Below are positions 1 to 64,000 of a DNA stretch of 64,000 nucleotides, one piece after another. The stretch comes from Zygnema cylindricum (Eukaryota; Streptophyta; Zygnematophyceae; Zygnematales; Zygnemataceae). How positions within the stretch are numbered: the first letter of the stretch is position 1; each line of letters begins with the position of its first letter. A model generated the notes under the pieces. That model ran no database searches, had not been told where the DNA came from, and worked only from the letters and a program-made list of their open reading frames with translations. Both the position numbers and the translations under genes were made by a program. The DNA is taken from assembly GCA_037447655.1 (NCBI GenBank), contig JBBHKE010002026.1, positions 62,001-126,000 on the forward strand, in the 5' to 3' direction.

Positions 1-1130
1 GTAGTCACCACTACGATGCAAGTGGACGAAGAGTGGTTAAGTAGGATAAAGCCCGCCTATGATGACGATGACACACTGAAGGAACTAAGTAAACGGAAGG
101 TACTAATCCAAACCGCCAATGGTATGTGGCGGTACAAACCGAGTAAAACTACACGACTTTATGTTCCGACAAATACGGAGTTATGTCATGCGATTCTTAA
201 ACCGAGCCACGACGAGCCGCTCAGCGGACACTTTGGGCGGGATAAAACAATCGCGCATGTCGCTGAGGCGTATTATTGGCCGAACATGACTCGCGACATT
301 GCGGAATATGTCCGGACATGTGACTCCTGTAATAGGAACAAATCGGATTCAGGGCAACAAGGCTTGTTACAACCCCTTTCCATACCATCTGTTCCTTAGG
401 AGGCGATTTCAATGGATTTCATTGTAGCCCTTACGCTGACTAAGGAGGGCTACGACTCAATCTTCGTTGTCGTGGATTATTTGACGAAAATGGCCCATTT
501 CTTACCCACGTCCACCACAGCCACAACACGAGATATCGGGGACTTACTCTTTCGGGAGATATTCCGCCATCACGGACTTCCGAAGAGGATCGTCAGCGAC
601 CGCGATCGCAAATTCGTGAGCCACTTTTGGGGAAATCTATTTGCGCTATGTGGCACGCAGTTGGCCATGTCCACAGCTTACCACCCTCAAACTGATGGTC
701 AGACTAAAAGGGTGAATCGAACTCTAGTGGAAGCGTTGCGGGCTTATGTATTGGTGCACCAAACAGATTGGGTGGACCATTTAACAGCTATTGAGGTGGC
801 GTACAACAGTGTTGTACACTCGTCTATGAATGCTACGCCATTCTCCCTAAATGGACGACAACCCACTCTTCCCCAAAACTTATTGGTAGCGGACCGCCAT
901 ACGCCAGCAGCTCGGGATTTTGCCAAAATGCTGCAAGGAAACCTGGAAAAGGCGGCCAAGGCGCTCCAGTTAGCAAAGGATTGCCAAAAGTCGAAGGCCC
1001 ACGCTCATCGGAAGGACGCCGTCTTTAGCGTGGGGGAAAAGGTTTGCCTTAATATGGCAAACCTCTCTTTGCCGGGTGCCCTCTCTAAGAAATTGGCACC
1101 GAAATTTTACGCGCCCATTCACAGTTCTCT
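1..1130 (+). pseudogene. Ty3/gypsy chromovirus integrase, broken
   Basis: This is the C-terminal part of a Ty3 pol polyprotein; the 5' part lies outside the window. The H-H-C-C zinc region is visible (GHFGRDKTIAHV, then CDSCNRNK), followed by a core with SMDFI and VSDRDRKF as the first two catalytic-acid regions. In-frame TAG at 397-399 falls between PSVP and EAISMDFI, where family members have Trp, so it looks like a nonsense mutation. The third catalytic acid is lost: the usual TDGQTERVNRT motif reads TDGQTKRVNRT. A frameshift near 1110 moves the reading into the next frame. Integrase inserts the cDNA copy; this one should be inactive. Family identity is secure; the exact clade is inferred from the chromodomain that follows. 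Confidence 0.93.
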
Positions 1131-1471
1131 CCCTTGTGGGGGAAGTGGCTTATAAGTTGGATATTCCGAAAGACTGGCATATCCATAATGTCTTCCATGT
1201 TTCACTACTTAAACCATTCCGCGACCGTGATTCGATGTTTCCTAATTCACGACGGAATACTCCTTTACCACCCGTTCAGGGTACCTCGAACGAGTATGAG
1301 GTGGAAGAGATCCTTTAGTCGCGCCGCTCTCGCAATTCCAACTCCAGCCGATATTTGGTGCGTTGGAAGGGCTATGGTGCTGAGGATGACTCTTGGGTGG
1401 ACGAAATGGATCTGCATTCCCCAAAGTTGCTACGCCGGTTTCAGCAGAGTGATGACACTCCACTTCGCTGA
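1076..1471 (+). pseudogene. Chromovirus integrase C-terminus with chromodomain
   Basis: Continues the upstream integrase after a frameshift. The conserved Ty3 tail AYKLDIP...HNVFHVSLLKPF is followed by a chromodomain: EYEVEEIL, an in-frame TAG at 1316-1318, then YLVRWKGYGAEDDSWVDE and a C-terminal helix ending near 1471. Both aromatic-cage regions (EYEVE and the WKGY...DDSW stretch) are present. In chromoviruses this module binds methylated histone H3 and steers integration to heterochromatin. Apart from the single stop the domain is continuous, so decay is modest. Integrase with chromodomain identifies the chromovirus branch of Ty3/gypsy. Confidence 0.9.
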
Positions 1472-1937
1472 AAGGGCAATCGCAGCGGCCGCAATAAAGG
1501 AACGAATCGCAGTATTGCAACCATCGCAATTATATTAGGGACGCAACAAAGAAACGTAGCGGCGATGTTCCGCATCGCAGCGCTATAGGAGCGCAGCCAC
1601 CGCAGCGGAACATGGTTGCGGTGATGTCAGAGGAACGCAGCACCACCGCTGCGCTGACAGAAAGCGCACGGCGAATTTGCGCACGACGTTGGGGCAACGA
1701 ATTTGGTTTGGGCAGCAGCGGTATAAATGTTGGAGGGCAATAGGCGCTGGACGCCGCACCTGGGTGAAATCTCAAATTTTGATACCGCCATCTGCGACCA
1801 AATGCCTCGCGCCAGATTGCCTCTCCGCCGGTCAGAGATCTGGACAAGTCCTCAAAGATATGCAGCCAAAGGAAGCATACGATGGGCAAGGAGAAGAGAT
1901 ATTAAAGTGAGGTGGTAACTTCTAAGAAAGTCCGCCA
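1472..1937. other. Non-coding stretch with short inverted repeat
   Basis: No credible gene. A CG-rich tract rich in GCAGCG/CGCAGC words lies near 1480-1700. A 9-bp perfect inverted repeat (atgttccgc at 1565-1573, gcggaacat at 1605-1613) could form a hairpin. It follows the chromovirus coding end, so it may be element 3' UTR; no LTR boundary was identified. Confidence 0.4.
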
Positions 1938-3063
1938 AAGAAACTGGTAGCGAGGCAGGGCCGGCAGAAACCAGTGGAGGGGAGGGGTCGAAAAACTCAC
2001 ACGACCCCGAATACACCCCAACCCGGGAAGGGGATCAGGAATATAAGGAAGATCATGAGCTCTCGGAGGCGGAGGAACTAGAATGAGAACCAACGCCTCC
2101 GACAATTGAGGAGCGCGCCTCGGATCTGGAGGTGATGAGGGACCCCAACAAGGAGAGTACGGCAGACGAGCAGTCCTACGAAAGCGCGGAAAAGAAAGCG
2201 GAAGCACAATACCCTAGTGGAGACGATGTGTTTCTCCTTCGGGAAGTCAAAGGGAGATAGTAGAGGAGAGTGAACAGGGAGAGGAAATTCCCGATTACCT
2301 CTTTCCACTTCCCGCCGACACACAGCATCCGGGTCTCACCTTCAAATTCACGAAGCGCTAGTACAGGGATCCCAAGGAGTGGCCCTAGGAGTGGCGTACG
2401 GGAAAACCTGGGGACCCTATCTTTATCCCCGCCAGCATACCGTCACACGCGGCTTGGAATTTTATGAGAACAAAGGACCTCGCGAACAACCACAAGGGTT
2501 ATGTGCAGCTTAACCCCCATGCCCTACCGTTTGTGGAAGTAGTTGAGGACAATTACCGGTTCAGGGTGGATGTTCCCAGGTTACTCCACCGTTATCACCC
2601 GTGGGATGTCCGCCTTTATGACATCATCTCTAGGGCAGATGTCACCCCCGAAGTACGGGCACTCAAGCTGGCCAGAAAGAACGCTCTGCAACGGGCCCAA
2701 ACTGCCAGGAAACATGCGTCCTTCAAGCTAAGGAAGGTACCTAGGTGGGAACCGGCGCAAGAGGAGGCGGAAGAGGCACAACAACTTGCAGAACCCGAAT
2801 CGCCCCAAATTCCGGCACCTGAGGAGCCTGCACCAGCGGCCATTCCGCCGCAACCCGAGGGTCCCGAGGCTGTACCGGAAGTGGGGGAGGACCAAGTGCG
2901 GGAGCGAATTATTCGGAGACGTTTGGCAGCGGCAGACCATCATATTGCGTTGCTGGAGACCCGATGTGAGCAGCTCCAAAACCAACTCGACACCCTGCGA
3001 CAAGAATTCGAGGAGTACCGCGAAGAGACGTACGGTATACTCCGGCAGTTGCAGTTTCCCTGA
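1938..3063 (+). pseudogene. Unrecognised acidic, coiled-coil protein, decayed 5' half
   Basis: The intact 3' part starts at ATG 2464 (200 codons, stop at 3061-3063). It holds a basic helix (RKNALQRAQTARKHASFKLRK), a Pro/Glu-rich linker, and a C-terminal heptad-like coiled coil (ALLETRCEQLQNQLDTLRQ). The same frame continues upstream with two stops at about 2365-2395 (I read EEIPDYLFPLPADTQ and DPIFIPASIPSHAAWNF). A shifted frame further upstream is strongly acidic (EDHELSEAEELE). Together this suggests a once longer protein. It lies directly downstream of the chromovirus integrase on the same strand, so it could be an extra 3' ORF of that element, a gag-like piece of another element, or a host gene. 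I do not recognise the family. Confidence 0.45.
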
Positions 3064-3450
3064 GACAAAAGGTTCAGCGAGACGTTGAAGCCCTAGTGGG
3101 AGGCACTGTAACTGGGTTACAAAGTTGGGTACTTAGTAGTTAGCAATTAGGCTGCTATGGTTGAGATGTTAGAGCAGCGTAGCTGCCATTCTAGACTAGG
3201 GCAACATAGCAGTACAGCAACTTAGCAACATAGTTACTTAGTGGCGTAGAAGCATAGCAGCGCAATAGAGCAAAGCAACTTAGCAGTATAACAACGCCGC
3301 GGAATGTAGATAGAACGGTATTGTTCTAGAAGATATTTCAAGGATTTGTCTCGGTTGAACGTGAAGGTCCACGTGTACAGTTGTAGAGTACTAGGTTGAC
3401 TAGCAGCTAGCTAGTTTAAATAGTCAGGTAGGCTTAGTGGATAGGAGACT
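3064..3450. repeat. Irregular GCAACWTAGCA-type minisatellite
   Basis: No gene. Between about 3170 and 3300 the words gcaacatagca, gcaacttagca, catagcagc recur irregularly. A similar word set occurs at 18120-18230, between a copia RNase H stop and its LTR, so this may be a retroelement 3' UTR motif. Confidence 0.45.
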
Positions 3451-4402
3451 CTTTGAATAAACCTACGCAGCGAGCGCAACCTTGTACTCTCTTCCAAGTA
3501 ATAAAGCGCAGCTTTGTCTGTCAGTGCTATGTACTCCTACTGTTGCTACAGGAAGATCCTTGGTGTTTTCCGCTGTGCATTGTGGCGTGCTGTGGTGCGC
3601 TATTGTCCCTTTTACAAGGCGGAATGAATCTTGACACATGTAACACATCGAACGAATTCAAACCGGCGCATTGGACGGATGAAAAGGAATACCGGACATT
3701 TGGGAAAACAAGTGTGAAGAATAAATACAAGACATTGATTTGAACTGAACTAACGGTTACGATTTGAGTGTGGACCACAGGTGAAGAAGTACTCCGAAAG
3801 CACTACAAATATTCGTACAAGATTAACCACAGCCGGTTGGACTTATTTGACTACTGCTAACTAAGCAGCAACATTTGGTTTACGGCGCCAAATGAAGAAA
3901 ACGTGAACAAACAATTTCTGGAGTTTAGTGAATTTAAATTTAGTGTGACACTGCTTGATTTAGGTTAGTGACAAATGAGATTTTTTGGAATTACATTAGG
4001 TACTCTGTCGTACTATAGTACAGTACGACTATTCAGATACTACAATTTGATTGGTCAAAAGGATTAGTAGATAGACACTCAGTGTATAAAAGTTTAGGAC
4101 TTAGAAATATTTTGTTAACCAGTTTTGAGATAATGCAAATTTGAATGCAGTTTTTGTGAAATTTGCAGATGTCATATCTTATGGTTTACTAGTTCAATTG
4201 TGCTGTAATTTTGGTAGTTGACAGTGTGTATGCTAGTGATATTCTATGCTGAATTTGGGGTAATTTTTACTTGTAAATCACGTTTTATAGTGAGTGAAAC
4301 ATTAGTGTTTGATTGGTTTCTTGGTTAGCTTCTGTGTAAGTTATGTCTACTTCTACCACTACTGCTGCAGCTCCACCTGTAGTGGTAGTCATAGAACAAC
4401 AT
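3451..4402 (+). mobile_element. 3' part of an LTR of the second copia lineage
   Basis: No coding gene. The last 60 bases (4343-4402) start atgtctacttctaccactac and end gaacaaca. They match the reverse complement of the end of the LTR at 17136-18082. The upstream 3900-4340 part has the same AT-rich style and a tataaaagtttaggacttag segment resembling the other LTRs of this lineage (45806-46647 and 48718-57296). The start of this LTR was not located and no target duplication is visible. Confidence 0.5.
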
Positions 4403-5378
4403 TGGACTTCCTTGAGTCCGGAGCAAAAAGAATCACTGAATTTGCTCCCTTGAGCATTACGTTATGGCTAGCCAAAAATGGCCTATAAGTACAGATGCCC
4501 TCTGGGAGAGAGGCGGCTTCCTTAATTTTTCTAAGTCTTAAGCTCCCTCTTTGAACCTACTACTAGTGTTTTTAGCCAATCAAAGGATTGTAAGGTACAA
4601 AATGGCACAGGTGCCGGTGTACTTCTTATACAGCCATAGTGTACCATGGTTGCTCCGCTAACGCGTGTCAGTTTTTGAGCTGTAGTCGCTCCCCGCATAA
4701 TAACCGCTCTCCAATCACAACTTGCCACATGTCGTCCGCCGACATTAGCTTGCAAACCGCCAAATGTCCACCCGGTGCTTCCCCTCCACTGTAAGCCGTC
4801 CGATGTGAAATCCGCGATTAATCGCGTCCGTTAAAACTTGATGTTGTTTCTTTTCGTTATCCGTGAAATATAGTATGTAGATTAGTACTACCTTTAAATA
4901 CCTTTCGAGCTCAATATATGTATCGTTTCGTCAACGTCTTAGTGGATAAGGCAAATATCCATATGAATATTTTGGCCTAGGTTCAAATCCCACTAATCAC
5001 ATTTTAGTTTGGTTATTCCCCTCTCTCTCTCTCTTATTGCATTGTAAGTGTTTATAATAACTTCAAACTCTATATTACTATCTGCCAAATAACATATATA
5101 GGATAGTACTATTGACTCCACGAAATGACCGTGGACCTTGGTCCAAATCCGGTAAGTTCCATATACCTTTTGGCAAACTATCCTCTCAACCCTTCAGCAT
5201 GTCTCCCTAACTATCTGTAGGTAGAGATGGAGTTTCTTTTGTCTCTCAGTGACTACGACAAGTATATAGAGATAAAAGTATTTCCATGCACCAGGTAGAA
5301 ACTTTGAGAAACCTTTTAATACTATCTCTCAAACACATAGAAAAAAATACAGACCTAGAAAATACTTAAATTTCAACA
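4403..5378 (-). mobile_element. Solo/truncated LTR of the main copia family
   Basis: The right end, ttcaaca at 5378, is the reverse complement of LTR start TGTTGAAATTTA and resembles the start of the LTRs of the element at 5634-10114. The left part carries the family promoter region in reverse: ccttgagtccggagcaaaaagaatc..., gctcccttgagcattacgttatgg. The terminal ~130 bp (LTR 3' end and primer site) is missing at the left, where sequence of another LTR begins at 4402. Minus orientation follows from both ends. Confidence 0.7.
4930..5000 (+). other. tRNA-like module antisense within LTR
   Basis: D-arm-like gtcttagtggataaggc (4936-4952; 4-bp stem with wobble) is followed by an exact B-box ggttcaaatcc (4980-4990). 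Spacing fits the A-box/B-box layout of a tRNA gene. No matching acceptor stem is seen, so I do not call a tRNA gene. Orientation is opposite to the LTR. Confidence 0.6.
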
Positions 5379-5633
5379 ACGCTTTAATGGACTTCGCTTT
5401 TGCGAAATGACCTCCATTGGTCGAGACCCCCTCCACGGCCCTTGTACGGAAAAAAAGGGCACGGAAAAAAGTCGCCCACGGGCTGGAAACATGAAGTGGG
5501 TTTTTTTTTTGGGTACTACAGGCACAAAATGTCAAAAACTTGCAACACATGAGATATCATTTGCCTATTCACTAAACTCATGGAACTTCATTTAAAATCA
5601 TCTCGCGAGGTGATTTTATATAAAGTTTGAAGA
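5379..5633. other. Spacer without a gene
   Basis: Flanking DNA of the complete copia insertion. No recognisable gene. The last five bases, gaaga, are the left copy of that element's target duplication. Confidence 0.6.
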
Positions 5634-5980
5634 TGTTGAAATTTATGTATTTTCTAGGTCTGTATTGGAAAAATAAATAGAGCTAGTCAACAAAGGCAGC
5701 CTGCTTCTCGCTCAAATCTCTCCGGTCCCCATACTTGTTGCAGTCACTGAAGACCAAAGAGAGAGCTAGAGCCATGGCTGTCTAAAGAGGATAGGCTAAT
5801 CGTAGTTTGTACCAAAATGGAGATGCCGAAATCAGGATTTGATTTTGGTACCTACCTTCCTATAACAACCATTAGTTTTAGCCTATAGCTTAGAGTCAAC
5901 GATGGCATATGTGGGGTACAATAGGTATTTATAAGTGTAGAAGTAGAGAGTTCTAACAAACTAACAAATAACCAAAAACT

Positions 5981-6055
5981 GCTCTAGACTAGATTTAAAC
6001 CATGGTCTATAGTTATATTTGTAGAGGTAAGCCTTAACCAATAAGGCGTTGACGA
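5981..6055 (-). other. tRNA-like module antisense within 5' LTR of E1
   Basis: On the minus strand: gccttattggttaaggc (6047 down to 6031) forms a perfect 4-bp D-stem with a TATTGGTTA loop; ggtttaaatct (6001 down to 5991) is a near B-box. The 3' LTR copy has ggttcaaat at the same place. Confidence 0.6.
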
Positions 6056-6471
6056 AACAATACACGTTACGGGTTTCAAAGATATATAAACGTTAAAGTA
6101 ACAGCTAATTAACGGGAGACTAACGAAAAGGAGCAATTCATGCATGTACGCGAATCTGAACCGTGAAAAAATGTTTTGATCAGACGGCCGCCATTGTAGC
6201 CGCCACGCGAAGTGAGCTTTTGGCGGCATTTGGAGATAGCGTCACGCGGTGCCATGTGGCGCCACGTTATTTGATATTAGAGAAGATGGGAAGAGGAACC
6301 ATGGCTCTCGATTTGACAGGTGTCACCTTGTAGACCTTGTCGTACAATGGACGTACAATAAGTAGATCGCCCATTGTACCTTCTTGTACTTTATAGTGTT
6401 CCTATTAGACTAGGGTTTAGTAGTAGGTAATCGTGATGAGGCAGACCTAGACTTAGTGATATTTAGGTACC

Positions 6472-6513
6472 TCTCTCTAAGAGAGCTTCTAACTATAAAG
6501 GTCATCTTTGACC
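6472..6513 (+). promoter_or_regulatory. LTR core promoter: CTCTCT/AGAGAG hairpin, TATA box, GGTCA palindrome
   Basis: Ctctctaagagag is followed by tataaag (6494-6500) and the inverted repeat ggtca-tctt-tgacc (6500-6513). The same order occurs in the LTR of element L (ctctctcccagagag, tataaaag at 60403-60410, ggtcaactttgacc) and, reversed, in the minus-strand copies. Transcription would start in the R region just downstream. The TGACC/GGTCA words resemble the TTGAC core of WRKY sites, if the host is plant-like. Confidence 0.6.
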
Positions 6514-6848
6514 AGCCATAACTTAATGCTCGGGTGGGCAAATTCAGTGATTTTTTTTGCTGCAGACTCAGGGGCGTCCAAGCTCCACAGGGGTGTAGTC
6601 GGTTAGAAACTTTGCGTGCCAGGGTGGCACTTATTCAGTGGGAAAGTCAAAGTGGGGAAAATTGTCCAAAACACATATTCAAGCTTTGCATTCTGTGGTG
6701 GAACTAAGCACACAGAAGGTCTTCTCTTCACTAGGGTGAAGGTGTATTAGGGTTCTAATTTTCAAGGGATAATTCATTTAGGGTTTATATCAACTTGGGG
6801 TCGGCACTATCTAGATTAACTTCTTTTGGATCTGCGATTCTGTGGGCA

Positions 6849-8258
6849 ATGGAGCCCATAGAATTTCAGGTTATGGGCCCACCATCTAGAGTGCCTATGT
6901 TTAATGGAACAGACTTCACTTATTGGGAGTTTACGATGGAGGGATTGCTTTTCGAGAAGCACTTATGGGGAATTGTTTCGGGACAAGAAAGGTTTCCCCC
7001 ACCAGGCTTTGGAGGAACTCAATATGGAGAATCATCTGGGGCTGCACAGAAAACCAACCGGAGTTCATATGCAAAGGAACGTGAAGGAAAATCATTGCCA
7101 TGGAAGGGGATAAATGGGAGAAGGGAAAAGCAACACTGATGGTGAGGGGAGTTAAGCTCTCGACTATGGTTCCACTTGTAGGGGTTACAATTAAAACTGA
7201 AGAAAGTGACATTAAAATCAGGGAGTATAAAAACACCATAGCAAAAAATCTCATACTTAGAAACGTATCTAAGGCTATAGATATCACTCTTATAAATTTA
7301 ACTAAGTGTTCAGAGATATGGGAAGCACTAAGTCAGATTTATAAGAGTGAGACTATTCAGAGGCAGCAATTAGTAAAACAAGAAATAGATGCCTATGTTT
7401 ATAAAGGCAGTAGCATGATAGAATTTTGCAATGATATTGCTGCGCTATATGTTGAGCTTGCTAGTGCGGGATATGTAGAATCTGAGGAGAGGAAGATTAA
7501 TACACTACTCATGAAACTCCCAGATGAGTACGAAAACATCATTTGTTGTATGCAGGCAATGGATGGCTCCTCATGGACTTGGAGCATTACCATGGGGATT
7601 ATTCTTGTGAGGGAAAGCACTTAGGAGCTTCGTAGGGGAAGTGACAGAGTGAATGCATTTATAGCTGGTGGTGATTGGCGGAAGCTTGATGAGAGGATTG
7701 GCGGTGACGAGCGGAAGCGTGCTGAGAGGAAGAAAGACAAAGGTAAACCTTATCGCAACTTTGGTGGAAAGAGAGGGAGAGGAAAAGAAAGGGGAGCTTT
7801 GAAAAAGGGTGTTTGTTTTTTTTTGTAGAGAACCGGGTCACTATATGGAGGAGTGTCCTTGTTTGGAAGAACTTAGAAGTTGGAATGTGAAAGAGGAGGA
7901 AGAAGGGGAAGAGGAGAAAGAGGATGAAGAAATTTTGGAGCTTATTCACATCGGTAGAATGGAGAAGAGAGAGAAGTACACAGAAATTACACGAAAGCAA
8001 CGATGTGCTTTTGGAGGTATAAGGGAAGTTAAGGGAAGAGAGGTACTTGAGGGAGTTAGAAATGATGAGGAAGTCAAGGAGTGTAGAAAGTATGACTTAG
8101 AAATGAGAAAGTCAGATCTAGGATACATAAATGAAAAAGGGAAAAATAAAAATAATGAGGATAATTCTATAAATATTTGGGAAACAGAAAACTGGTTGGA
8201 AAGGGAAACTTCAACGGATTTGGAGAAAAGGGGAGAAGTAAAACTAGAGGGGGTTTAA
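6849..8258 (+). pseudogene. Copia gag, broken (E1)
   Basis: ATG 6849 lies in the LTR. The frame runs MEPIEFQVMGPPSRVPMFNG through the primer site, then FTYWEFTMEGLL, the usual start of UBN2-type copia gag. A frameshift near 7100-7139 moves to the frame 7100-7624 (SQIYKSETIQRQQLVKQEIDAYVYKG, LLMKLPDEYENI), which ends at TAG 7622-7624. The CCHC knuckle follows at about 7810-7858 (REPGHYMEEC) but a long T-run has lengthened the CxxC spacing. An acidic/basic tail to 8258 replaces protease, apart from a KQRCAFGG relic of the gag-protease junction. Gag forms the particle; this copy cannot make a normal one. Confidence 0.88.
6869..6882 (+). promoter_or_regulatory. Primer-binding site, half-tRNA(iMet) type
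   Basis: Ggttatgggcccac directly follows the LTR terminal CA. It is complementary to the anticodon-arm part of initiator tRNA-Met (TGGGCCCATAACC), as in Drosophila copia, where the cleaved 5' half primes reverse transcription. It is not the TGGTATCAGAGC type of most flowering-plant copia elements. Confidence 0.88.
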
Positions 8259-8469
8259 AGGATAGGGGAGAAAAGAAATATTTAATGAAAAGTTTAGGGG
8301 AGGAGAAATGCTCTTTGGGAATCATTATAGAAAGTGATAGTGGAAAGAATTCCATGGGAAAGAGTGAGGAAAGTTCAAAAATCTGGGTGAGTATCATGGA
8401 TAAAAATATGAGTTCAGAAGATGTAGATTTTATGAGGAACTTAGTGGGGCTCTTGATATAACGATAAAT

Positions 8470-8682
8470 TTGGGGGGTAATGGTTTTGACATCACTAATG
8501 GGAGTGATGCCATTTATGAAGGTGTGCCTATAAAAGGGTTAGCATCTGGGTGTGTGTTGAAGATTGGAGATGGGGCTGGTTTTTTGAATTGCAAGAGGGA
8601 AATCGGATTCTGTGTGGATGGAAAAGAGATGAGTGGGACAAACTCTTTGCTTGGATTTATGGAAAATGGTATGCTTAATTAA
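8470..8682 (+). pseudogene. Possible remnant of copia RNase H 3' end (E1)
   Basis: The short frame includes GSDAIYEGVPIKGLASGCVLKIGDGAG, which aligns by eye with the RNase H segment GYGDAPMRRCTSGYVLYVGDGA of the intact family members. Later catalytic acids are not recognisable. It sits just before the polypurine tract, where the RNase H C-terminus belongs. This would mean the element was made by internal deletion joining 5' gag to the 3' end of pol. The interval 8259-8469 and 8690-8860 is purine-rich without a clear domain. Confidence 0.5.
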
Positions 8683-8863
8683 ATGTGCGATCAGCAAGAT
8701 GGAATGTTTATTGCAGCTCACCTAATGGACCTTTTAAAATACGAGAGTATTCACTTAAAGATTTATGAGGAGAAAAGAAAGAAGAAAAAGAAAAGAAGGA
8801 AAAAGAAAAAAAAAATATATATATATATATTTTTTAGTGGGAGTTGAAAAAGAAAGTAGACTA

Positions 8864-8877
8864 GAAAATAAGGGGAG
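8864..8877 (+). promoter_or_regulatory. Polypurine tract of E1
   Basis: Gaaaataaggggag directly precedes the 3' LTR start tgttgaaa. It primes plus-strand synthesis. The same ctagaaaataagg word is found in reverse before the LTRs ending at 44176 and 49817. Confidence 0.85.
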
Positions 8878-10114
8878 TGTTGAAATTTATGTATTTTCTA
8901 GGTCTGTATTGGAAAAATAAATAGAGTAAGTCAACAAAGGCAGCCTGCTTCTCGCTCGAATCTCTCTCGGTCCCCATACTTGTTGCAGTCACTGAAGACC
9001 AGAGAGAGAGCTAGAGCCATGGCTGTCTAAAGAGGATAGTCTAATCGTAGTTTGTACCAAAATGAAGATGCCGAAATCAAGATTTGATCTTGGTACCTAC
9101 CTTCCTATAACAACCATTAGCTTAAGCCTATAGCTTAGAGTCAACAATGCCATATGTGGGGTACAATAGGTATTTATAAGTGTAGAAGTAGAGAGTTCTA
9201 ACAAACTAACAAATAACCAAAAACTGCTCTAGACCACATTTGAACCATGGTCTATAGATATATTTGTAGAGGTAAGCCTTAACCAATAAGGCGTTGACGA
9301 AACGATACACGTTACGGGTTTCAAAGATATATAAATGTTAAAGCAACAGCTAATTAACGGCAGACTAACGAAAAGGAGCAATTCATGCATGTACGCGAAT
9401 CAGAACCGTGTAAAATATGTTTTGATCAGACGGCCGCCATTGTAGCCGCCACGCGAAGTGAGCTTTTGGCGGCATTTGGAGATAGTTTCACGCGGTGCCA
9501 CGTGTCGCCACATTATTTGATACCGGAGAAGATGGGAGGAGGAACCATGGCTCCCAATTTCACAGGTGTCACCTTGAAGACCATGTCGTACAATGGTCGT
9601 ACAATAAGTACATCTCCTATTGTACCTTCTTGTACTATATAGTGTTCCTATTGGACTAGGGTTTAGTAGTAGGTAGTCGTGAGTAGGCAGACCAAGACTT
9701 AGTGATATTTAGGTACCTCTATCTAAAAGAGCTTGTAACTATAAAGGTCATCTTTGACCAGCCATAACTTAATGCTCGGGTGAGCAAATTCAGTGATTCT
9801 TTTTGCTGCGGACTCAGGGGAGTCCAAGCTACACAAAGGTGTAGTCGGTCAGAGTCTTTGCGTGCCACGGTGGCACATATTCAGTGGAAAAGTCAAAGTG
9901 GGAAATATTGTCCAAAACACATATTCAAACTTTGCATTCTGTGGTGGAACTGAGCACACAGAAGGTCTTCTTTTCACATGGGTGAAGGTGTATTGGGGTT
10001 CTAATTGTCAAAGGGTCATTCATTTGGGTTAATATCAACTTGGATTCGGCACTATCTAGATTAGCTTCTTTTGGATCTGCGAATTCTGTGGGCAATGGAG
10101 CCCATAGAATTTCA
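8878..10114 (+). repeat. 3' LTR of E1
   Basis: 1237 bp, closely matching the 5' LTR over its length. Carries the TATA region near 9735 and the gag ATG near its end. Right flank gaaga completes the target duplication. Confidence 0.92.
9225..9300 (-). other. tRNA-like module antisense within 3' LTR of E1
   Basis: Minus strand: gccttattggttaaggc (9292 down to 9276) and ggttcaaat (9245 down to 9237), with flanks that pair as a wobble-containing T-arm (ccatg/tgtgg). Confidence 0.6.
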
Positions 10115-10900
10115 GAAGATGAGCTGAAAAGACGCGAAAGTGGGTCAAAATGCGCTAGATGACAAACTTCATCGCGCTAGACGACAAACTCGAGTACATG
10201 TAAAGTTTCAAGGTAATGGAACTTGTACGGCGGTAATTTCAATTTTTTGGTATGGCAGCAGATTTTCTCGTGTTTTTCCAAGTTATGGAGGAAAACGACA
10301 GAAAATAACTGTAATTTTAGCAGATGCGAATGTACCCTAAGGTCCCTTACTTAGGTACCGGGCTGTATTTCGGGCATATCTTTGCAACGAGACGTGGAAA
10401 ACACGCGCCGTAAATTCATCCGTCAAGAGGACTTAGAAAAGTGACACGTGAAACCGAATGTCACTAAGGATGACAATCCCCTAAGGTCTCTTACTTGGGT
10501 ACACATCCAACTATCACGCATATCTTTGCGCCAAGACACCAGAAATGTGCACAATTAATTTTGCATTCAAGAAGACTCGGAAAGCAACACAACAATCTAT
10601 AGCATGCTAAGTTTTGGCAAATGGAAGCGGATGGTGGCTATTTTTCCCGATATCGGTAGGCGAAAAAGTTCTAAGGTATGGGAGTCCGCCGAAAGTCCGC
10701 CGATTCGTGTCCGATAATTTTCGCGAGTACAACGACTTAATACAAGCACCTTTCACAAAATGAACTTTTTTGAAAAATGATCTGATCGGCAGAAACAATT
10801 GTCGAAGGAAAAAAGCCACCCGGGTGCCTTTGGACCCATTAATTGTCCTATTTTGTGAGCGCTAACAATATAAAGTGTTTATTACCACTATTGTTGTCAC
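10115..10900. other. No gene recognised
   Basis: Two related segments near 10340-10410 and 10480-10550 share 'taaggtcycttacttrggtac' and 'catatctttgc', and a further relative lies at 12950-13060. Short ORFs show no family motif. Confidence 0.5.
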
Positions 10901-11250
10901 AGCAAACATAAAGTTGTGTTACAAACATGGTTAGGAGTTTATTTTACCTCTTTTTGTGAGAGAAACTATAAACGTTGTTTGTCACAAATATCTTTGTAAG
11001 CGCAAACCCAAATTTGTGTAAGAAACAAGGTTTAGGGTTTTTTTTAACTCTTTTTTTGTACGTTAATTAAAAACTTTGTTCGTTAATATTTTTGTTGTTA
11101 TCGCAAACACAAATTTTTGTTGCAAACATAGTTTAGGGTTATTTTTTTACTATTTTTGTGGGCGTAATTATAAACGTTGTTCATTATAAGAAATTATTGT
11201 TAGCGCAAACACAAATTTGAGTTACAAATTTGAGAGTTTATTTTAATAGA
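10901..11250 (+). repeat. ~100-bp tandem minisatellite, about 3.5 copies
   Basis: Units begin near 10901, 11001, 11102 and 11204 with [a/c]gcaaacayaaatttgtg, followed by acaaacatrgtttagggtt and a T-rich tail ending aaacgttgtt. Two units contain the word tttaggg. Confidence 0.75.
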
Positions 11251-12389
11251 GGTGCTTGATTTTAGTCCACTAAAGTAGACTCTAAGGGTCGAACTTTGAG
11301 TAATTATTATGGATGAAGGGTGAAGAATTTGACATATGTCCCTTTAATGGAAAAGTCTTAAATTGACCTCGGGTAGCGGAAAAAAAATGTTGGATTGAAA
11401 AATCGGGAACTTTTTCTAAGGAAAATAAATTTGGTAAAAAAAGGTGCAAAGTTGGTTATTGTAAAAGGCTTGCAAAAATTGTTAGCGAAAGTTGCTCGTT
11501 TTTAAATGGGATTTCGGTGACGGACTCCTGTGAATAAAAATGTTGGGCATTGTATCGAATTTTGCTGTTGCAACTTTCTTGGAGAGGTGATAATGCACAG
11601 ATTTTCCCCAAAGAAATATCTGTACCAACATTCGCATTTGATGGCGTAATTTAAACACCATATCGAAAAACAACCTCATTGTATCGAAATTCAACCTACC
11701 TTGACATCGATTTTTTTGCGAAGACCACCTAGATTCGGCTCTATGTGGAGCATTTGCTTTATCGCAAGTGCTTATCGGAATACCCCCTAATTTTTTTTTG
11801 GTGTTAAAAAAAAAAGCCATAGTCGAATGTTTGAAATTTGTAATAGTGGGTTATAAGTCAAATACCATCTCATTATCATCTTCGCGAACCCGGAAAGAAA
11901 TTCGTGTCCATGGGAAGATATTCTGCTGTTGGTAAATAAAATGATACTTATGATTCATCCCAAATGGTATAGACAAACTGATACTAATTGTCCCAAATTT
12001 GGCATTTGAAGGTGAACTTGAATATCGTATAGGAATATCACATAGTTTTATCAGAATATAACTCATTTCAATATCGCATTTTTTGTGAAAACAAGCTCAA
12101 AATTTGGTTGTATTCATGGCATTAGCTTATTACAAAAGCTTCTCTAAATACCACATAATTTTGACCTGCTATTCTCAAAAAATCCCATATTGAATTGTTT
12201 GAAGTCTGCAAAATTGTGACTTAGCCCAATATAGAGTGAAAGTATCATCTTCAAATGTGAAATTTGCCTAATCCCATGATATTGGTGGTTTTCCATTAGA
12301 TCGCTTAAAATTCTACAAGATTTCGGTGGTTTTCAGTTTAAATAAACCATATTTTTGGCCTATTTCTAAAGTAAACCTTGAAGGGTCAG
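11251..12389. other. No gene recognised
   Basis: AT-rich sequence with scattered short ORFs on both strands (for example 11482-11820 minus). None has a recognisable domain. Confidence 0.5.
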
Positions 12390-13820
12390 AACTCGACGTA
12401 CAGAAGCTCCGGTACTTTCCCAATATTTGAAGGGTTTGAACTCGGCGTACACGAGATATAGTAGTTAACGAGATGGGGGAGTCAGGTTTTCCGGAGAAAA
12501 GTCAGTGTAATAAAAAAAGCGGCGGGGGGGGGAGGGGATGGCAAAATATAAAAATTCCTAGGCAATTTAATATATTTTGCATCCCCGCTCCCCCCTCTCT
12601 TTAGTGCATTGACTTTTCCCCGTAAAACCAGACTTCCCCATCTCGTTAACGTTAAGCATGATTTTACCCACCTTCGGCGGATCCTCCGTTACGAAAAGCC
12701 TTCGGCCTTCAACCAACCCTTTTTCTACCTTCCTCTATACTTAGCCGTTTTTCCAGTTTATTTGACTCGGCGTACACGGCTTCCGGTACTTAGTCATATT
12801 TTTCTAACATTTTTGTCTTGGCGTCCACGGCTTCCGGATCTTATTCAAATTTTCGGATTTTCTGCCTCGACGTTTACTACTTTCGGTACTTAGTCAAACA
12901 TTTGGATATTCTGGCTCGGCGTTCACGGAAATTGGCATGCAATAGCTCGTTGCAAAGATTTTGAAGTATTTTCCACGGCAAAACTAACGGTGCACGCTTC
13001 CGTTCTCTCGTTGCAAAGATATGACCGAAATACGGCCTGGTGCGCAACCTAAGGGAGCTTAGTCCATTGTCACTTTTGTTTTATTTCGGTTTCCGGCCTC
13101 GCTTGCCAGATTTTGACGTGTGATAACTCGTTGGAAAGGTCGCAAAGTCCAATTCTAGACACAATCAACGGCGCGTAATTCCGATCTTTCACCGCAAAGA
13201 TATGCCCGAACTACTGCTCAATCCTTTTAATTACCTAGCCAAAGTTGAAGTTCTTTAGACTCTGAGTACACGGAACTCCAATCCTTCCTCCCTATACGTT
13301 ACCAACAGCTCCCCCCTTCGACACCCTGACTTTTCTCACAAAAACTAGACTCCTCCACCTCGCTAACGTAGAGGAAGTTTCTACTCGCCCCCGCGGGTTC
13401 TCCTTTATGGAAGGCCTTCGGCCTTCAACCACTTCGAACAAACCGGAACCACCTCGACATACACGACATCCGGTGCTTTTCAAAAATTTGTGAATTCGGC
13501 ACCTCGGAGTACACGGTTCTTCGTACTTAGCTGCAATTTTCCCCTTTGTCTAACCTGATTCTCCCACAAAATCTAGACTCCCCCATCTCGTTAACGTAGA
13601 GCAGGTTTTTACCCGCCCTCGCCTTCGGCGTGGGCGGATCTTCCCTTACGGAAGGCCTTCGGCCTTTAACCAGCTTCCGCTACGTATATTCGGATCTCTA
13701 TTTGCCACCGAGTGCTCCCCTCCCCTCCCTTTTGTCCTCACTTTTCCCCTAAAAACTAGACTCCCCCATCTCGTTAACGTCGAGCAAGTTTTAACGCACC
13801 CCCGCACGCCCAGATTTGTT
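12390..13820. repeat. Field of degenerate repeats of two kinds
   Basis: Repeat 1, about 50 bp, ctcggcgtacacggcttccgg + tacttagtcaaatttt: copies near 12395, 12433, 12766, 12819, 12866, 12913, 13455 and 13499. Repeat 2, gacttttcccc-aaaactagac-tcccccatctcgttaacg: copies near 12610, 13327, 13556 and 13740, several followed by ccttcggccttcaacc. No gene is supported inside. Confidence 0.65.
12462..12657. repeat. Large imperfect inverted repeat
   Basis: Gttaacgagatgggggagtc...ccggagaaaagtcagtg (about 12468-12514) is the reverse complement of tgacttttcccc...gacttccccatctcgttaac (about 12608-12653). The interior also pairs in part (ggggggggaggggatg...catccccgctccccc and an internal aaaatata/tatatttt). 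The whole could fold into a long hairpin. Confidence 0.65.
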
Positions 13821-14734
13821 GGTTTTGGTGCGATCTTTAGCGATTTATTTGTACCGGCAAAGATTTATTTGTACCGACAAACTTTTACCAATTCACAATT
13901 TGTGACGTGACGTGACGCGACGAATCGAAGTGTACGGAATCTGACGACGATTCCGCCAACCTTATTTTGTGTACAGATTGTGTCAAAATTGAGGAGCGGT
14001 ACATTGTGGTGGAAAGCGACAAAACGACAACATCTCACTGCACCACTTATTTAGGCATTTCATCACAAGATGACACACAAGATGATATATATAGTGCAGC
14101 AAGGCATTTAAAATAACTATAACATGGAAATGTCATGCAGATCACTCTCAGACTCCGAATACTCCCAGGATTCAACAGGAAAGCATTTACTTTATTTGAT
14201 CAAAAACTCTTTGTACATTCTTTATTAGGATTCAGATCATAGAACATAGAAAGAGAATGCAACTTTATTAAAGTTACTACATAGGAACTATTTGTATTCC
14301 AATTGGGGCTCACTTCGGCTGACGCATTGAGGCCCCTTGACTATAACTACATTTCTCAAGCCGCTTAAACCTGTCTAATCTATTGATTTGTTTCTATGCC
14401 TCTCCCATTGCCATCTACCTAGTGGTTTGTATAGGCTAAGTTTCGCGGTGTTAGATGTCACATGTTTATAAGTTTGTTTCGCACTGGCTTATATGACTGT
14501 GTAAAACCACGTTATATAACAAAAACCTACCATCCAAGAAGGGAGTCAGAGCCAAGTGTCTCAAGAGTAGATCCCGCTTTAGTGTCCAATCCCAAGGAGG
14601 CCTCGAATCCTCTACCTTCCCCATCTATGACGACCATCACAAGGCAAGAACAAAGTCATCACAGACGATGAAGCGCTCTGCAAAACAGTGAAATGCATGT
14701 CATTAATTCTATCATAAAAGGAGAAGATTCATGC
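13821..14734. other. No gene recognised
   Basis: Contains a short direct repeat near 13835-13885 (gatttatttgtaccg twice) and gacgtgacgtgacgcgacg. Nothing else assignable. Confidence 0.45.
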
Positions 14735-15167
14735 CCCAGATTTACTCACACCAACAAGTGATTATTGGAAAGTGAGGAAGGAGGCTCAAATTAGGAGCAA
14801 ACTAATTTCTGACAGAATTGCAGCTGAGATAATAGCACACATAGGAAAAGAGATCTTAAGAAACTAAATCTTATCGTTAAAAGATCTAACCACGGAGAGT
14901 GTGGATTTGCCTAGGGCAAAGAGTTGTATCACCCTCAAGGAAGACACCTCAAAGAAAGGAGATCCACCAATAAAAAGAACTCATGTCATGGAGGTCGTCG
15001 GTAAGGAATATTCAATCAGTGGAGGAGCAAGTGTGTTTCCCATCAAGAAAAATCAAACAAACAAAGGTCGAAAAACAAGAAAGGAAAATGTAAGTGAGAA
15101 TTACTTCAATGTCCTTCTAAGCTCCCTAACACATGATACAAAAAACGGAAAAGAGTGCAAAAGTTAG
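14735..15167 (+). pseudogene. Possible decayed unknown coding sequence
   Basis: One frame reads APDLLTPTSDYWKVRKEAQ, then KLISDRIAAEIIAHIGKEIL, meets TAA near 14865, and resumes in the same frame with ILSLKDLTTESVDLPRAKSC to the stop at 15165-15167. The ATG at 14901 opens the 88-codon second half. It is hydrophilic and Lys/Ser/Thr-rich with no domain I recognise. It may be a decayed gene or chance; gag of an unknown element is another possibility. Confidence 0.25.
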
Positions 15168-15892
15168 TGCAATAGTCAGACAACGATAAAGGAAACTGGA
15201 ACTCACTAGAGAGGACCAGATCCTCCCGCCTTCGGCCTTCAACCTTCAACCGATACATTCCAATGAAAACCATTGCTTTCTCCCACCTCGTGCGTTTATA
15301 TGTTTACGTTCATTATCTCATCTCTCACACGCAACACATTCCACTTGCCACAAGTTTCAATCCAACATCATCAGCTCCATTGATTTGAAAATACCTATTC
15401 AACCTTATAGCAACGTTATGCCAAAGCGAATTAACATCGTTAACGTCATTTCCAAAGCAATAACCAACACTCAAACATTTTCCATTTTCAGACCTGGATA
15501 AAACCGACAATGTTCCATGCAAGTTTTAAACTCATTCCCCCCCCCTATCTTTGTCCTATGCCCCTATAGTTTGGCTAATTTGGCTTTCCTCAACGCTCTT
15601 TTCATATTTTTTCTCGATATTTATTTTCTCCTTAGTGATCCGTCGATTCTTCTGATTGTTTTTTTTTTTTTTCCTTTTTTTTATGATCTGCCGATTTCCT
15701 TTTTCTTTTCTTTATGGATCAGTTTTGATGTCGCCTCGAGAGCGTTGATCGCCATCGAGAAACTTGCCCTTTTGATCCTGTGAGCGCCTCGCTTGACTCC
15801 CTTTCTTTTTCTCAGATATCTTATCCGATTCTTGCAGCCGTAAGATCGTTGATCTCTCTAAGCGCGCTTTCGATCGACTATTCTTATGGATT
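15168..15892. other. No gene; pyrimidine-rich tract
   Basis: A T-rich tract near 15655-15720 gives hydrophobic ORFs that look like compositional artefacts. Ccttcggccttcaaccttcaacc near 15232 is a stray copy of the word found in the 12390-13820 repeat field. Confidence 0.45.
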
Positions 15893-16183
15893 TTGATTAT
15901 CCAAGAATGGACTCCTCCTACCCTCCCTTTCTCCACCTATGTTTTTGGGCCTTTCTCTCATCACCCTCCTATTGTTGGAACCGGCGACGTCGCGGCCGAT
16001 TGCTTCCTAGTTGCAAACAGACCACTTATGAACCCAACGCCTTATTATTTAGGGAAAGAGGTGAATATTCACGAAACGAGCAAGCACCCCTTGCGACAAC
16101 GCCTCCTCTCCCATATCCATTCCCTTTTTCGCAGCCCATTTTTGAGCATTCGGCACGGCTTCATCTCTTTGAATGACGAATAA
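15893..16183 (+). CDS. Hypothetical protein, doubtful
   Basis: 96 codons, stop TAA at 16181-16183. Mixed composition (VAADCFLVANRPLMNPTPYY, KHPLRQRLLSHIHSLF). An overlapping +1 frame of the same length exists (15886-16176), so coding is not certain. No recognisable domain, signal peptide or partner. It could be a fragment of a larger spliced gene. Confidence 0.2.
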   Translation: MIIQEWTPPTLPFSTYVFGPFSHHPPIVGTGDVAADCFLVANRPLMNPTPYYLGKEVNIHETSKHPLRQRLLSHIHSLFRSPFLSIRHGFISLNDE

Positions 16184-16260
16184 ACTCTCATTTTAACGGT
16201 TGTAGAGATCTAGTAGCAATACGCATCTTTGCCTCACGACACCAGCTTTTGCTGGTACAC

Positions 16261-16818
16261 CTATTCCTTCTGCGAAGTACTCGTCCACGGTCCCATCAAC
16301 TCCACTTCCCCCTCCAATGTGCCGTAGTGGTCATCGTAAAGCGGTCGCACGCGCACATAAAGCTCGTTGCCCCTCGCGAACGTACATAGTCGCCTACGCA
16401 ACTTCTCCATTGCTCGACCCCATAACATCCCATAGTGCTTCACTTCGATACCGTCTAAATAGGCCACCCGAAGCTTTATCGTTTCCCCTAACCATTTCCT
16501 TCGCTGCAACGAGTGACTACCGCGACAAATCGAACACACTTTCCTTCTGTCCTCTAGAGTGATTTCCCACTCTTTACACAACGTTAAGCGTAGTGCGTCC
16601 AAATTGCTAAATCCTCCTTGTTCTACCTTTAACTTCACCACTCCGCAAAAAGACTTGGAGAAACGCCAAGGGAATTGACGGCACAACGAAGTAAAAGTTG
16701 CATTAATTTGTCGAAGGGCCTCTTGCAACATGTAAGGGAGAGGCTCGTACGGGTTACCCCTCAAATAACGTGTGCAAAAAACACAAATTCTCACGATAAA
16801 TTTGAGCTTCCTCGTCAT
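16261..16818 (-). CDS. Hypothetical 185-residue protein
   Basis: The longest open frame in the gene-poor block: ATG at 16818-16816, stop at 16261. Composition is ordinary for a soluble basic protein (RQFPWRFSKSFCGVVKLKVE, RRKVCSICRGSHSLQRRKW). A CSIC pair and other Cys residues are present but do not match a zinc-finger pattern I know. Immediately upstream there is no obvious promoter. It could be a host exon, a fragment of an unknown element or chance. Its uninterrupted length among decayed neighbours is the only positive sign. Confidence 0.3.
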   Translation of the reverse strand: MTRKLKFIVRICVFCTRYLRGNPYEPLPYMLQEALRQINATFTSLCRQFPWRFSKSFCGVVKLKVEQGGFSNLDALRLTLCKEWEITLEDRRKVCSICRGSHSLQRRKWLGETIKLRVAYLDGIEVKHYGMLWGRAMEKLRRRLCTFARGNELYVRVRPLYDDHYGTLEGEVELMGPWTSTSQKE

Positions 16819-17135
16819 GGATAGACTGGTACTTAGGCCCTCAGCCGGTTCTATATGAGCGTACGTTCAGTTAGGCGATCCGCAACTTGCCTGCGCTATG
16901 ATACGAACTGCTGGATTAAACGCATCGTGCTTGTATAAATGAGGCATTTGTCCAACCCTGTAACATCTTTGCGCTTTGCATTCATCTCGAGATTCTCTAA
17001 GAATCGAGTTGAACCTTTGTCATCGTTAATCAACTTCATCAACCTTGTTTTTTATGATCAAATACTGCGATTCCTCATTGTCGTTTTCTTTCGCTATCAC
17101 CTTAAACGCCCTTTCCACTCGCCAAAGAAGCTTAC
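16819..17135. other. No gene recognised
   Basis: Flank of the LTR starting at 17136. Short overlapping plus-strand frames show no domain. Confidence 0.45.
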
Positions 17136-18082
17136 TGTTGTTTTACGACCACAGAAGCACGTGGAGCAACAGCAGTAGTAGTAGAAGCAGATATAATTCA
17201 CTTATAGAAGCTTATCAAAAATCCTATCAAACAGTTGTTTTCTACTTATCACCAAATCTCACAAAAAAATCCAAACTGCTTCAAACATTACCACAATATA
17301 GGATTTTCCAAAGAATGACAATTTTCCAAAGTTTGAGTTGATTTGATCCAACATATATCAAGATATGCAACTCAAAAGATTCCCAAAAACAATCTGCAAA
17401 TTACACAGTCTGGAAGTCTAGATACATAAAATGTTTTACATCCTAAGTTTTATACTCTACACTCAGTTTTCCTACTTCATAATGCTGTACCGCCGATAGA
17501 AGTGTCCCTAAGAGATACGTCCAAATAACTAAACTTCCACTAAGGTCAAGTGTTCCTAATCACGCTAAAACTAATCTATCAGTGTACAATCAATATTACT
17601 GAGTATTCTATTCAGGTGATTTGTTCAAATACTTGTCGCCGGCTTAGTGACACTTGTCTCGATACGTCAATCTGACTGTTTCACAGCACCTGTCAACGAG
17701 TCACTTGTTTATCCTCTTAAAAATCTCGTCCGTTGACTTGATTCAAATCAACCGCAGTTGCGCAGTTCAATTTTTAATCATATTCAAATATCTGTAGCTT
17801 CGTCGCAGCTGCGTTGTCCTTTACCAAATTAGCCGCAGCTACGTTTTGTCTCGTTGGGTTGCCGCTGTGTTGTCCGTACAGATCTTATCAAAGATTACCG
17901 CAGCTACGCTTGTCCCGTCAGAGTCGCAGCTGCGTTGTTCCACTATGTGTGACACGTATTTTCTGGTGTCGTTACCAATCCAAAACTTGCACTGTGTTTC
18001 AAACGACGACGCGTGTCCCTATAGATCTATATTTCCACCGTCCTACTAATTTGTTGAGACTGAAAGCTTTCCAAAACCAACA
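17136..18082 (-). repeat. 3' LTR of a second-lineage copia element
   Basis: Ends are tgttg (17136) and caaca (18082), a TG...CA LTR with five-base inverted termini. The left 60 bp, reversed, is ctgcttctactactactgct...gtaaaacaaca and matches the LTR end at 4343-4402. A polypurine-like gctttaggggag (reversed) abuts the right end. Repeated cgcagctacg/cgcagctgcg words lie near 17800-17940. No target duplication can be tested because the other LTR is missing. Confidence 0.75.
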
Positions 18083-18253
18083 CTCCCCTAAAGCTTTAGA
18101 CTTAGTATCCCTGCGCAGCTACGATGACGAACTAGCCAACATCACAACATAGCAACATAGCAATTTAGCAGGTCACCCAATTCCACTACATCTCAATTTT
18201 GGACTATCGCAACATGGCAGTATAGAAGTGCAACAATTCAGCTATTCAGTTAA
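18083..18253 (-). other. 3' UTR and polypurine tract of the copia element
   Basis: On the minus strand the RNase H stop near 18254 is followed by irregular ttgctatgttgctatg repeats, then ctttaggggag abutting the LTR at 18082. The polypurine tract primes plus-strand DNA. Confidence 0.6.
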
Positions 18254-19150
18254 TCCCACTGCATCCCTACAATACTTCACCTTAGGAGCAGGAAGAGCTT
18301 TAGTGAGCATATCAGCAATCATTTTTCCATCTGGCAAATAGCATAATTTAATCACTCTAGAGAACACTTTTTCTCTTACAAAGTGTAATCTTACATCCAT
18401 GTGCTTGCTTTTGAAGTGGTGACTCGGGTTAGAAGCATGGCAATGGCAGTCTGGTTATCACACCAGATCACTTGTGGACCAGTTTGCGTGTATTCAAATT
18501 ATTGCAGAATGGATTTCACCCATAAGAGTTCTTTGAGGGCTGAGCTTGCTGCCAATATTCTGATTCCATCGTTGATTGTGCCGTGACCTTCTGAAGTTTG
18601 CTGCTCCAACAGCAAGTCCCTTTCCCAATTTGTAAAACAAATCACGTGGTGGATTTTCGGCTGGGCATGTCGCCATAGCTCGCATCACTCCACGTTTGCA
18701 GCTTCACTTCTCCTCCGCCTAGTGTGAGTTTGAGGTCTTTGGTTCCTACCAAGCATCTTAAAACTCTTCTTGCTGCGTCACGGTCATATTTCTTTGGATT
18801 CTCTAGAATTCTGCTCAGTACCCTAACAGCTGCAGCAATATGCGGAAGGGTACAGTTCATGAAATATATTAAACTTCCCACTATCTGTCTGTAAGGTATC
18901 AATGTCAAAGGATCATTCTCCCCTGAATCAAAATATTCACTGAAAATAACACCCAGTTCTGTTTCTTCCCCTTCTAACTTCTGCGGAAACTCCATAGGTG
19001 TTACACATCCTTTTGCCCCCCTCATTCCATATTCATCTAACATGTTTCCAATAGCTTCTTTTTGAGTCAATTTTATTAATATTCTTTTTCTGTAACTCTC
19101 TACATGGATACTCAAAATATATTTTACCTCATTGAGGTCTTTCATCTAGT
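18254..19150 (-). pseudogene. Copia RT C-terminus and RNase H, broken
   Basis: The frame 19145-18642 has the RT thumb/connection (KDLNEVKYILSIHVES, LTQKEAIGNML) and the pre-RNase H block YRQIVGSLIYFMNCTLPHI...AAVRVLSRILENPKKYDRDAARRVLRCLVG. Frameshifts follow, with RNase H pieces SDASYGDMPSRKSTT, KELLWVKSI, VIWCDNQTAIAM and the C-terminus GKMIADMLTKALPAPKVKYC. Stop near 18254. At about 19150 the sequence switches abruptly to a different copia lineage in another frame, so the upstream part of this element is gone. Confidence 0.88.
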
Positions 19151-20870
19151 CCTGCTAAGTCTAGACGTGTTCTTGTAATATCACGTGTTCTCGTAATAGC
19201 ATACATCAGACTCCCAACAATAAAACGATACAACTCATGGGTTGCTTCTTTGAACAGGCCCACCGAAGTTTTTGATAATTTTGACATTGGGGTCTTAGGG
19301 AGTGGAAATTGGATTGCAATCTGATATAAAGATTATTACATACATCAGAATCCCAACAATCAAACGATACAGCTCATGGGTTGCTCTGGGGGTTGCTCCG
19401 AGAACAGGCCCACCGGAGTTTTTGATAATTTTGACATTGGGGTCTAAAAGAGTGGAAATTGGATTGCAATCTGATATAGAGATTCTGGTGCTGATGTCAT
19501 TGATATATCTTTCCTGAGATAGATATAAGATTTTGGAGGGTAGGTCACATCGAACAAAGAAACCAAGACAATATTTGACTTCTAAGTCAGTCATGGAGAA
19601 GTGGAGATTGAGCATGGTTTTGACTAACTTAATTAGGGGGAAGAAAGGGACAGGCTAGAAGAAGATCATCCACATAGATAACTAAGATGACTACAGACTC
19701 GTTATTGCCTCGTAGGAAAAGAGCAAAATCTGCATCAAGCTTGTTGAAGCCCTCTTTGAGAAGAACTGCCTCCAATTGTTTATTCCAAACACGAGGTGCC
19801 TGTTTTAAGCCACAAAGAAATTTGGGAAAGCGGCAGACGAGTTGCTCTGTGCCTGGCATAATATATCCTTCCGATTGATTGTTAAATATTTCTTCACTTA
19901 ATGTGCCATAGATTTTATCTTAACTTAATGTGCCACAGAGGAAAGCTGTCCGTAGATCCATGTGATGGACGTGCCAGTCACAAGTAGCAGCGTGGGAAAG
20001 GAGTATCCGAATGGAGGTGAGAATGGGCAACTGCGTGGGAATGCAGTATCCAAATGGAGGTGAGAATTGATAGAACAGAGAGAGGCAGATTGAGAGTGAG
20101 ATAGAGAGGAAATGTGAGAGGCGAGAATGAGAGGAGGTAATTGAGAGGGAGAAAAAAAGAGGGAGATAAAGGGATTAATGGGTAGAGAGAATTGAGAAAT
20201 TGGTAGACGAGATGCTCGGTGCCTGGCGCAATATATCCATATCCTTCCGATTCACGGATAAATATTTCTTCACTTAATGTGCCGTAGAGTATAGCTATCC
20301 GTAGATCCATGTGATAGATGTGACAGTCACGGGCAGTAGTGAGGGAAAAGAGTATCCGAATGGAGCAGTGGGGGAAAAGAGTGTCCGAATATAGTTGAGA
20401 ATTGATAGAAAAGAGAGAGGCAGATTGAGAGTGAGAAAGAGAGGAAATGTGAGAGGCGAGAATGAGAGGAAGAGGTAAATTGAGAGGGAGAAAAAAAAAG
20501 GGAGATACAAGGATTAACGGATCATAGAGGCAAATTAAGAGGGAGAGGTGGAGGGAGATAGAGAGGGAACGAGAGGGAGAGTGAGAGAGACAGAATGGGA
20601 GAGAGATTTGAGAGGAATAAGAAGAAGAGGCAAAAAGAGAGACAAACTGAGAAGGAGAGTAAAAGCAGGAGGAAACGGGAGAGGAGTATACCAATGGAGG
20701 TGAATTTGGCCACAAGGACCTATGTCTCTTTGAAATCAACCCCCTCTTTTTGTAAGAATCCTTTACCGCCGAAGCGAGCTCTATACCGGTTAAGGGATCC
20801 ATCGGAATTAGTTTTGATGTGGAAAACCCACTTCAATCCGATGACCTTTCAACCTTGTGGAAGGGAGGTG
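19151..20870 (-). pseudogene. Copia reverse transcriptase of a third lineage, expanded and broken
   Basis: The N-terminal palm lies near 20870-20710 (WVFHIKTNSDGSLNRYRAR, FLQKEGVDFKET), the middle at about 20510-20190 (LYGTLSEEIFIRESEGY, GTEHLVYQF), and the catalytic block at 19859-19629 (LCGLKQAPRVWNKQLE, VILVIYVDDLLLA). The C-terminal part at 19615-19295 has LEVKYCLGFFV...LYLSQERYINDI. Between the conserved blocks sit a duplicated segment and long purine-rich tracts. A ~135-bp duplication repeats the LMY-region at 19200-19320 and 19340-19480. The YVDD active site is intact but the polyprotein frame is not. Confidence 0.85.
20040..20700 (+). repeat. GA-rich tracts with ~350-bp duplication inside RT
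   Basis: Gagaggcagattgagagtgag...gaggaaatgtgagaggcgagaatg occurs at about 20080-20130 and 20415-20465. The adjoining coding segment (gtgcctgg..aatatatcc...cttcacttaatgtgcc...gtagatccatgtga) occurs at about 19850-19965 and 20220-20315. GAGAGG-type purine runs continue to about 20700. Confidence 0.75.
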
Positions 20871-21329
20871 AGTCCCCACGTGCCATTTCTTTGTAATGAG
20901 GCAAATTCTACATTTGTTGCTACTTTTTATGAAGCATGTTGGCTGTGCCTTTTCTTTCTCGAAGCTGACGAGCGTGAGTTCCTTCACTCTTTCAGATGGA
21001 TAGAGTAGGGGCAACACTTGTAGACTTAAAATTGGCATTTGGAATAATATACTGTGGATCATGTGGATCATCAAGATTGACTGAGGAGAGGGAATATGGG
21101 TCTGAGATTTTTTGAGAGAGTGGGGAAAGGGAGGATGATAAATTTATTTTTGAAGTTGTTCTAAAGAGTGTAGGAGGGAGGAGCAAAGAACGATGGGAGA
21201 GTGAAGGAAGATTTGCCGAATGGGGAGGAATGGTAGGTGAAATGAGGATGATGAAGGAGGTTCCGGCTAGGCAAGAAGAGGAGGGGAAGGGGAATTGTTC
21301 ACAAGTTTGAGAAAGAGAGTTGTTTCAGT

Positions 21330-22500
21330 AAAGTTGACATCACGGCCAAGGACGACTCAACATTTCGCTAGAGAGCCAGATTTGATATGCTTTTGATTCG
21401 GTGGCAAAACCGACCAAAACGCCCGATTTGGCTCGGCTGTCCCATTTGCTAGTTGGAGTAAGATTTTTCACCCAAACGGTATAACCGAGTATACGGAGAT
21501 GTGAGACGGTGGATTTGACGCCTGCCCATGCTTCAAAAGGGTTTATTCCGAGAAAGGCGAAGGTTGGGGAAACGTTACGTAAGTCTTTTTGGAAGGGTTT
21601 TTTTCGGGAAGCGCAATGGTTGGGGAAAGGTTGCGTAAGTAATTGGCAGTGGTGACAGAATCTACCCAAAAACTTGTATGTAGAGCAAAAAAATAAACTT
21701 AAAAATTGTCGGCATGGTAGAAAAATGTAACATGGATCTTGCCATGTTCACAAGTTTACGATTTTACCTTTCGAAAACTCTATTTTCTTGTGGCGTATGT
21801 GCGACTGCCGATTGATTAATAATTCCATAAGTACTTAGAAATTACGAGAATTCGGTGGAGACGTACTCTTCCCTATTGTCGGTTCAAAGACATCTGATAC
21901 GGCAGTCAAAAGACAAAAGACTTATATTCTTGAAACTTTTGGAATGTATCTGATTTACGGCGAAGAAGGAAAATATGACTAAAACGTGTGGCGTCATCAA
22001 TGAAAGTTACAAAAGATAGGGCGCTAGTGTGGTTGGGTACAAACATCGGACCACAAAGATCGAAGTGGACCAATTTGAGGGGGTCGTCACATTTTGAAGT
22101 GGAAGATGGAAAGGACGAACGCCTTAAATTTCCTTGGACGCATACAGAATAAAATGGTAGATTTTTGGGTGAAATGGATCGAGGCCGTTGACTAGGCCCT
22201 TCCTTAATGCTTGCAAACTAGAGGCGGAAAGATAGCCATATCGGATATTCCATCGTGGGAATGAATGAAGCGATAGTGGTATAGCATAGTTGGTCGATCC
22301 AACTGATTGAAAATAAGACAGGTTATAGATAGATCCGAATTTGATGCTAAGCCCTACTTGAGCTTGAATTGACGAAAAGAACGCACCCCATTTGAGTTTG
22401 AGTAGACCAAAAGAGCGCAACAATAGTTGTGGAAAAGATAGCACTGGCGCCTTGATTAAGGGCGGCGCCAACGGAGAAAAGATTGTCGCCCTACGGAGAA
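21330..22500 (-). pseudogene. Copia integrase, third lineage, heavily decayed
   Basis: The C-terminal block at 21669-21340 has the copia motif VKSTVSHLRILGYTVWVKNL...SKSGVLVGFATESKAYQIW (one residue differs in places). The core between about 21700 and 22130 is readable only with frame changes (LVHFDLCGPM for the first Asp). An N-terminal relic near 22250-22150 reads SLQALRKGLVNGLDPFHPK. Not functional. It lies in correct order between RT and protease on the minus strand. Confidence 0.7.
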
Positions 22501-22556
22501 AAGATTCTTTTTCAGTCTAGGAACAAATAGGACATGATAAAGGGTTATTGGTGATG

Positions 22557-22850
22557 TCACATTTGAACGACCAATAGTGGAGATCTGGCCAATATCGTGG
22601 CCCTCAAGGCGGCATTGCTACCTAATAATATCGTCATGGGAGAATAAAGTGGCAATATAGATGTAAACCAATCGGAGTGTGAAGATGGATGATGAGACGC
22701 TCCACAGTCAACGATCCAATGGTCGTTTGGTATAAGTGGGCCAGTCACCTTGGATATGACAATGGCGAATCCATAATCAGGCTGGGTTGGGTGATATGGA
22801 ACATGCGGCAATTGTCTAGCGACAGTTAGAGTGGAACCATAAGGAAACAC
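22557..22850 (-). pseudogene. Copia protease, third lineage
   Basis: Contains WIVDCGASHHPSSHSDWF, the aspartic protease active-site region (D-C-G-A instead of D-S-G-A), followed by a flap-like stretch. The family cuts the Gag-Pol polyprotein. The frame is short and ends before the conserved C-terminal ILGR/V-L region can be recognised. Confidence 0.75.
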
Positions 22851-22955
22851 ATTGTACGGTTGGACGATGGGCGACGGTTGAGTGTATTCGCGAAGAGAAG
22901 CATATTCGTATCTAGGTGAATGGGGATAGGCAAAAGGATTTATCGGCGCGAAATA

Positions 22956-23526
22956 TTAAAAGACGATCGGTTGAATTACTTTGGCGATAGAGGCGTGACC
23001 ATGATAATTGTCGCGGCCACCTTGGCGGCCACGCCCACCTGTACGACCAACACCTCTTTGACAATCTTGTTTACTTTTGAGTGCAAGGCAATTGTTAACA
23101 TGGTCAAGTCCGAGACAACAGCAATAAGAGGAGATCTTAGATGGTTGAATGGACGGATGATAGGTCGCCAAGGTGACACCAGTAGACACATTTTGTTTGG
23201 TCTCTTCATTTAAAAGATTAGTGGTGAGAGACGGAATAGTGATAACGACAAAAGAGTTGTCGATAGACGAAGTAAAGGTGGAGTGGGAAGGTGGTAGTCC
23301 TCCAAAGATCGCTGTAATAATATCTTCATCAGATACTGTAGAGCTGACGCCGTAATAATCTTTCATCAGATACTGTCGAGTTGATGGTTCGCAAGCGATA
23401 GGGAATAGATTTGATATTTTGAATGTATTGTTGGATACTCTCAAAGTAAAGTTTTTGAGAAGAGAGAAATTGCAGGCGTAATAGACCAGGATTGGATAGG
23501 TTATTGTACACACTAGTAATTTTCAA
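22956..23526 (-). pseudogene. Copia gag, third lineage
   Basis: The frame 23513-22956 (185 codons) reads YGVSSTVSDEDIITAIFGGL, PPSHSTFTSSIDN and a glycine/arginine-rich tail (GRTGGRGRQGGRDNYHGH), typical of the C-terminal half of a copia gag of the UBN2 type. The N-terminus continues in another frame near 23526-23400 (SVYNNLSNPGLLRLQFLSSQKLY), suggesting a frameshift. No CCHC knuckle was seen. No 5' LTR was identified upstream. Confidence 0.75.
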
Positions 23527-23539
23527 GTGTAGTGGTCAA

Positions 23540-24565
23540 CAAAATTCAGGCGTCGTGGTCAACAATTTTCAAAATTTTTGAGCAAAACTGTTATTCTAAG
23601 ACAATTGCCAGTACAGAGGAGGATGAGGATGCAAGTGTAGTCATCTCAGAATAAAAACAAACAAGAAGCTTTAAAAAAAACTAGTATGAAAAACTTCAAC
23701 TTCCATAGTTGATAATTCACAAATCAGAGACACAATAGCTTTGCAAATCTACTACAATGTAGATAATAAAAAGAGGAACACACAAAATTACATGTAATTA
23801 GATTTGTGAGATATTCACATATGAAATAACCAAAAGTAACATACATAGTTTTTGATACAAATTGTTCCTAAATCCAAAAATGCCTAAATCCTACTTATAT
23901 GCATTGAAGCTTCACTGCTAATCGTACGGAGGTATACTAGCCGCACAACTATCTACTTGACACACCTAACACTATGCGCATACCCAAATATACCATGTAT
24001 CTCATATTCAACACACACTTCGCTTATTAACTAATTTTGCAAAAGGACAAACGTCTAACATACAAATACATACACCGACATTAGATTCATAATGAACGTA
24101 GGATTATCATGAATCTAGTCCTCACTTAGTCAGCATTTGTCGGCGGCATTTGTCTGCCGTCCATTCGTTTGAATTGGACGCGTAGATGTGCCTCCATACG
24201 TCTTTGTGGTCCTCATGTATATCAGTACTCCCTCATGTATATCAGTACTCCCACAACGAATATTCCAGAGCGTATGCCCCAAGTGTCGACGCCTGTCCAA
24301 GGAGTGAATGTTAATGTGAACTCCCATCGTCCCTCTCACACTAATCTTGGTTCATATTGAACTAGACTTACCCAAAATAATTTAAGTCTTGAAACTCTCT
24401 CTCTCTCACACGAGGCATAGAGATGACAAAACCTTTAAAAACAACACTCCCCAAACGCTTTAGACTGTGCTAGCCACTTAAACCACATGCCTCTTTGCAA
24501 AACTGTAATTGAAACTCTCTCCCTCACACCCGAGGCAAAGTGATGCCAAAATCTTAAAAACAACA
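23540..24565 (-). repeat. Probable 3' LTR of copia element G, left end uncertain
   Basis: The right end ...aacaaca at 24565 abuts the reversed polypurine tract ctcccctaacgctttaga. The LTR start (reversed) tgttgtttttaag...gcctcgggtgtgagggagagag matches the solo LTR start at 45806. The hairpin word cgtacggaggtatactagccg at about 23923 is the reverse of tacggctggtatgcctccgta at 56790. Left boundary not fixed. Confidence 0.6.
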
Positions 24566-24615
24566 CTCCCCTAACGCTTTAGACTCTGCTAGCCACTTAA
24601 ACCACATGCCTCTTT
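24390..24615. repeat. ~120-bp tandem duplication across LTR/internal boundary
   Basis: Aactctctc..ctcacac..gaggca...acaacactcccc.aacgctttagact.tgctagccacttaaaccacatgcctctttt occurs at about 24390-24495 and 24512-24615. It duplicates the end of RNase H, polypurine tract and LTR start. Confidence 0.8.
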
Positions 24616-25260
24616 TAAAAACTGTAATTTAGGTGCATGTAGGGGTTTAGTCATCATGGCACCAACTAACTGCTCATCTGGTAAATATTTAAGTTTCAAT
24701 ACTCTTGGCATAACCTTCTCTCTCCCAAAATGCAGCTTAATATCAATGTGTTTACCGTTAAACTGATGGCAAGGTAAACTTCAATGGCAATAGCAGCCTG
24801 ATTATTACACCACACTATTTGAGGTCCAAACTGTATAAACAAAAGCTCTTGCAAGAGAGACTTTACCCAAAGTAACTCCTTGACAGGTGAGTTGGTCGCC
24901 ATGTACTCAACTTCCATAGTAGACTGAGAAGTCACCTTCGAATGTGAATGTTTGTTGCTTCAGCAACATGTCCCACTTCCAATCTTCATAATATATTTGG
25001 AGGTCGAGCGGCGGCTTGGCATATCTCCATAGCTGGCATCGCTTTAAATCTGAAATTTGACTTCTTCTACACCGAAAGAGAGTCAGAGGTTTCGAGTTCC
25101 TACAAGTTACTGAAGAACTCACTTTGCTGCCTCTCAGTCTAACTTCCTAGGATTTTGCAGACTTCAGCTTAAAGCTCACTTGCTGTAGTATCAGGTCAGG
25201 TACAATTCATGAAGTATATAAGACTCCCGCCAATGTGCTTGTAAATAATAGAGGACATAA
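24616..25260 (-). pseudogene. Copia G RNase H, broken
   Basis: The C-terminus near 24720-24610 reads LKYLPDEQLVGAMMTKPLHAPKLQF...ACGLSG, then stop. The centre (24935-24696) has STMEVEYMATNSPVKELLWVKSLLQELL...QIVWCNNQAAIA, the conserved RNase H core with its E and D residues. The N-terminal part is disrupted by frameshifts. RNase H degrades the RNA template during reverse transcription. Same lineage as the fragment at 18254-19150. Confidence 0.85.
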
Positions 25261-25273
25261 AATATGCCTCTCC

Positions 25274-26423
25274 TTACTCTAAAGAGTCATCAATCACAAC
25301 AATACCATCTGATTTCTTCCCCTCTATTTTATGGGAGAAATTTATAGAAGTAACACTCCCCTTTGCATCAAACATCCCAAACATCTCAAGCATGTTCTCT
25401 ATGGCTTCCATCTGTGTCAAATAAGTCAATCGTTGTTTTCTATCCCTCTCTCCTTGAATTCCCAAAATGTATTTAGCCTCCCATATATCATTTATTTCGA
25501 ACCAAGAATTCATAGCTCTTTTTATTTTGTTAATTTCATTAATGGATTTGCTCAGCAGCAGCAAATCATCCACATAAACAAAAATATATATAACTCCATC
25601 TTCTACGTCCATTACATATTGAATGATCTGACCTGATTTTAGTAAATCCCAAGTTGCATCCCATAAATCCTTTATTTCAAACCGAGAATTCATAGCTCTT
25701 TTTATTTTGTTAATTTCATTAATAGATTTGTTTAGCAGCAGTAAATCATCCACATAAACAGCAATATATATAACTATATATTCTCCTTCCATTGCATAAA
25801 TTAAATGATCTGAACTGATTTTAGTAAATCCCAAGTTTGTCAAAATTTCATCCAGTTTTAGGTTCCACAATCGTGGAGCGTGCTTCAAACCACAAGCGTT
25901 TCAGACCATAAGTGCTTCTGACCATAAAAAACAGACCATAAAGGGACTTCGTCAATTTATAGACCAGATTTTCTTTCCCTTTTTTTGCATACCCCTTTGG
26001 ATGCTTCATACATTTAACTTCCCCTAAATCCCCATGCAAGAACGTTGTTTTCACATCTATTTGATGCAATCCCGTGTCCTCTATTGTTGCTAAAGATAAA
26101 AGAATCCTAACAGTAGAAAAGTGAACTACGGACGAGAAAGTCTCCTCATAATATATACCCTCATTCTAGCTGTAGCCCTTAGCAACAAGTCTAGCTTTAT
26201 ATCTTTCAATGATATTATCAGGATTTAGTTATAACTTGAAGACGTGCTTACAACCGATCGTTTTTTGATATGGTGGAAGTTCCAAAAGCTCCCACATTTG
26301 AGCCTCCATAAATGACTTTATCTCGACATTTGCAACAACAATCCACTGATTATTTTCTAGATCAGAAAAAGCTTCCTGAATGGTAAAAGGCTCCTCTTTG
26401 CTTGCAAAATAACCTTGGTACAC
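25274..26423 (-). pseudogene. Copia G reverse transcriptase with duplicated YVDD segment
   Basis: The N-terminal palm is at 26423-26229 (NNQWIVVANVEIKSFMEAQM, KTIGCKHVFKL), then DVKTTFLHGDLGEV near 26060. The frame 25888-25274 starts KHAPRLWNLKLDEILTNLGF, has IYIAVYVDDLLLLNKSINEI, and about 60 residues later repeats IYIFVYVDDLLLLSKSINEI in the same frame, before YILGIQGERDRKQRLTYLTQ. The duplicated unit spans roughly 25470-25625 and 25650-25800. Copia RT normally has one YVDD, so this copy is probably non-functional or needs one copy skipped. Frameshifts separate the parts. Confidence 0.88.
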
Positions 26424-26504
26424 TCGATCACCTCTTAGCCATCTGCTTTGTCTACTCCCCTTTGGAAAATCTGAAGCGAGAAATATTTGTCCCCGGCGTT
26501 TATT

Positions 26505-26560
26505 GGTGTAGGGGGAGGAGGAGGAGGAGGCGGAGGAGGAGGTTGAGGAGGTTGAGTGGC
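26505..26560 (+). repeat. GGA-rich microsatellite
   Basis: Gggggaggaggaggaggaggcggaggagg-type run inside the linker between integrase and RT of element G. Confidence 0.8.
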
Positions 26561-26674
26561 ATCTGCAGCAGCAAGGGGATCTAGGTGCCCAAAAACATGT
26601 TGCTGTCTAGAGGTAGAAGAGGAAGTGGAAGCTCTCGATTGCTTAAAAGAAACGTGCTCATTGATGATATATTC

Positions 26675-27652
26675 CTACAGTTTTTCTTTCTTTTCTGCCT
26701 CATTCGAGCTAAAAACATCGACATATTTACTTTCTTCTTTGATCTGAATATTCCTAGCAATATGAATGGTAGTTTTTTGCGGATAACAAATGGTAGTTTT
26801 ATGAGGATAAAACTCTCCATACCCTACAAATTCATCATCATAGCCCAAAATTATGCCAGGTACAGATTTGTGATTGAGTTTCCAATTTGGAAGATTATCA
26901 ACATAAAGCATTTGCTTCCAAAGAGTCTAAAGTGACTGAAATTTAGCTTCTTTCTTGTCCTTATTTCATAGGTAGTTTCATCCTTCATAGATCTGGTTTC
27001 TATTGTGTTTCTAATGTAGGAACCACACTGAAAAGCTTCCCCTCAAAATTTTGGATCTACACCTTTATCCATCATCACTGATTTAGCACACTCACTCAAG
27101 GTTCTATTAAGTTTTTTAGCAACATCATTTAATTTCGGAGTGTATGGAACCCTAAACTCATGAGAAATTTTATTATCAGCAAAGGCATTTGATGCATACT
27201 CTCCACTGTGTTGTCAGGTCGTAAAGCAAGGGTCGATTTCCCGTAAAGTTTCTCCGAGTAGATGCGCTTATGCTTGAAATGTGTAAATGCCTCGCTCTTC
27301 TCCTTCATGAAATACACTTTGCTGAAGTGTGAGAAGTCTTCCGTCAATGTAACAAGGTATTTGCTGCCCTGAAAGAAGGAACTTTGGCTCGTCCCCATAT
27401 ATGCGAGAGGATAAGGCCGGGAAGGTTGTTTACTCGGTGATCTGAAATCTATGATAAGGGAAGCTTATGAAGCTTTTCGAGAGCACAACCATCACAAACA
27501 TGGGACTCTTTTTGACAAAGCTGGACACGTTCTATTATAATAGTTTTAACCATCTTTTCAAGCCTCTCATTATGCACATGCCTAAGCCTATTATGCACAT
27601 GCATAAGCATTTTATGCCATAAAACATTTTTAGAAAAGGCACTAAAGTACAC
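26675..27652 (-). pseudogene. Copia G integrase, broken
   Basis: The N-terminal zinc region is at 27652-27449 (VLWHKMLMHVHNRLRHVHNE...CDGCALEKLHKLP, H-H-C-C). The core at 27398-27129 has TLTEDFSHFSKVYFMKEKSE and ALRPDNTVE, where the usual SDNGGEY is lost (RPDNTVE). The C-terminal block at 26911-26675 has NHKSVPGIILGYDDEFVGY. Order and spacing are normal for copia integrase. Several frameshifts and altered catalytic surroundings indicate an inactive copy. Confidence 0.82.
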
Positions 27653-27737
27653 AATTCAACTTTATTAACCACGACCATCTGATACAACATGTTTAGGCCT
27701 CTAGTTCCCACTAAGGCTACTCTCCCAATATTGCTCA

Positions 27738-28060
27738 CTATTTTCTTCTCTTTGCTTTGCAACACGCAACTCCTTTACTTTCTACCACCGAAGTAGATAA
27801 CATATTTTTCTTAAATTTCGGCACATATGAAATATGGTGCAAAGTTCTTTTTACAGTTTTGCCATCTATCTCACAATTCAGATCTATGCTACCGTTAGCA
27901 TTTGCTTCCACCATGGCACCACAAGCATAAAAGATATGACGAGAAGGGATAGGTGTCATATCTTTAAAATATGATTTGTTCTAGCACACGTGTGAGGAAC
28001 TCTCGGAATCCATAATCCACCCGAGATCTTTTTCCCCTCAATCATCTTGGCAAGAAAAAA
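27738..28060 (-). pseudogene. Copia G protease, broken
   Basis: The active-site region reads WIMDSESSSHVC (near 28015-27980), where D-S-G is expected, then an in-frame TAG. The frame 27959-27738 has CEIDGKTVKRTLHHISYVPKFKKNMLS, the standard C-terminal copia protease block. Loss of the active-site Gly and the stop make it inactive. Confidence 0.8.
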
Positions 28061-28723
28061 ACACTTCGTGTCATCAGTTTTAGGGAAATTGACAACGTAT
28101 GTTTTCTCCCTTTCAATTTCCTTCACCGCTTCCTCTTCTTCCGTTGAAAGAGCAACACTTTTGATCAAAGGCCCGGTGAAGTGGAGCTCTTTTCACTTTC
28201 CATCTATTGCACTAATAACATGTTTCACACGCTTTTATATACATTGGACAAGGTCTGTATAAATGACCATTATCATAGCAATAGATATACCTATTATTAT
28301 AGTAATTGACACACCTCCTTTCAGACTGTTGAAAAGACTGATTTCCTTGAAATCGGGTATCTCTCTAAAATTGAGCATTGTAAGCTACAACAAGATTTCC
28401 AAAATTAAATTCTAGCTATTTTGCTTCTTCTTCAAGCACATACTCTATAGTTGTAGCAGATTCTAATCTTTCTTATCTATTTTTTTAGTTCATCATAGGC
28501 TCATTTATACTTAGTAGGAAGACCCCTCACTAGCACCATTGCTTGGTAATACTCAAGAAAAAAACCACCTGAGCATGCATTTTCTACTACTATAAGTCTA
28601 AATTTATTGCAATATTCTGCCATGCTTCCGCTTATATACTTCCGCTTATATACTTATATTCCCAGATCTGCCTAGCAGGTAAAATCTCATGCTGTGCATT
28701 TGCTCTAAAATATGTTTTTTTCA
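28061..28723 (-). pseudogene. Copia G gag remnant
   Basis: Heavily decayed. Readable pieces include a post-knuckle linker (STEEEEAVKEIEREKTYVV) and QIWEYKYISGSI near 28680-28640. The usual MEAEYC-like gag block can be sensed at 28420-28620 only with frame changes. Truncated at 28723 by the LTR array. The N-terminal gag, primer site and 5' LTR are absent. Confidence 0.55.
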
Positions 28724-30016
28724 TGTCGTGCATGTGACAAAAGAAATGATAAACATGCAACACAACCAGCTGAAAGATAAATGATAATGAAATAAGAGAG
28801 AAAGTCATGAACATCTCAGAGAACAAGTGAAAATGAATATGTACAAGCAGCAAGCAACAAATAAACATACCATAAGAAAAATAAAGGTAAGGAATGATAA
28901 CGGAATATTAAGCCAACGAATAGCCATTAGGCTCCTTGTTCAGTTTATATTCCTTACAGGAGTTCAATAAATAAAGATCTAACCTAAATATCACAACACA
29001 TAAACTGAAAATGTAGAAAACCATGGGCAAATCTGAGATAACCAGATTTAGCCACAAGCAAAACAAATATAGAAAGTCAACCCTAATCCACTATCACCCA
29101 GCAACCACACAAGCAAACCCAAAACGGTCCAATCACAATCTAGGGTTCACTAAGAGCTTGAGATAGAAAGCTGAGCAGCAACCCACTTGATATGAAGAGA
29201 GAAGAAGTGAAGGGAAACCGGTTAGGCCTCGGCGTGAGCCGCGTAGATTAAATTGCAAGGCAAATTACAAAGAAAGGTGAGAGCGAGCTAGGCAGCAGAA
29301 TGCTTAATGACCAAAAAAATAGTAACTAAACCTATTTTGACAATTTCACAAGAAAATAATAAAAGTTTAGGTTAAATCTTCCAAAAAGAGATTCCTGTGC
29401 TTTTGAAATTGTGAGCACAAAATTCACCTAAAATTTGCTAAGTTCAAAGTTTACAGCTGAGCGTCAACCTTACCATGAATACATGCGTTCTATGTAGTTG
29501 TTTGCTTTTAGTTTGGATCCTGGCCAATAGGCGACCAGAATCTTATGCCTTGAGTTACAAAATCTACAACCTAAGAATAAAAACCCTTCCTACGTTATGT
29601 GTGAATGCGTGAGACCTCCAAGGGTCCACCACTTAAAATTAGCCAATTGCGTCGCCGTGTGCAGACTGAATCTTCCTCTGTCTCCTTTATGGCCGTGGAT
29701 TCACATTCGTGTCAAAAGTGGTACATGTAAATTATGTCGTTTGACATTTCGCGTCACTAGTTGTACAAACGAAAACTCAAACTGGTTCGTTGAAATTTCG
29801 GTTGGCAAATTAAGTCCGTTTGCGAAATTCTGGTGACTGTCGACTTCACGTACGAAATCCAAATCGTCCGGAGGTTTCTCAACGTCTGACCGGAATTTGC
29901 ACGGCCCTGTCAACACCGAAACATACCCACGTTTAAATTAGTGTGGTGTCCTATTCGAAGGACCAATTCCATGTGCTCAAAAATAATTAATTACGCCGAC
30001 ATGATACGGCATGACA
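28724..30016 (-). repeat. LTR copy 1 of the array (A3+B3)
   Basis: Starts tgtcgtgcatgtgac and ends ggcatgaca, giving TGTC...GACA ends. Contains the attaagccaacg...gctccttg block (from ~28905) and a gagacctccaagggtcca block (~29610). The left flank is copia G gag. The left flanking bases are ttca (28720-28723); ttca also follows the array at 40904-40907, which could be a 4-bp target duplication or coincidence because the two flanks belong to different copia elements. Confidence 0.75.
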
Positions 30017-30018
30017 GC

Positions 30019-31329
30019 TGTCTTGCATGTGACAAAAGAAATGATAAACATGCAACACAACCAGCTAAAAGATAAATGATAATGAAATAAGCGAGAAAGT
30101 CATGAACATCTCAGAGAACAAGTGAAAATGAATATGTACAAGCAACAAGCAACAAATAAACATATCATAAGAAAAATAAAGGTAAGGTGGGAGAGGAAGC
30201 TAGGAGGCTCAGTTTATTATTAAGCCAACGGATAGCCACTAGGCTCCTTGGTCAGTATATATTCCTTACAGGAGTTCAATAAATAAAGATTTATCCTAAT
30301 ATCAAAACACATAAACTAAAAATGTAGCAAACTGCGAGCAAATCTGAGATAACCAGATTTAGTCACACACAAAACATATAAGGAAAGCCAACCCTAATCC
30401 AGTATCCCCTAGTAAACCACACAAGCAAACCCAAAACTGTCCAATCGCAATCCAAGGTTCAACAACAACCTGAGAAAGAAGGTTGAGCAGCTATCCACTT
30501 GATAGGACGAGAGAAAAAGTGAAGGGAAACCGGTTAGGCCTCAGCGTGAGCCGCGTAGATTAAATTGCAAGGCAGATTACAAAGAAAGGTGAGTGCGAAC
30601 TAGGCAGCAGAACGTTTAAATGGAAAGAAAAATAGCCACTAAAACTATCCTGACAATTTTACAAGAAAATATTAGAAATTTAGGTTAAATCTTCCAAAGA
30701 GAGAATTCCTGTGCAAATGAAGTTGTGAGCATATATTTCACCTAAAATTTGCTAAGTACAAATTCTACAGCTGAGCGTCAACCTTTACTATGATACATGC
30801 GTTCTATGTAGTTGTTTGCTCCTAGTTTGGATCCTGGCCAATAGGCGACCAGAATCGTATGCCTTGAGTTACAAAATCTAAAACTTAAGAAAAAAACCCT
30901 TCCTACGTTACGTGTGAATGCGTGAGACCTCCAAGGGTCCACGACTTAAAATTAACCAATTGCGTCGCCGTGTGCAGACTGAATCTTCCTCTGCCTCCTT
31001 TATGGCCGTGGATTCACATTCGTGTCAAAAGTGGTACATGTAAATTATGTCGTTTGACATTTCGCGTCACTAGTTGTACAAACGAAAACTCAAACTGGTT
31101 CGTTGAAATTTCGGTTGGCAAATTAAGTCCGTTTGCGAAATTCTGGTGACTGTCGACTTCACGTACGAAATCCAAATCGTCCGGAGGTTTCTCAACGTCT
31201 GACCGGAATTTGCACGGCCCTGTCAACACCGAAACATACCCACGTTTAAATTAGTGTGGTGTCCTATTCGAAGGACCAATTCCATGTGCTCAAAAATAAT
31301 TAATTACGCCGACATGATACGGCATGACA
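30019..31329 (-). repeat. LTR copy 2 of the array (A2+B2)
   Basis: Joined head-to-tail to copy 1 with only gc between, making the palindrome gacagctgtc at 30013-30022. Starts tgtcttgcatgtgac, ends ggcatgaca. The right-hand ~350 bp and the first ~190 bp are almost identical to the neighbouring copies, whereas its middle differs at many positions. Confidence 0.8.
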
Positions 31330-31331
31330 GC

Positions 31332-31526
31332 TGTCTTGCATGTGACAAAAGAAATGATAAACATGCAACACAACCAGCTAAAAGATAAATGATAATGAAA
31401 TAAGCGAGAAAGTCATGAACATCTCAGAGAACAAGTGAAAATGAATATGTACAAGCAACAAGCAACAAATAAACATATCATTAGAAAATTAAAGGTAAGG
31501 TGGGAGAGGAAGCTAGGAGGCTCAGT
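31332..31526 (-). repeat. Partial LTR, B1 segment
   Basis: Again separated from copy 2 by gc in the palindrome gacagctgtc (31326-31335). About 195 bp, nearly identical to 30019-30207, ending ggctcagtttat where copy 2 continues tattaagcc. The continuation of this LTR is found only at 39731, beyond the Ty3-type coding region. Confidence 0.75.
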
Positions 31527-31611
31527 TTATCCCCCCCCCAGCTCTTTAGCCTGCCGAAGAGCTAGCCTGCCGAAGAGCTGGCCAGCTGGCCAATACGACA
31601 GGTAACTCTCT

Positions 31612-31941
31612 GCACCCGTGGCAAAACTAATGACCGTCTGGAACCGCAGTTAACGGAGGAACCAAACACTCTATGCGAAATCCCTGGTTGCTATGGTGGC
31701 TATGGTCGCATAGAAGCATTGATGTTTCTCCGTATGCTTGGTTGCAAAGTGTGCATTTTGTGGCCCCAATGATAGGCATACGCATAGGGTCCATGTCTTG
31801 GGAGAGATCCGGTAAATAACATCGAGCACAGTTCTTCGAATGCTCCCGAAAGGTTCGCGTATCTGCTCCTTGAAGTCCGAGCATGCCATTCATGTCTACT
31901 TCGATAATTCGAAGAATATGAAGGGAAACATCTGTGTCCAA
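31612..31941 (-). pseudogene. Integrase C-terminal tail with PHD-like finger
   Basis: The frame 31941-31627 has KCTLCNQAYGETSMLLCDH, then SHHSNQGFRIECLVPPLTAV and PDGH. In-frame TAG follows and the same frame continues FCHGC (31626-31612). This matches the PHD finger order: CxxC, LLCD, GFHxxCL-PPL-VP-G, and final CxxC. The second Cys pair is disturbed by a small direct duplication (gctatggtggctatggtc near 31690-31707 on the plus strand). The final Trp before CxxC is replaced by H-stop. PHD fingers bind the histone H3 tail; on an integrase it may guide target choice, as the chromodomain does in chromoviruses. Function is inferred. Confidence 0.75.
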
Positions 31942-33041
31942 GATATCGAAGGATTAGCGCCGTAAGTAGACATAATCTGCAACTTGGTAAGGCTTTTGCT
32001 ACGGCCGGTAGCTGCCGCTGCGTGTCCTGGCAATGCGCAAAGTATCCAGATGTTGGGCGATCTGCAGGTTATCAAAGGCCATAGGCATCTCTCGGGCGAA
32101 AAGCAGCGCCTTGTTAGTGAGTTCTTCCAAAAAAACCTTGTCAGACAGTAAGATAAACGGAAAGCTTGCGGCTTTCTGGATATTCCTACCCAACAAGGGT
32201 TGACGCCCAAATAAGACATTGTATGGAAGGTAATTAGCTAGACTCGCCTCTACCGACATTCGATACCCCATGGCAATATAGCCAAGTGACTCGTCCCACA
32301 CTGTTATATGTTTCTCCAAACAATGCTTGCGTAATGCCCGCTTGAAGGTCTGAACTGCACGTTCCGCCAATCCATCAGTTTGTGGATGATCGCAGGTGGT
32401 TTGACGATGGTCTTTGAGAGCGTCATCTAGCATTTCTAGGAATTCTCCGCGGAATTCAGTCCGTTGATCTGTGAGGACTTCGGCTGGAGCGCCGTATCTT
32501 ATAAGGACATGTTCCTTAAAAGCAGCGGTGGTGAGCTTAGCAGTTTTTGTGGTAACGCTACTACTTCAACCCATTTGCTAAAATTTTCAATCATGATCAT
32601 TTTATATTGTTTCCCCCACCGAGATATCAGAAAAAGGCCAACCAAATCGCACGACCAGTGGTAAAATAACCCGTTGATGGGTAATGGTTGGAGGGTAGTA
32701 TGCTAGTTGCTAAAAGAGGTATGTAGACAATCACATATTGCACACTTGTGCAATACCGCTGCGACATCAAATTGCATCCCAGACCACCAATAGCGTGTCT
32801 GCAACAAGCTTAAGGTGCGCTTGGTCCCATAATGACCCAGCTCGGTGTGAATTTGTTCAATCAGCGAGAGGCGTTCAGTCGGGCGAGGCACGTGCCTGTG
32901 ACTACTATCCGCTAACAATCGAACTAGCGATCCAACTAACCAAAGATATTTTTTAGCTCTTTTCTTTACTTGTTCCTCCTCCTCGGATGTAGTCAAAATG
33001 TTTGTCAAGAGAGGAAAAGAATTAGTGCTCCGTCTCGCCAT
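31942..33041 (-). pseudogene. Ty3-type integrase, broken
   Basis: The zinc region at 33041-32703 reads IEQIHTELGHYGTKRTLSLL, then YWWSGM and CAICDCLH (H-H-C-C). The core after frameshifts includes EVLTDQRTEFRGEF near 32475-32430, and DHPQTDGLAERAVQTFKRAL at 32400-32330 with the third catalytic acid intact. The C-terminal portion FGRQPLLGRNIQKAA is typical of Ty3 pol. The first catalytic Asp region (32690-32480) is unreadable without several frame changes. It leads directly into the PHD-like tail. Confidence 0.87.
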
Positions 33042-33545
33042 GGATCTGGGGTAGAATGGGAGTCTGGCAGCGAAGCTAAAGAACGTGTGATATAAAACCC
33101 TACTGAGATAGAAGCTAAGTCGTCATCAAATTCCTGCAGGACTCCATTGTCTGTGGTCCATGGCAAAGGATTTTATGAAATGCCGTCTGCATTCAAGCTA
33201 AGTAATCCTAGACGGTGAATTATTTCCACATCATATTCTTGTAAAATTAATGCTTATCGTGTTAATATTCCTGATAGTTTATTGTCGGTTAGAAGGGTAA
33301 ACGATTTTTAGTAAAGGTAGTGACAAAAGTGTATAATAACCCAAACTGCTTCCAGACATTCTCCTTCATAACTATTGTAATTTGCCTCCGCACGATTATT
33401 ACTCCTACTTGCGTAAGCGACCACGTATTCTTCTTCTGTTAGTTCACGCTAAGTTAAGATGGTCGCAATAACAAGTTAAGATGGTCGCAATGACAGGCTT
33501 TCCAAAGTCTGTTTGTAGGCATAAAGGTAATTTGTGATTATGAGG
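33042..33545 (-). pseudogene. RNase H region, decayed beyond clear reading
   Basis: Lies between RT and integrase, where Ty3 RNase H belongs and with suitable length. Only scattered short matches are seen and a small duplication (gttaagatggtcgcaat, twice near 33450-33492). Assignment rests on position. Confidence 0.4.
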
Positions 33546-34522
33546 TCATAGGATGGGAGCACTAGAGAGGGCATCTTTCAACTTCTGAAAAGCCAAAGCC
33601 AAAGTCTGATGAGGTCCCCATACGAAAAAGGGCTCTTTTTTGAGTAGATTTTTCAATGGTGAAGCGACAGTGCTGAAACTAGGGACAAATTTGCGATAAT
33701 AATTAGCTAATCCAAAGAAGGCTAGAAGACTCGTGAGATCAACGGGGGTTGACCGTGTGCTGATATCCTCGGTTTTTGCTTCAACTGGTGTGATTCCCTC
33801 GGAGGAAATGAAATGTCCAAGGTAAGGCACACCATCGGACCCGAAAGTACATTTAGTTGGATGACATTTTAATCCGACCTTTTTCAGTTCAGTTAGGACC
33901 CATTCGATATGAGCTCCGTGATCTTCAATTGTGGCAGAGGCGATTATCAAATCATGAATATAACATCGTGCAAACTTGCAAGCACCTAAAATTGAATGCG
34001 TTATTTTTTGAAAAATTTCGAGGCCGTTCTTAAGTCCAAAAGGCAAGACAGACAACTCCCAACGACTATCACTACCCCAAAAGGCGGTTTTATGCCTATC
34101 CTTCTCCTCTATTTCAATCTGGTTAAAGCCTTGTCGTAAATCTAAAATACTGAAATATTTAGCGCCTCCTACATGATCAAATATTTCTTCGGCCAATGGC
34201 ATTAGATGTCGATCTTGTATCATTGTAGCATTAAGTTCACGGTAATCGCCGCACATCTTGCGATTGGTAAAGTTTCCTTCGGCATCTTTTTTTTGGGCAT
34301 GACAGTGGTTGCTGCAAAAGTAGAATCCGACCGATAAATGAGGCCAGTTTGCTCTAATTTAGCGTAACGTTGGTCCACTAATTCCCATTCCGTTTCATAT
34401 AAGCAGTGTTTTGGCTTGAAAATGGGACGATCGTCTTCCACATATATAGACATTTTATAGGTGGTATGGCGACCAAGATCATTCATAGAGAAAGCAAAAG
34501 CGTCGATATTCCGGAGAATCAC
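33546..34522 (-). pseudogene. Ty3-type reverse transcriptase, active site altered
   Basis: The pre-RT block at 34522-34300 has ETEWELVDQRYAKLEQTGLI and STFAATTVMPKK. The frame 34256-33546 (236 codons) has CGDYRELNATMIQDRHLMPL, FSILDLRQGFNQIEIEEKDR, TAF and LPFGLKNGLEIFQ. The active site is CYIHDLIIA, where F/Y-x-D-D is expected, so one catalytic Asp is His. Then VGLKCHPTKCTFG, YLGHFISSEGI, and FFGLANYYRKFVPSFSTVASPL. A frameshift separates the two pieces near 34250. An upstream segment in the same frame (34852-34574) joins RT to the methyltransferase and carries an imperfect HMSTP repeat. Confidence 0.92.
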
Positions 34523-34961
34523 TTCGTTCAGTAGATCATGTTCAAATTGAGAGGGATTAGAGCCGAATTTCCATTAAGGAGATTTCGAACCTTTAATCGT
34601 CATTGATTCCATGGCTTGTGCAAAAGCTAGATGTTCATCCGCGATAAGTGACTGACCTAATGAGTAAACAACCGGTGTTTCTTGTAAGCAGTTTGTCCAA
34701 TGGTGCCAGCTGCGAGTAGGAAAGGCCGCAGTCCAGTGAGGAGGTGTTGACATATGACTAGAGGGAGCAGATGGTGTTGACATATGCCAAGAGAGAGCAT
34801 ATTGGGCAGCAGAATATGCCGGAATGGACCATGACATGTGGCTAGGGTTCAAGAAATCGTAGATTGTGACATCAGAGAAGGTTTTATAGAGGATGGGAAG
34901 AGCAAAAATTGAGAAGATTTCCTTCTAAGGGTGACAATGTGTTTAGAAAATGGTGGTGCAC

Positions 34962-34971
34962 CCCCCCCCTA
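34962..34971 (-). promoter_or_regulatory. Internal G-tract, possible central polypurine tract
   Basis: On the minus strand agctagggggggggtgcacc, just after the methyltransferase frame ends and before RT. A G9 tract in the near-identical word agctggggggggg closes the element at 31531-31540. In some retroelements a second internal polypurine tract primes plus-strand DNA. Function inferred from similarity only. Confidence 0.35.
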
Positions 34972-34997
34972 GCTGGTTGAGATGGATGGGTTTGTGC

Positions 34998-35993
34998 TTA
35001 ACGACCTGCTGCAAATCCGAGGCCTAAGACAAAGTAGAGGGATAGAGGGTCCATGACACGATCTAAAAAGATGCAGCGCTGTTGTTTTGTGAGATTATTG
35101 GCCGCCATAGTGTTGGGAAGGAAATGCATAAGGTGTTCCCGTTCTGTGGCTGTAGGTTCATCTAGGCCGCCTGTGTGAATATTTCTAAGCAGGCAGGGCC
35201 CATCACCAGAGAAAGCGTGAGAGTGTGGATAAGACACTAGAGTGGGGAGAACTTTGAGTGGTTCTCCTGAGACGTTAATGTTGTAATTCGATGGGTGATC
35301 AGGCTCTAGACAGGTTTAGACTTTGTGAAAAGGAAGAAGTGCAGTGTGAATATCTGTAAAAGGAAGTTTGACAGAAAGATTTCCTACTCTAAGGCGTCCA
35401 ATATCAATCAAGTTGGTCCATTTAGATCGAACTGGATGAGATAAGGACGCGTGACGAGCGGCATCAATGATAAGAGGAGGACCAATTAATGCTTCTATCC
35501 GCTTGTAATCAGCTAACACTGTAGGTCGAGGATCGTTATAAGTTGCCACGTTTTCCAGAATATATCCCAATGGGCGATCAAAAGATTGCAAAAAATACAT
35601 GATACGAAGTAATTCAAAGAATAATTTGGTGCAGGGATCAGCTAAGCCGAGACCTTTGCCTGCTCGTGACATTCCTTGACACTCCCAACCGGCAAAGAGA
35701 AGATCGATTGGTTCCACATCGAGAAGGTGTTGGTTTCCTATCAAACGAATATCTTGGAGTAATGCTTTATCCATGTGAGCATAGGCAGATTTAGGGAAAA
35801 TATGTGGATATTGTTCGTGTAAAATATTACAGTGATGTGTTTGGGTTTTCCGAGCTAAAGGGTCAGTGTCAACTGAGTAGTAGTGCTTGATTAGTAATCC
35901 GTTGCGAAGGCATGAGAGTAGAGAGGTACGTATGCCTGCGAACAGGTCTAAAATGATTAGACCATCTTGATGAGGTTTGACCTGTATTGGTTT
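34998..35993 (-). pseudogene. Cytosine-5 DNA methyltransferase domain inside pol
   Basis: One frame, continuous except for TAA at 35316-35318, follows directly after the TAG that ends protease. Motif I: LIILDLFAGIRTSLL (35957-35910). Motif II: YYSVDTDPLA. Motif IV: FAGWECQGMSRAGKGLG, with the catalytic Cys kept but Pro replaced by Glu before it. Motif VI: YILENVATYND. Motif VIII region: DAARHASLSHPVRSKWTNL. C-terminal motifs: LPTLVSYPHSHAFSGDGPC, then EPTATEREHLMHF and DRVMDPLSLYFVLGLG. Length (~330 residues) fits a compact catalytic domain of the DNMT3/DRM kind. It would transfer methyl groups from S-adenosylmethionine to cytosine. Related fusions are known in a few algal/dinoflagellate retroelements. 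This copy looks degenerate because of the stop and the altered PCQ. Confidence 0.88.
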
Positions 35994-36842
35994 CTAATTA
36001 ATGGGAAGAAAACCGGAAGGATCTACAGAAATAAGAGGCAGAGGTGGAACCCGCGATAAAGGAATCTGAAGTGTGTGTTTGTAGATGTGATCAAACTCGC
36101 GAGAATCAATAATAAAACCTGGATTATCGAAAATTTCAGGCAAAGAACGACTGTCAGGCAGAATTTCATCTGCGGAAAGAGAATGAAAAATTTCATATCC
36201 CACCGAATTTTTGAAAAAAACATAGACAGATTGGGCTGCGTGAGCCATAATGGGCATGGATTGACGTGCTAAAATTTGAAGGAGACAAATTTTCTTTTCT
36301 GGATAATTGGTAGGACGGTAGGAAAAAGTCTGATAGTACAAATCAACGCCGCCTCCTACTCTAAAAATCACATCTTGCCCCGCTAAACACTCGTAATCAC
36401 TACATTTGGTGACCAATGCGTGAGCACGAACTTCCGCAAAATCAGATTTTGTACCATTTTGAAACCTAAAACAGAGTGGATCCTTTGTAATGCCCAAAAC
36501 TGGTTCGGTTGTTCCCGTTGAGGTTAGTAAATGTGTTGAAGTGGACTGAAGTTTATCAGTTGTAAGACCTAGTTTCAGTGCAAAAGATGACCCCAAAATA
36601 ACTGGTTTTGCACTGGTGTCCATAAGTGGTAATGATGGTATGACACCATTGACTAAAAATGCACCCTTCCCATTATCTAGAAAACTGATGTGTGGGTCAA
36701 GTGAACTACGCTCGTCGGTAGAGATAGGCCTAAGAGCGTCAAGATTACGGTTCATTTGTAAAGCGTATAATGGTGCAAATGGGATGGATGTCAGCGTAGA
36801 TTTTAGGTTGGGTGAATCGGAAATCATAGTAGAAAAATGCAT
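35994..36842 (-). pseudogene. Retroviral-type aspartic protease with N-terminal extension
   Basis: 283-codon frame ending in TAG at 35996-35994. GKGAFLVNGVIPSLPLMDTSAKPVILGS contains the active-site D-T-S-A in the usual setting, then FALKLGL, as in Ty3/caulimovirus-type proteases. The C-terminal 150 residues (QDVIFRVGGGVDLYYQTFSY, PIMAHAAQSVYVFF) link to the methyltransferase and have no domain I recognise. The methyltransferase continues in the same frame after the TAG. A frameshift near 36745-36842 separates it from the gag knuckles. Confidence 0.85.
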
Positions 36843-38634
36843 AATCTTTCCTTAACCCTATGGTTGTCCTGAATGGAGCGGTCAAGAATAGTGAGTGCTT
36901 CCGCCGTGATGGTGGAAGCTGTTTCGGGTAAATTGGTTGCGGTTTTTTGGAAAATGATAATGGTAGACGTGTGCTAGACTGTTTACCCTCGCGATTGTGA
37001 TCAACTGTCCCCTTGTCAAACGTGGTTGCCCGCTTTTGAATGGTTGAATCTCGTAAAACTCGACCTGCTAGCGTGGGGAGGTGGACAACTGTACGAGCCA
37101 TACTAGTTAGGTGAGTCAACAGTTTCATTTGAGCCATAAGGATTGCAAACTGGTCTTTGATCATAGCGGCCATTTGAGTTTGCATTTCCTCTCTCTCTTT
37201 TTCTCTCCGAGACACTTTCGGTGGAGAGTTTTTTTCTGACTCTTTAATTAGTTGGACTACTTTTGCAGATCTAGCCGGTATGCCACCATTTCGAATGTGA
37301 TTTTGATATGAAAATTCAGGGTTTTTGATGTGACAACGATACACAAAGTGGCCAGTCTGTTTGCAGTGTGTACACGTCGTAGATTTATCCGGGCACATCC
37401 GAGCATCATGCTCGATCTTACCACATTGGAAACAAATCCGATTGGATGGTTGATTTGGTGAGGTTCCCATAGATGGGACCCTTGGTGGCCGATTATTTGG
37501 CCCCAAGTTACGAAGAATTGGTGAATTGAAAAAAGTTGGGTTCTTTTTGAGGGGCTTTTGGTTGATCGCAGGCCTCCCACCAACAATTTGGCATCTCGTA
37601 TTCTACAGCGTATTGAGTTGCCTGGTCGAACGTAAATCTGAGATAGTATGTTGGGGTAAGATGGCTTTGAATAAATTTCTTTGACTGGAAAGGAAACTGT
37701 CCAACAAACTTCTAGACAGCTTCGGCATCTGATATCAGATCAGGTAACACTTCTCGCAAGGTCTCCATGCGGGCTCGTAAAGCGGGAGCAGTTTCTCTTG
37801 GTTTACGCTCAAAATTCATTAATTTCTTAACTTGGTCAGGATTTTGCATGCGATACTACTCTTGCAACAAATTAAATATTATGGTGAGAGGGTCTCGTAA
37901 CGGAATAGTTATCCTGGGTCGTGCCGGGACGGCGGCTCGGGCTGCAATGGCATATTGGTGGGGAACCTCCGCCACATCCGGGTAAAGAACATTGCCAAGT
38001 GCATCTAAGCCCTCGAGAATTGCAGTTTGATAAGGAATTTCTGCTTGACCTATTGCCTCAAGCATACCAACAAACTGTGGAGAATATTCAGTCATCGCAA
38101 ATATGCCATCATACTTGCGCGAATATAAGGTAAGGGCGGACTTGCGAAGATAACGCTCAAAAAGGGAGAAAGCGACACGCATGTCAAATCTATCTTGATA
38201 ACGAAAAGCTATATCTCGCATTTCAGTGTCGAATAGCATTCGAAAATGAGATAAACTCATGGTATATTTCATTCCAGAAAAGCAGAATTGAAGTTTACCA
38301 TGAGTACCCTCCAATGTGGAGTCCATCAAAAGAGACGAGTTAGTCGAATTCAAATCCTGAATCGGTGCTAACGGAGACCAAAAAGAAAGAAAATCTGAAT
38401 CAGTTCCCTTTCATTATCTACCTCTTCCACAAGTAGCGTGGAAAGAATGGATGACAAAGATGAGACAGTGGTTAAACCTGAACGAGCAGAAGACGCTCTA
38501 GATTCGATTAAAGGACTTAACGTCAAAGGAACCGAATTTGATAAATTCGATTGATCAAAATTTGATGAACGGGGTGTTTCACCACTACGTGTAGATCCGT
38601 TTGAGTGGTCAAGATTATCCCAATCAGTGGGCAT
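36843..38634 (-). pseudogene. Ty3-type gag with two CCHC knuckles, broken
   Basis: The probable start is ATG at 38634 (MPTDWDNLDHSNGSTRSGET). A Ser-rich N-terminus runs to about 38400. The capsid-like part at 38353-37856 has FRMLFDTEMRDIAFRYQDRF and SLFERYLRKSALTLYSRK; it continues in another frame near 37850-37590 (KLMNFERKPRETAPALRARM). The nucleocapsid at 37506-37300 has CFQCGKIEHDARMC and CTHCKQTGHFVYRC, both perfect CX2CX4HX4C knuckles, then a coiled-coil-like KVSRREKEREEMQTQMAA. Frameshifts separate the parts. Gag forms the particle and binds RNA. Confidence 0.82.
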
Positions 38635-39730
38635 AAAAATGACTAAGATAATAAACAAATCGGTTAAAGGATACGCCCTATACGAGGTGTAACCAATGCT
38701 AAACCATACCACATACGTAGGCAACAATCTCAAACAGTCTGTAACAAGGCCACGATGGCCAGATCTAGTCAACAGGCCGCTTTTACCAAAACCTCTACCT
38801 TGCAAACGAGTGGGCAAGGCCAAAAGGCTAGATGTATAAAGGCAGAAACTTGCTAAACAAGCACCCAGAGGTAAAGATCTAAAGCTCCACAGGCAGAAAA
38901 TAGTTCTATCCAAGGCCACCAACGGCCAGATCTAACAATAAAACTGCACGCCAAACAAACAACAAGAAAAACACAAGGCCACTCACGGCAAGATGGCAAG
39001 CATGGAAAGCGTGGACAGTGCAAATGCTCAATACAATTAGGTCCTGGTGAACCCAATCCAATCACGTTCCCTCTAAACGATCAACAACTATCCTAACACG
39101 TGCTTGCACCCGCAAGGCATCATGAACTTACAAACCACTCTTAACGACTTGTGATTGCTAAGGGTGAACTGCGGTTGTTCGCTCCAACCGGAGTTTTGCA
39201 GAGCTCCCAAAAACAAATCAGCTCCACTATCTCCACTCCAAATTGTCGAGCAGACACCACAAATCAATTACTAACTTAGTTAGTAGCCTATTAGGGCACG
39301 CGTATCAGCACTATGCCACGATCTGCCCGACTATAAAGCAATGGTAATTTTATGTGATAATTCGTGCAACCCAATATATATACCTTAGGGGTGTTTTTTT
39401 ATATGTTTTTTATTTGTTTAAGTTTGCTAGGTGTTATGAGTGAGTTAATCCGGTAGGAAGAAAGAAGAGAAAACGATACCGGACAGTTCAGCAATCTCAG
39501 ATTCAACAACTCAAAAACAAACTAGACAACAAATGAAATGAAAATAAAGCATAGCAAAAATCTAAACATACAGATAAATTGACAAAAACTAGACAGAAAA
39601 ACCAATTGACACAAGGAATAAAGAAACTTTGAAAAACTGACAATTTCAAATTGCAAAAAATGGAGCAAAACTGAAAATGTCAAATTGCAGTAAATAGAAG
39701 AAAAGCTGACAATTTCAAGAGCACAGGAAT
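38635..39730 (-). other. 5' leader of the Ty3-type element
   Basis: About 1.1 kb without a credible gene. Open frames here (38922-38635 and 39065-38853 minus) have no domain. A primer-binding site was not identified. The last ~120 bp contain repeated tgacaatttcaaattgca words, and 39709-39730 is an inverted copy of 40217-40238 within the adjoining LTR. Confidence 0.45.
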
Positions 39731-40903
39731 ATTAAGCCAACGGATAGCCACTAGGCTCCTTGGTTAGTTTATATTACTTACAAGAGTTCAATAAATAAAG
39801 ATTTAACTCAATATCACAGCACACATACTGAAACTGTAGCAAACTGCGAGCAAATATGAGATAACCAGATTTAATCACACACAAAACATACAAGGAAAGC
39901 CAACCCTAATCCACTATCACGCAGTAAACCACACAAGCAAATCCAAAACTGTTCAATCACAATCCAAGGTTCAGCAACAGCCTGAGAAAGAAGACCCAGC
40001 AGCAATCCACTTTATAGGACGCGAGAAGAAGTGAAGGGAAACCGGTTACGCTTCGGCGTGAGCCGCGTAGATAAATTTGTAGGGCAGGTTTACACAGAAA
40101 GAAAGTAAGAGCTAAGCAGCAGAACGCTTAATGACCAGAAAAATAGTCACTAAAACTATCTTGACAATTTCACAAGAAAAATCCTCAAAGTTTAGGTCAA
40201 ATCTTCCAAAATGAGAATTCCTGTGCTCTTGAAATTGTGAGCCACCAAATTCTCCTAAAATTCGCTAAGTATGAAGTCTACAGTTGAGCGCCTAAGCTAC
40301 TACAAATACATGCGTTCTATATAGTTGCCTGCGCCTAATTTGGATTCTGTCCAATAGGCGACCAGAAACGTCTTCCTTACGTTACAAAATCTACAGCATA
40401 CGGATAAAAACCCTTCCAATGCTACATGTAAATGCGTGAGACCTCCAAGGGTCCACGACTTAAAATGGACCAATCACGTCGCCGTGCGCAGTTCAAATCG
40501 CAATCGTTTTTTCTTCTACATCATGTGGGGCCGTAGATGCGCGTTCGAATTTGCGCAAGTCTTGACATGTTTTCAGGTTGGCTCTTCAGTTTGCCAATCG
40601 CACATACGAAATTTAGACTTGTTCGCGTAAATTCCGGCGCTTAACGAATAGACGTACGGACTTCAAAATGTTCGCGGGTTTCACGTCGCCTGACGACTTC
40701 GCGTACGGAATCCAATCAGTCCGCGTGTTTCACGGCGTCAACAAAAATATGTACGGTTCTGTCGCCACCGAAACATATTAGAGTACAAATTAGTGTGGCG
40801 TTTTTTTATACGAACCGTTTACATGAGGATCAAATATATTGAAAAATGCAGTTAGAATGTGATTCAATATAATTAAAATGCGGCGACGCGATGCGGCATG
40901 ACA
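39731..40903 (-). repeat. LTR segment A1
   Basis: Starts attaagccaacggatagcc and ends gcggcatgaca at 40903. Aligns with 28907-30016 and 30213-31329 at visibly lower identity in its right half. The first ~190 bp found in copies 1 and 2 are missing here and found at 31332-31526. The right flank is copia H/N. Confidence 0.75.
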
Positions 40904-42740
40904 TTCATCGGGATAAGAGAGTTTGGTTACCTTGTTGTTAACTTGTTTCTCTTGTAGTCTTTTGCAGCTTCCCCTTCCACCCTCAAACTTTGATGCCGGA
41001 ATGGATGGCTCTTGTGGATTCTTTCAAACAGTTTTGACTTCTCCCCTATCCCTTGATTCTGGGTCTATTTCCACCACGTCTTCTACTTCGGTTTGAGTTG
41101 GCACTAGGGGTTCCACGGCTGAATCCTCCTCGGTCTGAATTGTACCTACAAGATCATCATCTTCTCGAAACCTGGATAGTTAGGAAGCTTAAAGTCATCA
41201 AAATATTTTGACTCAAATCTGATTTTGAGTGTCCTTGTATGTTTAAAGGGATCTATAGATTTCCCTTCATCCATGGCCACTAAATGCTATACTAGGATTA
41301 TATCTTCTCTCTTGAGATCATAGACTTTGTATCCTTTTACATCTTCATCATATCCTAGCAGATGTCGTGGTTTTCCTTTCTGATCCAACATCTAATTTGA
41401 CCGATCTGTGTCTAGATTGAACTCTTGACTAACGAAAACCTTTATGTGTGAAACATCTAGTTTTCGGTCGGTCCATCTCTCAAAAGGAGTTTGACTTTTT
41501 ACTGTCGAAGTAAGAACTCTATTCTTGAGATAATTAGCGTAGTTCATTGCTCTGCCGAGAATATCTTTTCTATCTTCTTATCCTACAACATACTCTTAGC
41601 ACTATCACTTAGTGTTCTATTTAAGCTCTCGGCTACACCATTCTGCTCAAGATTTTTAGGGATTGTCTTGATGTTGCAGTCCATCTTCTCTCAAAAAATC
41701 CTCAAACTGATTGGAGGTATGTTTTCCCCCATTGTCACTCCTTACTCTCTTATTAGAGGTTTCATGAAGTTTCTCACTCCACGCTTTACATTCGTTAAAA
41801 ACATGTGGAGCCTCTGATTTGTTTTTCAGAAAGTAAACTCTAGAATACAGTGACCAATCGTCAGTAATTGTCATTATAAACCTCTTACCTCTGGGTGCAG
41901 GCACTTTGGCCGGTCCCTAAAAATCAGTGTGTACCAAGTCTAAACCTTTTTCTCCTTTATAAATGGCTTCCTTTGGGAAATGTAACTTGTGCGCCTTACC
42001 TTGAGCACAACCACTATAGTAAATTAGGTTTTCACTTTCTCCAAATTGAATTCCTAACACTATTTCCATCTTTGTTATTTCTTTTAGCTTATCTAAATGC
42101 ACATGTCCAAGCCTCTTATGCCACAACATAATATCATGAACACCAGAATAGAAAATTTACTTCTTTTCATTGCTTAAAATCAGCCTAAACATCCGTTGGC
42201 TACCTTTTTTCAGTAAATTAATAAACTTTCTCAAAACTTGCAGTAAAGGTTCCCTTTTTAGTGCTAGTCTCAAAACCTTTATCATCTAACATAGACGTTT
42301 AGATAAGGTTTTTGTTTAACTTTGGAATAAGCAACACATTAGAGAATGCCACTATGGATGTCTTTCACTCCACTAAGACTTTTAGATCTACCGATCCCAC
42401 CATTGTAGTAGTGACTACCTCTCCCATCCTCATATTTTATCTCTACGATGGGGATCTTTCTCATCTTAGTGAACACGTGTATTTCCTTACACATGTGCAT
42501 GGAGGCACCCAAATCCACAATCTAACCTCCTTCACCTTTTAATCCTTCGAATGCACATTTCTGCTTTCGTGGAATTTCGACCTCGGTCTTTGTCTCCAAC
42601 TCGTCATCCAACAACAGCTCATCGTCTTTATCTTCCGATTCCTCTTCATGTACTTGCGTCACAAGAGCATTTTTCTTTCCTCTCAAAGATCCACCGATCT
42701 GCCCCCTCCTTTAACCGTAGTTTGGTTAGCTTAGAGCACT
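40904..42740 (-). pseudogene. Copia H/N integrase and protease, broken
   Basis: Part of the oldest main-family element in the right half of the window. The linker before RT is at 40904-41170. The integrase C-terminus (41200-41640) is decayed. The core at 41904-41656 has RFIMTITDDWSLYSRVYFLKN, then VRSDNGGKHTSNQFEDFLRE (second Asp present). The zinc region at 42129-41917 reads LWHKRLGHVHLDKL...CAQGKAHKL. Protease pieces lie at 42560-42240. RT and RNase H are absent because the element is cut at 40903 by the LTR array; what lies beyond the array is a different copia. Confidence 0.85.
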
Positions 42741-43242
42741 CAGCCATATAATGCCCTGGTTTCTTACACGAATGACACAACCCCTTGGGAGCCTTTAGTC
42801 CCGACTCATCAGACTGATTTTTTTGCCACCCCCCTCTGTAGTTTCTGACCTGTTTTCTAGATTCCTTCTTCCTCTAATCAGTCTATGCTATCAAGCCTTG
42901 CCCACTCTTTCCTTACTTTTAGATCTGTATTATATTCTCTCAAACAAGAGTCATCCCTACCACAGAATTCCAAATCCACCTTGATTCCTGCAAGTCATGT
43001 ACTCAGTTAACTATACTCTTGAACTCATCAGATAACTTCATGAGCAAGCAGTTAACCTTTTCTTTTTCAATTTCTAATTTTTTAACACTCTCTAGTTCTA
43101 TCAAAAGTGTTGCGAGCTCATTACAAAAGTCCAATATCTTCCACCCTTTGTATACATATGCATCTATTTTTTGATCAGCCAAATGTTGTTGTTGAATTTT
43201 ACCACTTTGGTACATCTCTATGAGAGCCACCCATATGTCAGA
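42741..43242 (-). pseudogene. Copia H/N gag, C-terminal half
   Basis: A relic of the CCHC knuckle lies near 42790-42750. The gag block IWVALIEMYQSGKIQQQHLA, DAYVYKGWKILDFCNELATL, VNCLLMKLSDEFKSIVN is at 43230-43003. At 43243 it is cut by the LTR of element I/M. The N-terminal half resumes at 58883, so the two are one gene split by a ~15.6-kb nested insertion. Confidence 0.85.
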
Positions 43243-44176
43243 TGTAACTCTGAGACCTCTATAGGTCCCCAGAGTAGGCCGCTCACACGAAGCCTTTAGG
43301 ATAAAACTGACCCCTTTGTGTTTCAGCAAGAATAGTTGTCACCCTGAAAAAAAAACACTCTGACCACCTTCACCCCAATAAAGGCAAGACACCTTTGAGT
43401 CGTTAGCAAAAAGAATCTTCGAATTTGCTCCCCTAAGAAGTAAGTTATGGGTGGTCAAAAATGACCTTTATATTTTCAAGCTCTCCTAGAGAGAGGTACC
43501 TCAATATCACTAAGTCTTGGTCTGCCTACTCATGACTACCTACTACTAAACCCTAAACCAATAAGAACACTATATAGTAAAAGAAGGTACAATAGGGGAT
43601 GTACTTATTGTACGTCTATTGTAGGACATAGTCTACAAGGTAACACCTCTCAAATTGGGAGCCATGGTTCCTCCTCCCATCTTCTAGGGTATCAAATAAT
43701 GCGGCGCCACGTGGCACCGCGTGACGCTATCTCCTAATGCCGCCAAAATCTCACTTCGAGTGGCGGCTATAATGGTGGCCGTCCGATCAAAACATATTTT
43801 ACACGGTTCAAAGTCGCGTACGTGTATGAATTGTTCGTCTTCGTTAGTTTGGTGTAAATTAATCATTTTGTTAATGTTTATATATTTTCCAAATCCGTCA
43901 CGTGTATCGTTTCGTTGGGCCTTAATGGTTATGGCGCCCGGCTATAGAATATTTAGAGGTCGCATGTACAAATCTGGACTTGGGCAACATTTTGGTAAAA
44001 TATCATCTACTTCAAAATTTGCCACTTTCTAAATATGGCGGTTGCAATGGCGTGCCTTTGATCCTCAATCTCTCTCTTTAAAGTATAACTAAAATAGAGA
44101 AGTGAAATATTAATTACATCTTTTAAACAATTTATTTTAGACCAAGAAAATACTAAAAGAACCATTAAATTCTACA
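43243..44176 (-). repeat. 3' LTR of copia I/M
   Basis: Starts tgtaactctgagacctc, ends attctaca. Matches the LTR at 57958-58882 in sequence and nearly in length (934 and 925 bp). The right side abuts the reversed polypurine tract ctctccttattttctag. The left side cuts gag of H/N. Confidence 0.88.
43915..43990 (+). other. tRNA-like module antisense within I/M 3' LTR
   Basis: Ccttaatggttatggcgcc (43920-43938, A-box-like) and tgtacaaatctgg (B-box-like) at tRNA-gene spacing. The partner LTR at 58671-58681 keeps the exact B-box ggttcaaatcc. Confidence 0.5.
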
Positions 44177-45805
44177 CTCTCCTTATTTTCTAGTCACTCT
44201 TTAATTTCAGACCACATTTCTCCCTACAAAGAATTAGCTTAGGGGAAGGCACAGGTTTGGTCATCATGCTTGCTACCATCTCGCTATCTAGTCTATACTC
44301 TAAACTGATTATTGTGTTTTCTACCTTCTCACTAACAAAGCTAAGTCTTATGTCCATGTGTTACGATTTAAAATGATGTTTAGGATTGGCAGCAACAGCA
44401 ATTGCTACTTGATTATCACAAAATATTTTTTGCACACAACTCTTAAGGTGACCAAGCTCACCAAGCAAAGACTTGACCCACATCAATTCATTTACGGCAG
44501 AGCAAGAGGCTATATACTCGGCCTCCATGGTGGACTGAGCAATAACCTTTTTTTGTTTGCTACTCCACCAACAAGCCCCATCACCCACATACAATACATA
44601 TCCAGAAGTACATCTCCTCATCGGAGCATCACCATAACCGGCATCACTCTAAGTAGTGATGTCAGTATTCCCTCTACCCAAATGCAACCATATATCGCTA
44701 GTTCCTATCAAATATCTAAGGACTCTCTTAGTTGCCTCCTAATCTTTGTTAGTGGGAGCATTTAGACTTATACTCATCACTCTTACAGCTGCATCCAAAT
44801 CCGGTCGGGTACAATTCATAAAATAGATTAGGATTCCCACTACTTGCCTCTAAAAAATAGTCTACATGAACTTCTGTTCTTCCGGACCTAATTTCTCGTT
44901 TAAGATTATGACTCCTTCTTCCACACTCCCCTCACTTCTTGTCTTCAACTCCATTAGAGTTGTACAACTATTAGCCTTATCCATCTGAAACTTTTCCAAC
45001 ATGTTCCCTATTTCTTCATTTTGAGTTATTCTTATAATCTTTCTTTCTCGGTCTCTTTCTACTTAAATTCCAAAAATATATCTTGCCTCCCCCATATCCT
45101 TCATCTCACATCTCCCTTTAAGATTTGTTTTCAGTTATTAATTTTGTCCATTGATTTACTTAAAACAAGCAAATCATCAACATAAATTGCAATAATATTA
45201 ATACCTTCCTCATCTTCAAAAACATAGATTTAGTAATCTGAGGTAATTCGGATTTATCCCAGACTGGTAAGAAACTCATCAAGCTTCTTATTCCACTGTC
45301 GGGCGCATGTTTCAAACCTTAAAGAGAATTATTCAGCCAGCATACCTTACTCTCCTCTCCTTGCTCCACAAATCCTTCGGGTTGTCGCATGAAGATCTCC
45401 TCTAAAAATTCTCCATGCAAAAAGGTTGTGTTGATGTCCATCTAGTGCACCTCCATGTCTTCCGCTGCTACCAAACTGAGAAGTATGCGGACGGAGGGAT
45501 ATCTGACGACCGAACAAAGGTTTCCTCGTAGTCGATTCGCTATTTCTATGGGAATCCTTTAGCCACTAACCGGGCCTTGTAGCGCTCAATGGTGTTATCT
45601 CGGTTCAGTTTTAGTTTGAACACCAACTTACAATCGATTGGTTTTCGGTTAGGTGGACAATACACCAACTCCCAAGTATCGGCTGCCATAATTGAGGTCA
45701 TCTCCTCATTGATGGTTGTCTTCCACTGGTTCCTCTCTAGACAATTCATCTCCTCTTCCTAAGTCTGAGGTTCATCCGGATGAGATAGTTTTGTTACCTT
45801 GTTAT
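44177..45805 (-). pseudogene. Copia I/M RNase H and reverse transcriptase, broken
   Basis: RNase H at 44650-44210: MRRCTSGYVLYVGDGACWWS, AQSTMEAEYIASCSAVNELMWVKSLLGEL, FCDNQVAIAVAANPKHHFKS (core acids kept). RT is decayed between 44700 and 45540, with YVDD-region relics near 45170. The N-terminal palm at 45749-45546 has NQWKTTINEEMTSIMAADTWELV and RYKARLVAKGFP. Many frameshifts and stops make it inactive. The frame is interrupted upstream at 45805 by an inserted LTR. Confidence 0.87.
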
Positions 45806-46647
45806 TGTTGTTTTTAGAAAGCTTTAGTCCTCTCTATGCCTCAGCTGTGAGGGAGAGAGAGCTATTCAGGACTTAAGTTTTTTTTGGTTGAGTTCGGTTC
45901 AGTACTTACCAAAATTAGTGTGACAGTGAAGTTGGGAGTTCACGGTTCATTCACACTTGGGACACGCGTCGTCACTTGAGAGAAATGCGTGAGTATGTCC
46001 TCCGTGGACGTACGAAAATTCGGCAAGACCACGGGAATTTGTGAAGTCAGTTCTACGGTGCCAAATCCTCTAATCGGATGGTTGACAGCCGCCGCCAACA
46101 AATATTGACGAGGCGTGACTAGATCTCTATCAATTTACGTTGTCTGAACTTCAGTGTAAATATTTGGTAGAACGAATTTTGTTTGTAGTGAATTAGTTGT
46201 TTAGTGTTGAGAATGTGGATTATGACATAACTTCAGTACACAGGTATACTCACAGTATTTGTTGTGTTAGAATGTTAGATGTACGGCTGGAATGCCTCCG
46301 TACTGCTTAGTGTAGTTTCGGTGTATAGAAATAGGACTTAGTGAATTTGATTCATTAGGAACAAATGATATGAAAACTGTACACTCAGTTTTATGTAATT
46401 TCTTTTCTGCATATCTCACAAATCTGTAAGCGGAATTCATTGATATTTTGTGTGTGTGTTTCATTTTATGATATATACACTGTCCCACTTTTTAAGGACC
46501 ATTGGAGCGTTTTTCTGAAAGTTATAGTCTGTCAAAGTTGTTGTTCAGCCATCAATATTTGTGGAAGCTTCCTCTTTTGATTTGTTATACGATGACTACT
46601 GCTGCATCTTCTTCAACTTCAGTGCCAGCAGTTGTCTCAAAAAAACA
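45806..46647 (+). mobile_element. Solo LTR of the second copia lineage
   Basis: Starts tgttgtttttagaaagc and ends tcaaaaaaaca within the I/M pol linker. Flanks gttat (45801-45805) and attat (46648-46652) are a near-perfect target duplication. Intact relatives read ...ccttgttattaacctg at the empty site. The near-terminal atgactactgctgcatcttc equals the gag start region that this lineage also keeps inside its LTR. Hairpin tacggctggaatgcctccgta at about 46271. Confidence 0.82.
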
Positions 46648-48717
46648 ATTATTAACCTGTTTTTCTTGCAACCTTTTGCTACATCTCCTTCCTCCCTCAA
46701 AATCTGTGGCAGGAATAGATGGTTCCCGTGGGTTTTTTCGAACAATCTCGGCTTCTCCCCTGTCTGTCGATTCCGAATCGATTTCCACCACGTCTTCCGC
46801 TTCAGGTAGAGATGTCACTAGAATTTACACGGCCAAGTCCTTCTCGGTCTGATTTTTACGTGTGAGAATGTCATCTCCTTTGAAACCAGGATAGTAAGGA
46901 AGCTCAAAGTCATCGGAATTTTCTGACTCAAATCTGATTTTTACTGACTTTGTATACTTGAAGGGATCCACAGACTTTCCTTCATCTATAACAACTAGAT
47001 ATTTTACTAAGATTATATCTTCCCTTTTTAGATCATAAACTCTGTATCCTTTTACATCCTCATCGTATCCTAATAAGTACCCGGATTTTCCTTTAAAATC
47101 AAGCTTCCAATTAGATCGATCAGTATCTAGACTGAACACTTGAATGTTAAAAGCCTGTAAGTGAGATATGCCTAGTTTTTGGTCGGTCCATCTCTCATCG
47201 GGTATTTGGCCATTTACAGCTGAAGTAAGAACTCTATTTTTGAGGTAATTAGCATATTTCATTGCTTCGACCCTAAACCTTTTTCCTATCTTCTTATCCG
47301 ACAACATACTTCTAGCATTGTCACTTAGTGCTCTATTTAATCTTTCAGCTACCCCATTGTGATCCGGGTTTTTTGGAACTCTCTTTTGGTGTTGGACTCC
47401 ATCATCCCTCAAAAAATCCTCAAACTCGTTAGAGGTATACTCTCCACCAGTGACACTCCTTACTCTCTTGAAAAGATTTCATGGAGTTTTTCACTCCTTG
47501 CTTTATATTGTCTAAAACATTCCTGAGCCTCTGAATTATATTTCAAGAAATACACCATGGAATACCGAGACCAATCATCAGTGATAGTCATCATAAATCT
47601 CTTTCCCCCGGGTAAAGGCACTTTGGCCGGTCCCCATATATCTGTGTGCACTAAATCTAGAATCTTTTCTCCATGATAGGTGGTTGTTTTTGGAAAGGGT
47701 AACCTGTGTGCTTTGCCTTGAGCACATCCACTACAGTCACTTAGATTCTCACTCTCACCAAACTGAATCCCTTCCACTACTCCCATCTTTTTCATCTCTC
47801 TTAACTTATCTAGATTCACATGCCCAAGCCTCTTATGCCACAAGATTATATCATGAACACCAACATAATAAATTTTCTTCTTTTCATTGCTTAAAATCAG
47901 CCCAAACATCCCTTGGCTACCTTTTTCAGCAATGAAATAGATTTCCTCCTCAAAACTAACAGTAAAGACTCTTTTCCTAGTGCTAGTATCAAAACCCTTA
48001 TCATCTAATACTGATGTAGAGATGAGGCTTTTGTTCAGCTCTAGAATAAACTACACATCGGAGAATGTAACTATGGATGTTTTTCATTCTACTAACACTT
48101 TTAGATCTAACGATCCTACAAGAGTAGTAGTGACTATTCTCCCATCCCCGTACTCTATCTCTACGGTGGGAATCTTTCTTATCTTAATGAACAAGTGTTT
48201 ATCCTTACACATGTGCATGGAGGCACTTGAATTGCCAATCCAACCTGTTTCACTTTTCAAATCACCGAAAACACATTTCTGCTTTCGTGGAATTTCGACC
48301 TCGTTCTTCGCCTCCAACTCCTCATCCAATAGGATCTCATCGTCCTCATCCTCAGATTCCACCTCATGTACATGTGTCACAAGGGCCTTTTTCTTTCCTC
48401 TCGGGTTTCCACCTATCTGCCCCTCCTTTAACCGCAGTTCTTTTAACTTAGTACACTCCGCCATATAGTGCCCTGGTTTCTTACAAAAGTGGCACAAACC
48501 TTTAGGAGACTTTGGTCCGATCTCGTCGGTCTGAATTTTTTGCCCCCCCCCTCTCCATAATTTCCGACGGGTTTCCTAGATTCATTGTTCCTTCAATTGG
48601 TCCCAGCTGCCAAGGCTTGCCCACTCTTTCCTCCCCTTGGATCTCAATCGTATTCTCCCGAACGAGAATCATCCCTACAACTGTATTCCATATCCACCTT
48701 GAGTCCGACAAGTCTTG
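46648..48717 (-). pseudogene. Copia I/M integrase, protease and gag C-terminus
   Basis: Integrase C-terminal half at 47412-46825: NPDHNGVAERLNRALSDNAR (catalytic Glu kept), LKNRVLTSAVNGQIPDERW, FKGKSGYLLGYDEDVKGYRV. Core and zinc region at 47909-47460: LWHKRLGHVNLDKLREMKKM, CSGCAQGKAHRLPFPK, DLVHTDIWGPAKV (first Asp), MMTITDDWSRYSMVYF. Protease at about 48310-47950: WIGNSSASMHMCKDKHLFIK (D-S-G is N-S-S). Knuckle CHFCKKPGHYMAEC at 48497-48456 is intact. Gag resumes to 48717, where the LTR inserted at 48718 cuts it; its N-terminal part is at 57297-57957. Confidence 0.9.
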
Positions 48718-48757
48718 TGTTGGTTTTAAAAGTTAGTTTTGTGCGTGTGTGATATTT

Positions 48758-49817
48758 TGAAACTGTGAGACCCCCATAAGTCCTCAGAGTGGACAGCTTC
48801 TAAGAAGCCTCTAAGATAACCCTAACCCCTTTGTGTTTCAGCAAGAATAGTTGTCACCCTAGCAAAAAAAAACTATGAGCACCTTCATTCTTGTAAAGAA
48901 AAGACTCCCCTGAGTCGATAGCAAAAGGAATCTCTGAATTTGCTCCCCTGAGCAGTAAGTTAAGGAGGGTCAAAGTTGACCTTTTGTACGGAAGCTCTCT
49001 GAGAGAGAGGGTCCTATCTACCAATATTTCTAAGTCCTATCTCGCTGACAAACTCTATCTACTTATGTACGGAACTAATTATATTACACTTCTGTATATA
49101 AAAGTACTATTGCCGGTGTACTTTCTGTACGGAAACTGTACGACATGGCATAAAAGTCGACACATGTCATATCCGAGTCCGGTCCTGTAATCCTCGAGGA
49201 TGCCGCGATCCAACGTAATTTTGCCACGTATTATCCGATGTGGCGATGACCACAAACCGCCGAGATTCTCTTCCGCGATCTCCGCTTTCTTCTCGGTCGT
49301 CCAATTGAATGCAGATTTCAATTGAAGCCGTCATAAATACTTGCGCGGTATTTGTTTCGTTAAAGAAATAAATGCACGGAACTAGTTTCTTATACATACC
49401 GTAATCCGTACTTTTACATAACTGGATCTATGTATCCCGTAAACAATTGTAGTTAAATGAATTATCCTACTTAATAATATTTAAATAACTATCAAACCCT
49501 TTATTATATATCATAAGTCGTAGACTTCACGGTTAAGAATACCAGTTACCTTTCATTCCGTAGGTACCAGGATCAAATCCTAGTTTCGACATCTATCCTT
49601 TTAGTAAATAAACTATTATCAGTAAATAAACTAATCTATTACTTGTAAACCTCTGGATAGCCAAGGTAGCCATGGCTCTAGCTTCCACTCCAATTTCCCA
49701 GTGAATGCGACAAGTGTGGGAGTTCGAGAGAGAAGTTAGAGATAGACTACCTTAGCTTCTTTCTATATTTTAATTTAGACCTAGAAAATACTTAAAAAAT
49801 AACCATCATTTTCTACA
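48758..49817 (-). repeat. 3' LTR of K
   Basis: 1060 bp. Includes the reversed promoter block near 48965-49010 (ggtcaaagttgacc, ctctctgagagagag) and the tRNA-like module near 49515-49592 (exact ggatcaaatcc at 49570-49580). Abuts reversed polypurine tract cccttattttctagtc on the right. Confidence 0.9.
49515..49592 (+). other. tRNA-like module antisense within K 3' LTR
   Basis: Tagacttcacggttaagaat (A-box-like) and accaggatcaaatcctagt, a T-arm with a 4-5 bp stem around the loop. Orientation opposite to the LTR. Confidence 0.55.
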
Positions 49818-50262
49818 CTACCCTTATTTTCTAGTCAATCTATTATTTTAGACCACACTTCTCCTTGCAGAAAACTAGCTTAACGGAAGGCACAAGTTTG
49901 GTCATCATATCTGCTACCATCTTGCTATCTGGTCGGTACTCTAAACTGATTTTTTTGTTTTCTTCCTTCTCTGTAACAAAGCTGAGTCTAATGTCCATGT
50001 GTTTGGCTCTAAAATGATGTTTAAGATTGGTAGAAATAGCGATTGCTGCCTTATTATCACAAAAAAAAATCTGCACACCACTATTAAGGTGACCAAGCTC
50101 ACCAAGCAAAGACTTGACCCACATCAATTCTTTTACAGCAGAGCAAGAGGCCATATACTCAGCCTCCATGGTGGACTGAGCAATAACCTTTTGCTGTTTG
50201 CTACTCCAACAGCAAGCCCCATCACCCACATATAATACATATCCAGAAGTACATCTCCTCAT
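49818..50262 (-). pseudogene. Copia K RNase H
   Basis: The frame 50262-49843 (139 codons) reads MRRCTSGYVLYVGDGACCWS, AQSTMEAEYMASCSAVKELM, FFCDNKAAIAISTNLKHHFRAKHMDIRL and C-terminus EYRPDSKMVADMMTKLVPS. All core blocks are present. Its N-terminus is joined to RT through a stop near 50290. It degrades template RNA in the particle. This is the best preserved RNase H in the window. Confidence 0.9.
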
Positions 50263-50289
50263 CGGAGCATCACCATAACTAGCATCACT

Positions 50290-51393
50290 CTAGGTGGTGA
50301 TGTGAGTATTCTCCCCACCCAAATGAAACCATGGATCCCTAGCTCCTATCAAATATCTAATGACTCTCTTAGCTGCCTCCCTATCCCTCTTAGTGGGAGC
50401 ATTTAGACTTCTACTCAGCACTCCTACAGCTGCAGCTAAATCCGGCGGGGTACAATTCATAAAATAGATTAGACTTCCCACTACTTGCCTGTAAATAATA
50501 GTCTCCATGAACTTCTGATCTTCAGGAGATTATTTCTCGTCTAAGATTATGACTCCTTCTTTCTCACTCCCCTCACTTCCCTTCTTTAACTCCATGAGAG
50601 TTGTACAACTATTAGCTTTATCCATCTGAAATTTTTCAAACATGTTCCCTATTGCTTCTTTTTGAGTCAATCTTATAATCTTTCTTTTTCGGTCTCTCTC
50701 TTCTTCTATTCCCAAAATATATTTTGCTTCCCCCATATCCATCATTTCAAATCTCCCCTTAAGATCGGTTTTCAGTTTATTAATTTTCTCCATTGATTTA
50801 CTTAAAACAAGCAAATCATCAACATAAATTGCAATAAATATAACCCTTTCCTCATCTTCAAAAACATAGATTGAGTGATCTGAGCTGATCCGGATATATT
50901 CCAGACCGGTAAGGAACTAATCAAGCTTTTTTTTCCACTGTCGAGGCGCGTGTTTCATACCATAAAGAGATTTAATCAGTCGGCATACCTTACTCTCCTC
51001 TCCTTCCTCCACAAATCCTTCGGGTTGTCGCATGAAGATATCCTCTTCCAATTCTCCATGCAAAAAGGTTGTCTTGATGTCCATCTGATGCACCTCCATG
51101 TCTTCCGCTGCTGCAAGACTGAAAAGTATGCGGACGGAGGGAAATCTAACGACCGGGGCAAAGGTTTCCTCGAAGTCAATTCCCTCTTTTTGTGTAAATC
51201 CCTTTGCCACTAGTCTGGCCTTATAACGCTCAACTGTGTTATCTAGGTTCAGTTTTAATTTGAAAACCCACTTACAACCGATTGGTTTTCTGTTAGGTGG
51301 ACAATCCACCAGCTCCCAAGTATCGGCTGCCATAATTGAGGTCATCTCCTCATTGATGGCTGTCTTCCACTGGTTTCTTTCTCGGTAAGTCAT
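50290..51393 (-). pseudogene. Copia K reverse transcriptase
   Basis: The N-terminal frame 51393-50917 has TWELVDCPPNRKPIGCKWVF, RYKARLVAKGFTQKEGIDFE, ETFAPVVRFPSVRIL, HQMDIKTTFLHGELEEDIFM, and SLYGMKHAPRQW. A frame change near 50917 leads to IAIYVDDLLVL (about 50840-50805, active site intact), then FEMMDMGEAKYILGIEEERD and LTQKEAIGNMFEKFQ. At 50508-50290 IYRQVVGSLIYFMNCTPPDL. Two breaks only, so a fairly young copy. Confidence 0.92.
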
Positions 51394-52550
51394 CCCCTCT
51401 CAAAAAGTCTGAGGTTCATCTTGATGAGATAGTTTTATTACCTTGTTATTAACCTGTTTTTCTTGCAATCTTTTGCTAATTCTCCTTCCCCCCTCAAAAT
51501 CTGTGGCCGGAATAGATGGTTCTCGTGGGTTCTTTCAAACAATCTCGGCTTCTCCCCTGTCCCTTGATTCCGAATCAGTTTCCACCACGTCTTTCGCTTC
51601 GGGTAGAGTTGTCATTGGAGTTTTCGCAGCCGATTTCTTTTCGGTCTGATTTGTACCTGCAAGAATGTCATCTTCTCTTTAACCTGGATAGTTAGGAAGT
51701 TCAAAGTCATCGGAATTTTTGTGACTCAAATCTGATTTTTATTGACTTTGAATACTTGAAGGATCCACAGTCTTTCCTTTCATCCATAACTACTAGATGC
51801 TTTACTAAAATTATATCTTCCCTTTTTAGATCATAAACTCTATATCCTTTGACATCCTCATCATATCCTAATAAGTATCCCGGTTTTCCTTTAAGATCTA
51901 GCTTCCAATTAGATCGATCTGTATCTAGACTGAATACTTGACTACCGAAAACCTTTAAGTGAGATATGTTTGGTTTTTGGCCTGTCCATCTCTCGTAAGG
52001 TGTTTGATCTTTTATAGCTGAAGTAAGAACTCTATTTTTGAGGTAATTAGCACAGTTCATTGCTTCGGCCGAAAACCTTTTTCGTATCTTCTTATCCGAC
52101 GACATACTTCTAGCAGTATCACTAAGTGTCCTATTTAATCTTTCAACTACCCCATTCTGTTCCGGGTTTTCTGGATTTGTCTTTTGGTGTTGAACTCCAT
52201 CTTCCCTCAAAAAATCCTCAAACTGGTTACAAGTATACTCTCCACTATTATCACTACTTATTCTCTTGATTGGAGTTTCATGGAGTTTTTCACTCCGTGC
52301 TTTATATTGTCTAAAACAATCCTGAGCTTCTGACTTGTTTTTCAAAAAATACACCCTGGAATATCGAAACCAATCATCAGTGATAGTCATTATAAATCTT
52401 TTTCCCCCCGGTGAAGGCACTTTGGTCGGTCCCCAAATATCTGTGTGTACTAAATCTAGAATTTTTCCTACCTTATAGGTGGTTATTTTGGGAAAGGGTA
52501 ATCTGTGTACTTTACCTTGAGCACATCCACTACAATCACTTATATTATCA
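51394..52550 (-). pseudogene. Copia K integrase, main part
   Basis: The frame 52570-51707 covers the zinc-region Cys pair CSGCAQGKVHRLPFPK, DLVHTDIWGPTKV (first Asp), MTITDDWFRYSRVYFLKN, ISSDNSGEYTCNQF (second Asp), NPEQNGVVERLNRTLSD (Glu), and the C-terminal LKVFGSQVFSLDTDRSNWKL...GYLLGYDEDVKGY. The linker to RT (51394-51700) is rich in acidic residues and ends PREPSIPATDFEGG. All three catalytic acids are present. The zinc-region histidines lie across the inserted LTR, at 53579-53760. Confidence 0.92.
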
Positions 52551-53578
52551 TGCAATTCTAAGTCCTCCATTGGACTTTAGAATACAGGAATCCTCTAGAT
52601 AGATTTAACTAACCCACTTCAAGCCACAACCACTGCTGTCCAAGAAGGCAAACTGAAAATTTGAATGCTTCTTTGTGCAGCCTTGACTCCCTTGAGTCCG
52701 TAGCAAAAAGAACCACTAAAAACGGCAAACCAGCCGATAAGTTATAAGCCGGCAAAAATGCCAATTTATAGAACCTCTAAAAGAGAGAGAAAATCATCTA
52801 CCAGATTTTTCTAGGTCCTAGCTCCCTCTCACAACCCCTATCTACTAACTGTACGAACCAATCAGAATACTGTACAGTACATAAAATTAATATTGCCGAT
52901 GTACTTTTTGTACGACCTTTGTACGACAAGGCAATTAAGCGGATGCGTGTCAATTTTCCACTCGTTTGTACGGTCCTCGGAATTCCCGCGACCGAATGTT
53001 ATTTCTCCATGTGGCACCAAATCATGCCACGTCACTAAATGCCAAAGTGACCATTCTGGGATTTCGGCGATGATGTGCGCCGTTGGATTTGACTCGAAAT
53101 ACAATCTCAGCCGTTGTAAATACTTGAGCAATATTCGTTTCGCTGTCGAAACAAAAATGCGCGGTATCCGCTTCAAAGTAGTATCATACTTCGTACTTTA
53201 TAAAACTATATCTATGCATGCCGTATAGAGTTTCAGTTGTTCCCTCCGAAATAAATATACATTTATCACATACTATAGCATTTAGCATTGGTCCTAGTCT
53301 TATATGATAAAGCTAACCGCTATCGGCCAACTTGACAAAGGGCAGGTACTGGGATCAAATCCCGGGTCCATCAGGTATATTTTTAGTAACCTACTAAAAA
53401 TAATTGCATGTTGAACTAAGGCGGCCATGGATCAACCACCCTCTCTATCCTTCAGTAACTACAACAAGTATGGGGGCTAGAGAGAGGAGGTGGAGGCAGG
53501 CTGTCCATCCTTTTCTTTTCTTTTTATACTAACATATTTAAACCTAGAAAATACTATAGAAATCTATTAATTTCAACA
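52551..53578 (-). mobile_element. Solo LTR inside K integrase
   Basis: Starts tgcaattctaag and ends atttcaaca; minus orientation (LTR start TGTTGAAATTAATAG). Perfect target duplication tatca at 52546-52550 and 53579-53583. 1028 bp. Contains a tRNA-like module at 53290-53372 with gggatcaaatccc (53351-53363) and an A-box-like tagtcttatatgataaagct. Same broad family as the LTRs of E1 but diverged. Produced by recombination between the two LTRs of a former full element. Confidence 0.92.
53290..53372 (+). other. tRNA-like module antisense within solo LTR
   Basis: T-arm ctgggatcaaatcccgg with a perfect stem of at least five pairs around the B-box, about 40 bases after the D-arm-like segment. No acceptor stem. 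Confidence 0.6.
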
Positions 53579-54110
53579 TATCACTCTCACTGAATTGAAT
53601 CCCTTCCACCACTCCATTCTTTTTCATCTCTCTTAACTTATCTAGATTCACATGCCCAAGCCTCTTATGCCACATCATAATATCATGAACACCAACATAA
53701 TAAAGCTTCTTTGTTTCATTACTTCAAATCATCCTAAACATCCCTTGGCTACCTTTCTCAGCAATGAAATAGACCTCCTCCTCAAAACTAGCAGTAAAGA
53801 CTCCTTCCCTAGTGCTAGTAAAAAAACCCATTTCAACTAATACAGATGTAGAGGTGAAGTTTATGTTCTGCTCCGAAATAATCAATACATCGGAGAATGC
53901 AACTATGGATGTCTTTCCTTCTACTAACACTTTCAGATCCACCGATCCTACAAGAGTAGTAGTGACTATCCTCCCATCCCTGTACTTTATCTCTACGGTG
54001 GGAATCTTTCTTATCTTAGTGAACATGTGCTTATCCTTACATATGTGCATGGAGGCACCTGAATCTATAATCCAGCATGCTTCACTTTTCAATCCACCGT
54101 AAGCACATTT
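53579..54110 (-). pseudogene. Copia K integrase N-terminus and protease
   Basis: The integrase zinc-region start (MMWHKRLGHVNLDKLREMKK frame) lies at 53700-53590. Protease frame 54092-53724: CWIIDSGASMHICKDKHMFT has the canonical active site D-S-G-A, then RKIPTVEIKYRDGRIVTTTL and VEGKTSIVAFSDVLII. Length and motif order match copia protease, which cuts Gag-Pol. Separation from the upstream gag knuckle is by stops near 54110. Confidence 0.9.
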
Positions 54111-55202
54111 CTACCTTCGTGGAATTTCGACCTCGTTTTTCGCCTCCAACTCCTCATCAAATAAGAGCTCATCGTCCTCGTCCTCGGATTCTACCGCATG
54201 TACTTGTGTCACAAGGGGCTTTTTCATTCCTCTCGGGGTTCTACCGGTCTCCCCCTCCTTTAACCAAAGCTTGGTAAGCTTAGTCCACTCTGCCATATAG
54301 TGCCCCGGTTTCTTGCAAAAATGACAAAAACCTTTGGGAGCCCTTGGTCCAAACTCGTTGGTTTGATTTTTCTGCTCCCTCCCCACAAAGTTTTCGACCT
54401 ATTTCCGGGAATCCTTGTTCCTCCAATCGGTCGCAGCTGCCAAACTTGCCCACTTTTTCTTCCCCTTTGGATCTTAATCGTATTCTCCCAAATGAGAATC
54501 ATCCCTACCATTGAGTTCCATATCCACCTTGAGTCCGGCAGGTTTTGCACACAGTTGACTATGTTCTCGAACTCATCGGATAACTTCATGAGTAAACAGT
54601 TAACCATTTCTTTTTCACTAAACTCTTTTCCCACACTCTCTAGCTCCTTCAAGAGTGTAGCAAGCTCATTGCAAATATCCAACATCTTCCCCCCTTTGTA
54701 TACATAATCCTTAACTTTCTCATTAGCCAACTGTTGTTGCTGAATCGTACCACTTCGATACATCTCTATGAGAGTCATCCAAAGATCGGATGCCCTTTCC
54801 GCTTGCAAATGAGGACATGTAAGCCCTTGAGTAAGATGGCGGAGGATGAAGTGTTTTGCCTCCATATTGTTGAAGTCCCAGGTATCACTATCATTCTCCT
54901 CGTTCCTTGCAATAGGTGACATGAATGTTGAACAAGTTGTTATTGGTGAGGTCTTCTCCTTCTCCGTTGCTTTGTCTACCACCTCTCTTTCCTTTGTCTC
55001 CTCCGTTGAAGATGGATTTGCTTTCTTTGTGAATCGGCTTCCTCCAAACCATAGAGGGATTCCAAGACTGGATGGACGCCCCACTCGTCCACTCACTATC
55101 CCCAAAAACCTTTTCTCGCATAGAGCTCCTATCATCATACTTTCCCAGTACATGAAGCCAGTTCCATAAAAGATGGGTACCCTGGAGGATGGGCCTATAA
55201 CG
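54111..55202 (-). pseudogene. Copia K gag
   Basis: The frame 55153-54260 (297 codons) reads FGGSRFTKKANPSSTEETKE, MSPIARNEENDSDTWDFNNM, AKHFILRHLTQGLTCPHLQA, MYRSGTIQQQQLANEKVKDY, MLDICNELATLLKELESVGK and VNCLLMKLSDEFENIVNCVQ. After a frameshift the knuckle reads CHFCKKPGHYMAEW, with the last Cys lost. The N-terminus runs back through the primer site into the LTR, where the expected start codon has been altered. Gag is UBN2-like and forms the particle. Confidence 0.9.
55189..55202 (-). promoter_or_regulatory. Primer-binding site of K
   Basis: Plus strand gatgggcctataacg just inside LTR base 55203, i.e. the half-tRNA(iMet) type site ggttatgggcccac with two changes. Confidence 0.7.
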
Positions 55203-56262
55203 TGAAACTCTGAGACCTTTATATGTCATGAGAGTGGACAGCTTCCAAGAACCCTCTAGGATAACCCTGACCCATTTGTGTTTCAGCAAGAATAACTGCC
55301 ACCCTGACAAACAAAAACTCTGACCACTTTTATCTTTGTGAAGGCAAGACTCCCTTGGGTCGATAGCAAAAAGAATCTTTGAATTTGCTCCCCTGAGCAG
55401 TAAGTTATAGAGGGTCAAAGTTGACCTTTTATACAAAAGCTCTCTGAAGAGATGTTCCTATCTACCAATTTTTCTAAGTCCTATCTCTCTCACAAACTCT
55501 ATCTACTGATGTACGGAACCAATCATATTACACTTCCGTACATAAAAGTACAACTGCTGGTGTACTTTCTCTACGGAAACTGTACGACATGGCCCTAAAA
55601 TTCGACACATGTCATATCCGGGTTCGGTCCCGTAATCCCCGGGGATACCGCGATCCAACGTAATTTTGCCGCGTGTCATCCGATGTGGCGATGACCACAA
55701 ACCGCTGAGATTCTCTTTCGCGATCTCGGCTTTCTTCCCGGCCGTCCGATTGAATGTCGATTTCAATCGTAGCCGTCATAAATACTTGCGCGGTATTTGT
55801 TTCGTTAAAAAAATAATTACGTGGTACTAGTTTCTTATACATACCGTAATCCGTACTTTTACATAACTGGATCTATGTATTTCGTTAACAGTTGCACTTA
55901 AATGAATTATCCTACGTAATAATATTTAGATAAATATCAAACCCTTTATTATATATCATTAGTCCTAGACTTAACGGTTAAGACTAACGGCTACCTATCA
56001 TTCCGTAGATACCAGGATCAAATCCTGGTTTCGACATCTATCCTTTTAGTTAATTAACTACTTATTGGTAAATAAACTAATCTATTTCCCGTAAACCTCT
56101 GGATAGCCAAGGTAGCCATGGCTCTATCTTCCACTCCAACTTCCAAGTGACTGCGACAAATGTGGGAGTTAGAGAGAGAAGTTAGAGATAGACTGCCTCG
56201 GCTTCTTTCTGAATTTTAATTAAGACCTAGAAAAAACTTAAAAGGAACCATCAATTTCTACA
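55203..56262 (-). repeat. 5' LTR of K
   Basis: 1060 bp. Reversed promoter block near 55410-55450; tRNA-like module 55961-56038. Confidence 0.92.
55961..56038 (+). other. tRNA-like module antisense within K 5' LTR
   Basis: Tagacttaacggttaagact followed by accaggatcaaatcctggt (56011-56029): a perfect six-pair T-stem around a seven-base loop. Confidence 0.65.
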
Positions 56263-57296
56263 CATTTCGTGTGTACACAATGTTTCGTGGGTACAGTACG
56301 AGATTCTAATGCTTTTCTTAATTTACTGTTGAGGTTCGAATGGATCTGCGAATTGGGGGGTTAATGGTTCTAATTGTTTTGGGATGTACGTAATTAAGTG
56401 AGTGGCGCGAACAAAACGTAAGGAAAGGTACGGAATATGTAAATGTACAGCGGATCGCGAAGCGATCCGATTTGGAATGTTTTTTAAACAAGTACGCCGC
56501 TGGTACGGACTAATGTGGATGGAGTGATGTCATTTCGCCTAGTGGATTTTGGTGATCATGCTTCACGACATCAAGGATACCGAAGAATATCTACGGGACG
56601 GCGGCGCCGTCAATTTGGTGAGGGACGCAAAATCGCGTCCATCACATGATATTTATTTTGGACGGTCCCGATTCGTTTGACGGAATTCGTAAGACTTGTA
56701 AATATTTAACAATGATTTGTCCTGTGTATTAATTAGTAGTGTAGATCTCAAGTACACTCACATTAATAGAGGTATTTGATTGATTACTTACGGCTGGTAT
56801 GCCTCCGTACAGTTAATAGTAAGTTGTTGTGTATATTTGTAGGACTTAGTCAGTTTTAGACTTGAGAATTTTTTGGACAAAAACTGTTTTACACCTTTTG
56901 GTAGTTTCCATCTGAGGATTTCTCTCTGTTGTATTGGCAGAATTATCTAAAATTTTGCATGTGAGTTCCACTTTGAATTGGAAATATTGTGACAAATTTG
57001 CAAGCCTATTGCAATTCTGGTTTGCTTGGAACTTCATTGTGAAGTTTGTCGGATTTATCAAAGTTTATGGCAATATGTTTTTCTGCTCCTTTGACTGAGT
57101 GGTGTGATTATTTTATTTGGTATTTTTTTTAAAAATTTTGTGGGAATACTAAGTGGCCTAGAAATTATCTGTTTGTGTAGTTTCAGTCTATTTTGTTTAT
57201 TCTGTAGAATTCTGAGTGGACTCAAAGTAGGCTGTTCTTGGGGTAGTCTGGTGCTTTCGATGGTAAATCCATGGCTGAAAATGCCTTTGGACAACA

Positions 57297-57957
57297 TCCT
57301 GCACACGGTTGACTATGTTCTCGAACTCATCTCGTAACTTCATGAGCAAGTAGTTAACCTTCATCTTTTCAGTTTCAACCTGACCAGCACTCTCTCACTC
57401 CATGAAAAGTGTTGCGAGGTCATTACAAAAATCCAACATCTTCCCCCCCTTGTATACGTATACGTCAATTTTCTGATCAGCCAATTGTTGTTGCTGAATC
57501 GTACCACTTCGGTACATCTCTATGAGATCCACCCAAAGATCGGATGCCCTCTCTACCTGCAAATGAGGAGATGCAAGCCCTTGAGTAAGATGGCGGAGGA
57601 TGAAGTGCTTTGCCGCCATATTGTTGTAGTCCAGAGTATCGTTATCATTCTCCTCGTTCCTCGGAATATGTGACATGAATGTCGAACCGGTTGCTATCGG
57701 TGTGATTGTCTCTTTCTTTTTTCCTTTGTCCATCACCTCCACTTCCTTTGTCTCCTCCGTTGGAGATGGATTTGCATCTCTGGTGAATCTGCTTCCTCCA
57801 AACCTTGGAGGGATCCCAAGAGCTACTGGACGCCTCACCCGTCCACTCACTATTCCCCAAAAACCTTATCTCACATAGAGCTCTTGTTATCATACTTTCC
57901 CAGTATATAAAGCCTATTCCATAGAAGATGGGTACCCTAGAGGGTGGGGCCATAACC
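57297..57957 (-). pseudogene. Copia I/M gag, N-terminal part
   Basis: The frame 57850-57395 reads PVALGIPPRFGGSRFTRDAN, MSHIPRNEENDNDTLDYNNM, AKHFILRHLTQGLASPHLQV and MYRSGTIQQQQLADQKIDVYVYKG. The start region lies in 57977-57850 (SELQVMAPPSRVPIF), read through the primer site from the LTR. It is cut at 57297 by the LTR described above and continues at 48717 leftward. The reversed primer site gtggggccataacc is at 57944-57957. Confidence 0.9.
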
Positions 57958-58882
57958 TGCAACTCTGAGACCTCCATAGGTCCTCAAAGTAGGCAGCTCA
58001 CACGAAACCTCTAGGAAAACCCTGACACCTTTGTTTGAATAAATGTCACCCTGATAGACAAAAACTCTTACCACCTTCACCTCAATGAAGGCAAGACTCC
58101 CTTGAGTCGTTAGGAAAAAAAATTTCCAAATTTGCTCCCTTGAGCAGTAAGTTATGGCTGGTCAAAAATGACCTTTATATTTACAAGCTCTCCTACAAAG
58201 AGGTACCTAAATATCACTAAGTCTTGGTCTGCCTACTCACGACTACCTACTACTAAACCCTAGTCCAATAGGAACACTATATAGTACAAGAAGGTACAAT
58301 GGGCGATGTACTTATTGTACGTCTATTGTACGACATAGTCTACAAGGAAACACCTCTCACATTGGGAGCCATGGTCCCTCCTCCCATCTTCTCCGGTATC
58401 AAATAATGCGGCGCCACGTGGCATCGCCTGACGCTATCTCCGAATGCAACCAAAAGCCCACTTCGAGTGCGGCTACAATGGTGGTCGTCCGATCAAAACA
58501 TATTTTACACGGTTCAGATTAGCGTACGTGCATGAATTGTTCCATTTCGTCAGTTTGGTGTAAATTAGCCGTTTCGTTAATGTTTATATATATTTCAAAT
58601 CCTTCACGTGTATCGTTTCGTATCTCCTTAATAGTGAAGGCGCCCGGCTATAGAGAATACAGAGGTTGCAGGTTCAAATCCGGACTTGGGCAACATTTTG
58701 GTAAAATATCATCTCATTCAAAATCTGCCACTTTCTAAATATGGCGGCAGCCATGGCTTGCCTTTGATCATCACTCTCTCTCTTTAAAGTATAACTAAAA
58801 TAGAGAAGTGAAATATTAATTACCTCTTTTCAACAATTCATTTTAGACATAGAAAATACTAAAAGAACCATTAATTTCTACA
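57958..58882 (-). repeat. 5' LTR of copia I/M
   Basis: Starts tgcaactctgagacctcc, ends aatttctaca at 58882. Partner of 43243-44176. Right flank ttgga (58883-58887) compares with tcaga (43238-43242) on the left: a weak, decayed target duplication in H/N gag. tRNA-like module at 58620-58695. Confidence 0.88.
58620..58695 (+). other. tRNA-like module antisense within I/M 5' LTR
   Basis: Tccttaatagtgaaggcgcc (D-stem cctt/aagg) and exact B-box ggttcaaatcc (58671-58681), then cggacttgggcaac. Confidence 0.6.
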
Positions 58883-59312
58883 TTGGATGCCCTTTCTATC
58901 GGTAAATGAGGAGATTGAAGTCCTTGAGTAAGATGGCGGAGTATGACGTGTTTTATCGCCATGTTATTGTAATCCCATATATTAATATCACTCTCCTCAT
59001 TCCTCGAAACAGGTGACATGAAAGCCGATCTGGTTGCTATAGGTGTTGCGATTTGTATGATTGTACCTTTTTTTTCCCTTTGTCCATCACATTACTCTCC
59101 CCCATCCTCACTCTCCTCCGGTGGAGCTGGATCTGCCCTTTTGGTAAACTTGGTCCCTACATACCCTGGAGGAATACCTAAGCTAGATGGACGTTTCACT
59201 CGTCCACTCACTATCCCCCAAAACCTTTACTCACATAGAGCTCTTATCATCATACTCTTCTAGTATATAAAGCCAATTCCATTAAAGATGGGCACCCTAG
59301 AGGGTGGGCACA
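58883..59312 (-). pseudogene. Copia H/N gag, N-terminal half
   Basis: Decayed but aligned with the other gags: reversed reading gives segments equivalent to AKHFILRHLTQGL (near 58930-58970), MSPVSRNEESD, and the FTKRADPAPPEE-like start (59100-59150). The reversed primer site gggcacataacc is at 59301-59312. It joins in sequence with 42741-43242 when 43243-58882 is removed, which shows that I/M landed in this gene. Confidence 0.75.
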
Positions 59313-59581
59313 TAACCTACAACTTTGAGACCTCCATTGGTCCTCAGAGTAGGCAACTCACACCAAGCCCTTAGGATAACCTTGACCCTTTTGAGTTTCA
59401 GCAAAAAAAAAACTACCACTCTGGCAAACAAAAACTCTGACCACCTTCACCTTTGTGAAAATAAGACTCCCCTATGTCGATAGGAAAAAGAATCTCTGAA
59501 TTTGCTCCACTGGGCAGTAAGTTATAAAGGTTCAAAGTTGACCATTTGTGTAGAAGCTCTTTGGGAGAGAGGCAGCTAAAC
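59313..59581 (-). repeat. Partial 5' LTR of copia H/N
   Basis: Starts tacaactttgagacctcc and aligns with the first 270 bp (plus-strand order) of the other minus-strand LTRs, including the aaaaagaatctctgaatttgctcc block. Cut at 59581 by the 5' LTR of element L. Confidence 0.82.
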
Positions 59582-59794
59582 TGTAGAAACTAATGGTTTT
59601 ATTAGTATTTTCTAGGTATGAAAAGAAATATAGAAGTCGAGGCAGTCTATCTCTAACTTCTCTCTCTCACTCTCAAACTTGTCGTAGTCACTGAGAAGTT
59701 GGAGAGGAAGCTAGAGCCATGGCTACCTTGGCTATCCTGAGGTTTACGCGAATTTAATATTAGGATTTATTTATTTAATTAAAAGTTATGCGCC

Positions 59795-59875
59795 GGCGGC
59801 AGGATTTGATCCCTGTACCTACCGGCCGGCAGATAGGAAATAGCCGGTAGCCTTAGCCGTTAGGTCTAGCAGTAG
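59795..59875 (-). other. tRNA-like module antisense within L LTR
   Basis: Minus strand: agacctaacggctaaggct (59867-59849) then cagggatcaaatcctgcc (T-arm, B-box at 59812-59802). Confidence 0.6.
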
Positions 59876-60402
59876 TGTTACGTACTATATAGTTTGATAA
59901 TTGATTATATGAGTATTCGTACGATAATTCATTTAACTATAACACATTACGGGATACATAGATCCAGTAATACATAGAGTACAGATTACGGTATGGACTC
60001 AAAATCAATACCGCGCATTTGTTTCGTAAGTGAAACAAATATCGCGCATGTATTTATTACGGCTACGATTAAATCCGAATTTAATCGAACGGTCGGGATT
60101 TAGCGCCGAGATCGCGGAGGAAGATTTCGGCGGTTTGTGGCCATCGCCACATCAAATGATGCGTGGCGAAATTCCGTTGGATCGAGGAATCTCCAGAGAT
60201 TATGGTACCGAATCCGGATGTGACATGTGTCGACATTTAGGCCATGTCGTACACTGTCCGTACCTAAAGTACATCGGCAGCTGTACTTTTGCGTACGGAA
60301 CTCAATTCTGATTGGTTCCGTACATCAGTAGATAGAGTCTGTGAGAGAGATAGGACTTAGAAAAATTTAGAAGATAGGACCCTCTCTCCCAGAGAGCTTC
60401 TG

Positions 60403-60423
60403 TATAAAAGGTCAACTTTGACC
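60403..60423 (+). promoter_or_regulatory. TATA box and adjoining palindrome of L LTR
   Basis: Tataaaag directly followed by ggtcaactttgacc, about 205 bases upstream of the gag ATG. The best candidate transcription promoter in the window, since L is the least damaged element. Confidence 0.65.
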
Positions 60424-60614
60424 CTCCATAACTTACAGCTCAGGGGAGCAAATTCAGAGATTCTTTTTGCTATCGACTCAGGGGAGTCTTGCCTTTACAA
60501 AGGTGCACGTAGTCAAGGTTTTTTGTCTGCCAAGGTGGCAGCTATTTTTGTTGGAACACAAAGGGGTCAGGATTATCCTAGAGGCTTCTTGGAAGCTGTC
60601 TACTCTGAGGACTT

Positions 60615-61611
60615 ATGGAGGTCTCAGAGTTTCAGGTTATGGGCCCACCCTCTAGGGTACCAATCTTTAATGGAATTGGCTTCATATACTGGGAAAGTAT
60701 GATGATAGGAGCTCTATGCGAAAAAAGGTTTTGGGGGATAGTGAGTGGACGGTTGGGGCGTCCATCAAGTCTTGGAATTCCTCCAGGGTTTGGAGCAACC
60801 AGATTCACCAAGAAAGAGGACCCACCTTCAACAGAGGAAACAAAAGAAGGAGAGGTGGTGGACAAAGGAAAGGAGAAGGAGACGACCACACCAATAGCAA
60901 CTTGTTCGACATTCATGTCACCTATTCCGAGGAATGAGGAGAATGATACTGAAACCTGGGACTTCAACAATATGGCGGCAAAGCACTTCATCCTACGCCA
61001 TCTCACTCAAGGACTTGCATGTCCTCATTTGCAGGTAGAAAGAGCATCCGATCTTTGGATGGCTCTCATAGAGATGTACCGAAGTGGTACGATTCAGCAA
61101 CAACAGTTGGCTGATCAGAAAGTTAAGGATTATGTATACAAAGGGGGGAAGATGTTGGATTTTTGCAATGAGCTTGCAACACTCTTCATGGAGCTAGAGA
61201 GTGCGGGAAAAGATTTTAGTGAAAAAGAAAAGGTTAACTGTTTACTGATGAAGTTACCTGATGAGTTCGTGAACATAGTTTACCGTGTGCAGGACTTGAC
61301 TGACTCAAGGTGGATATGGAACTCAGTGGTAGGGATGATTCTCGTTCGAGAGAATACGATTGAGTTCCGAAAGGGAGGAAAGAGTGGCCAAGCCTTGGCA
61401 ACAGCGACTGATTGGAGGAACAGGGATTCCCGAAAACCAGTCGGAAACTATGGGGGTAGGGAGCAGAAAAAACAGGCCGACGAGTTCGAACCAAGGGCTC
61501 CCAAAGGTTTATGTCATTTTTGTAAGAAACCGGGGGCACTATATGGCAGAGTGCACTAAGCTAACCGAGCTTCGGTTAAAGGAGGGGCAGACCGGTGGTA
61601 CCCCGAGATGA
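60615..61611 (+). pseudogene. Copia L gag, one frameshift
   Basis: Starts at ATG 60615 in the LTR: MEVSEFQVMGPPSRVPIFNG crosses the LTR end and primer site. It continues FIYWESMMIGALCEKRFWGI, MSPIPRNEENDTETWDFNNM, AKHFILRHLTQGLACPHLQV, DYVYKGGKMLDFCNELATLF and NCLLMKLPDEFVNI. At the CCHC knuckle one extra G in a G-run (near 61533) breaks the frame: CHFCKKPG, then HYMAECTKLTELRLKEG in the next frame, to TGA at 61609-61611. Apart from this it is intact, about 330 residues. Gag builds the particle and binds RNA. The frameshift could be a mutation or a sequencing error in the homopolymer. Confidence 0.93.
60635..60648 (+). promoter_or_regulatory. Primer-binding site of L
   Basis: Ggttatgggcccac immediately after LTR ...tttca; perfect half-tRNA(iMet) complement. 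It encodes residues VMGP of gag. Confidence 0.9.
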
Positions 61612-62376
61612 AAGAAAAAGGCCCTTGTCACACAGGTACTTGAGGCGGAATCCGAGGACGAGGACGATGAGCTCCTTTTGGTGGAGGAGTTGGAGGCGAA
61701 AAATGAGGTCGAAATTCCACGAAGGCAAAAATGTGCTTACGGTAAATTGAAAGGTGAAGCAAGCTGGATCATAGATTCAGGTGCCTCCATGCACATGTGT
61801 AAGGATAGACACCTGTTCACTAAGATAAGAAAGATTCCCACCGTAGAGATAGAGTACGGGGATGGGAGGATGGTCACCACTACTCTTGTAGGATCGGTAG
61901 ATCTGAAAGTGTTAGTAGAAGGAAAGACATCCATATTAACATTCTCCGATGTATTGTTTATTCCGGAGCTAAACAAAAATCTTATCTCTACATCAGTATT
62001 AGATGATAAGGGTTTTTTCACAAGCACTAGGGAAGGAGTCTTTACTGCTAGTTTTGAGGATGAACTATTTCATTGCTGAGAAAGGTAGCCATGGGATGTT
62101 TAGGCTTATCTTAAATAATGAAAAGAAGAAACTTTATTATGCTGGTGTTCATGATATTATGATGTGGCATAAGAGGCTTGGGCATGTGAATCTAGATAAG
62201 TTAAGAGAGATGAAAAAGATGGGAGTGGTGGAAGGGATTCAGTTCAGTGAGAGTGATGATATAAGTGATTGTAGTGGATGTGCTCAAGGTAAAGCACACA
62301 GATTACCCTTTCCTAAGTCAGCCACCTACAAGGGAGAAAAAATTCTAGATCTAGTACACACAGATATTTGGGGGAC
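61612..62376 (+). pseudogene. Copia L protease and integrase N-terminus
   Basis: The frame 61678-62079 has the acidic linker, KNEVEIPRRQKCAYGKLKGE, WIIDSGASMHMCKDRHLFTK (active site D-S-G-A) and TSILTFSDVLFIPELNKNLI. A frameshift near 62065 moves to 62003-62383: FIAEKGSHGMFRLILNNEKK, MWHKRLGHVNLDKLREMKKM, CSGCAQGKAHRLPFPK, DLVHTDIWG (first catalytic Asp). A second frameshift in the G-run near 62369 (tttgggggacc) shifts to the downstream frame. Protease matures Gag-Pol; the zinc region starts integrase. Confidence 0.92.
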
Positions 62377-64000
62377 CGGCTAAAGTGCCCTCACCGGGGG
62401 GGAAGAGATTTATGATGACTATAACTGATGATTGGTCTCGGTATTCCCGGGTATATTTTTTGAAAAACAAGTCAGAAGCTGAGGATTGTTTTAGACAATA
62501 TAAAGCATGGAGCGAAAAACTCCATGAAACTCCAATCAAGAGAGTAAGGAGTGACAATGGTGGAGAGTATACTTCTAACCAGTTTGAGGATTTTCTGAGG
62601 GAAGATGGGGTTCAACACCAAAAGACAGTTCCAGAAAATCCGGAACAGAATGGGGTAGCTGAAAGGTTAAATAGAACACTAAGTGATAGTGCTAGAAGTA
62701 TGTTGTCAGATAAAAAGATAGGAAAAAGGTTTTGGGCAGAAGCAATGAACTGTGCTAATTACCTCAAGAATAGAGTTCTTACTTCAGCTATAAAAGATCA
62801 AACACCTTATGAGAGATGGACAGGCCGGAAACCAAACATATCTCACTTAAAGGTTTTTGGCAGTCAAGTTTTCAGTCTAGATACTGATCGGTCCAATTGG
62901 AAGCTAGATCCTAAAGGAAAACCGGGATACTTATTAGGATATGATAAAGATGTTAAAGGATATAGAGTTTATGATCTAAAAAGGGAAGATATAATCTTAG
63001 TAAAGCATCTAGTAGTAATGGATGAAGGAAAGTCTGTGGATCCCTTCAAATATACGAAGTCAGTAAAAATCAGATTTGAGTCAGAAAATTCCGATGACTT
63101 TGAGCTTCCTATCTATCCAGGTTTTAGAGAAGATGGCATTCTTGCAAGAACAAATCAGACCGAAAAGGACTCGGCTGTGGAAACTCCAGTGACAACTCTA
63201 CTCGAAGCGGAAGACGTGGTGGAAATTGATTCGGAATCAAGGGATAGGGGAGAAGCCGAGTTTGTTCGAAAGAATCCACGAGAACCATCTATTCCGGCCT
63301 CAGATTTTGAGGGGGGGAGGAGAAGTAGCAAAAGACTGCAAGAAAAACAGGTTAATAACAAGGTAACTAAACTATCTCATCAAGATGAACCTCAAACTTA
63401 TGGAGAGACGATGACTTGTCCAGAAAGAAACCGGTGGAAGACAGCCATCAATGAGGAGATGGCTTCAATCATGGCAGCCGATACTTGGGAGTTGGTGGAC
63501 TGTCCACCTAACCGAAAACCAATTGGTTGTAAGTGGGTTTTCAAACTAAAACTGAACCCAAATAACACAATCGAGCGCTACAAGGCCAGATTAGTGGCAA
63601 AGGGATTTACACAAAAGGAAGGAATTGACTACGAGGAAACCTTTGCCCCGGTGGTCAGATTTCCCTCCGTCCGCATACTTCTCAGTTTAGCAGCGGTGGA
63701 AGACATGGAAGTGCATCAGATGGACATCAAGACAGCCTTTTTGCATGGAGAATTGGAAGAGGAGATCTTCATGCAACAACCCGAAGGTTTTGTGGAGGAA
63801 GGAGAGGAGAGTAAGGTATGCCGGCTGATTAAATCTCTATATGGTTTGAAACAGGCACCTCGACAATGGAAGAAGAAGCTTGATGAGTTTCTTACCGGTC
63901 TGGGATATATTCGGATCAGCTCAGATCACTCAATCTATGTCTTTGAAGATGAGGAAGGTGTGATATTTATTGCAATTTATGTTGATGATTTGCTTGTATT
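62377..64000 (+). CDS. Copia L integrase core to reverse transcriptase, open to window end
   Basis: An uninterrupted frame of about 541 codons running off the window. Integrase: KRFMMTITDDWSRYSRVYFL, RVRSDNGGEYTSNQFEDF (second Asp), PENPEQNGVAERLNRTLSD (Glu), LKVFGSQVFSLDTDRSNWKL, PGYLLGYDKDVKGYRVYDLK. Acidic linker SRDRGEAEFVRKNPREP. RT: ADTWELVDCPPNRKPIGCKW, YEETFAPVVRFPSVRILL, MDIKTAFLHGELEEEIFMQQ, SLYGLKQAPRQWKKKLDEFL, IFIAIYVDDLLVL. All integrase and RT catalytic residues visible here are intact. It is the most recently active-looking pol in the window; RNase H and the 3' LTR lie outside. Confidence 0.95.

What the first reader, a model, noticed from the sequence alone, without database searches (positions are those of the whole stretch)
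34998..35993. Ty3-type retrotransposon carrying a cytosine-5 DNA methyltransferase between protease and RT
Ordered methyltransferase motifs are visible in one frame: DLFAGIRTS (I), YYSVDTDPLA (II), GWECQGMSRAG (IV), LENV (VI), RHASLSHPVRSKWTNL (VIII region), LPTLVS and ERE..MHF...MDPLS (C-terminal). The domain lies inside a pol with recognisable protease before and RT/integrase after. DNA methyltransferase capture by retroelements has been described in dinoflagellates and charophyte algae, so the class is known but rare. An element that can methylate DNA could silence or protect its own copies, or shape host methylation.
Basis: partly seen in the sequence, partly recalled or inferred. Interest (0 to 1): 0.93.

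Follow-up and report, generated by a model that had tools for sequence, protein, structure and literature searches.

The report
Retrotransposon carrying DNA methyltransferase and PHD

Summary

Beyond the finding: (1) the integrase tail carries a PHD finger, in the window too and in 11 of 17 longer database relatives. (2) Repeats run A-coding-B-A-B. Ends are TGTC...GACA with exact 4-bp duplications in 7 of 8 complete copies; all 8 have the palindrome GACAGCTGTC at the internal B|A junction and a G-rich tract before the first B. I infer a DDE integrase that inserts a circular cDNA by cutting inside the repeat. (3) Other relatives have the order RT-RH-DNMT-IN.

The kind is known (KnitGypsy-Dnmt3, Klebsormidium, 2018, same repeat order in a figure legend). 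PHD linkage and integration model were not found in my searches. Enzyme activity, role and host are untested.

The parts
28724..40903 (-). whole insertion, order A-coding-B-A-B-A-B; flanked by TGAA on both sides (40904-40907 and 28720-28723, minus-strand letters)
   Evidence: the 5' edge is also where an interrupted copia element stops aligning
39730..40903 (-). 5' repeat 'A', starts TGTCATGCCG
37216..38637 (-). gag region with CCHC zinc knuckle, frameshifted
   Evidence: PF00098 E=7e-4, just under its cut-off; 42-69% to L009 gag in three pieces
35997..36836 (-). aspartic protease region (active-site-like MDTSA; MDTGA in L009)
   Evidence: 61% to L009 PR piece; PF13650 weak, E=0.046
35001..35990 (-). 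DNMT3-type cytosine-5 methyltransferase; one internal TAA
33687..34918 (-). reverse transcriptase and preceding spacer, frame broken
   Evidence: PF00078 E=5.4e-22; 64-77% to L009
32101..33469 (-). RNase H remainder and DDE integrase (H2C2 and core)
   Evidence: PF17921 E=4.7e-15; 61-83% to L009
31585..32100 (-). integrase C-terminal tail with PHD finger (finger from about 31773 down); stops inside
   Evidence: 71% to L009 tail, E=4e-81; 58% in the finger piece; L009 tail is PF00628 E=3.1e-10
31531..31547 (-). polypurine-tract-like AAAGAGCTGGGGGGGGG directly before B
31332..31530 (-). repeat B, copy 1
31326..31335 (-). palindrome GACAGCTGTC at the B|A junction (second copy 30013-30022)
30218..31329 (-). 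repeat A, copy 2
28905..30217 (-). second B+A unit (B 30217-30019, A 30016-28905)
28724..28904 (-). terminal B (first 30 nt replaced by another stretch), ends GACA

Best explanation
A degraded copy of an abundant Ty3-type retrotransposon whose pol encodes a DNMT3-type cytosine methyltransferase between protease and RT, and a PHD finger on the integrase tail. Shown: element identity, domain order, purifying selection, repeat structure, duplications. Inferred: (i) reverse transcription makes a usual linear cDNA with terminal repeats B+A; (ii) its two ends are joined into a circle, leaving the slightly variable A|B joint; (iii) the DDE integrase cuts both strands of the internal palindrome GACA^GC^TGTC, giving CA-3' ends with 2-nt 5' overhangs, and inserts with a 4-bp duplication, yielding A-coding-B-A-B; (iv) the DNMT acts on the element's own cDNA in the particle or on its new insertion, so that it arrives methylated; (v) the PHD finger, by family resemblance a reader of H3 tails unmethylated at K4, steers integrase to such chromatin. 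Likelihoods: identity 0.97, circle route 0.65, active DNMT 0.75, acting on own cDNA or insertion 0.5, PHD targeting 0.55.
For: DNMT: PF00145; 27-row family profile best on DNMT3A 2e-20, plant DRM-type 1.7e-9 (partial), HhaI 5e-8; model pLDDT 92.7, VIA Z DNMT3A 29.3, 4dkj 25.7, HhaI 25.0. Integral. Open 2395-codon frame in L009. Selection: pN/pS among no-stop copies DNMT 0.190 (53 pairs, 11 copies), RT 0.047, IN 0.072, PHD tail 0.132, PR 0.265. PHD: PF00628 3.1e-10, in order in 16 of 20 loci and the window, listed in 11 of 17 longer relatives. Repeats: both A and both B in 8 of 13 loci with ends examined (window, C1344, C232, C2602, C449, C829, C1915, C742); exact 4-bp duplication in 7 of these 8, against 0.0047 at other offsets. 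GACAGCTGTC and G9-12 tract in the 7 non-window complete copies, in C1407 and in the window. A|B joints differ, with 0 to 3 tract Gs or a few bases lost. Foamy-virus integrase cuts the LTR-LTR palindrome after CA on both strands leaving a 2-nt 5' overhang (PMC1180852 section 8).
Against: Nothing enzymatic was measured. The Pro of the catalytic PC motif is Glu in the window and most relatives. CpG is hardly depleted (o/e 0.86 in the window element against 0.60 in neighbouring copia DNA; 0.74-0.97 in ten other bodies), so no mutational trace of long-standing CG methylation. The circle model predicts one-repeat products A-coding-B: two loci (C2577, C783) look so at their 3' end but have no duplication, so they neither confirm it nor exclude a broken 3' end. 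Counting every locus besides the window whose ends I could place, duplications are exact in 6 of 10. C449's is only 3 of 4. In the window the copia hit on the 5' side does not resume past 28720, so its TGAA match may be rearranged or chance. No tRNA-type TGG primer site follows A. C1848, C605 and C1407 are not clean. The loci were chosen for DNMT parts without stops, which favours intact domains.
Confidence: 0.6

Rival explanations
1. The DNMT is a self-restraint device or acts on host chromatin: pol-borne enzyme methylates host DNA or sibling copies in trans, lowering damage to the host or disturbing host silencing.
For: Many copies with kept domain; de Mendoza et al. discuss restraint and genome-wide effects (PMC5890265, discussion).
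Against: A pol polyprotein normally works inside the particle on its own cDNA (recalled). Copia DNA beside the element is CpG-poorer than the element (0.60 against 0.86), but this does not tell which enzyme methylates it.
Confidence: 0.25
2. The MTase fold is kept as a non-catalytic nucleic-acid binder or for RNA methylation; the WEC motif reflects loss of the normal reaction.
For: P to E change next to the catalytic Cys in most relatives.
Against: Motif I, Cys, ENV or ENI, motif VIII Arg and motif X are kept in open copies such as L009 and L011; relatives with PC sit in the same family; purifying selection.
Confidence: 0.2
3. The A-coding-B-A-B layout comes from recombination between neighbouring copies or LTR tandems after insertion, not from circle integration.
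For: Tandem LTR elements are common in plants (PMC11899658, abstract); window units u1 and u2 are near-identical over 536 nt and then about 90% alike, a mark of conversion.
Against: The same layout with exact duplications at A-start and B-end in 6 loci besides the window, one with 100% identical A copies; variable A|B joints.
Confidence: 0.15
4. The split repeats show a hidden tyrosine-recombinase (DIRS) element, with Ty3 parts picked up secondarily.
For: A-coding-B-A-B is the DIRS layout (PMC5890265).
Against: L009 pieces show Integrase_H2C2 and rve and no tyrosine recombinase; 4-bp duplications.
Confidence: 0.03

Closest known systems
KnitGypsy-Dnmt3 of Klebsormidium nitens (de Mendoza et al. 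2018, PMC5890265)
   Same: DNMT3-type domain without rearrangement inside Gypsy Pol; purifying selection; repeats laid out like DIRS (figure legend)
   Different: Its sequence, figure and copy number were not seen, so DNMT position could not be compared; no PHD in the text (0 occurrences); no integration model in the passages seen
SymbioDIRS-Dnmt3 and SymbioLINE-Dnmt (dinoflagellates, PMC5890265)
   Same: retrotransposon-borne DNMT; A-coding-B-A-B in the DIRS type
   Different: tyrosine recombinase or LINE machinery, not a DDE integrase
Chromoviruses (Ty3 with chromodomain; PMC2864245 and PMC3350952, search listing only)
   Same: chromatin-reader domain at the integrase C-terminus
   Different: PHD finger instead of chromodomain
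Ectocarpus Gypsy-10 with C-terminal Tudor domain (PMC12477816, passages)
   Same: another histone-reader fold at the Pol C-terminus
   Different: Tudor, and no DNMT named with it in the passages seen; our relative P0129 has PHD plus a weak Tudor match
Orchid Ty3 elements with an m6A demethylase domain (PMC9289625, passages)
   Same: Ty3 element with an extra modification enzyme
   Different: RNA demethylase in an additional frame; PHD not mentioned in that paper's text
Foamy virus integrase cleavage of 2-LTR circles (PMC1180852, abstract and section 8)
   Same: palindromic junction cut after CA on both strands, 2-nt 5' overhang
   Different: there the palindrome is the LTR-LTR junction; here it lies inside the RT-defined repeat

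Membership tests
C5 cytosine methyltransferase (PF00145) | profile match above curated cut-off | tested here: met
   41.1 bits against 22; 48.8 in L009
C5 cytosine methyltransferase (PF00145) | catalytic Cys in motif IV and ENV in motif VI | tested here: met
   WECQ and ENV in the window; aligned with DNMT3A Cys
C5 cytosine methyltransferase (PF00145) | Pro before the catalytic Cys (PC) | tested here: not met
   Glu in the window and most relatives; Pro in some relatives. The PC rule is recalled
DNMT3 subfamily | closest to DNMT3 among solved C5-MTases, motifs in I-to-X order | tested here: met
   order
DNMT3 subfamily | clusters with DNMT3 in a tree with DRM, CMT, DNMT1 and others | not tested
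   no reference set in the tools; only relatives and 7 bacterial rows were in the tree
Ty3/Gypsy | PR-RT-RH-IN order with DDE integrase | tested here: met
Ty3/Gypsy | identical direct LTRs at both ends | tested here: not met
   5' end A only, 3' end B-A-B
Ty3/Gypsy | TG...CA ends with short target duplication | tested here: met
   TGTC...GACA, exact 4 bp in 7 of 8 complete copies
Ty3/Gypsy | tRNA primer binding site after the 5' repeat | tested here: inconclusive
   no TGG start seen by eye; other priming possible
KnitGypsy-Dnmt3 | DNMT3 inside Gypsy Pol plus DIRS-like repeats | tested here: met
KnitGypsy-Dnmt3 | sequence kinship to the Klebsormidium element | not testable with these tools
   its sequence is not held
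DIRS | tyrosine recombinase | tested here: not met
   no such Pfam match in the five pieces of L009, the one copy scanned whole
chromovirus | C-terminal chromodomain | tested here: not met
   PHD finger there instead in L009

The most novel reading that the evidence does not exclude
A retrotransposon lineage that carries writer and reader together: its DDE integrase inserts an obligatory circular cDNA by cutting an internal palindrome, its PHD finger brings it to H3K4-unmethylated nucleosomes and its DNMT3 enzyme methylates the circle beforehand, so new copies are born silent and the element outlives host silencing by pre-empting it.
Probability: 0.3. Interest if true: 0.92.

Novelty: new variant of a known kind. 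Interest (0 to 1): 0.74.

Why it matters
Elements that methylate DNA invert the usual picture of methylation as host defence. Here the enzyme comes with a chromatin reader in one polyprotein, in many copies and with open frames, and unnamed database relatives (11 of 17) share the pair, so the question 'why would a transposon methylate DNA' becomes testable. The repeat layout points to integration from a circular cDNA, a route usually held to be a dead end for elements with a DDE integrase (that view is recalled).

Tried and rejected
Ideas dropped: DIRS element (no tyrosine recombinase); separate insertion of the DNMT into pol; bacterial or phage origin of the DNMT (weaker than DNMT3; in a quick tree the 49 retro and unassigned rows stand apart from 7 bacterial rows, support 95 with midpoint root, careful tree not finished; in that tree arrangement labels were set by eye and P0003 was labelled PR-type without evidence). 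CpG-decay test gave no signal; the substitution-spectrum part (ts/tv 1.00 in 28 pairs) is unreliable, as unrelated flanks were probably aligned. dN/dS dropped saturated pairs (24 of 105 DNMT pairs kept), so (pN/pS, pairs with pS over 0.03) is used instead. Viral-contig scan: no relative. Rfam: none. NCBIfam: only the dcm superfamily, below cut-off. Host identity: not found; rRNA and RuBisCO searches did not complete; a paper search by assembly size gave nothing useful. No DNMT-free sister element was found among the 20 RT copies checked. In one search the 5' side of C1407 was first taken wrongly; redone, still no A.

Papers searched. The terms KnitGypsy, DNMT-encoding retrotransposons and kin gave two papers. 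PHD finger with integrase, chromodomain, Gypsy, LTR retrotransposon or Ty3: 370 papers, 15 listed; one of them, on mosquito Gypsy, names a PHD finger only as a host gene beside an insertion; another, on orchid elements, does not mention PHD; the others were judged by title and start of abstract. PHD domain with retrotransposon, integrase, green algae and LTR gave one paper, whose held text shows no such passage. Split direct repeats with Gypsy, integrase, DIRS, circular and LTR gave none. I did not see the K. nitens figure or any supplement.

Full report
What is there. On the minus strand of the window a Ty3-type element runs from 40903 to 28724. Its coding part reads gag with a CCHC knuckle, protease, cytosine-5 methyltransferase, reverse transcriptase, RNase H, integrase and a PHD finger. 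The copy is dead: TAG before and TAA inside the DNMT frame, frames broken in gag and in the RT to integrase part, stops in the tail.

It is a real, numerous family. In the host assembly (352.8 Mb, 2689 contigs, no name) the 150 scored DNMT matches, the window's own included, have E of 1.1e-94 or less; the first look had 1384 candidates, the rest unscored. One copy, L009, has a single open frame of 2395 codons with CCHC, protease, DNA_methylase, RVT_1, RNase H, H2C2, rve and PHD (CCHC and protease under their cut-offs). Of 20 loci chosen for a DNMT match without stops, PR and DNMT are found in order in 20, PR-DNMT-RT in 17, and the PHD finger in order in 16. Of 20 RT copies chosen because they were not in the DNMT list, 18 have DNMT sequence at the expected place (three of them under 75 residues), one has it displaced, one is unresolved. 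Among copies without stops, pN/pS is 0.19 for DNMT (53 pairs of 11 copies), 0.047 for RT (33 of 9), 0.072 for IN (26 of 8), 0.13 for the PHD tail (51 of 11) and 0.27 for PR (64 of 12), with synonymous sites saturated near 0.8.

The PHD finger. L009's tail matches PF00628 at 3.1e-10. Solved PHD fingers closest by sequence include those of PHF12, BAZ2B, WSTF, KDM5, PHF21A and ATXR5; several of these bind H3 unmethylated at K4 (recalled). Of 17 longer relatives found with the DNMT region of L009, 11 are also listed with PF00628. Animal DNMT3 proteins bring an ADD reader to the same catalytic domain (recalled), so the pairing of writer and reader looks convergent.

Two orders. In the window family and in P0122 and P0123 the order is PR-DNMT (also P0007, and the Mesostigma viride protein P0033, whose protease is read by eye). 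In P0124, P0126 and P0134 Pfam shows RT-RNaseH-DNMT-integrase; in P0129 it shows RT, RNase H and integrase with the DNMT located between them by my profile. P0047 has RT/RNase H matches before its DNMT; Dunaliella salina P0034 and Cymbomonas P0038 seem alike by eye. In a quick tree of 56 rows the rows I had labelled PR-type fall in one group of 15 (SH-aLRT 92) without RH-type rows; labels were set by eye and P0003's without evidence. Whether this is one capture and a move or two captures is open.

Repeat layout. In C1344 the 931-bp A at the 5' end is identical to a second A near the 3' end, which lies between two 243-bp B copies (99.6%). End regions of 13 loci were examined (window, C1344, C1407 and ten more): 8 have both A and both B (window, C1344, C232, C2602, C449, C829, C1915, C742), the window with an extra B-A unit. 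Of the others, C1407 has B-A-B at the 3' end (A shortened) but no 5' A found; C605 a partial second A; C1848 unclear; C2577 and C783 end with a single B. In 7 of the 8 complete copies TGTC at the start of A and GACA at the end of the last B are flanked by the same 4 bases; C449 matches 3 of 4. Counting the ten loci besides the window for which ends could be placed, incomplete ones included, it is 6 of 10; other offsets match at 0.0047. GACAGCTGTC marks the internal B|A junction in the seven complete non-window copies and C1407, in C605 and in the window, and a run of at least 9 G precedes the first B in the same loci.

Reading of the layout. The G tract before B and the end of A before the coding leader define a conventional cDNA repeat B+A. 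The chromosomal ends lie inside that repeat. Joining the cDNA ends into a circle and opening it at one palindrome gives A-coding-B-A-B. Both-strand cutting after CA in GACA^GC^TGTC leaves 2-nt 5' overhangs as in ordinary 3' processing; foamy-virus integrase does this on its own LTR-LTR palindrome (PMC1180852). The A|B joints vary from copy to copy by 0 to 3 tract Gs or a few lost bases, also between the related C829 and C1915, as expected if re-made by end joining at each insertion. This is inference; the predicted A-coding-B product was not confirmed, as the two candidates lack duplications.

What the DNMT may do. The likeliest substrate is the element's own cDNA or fresh insertion, since the enzyme is part of the pol polyprotein; de Mendoza et al. 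made the same suggestion for SymbioDIRS and report that retrotransposon DNMTs can methylate CG de novo (abstract and discussion). No mutational trace supports heavy long-term CG methylation here (CpG o/e 0.86 in the window element; ten other bodies 0.74-0.97).

Known and new. DNMT3 in a Gypsy Pol with DIRS-like repeats was published for Klebsormidium nitens in 2018 (PMC5890265: part 1 of 7 of the text, sections 9 and 11 and passages); a 2025 survey repeats that DNMT3 members sit in retrotransposons of streptophytes and dinoflagellates (PMC12344493, passages). Not found in my searches: the PHD finger, the integration model, the second pol order with DNMT. Absence from an open-access library, searched by a few terms, is weak evidence of novelty.

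Noticed in passing
window 30218-31530 and 28905-30217: The two 3' repeat units are nearly identical over their first 536 nt and about 90% alike after that, as if by gene conversion or template switching.
   Followed up: no
window 40904-43244 and 28720 downwards: A copia element is cut exactly where the insertion starts, but does not resume on the other side (another copia lies there), so the far flank was rearranged or the copia was already broken.
   Followed up: partly
window 226-1155 (+): A second, distant Ty3-type integrase (28% to L009 IN) in a GC-richer stretch at the window start.
   Followed up: no
window 40904-55225 and 60609-62383: Several degraded copia elements; the stretch 40904-55500 is CpG-poorer (o/e 0.60) than the DNMT element.
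   Followed up: partly
window 39729 and the same point in seven other loci: The sequence after A (often TATTCCTG-like) does not start with TGG as a tRNA 3'-end complement would; priming of reverse transcription is unexplained.
   Followed up: no
window 28870-28904: The last A|B joint carries about 15 odd bases in place of the first 30 of B, beginning like the coding leader.
   Followed up: partly
P0129, P0135, P0138: Relatives carry further domains: a weak Tudor match behind the PHD (P0129), G-patch PF01585 (P0135, P0138).
   Followed up: no
P0033, P0034, P0038: Named carriers of related DNMTs: Mesostigma viride, Dunaliella salina, Cymbomonas tetramitiformis; the last two look like unrecognised retroelement Pols by eye.
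   Followed up: partly
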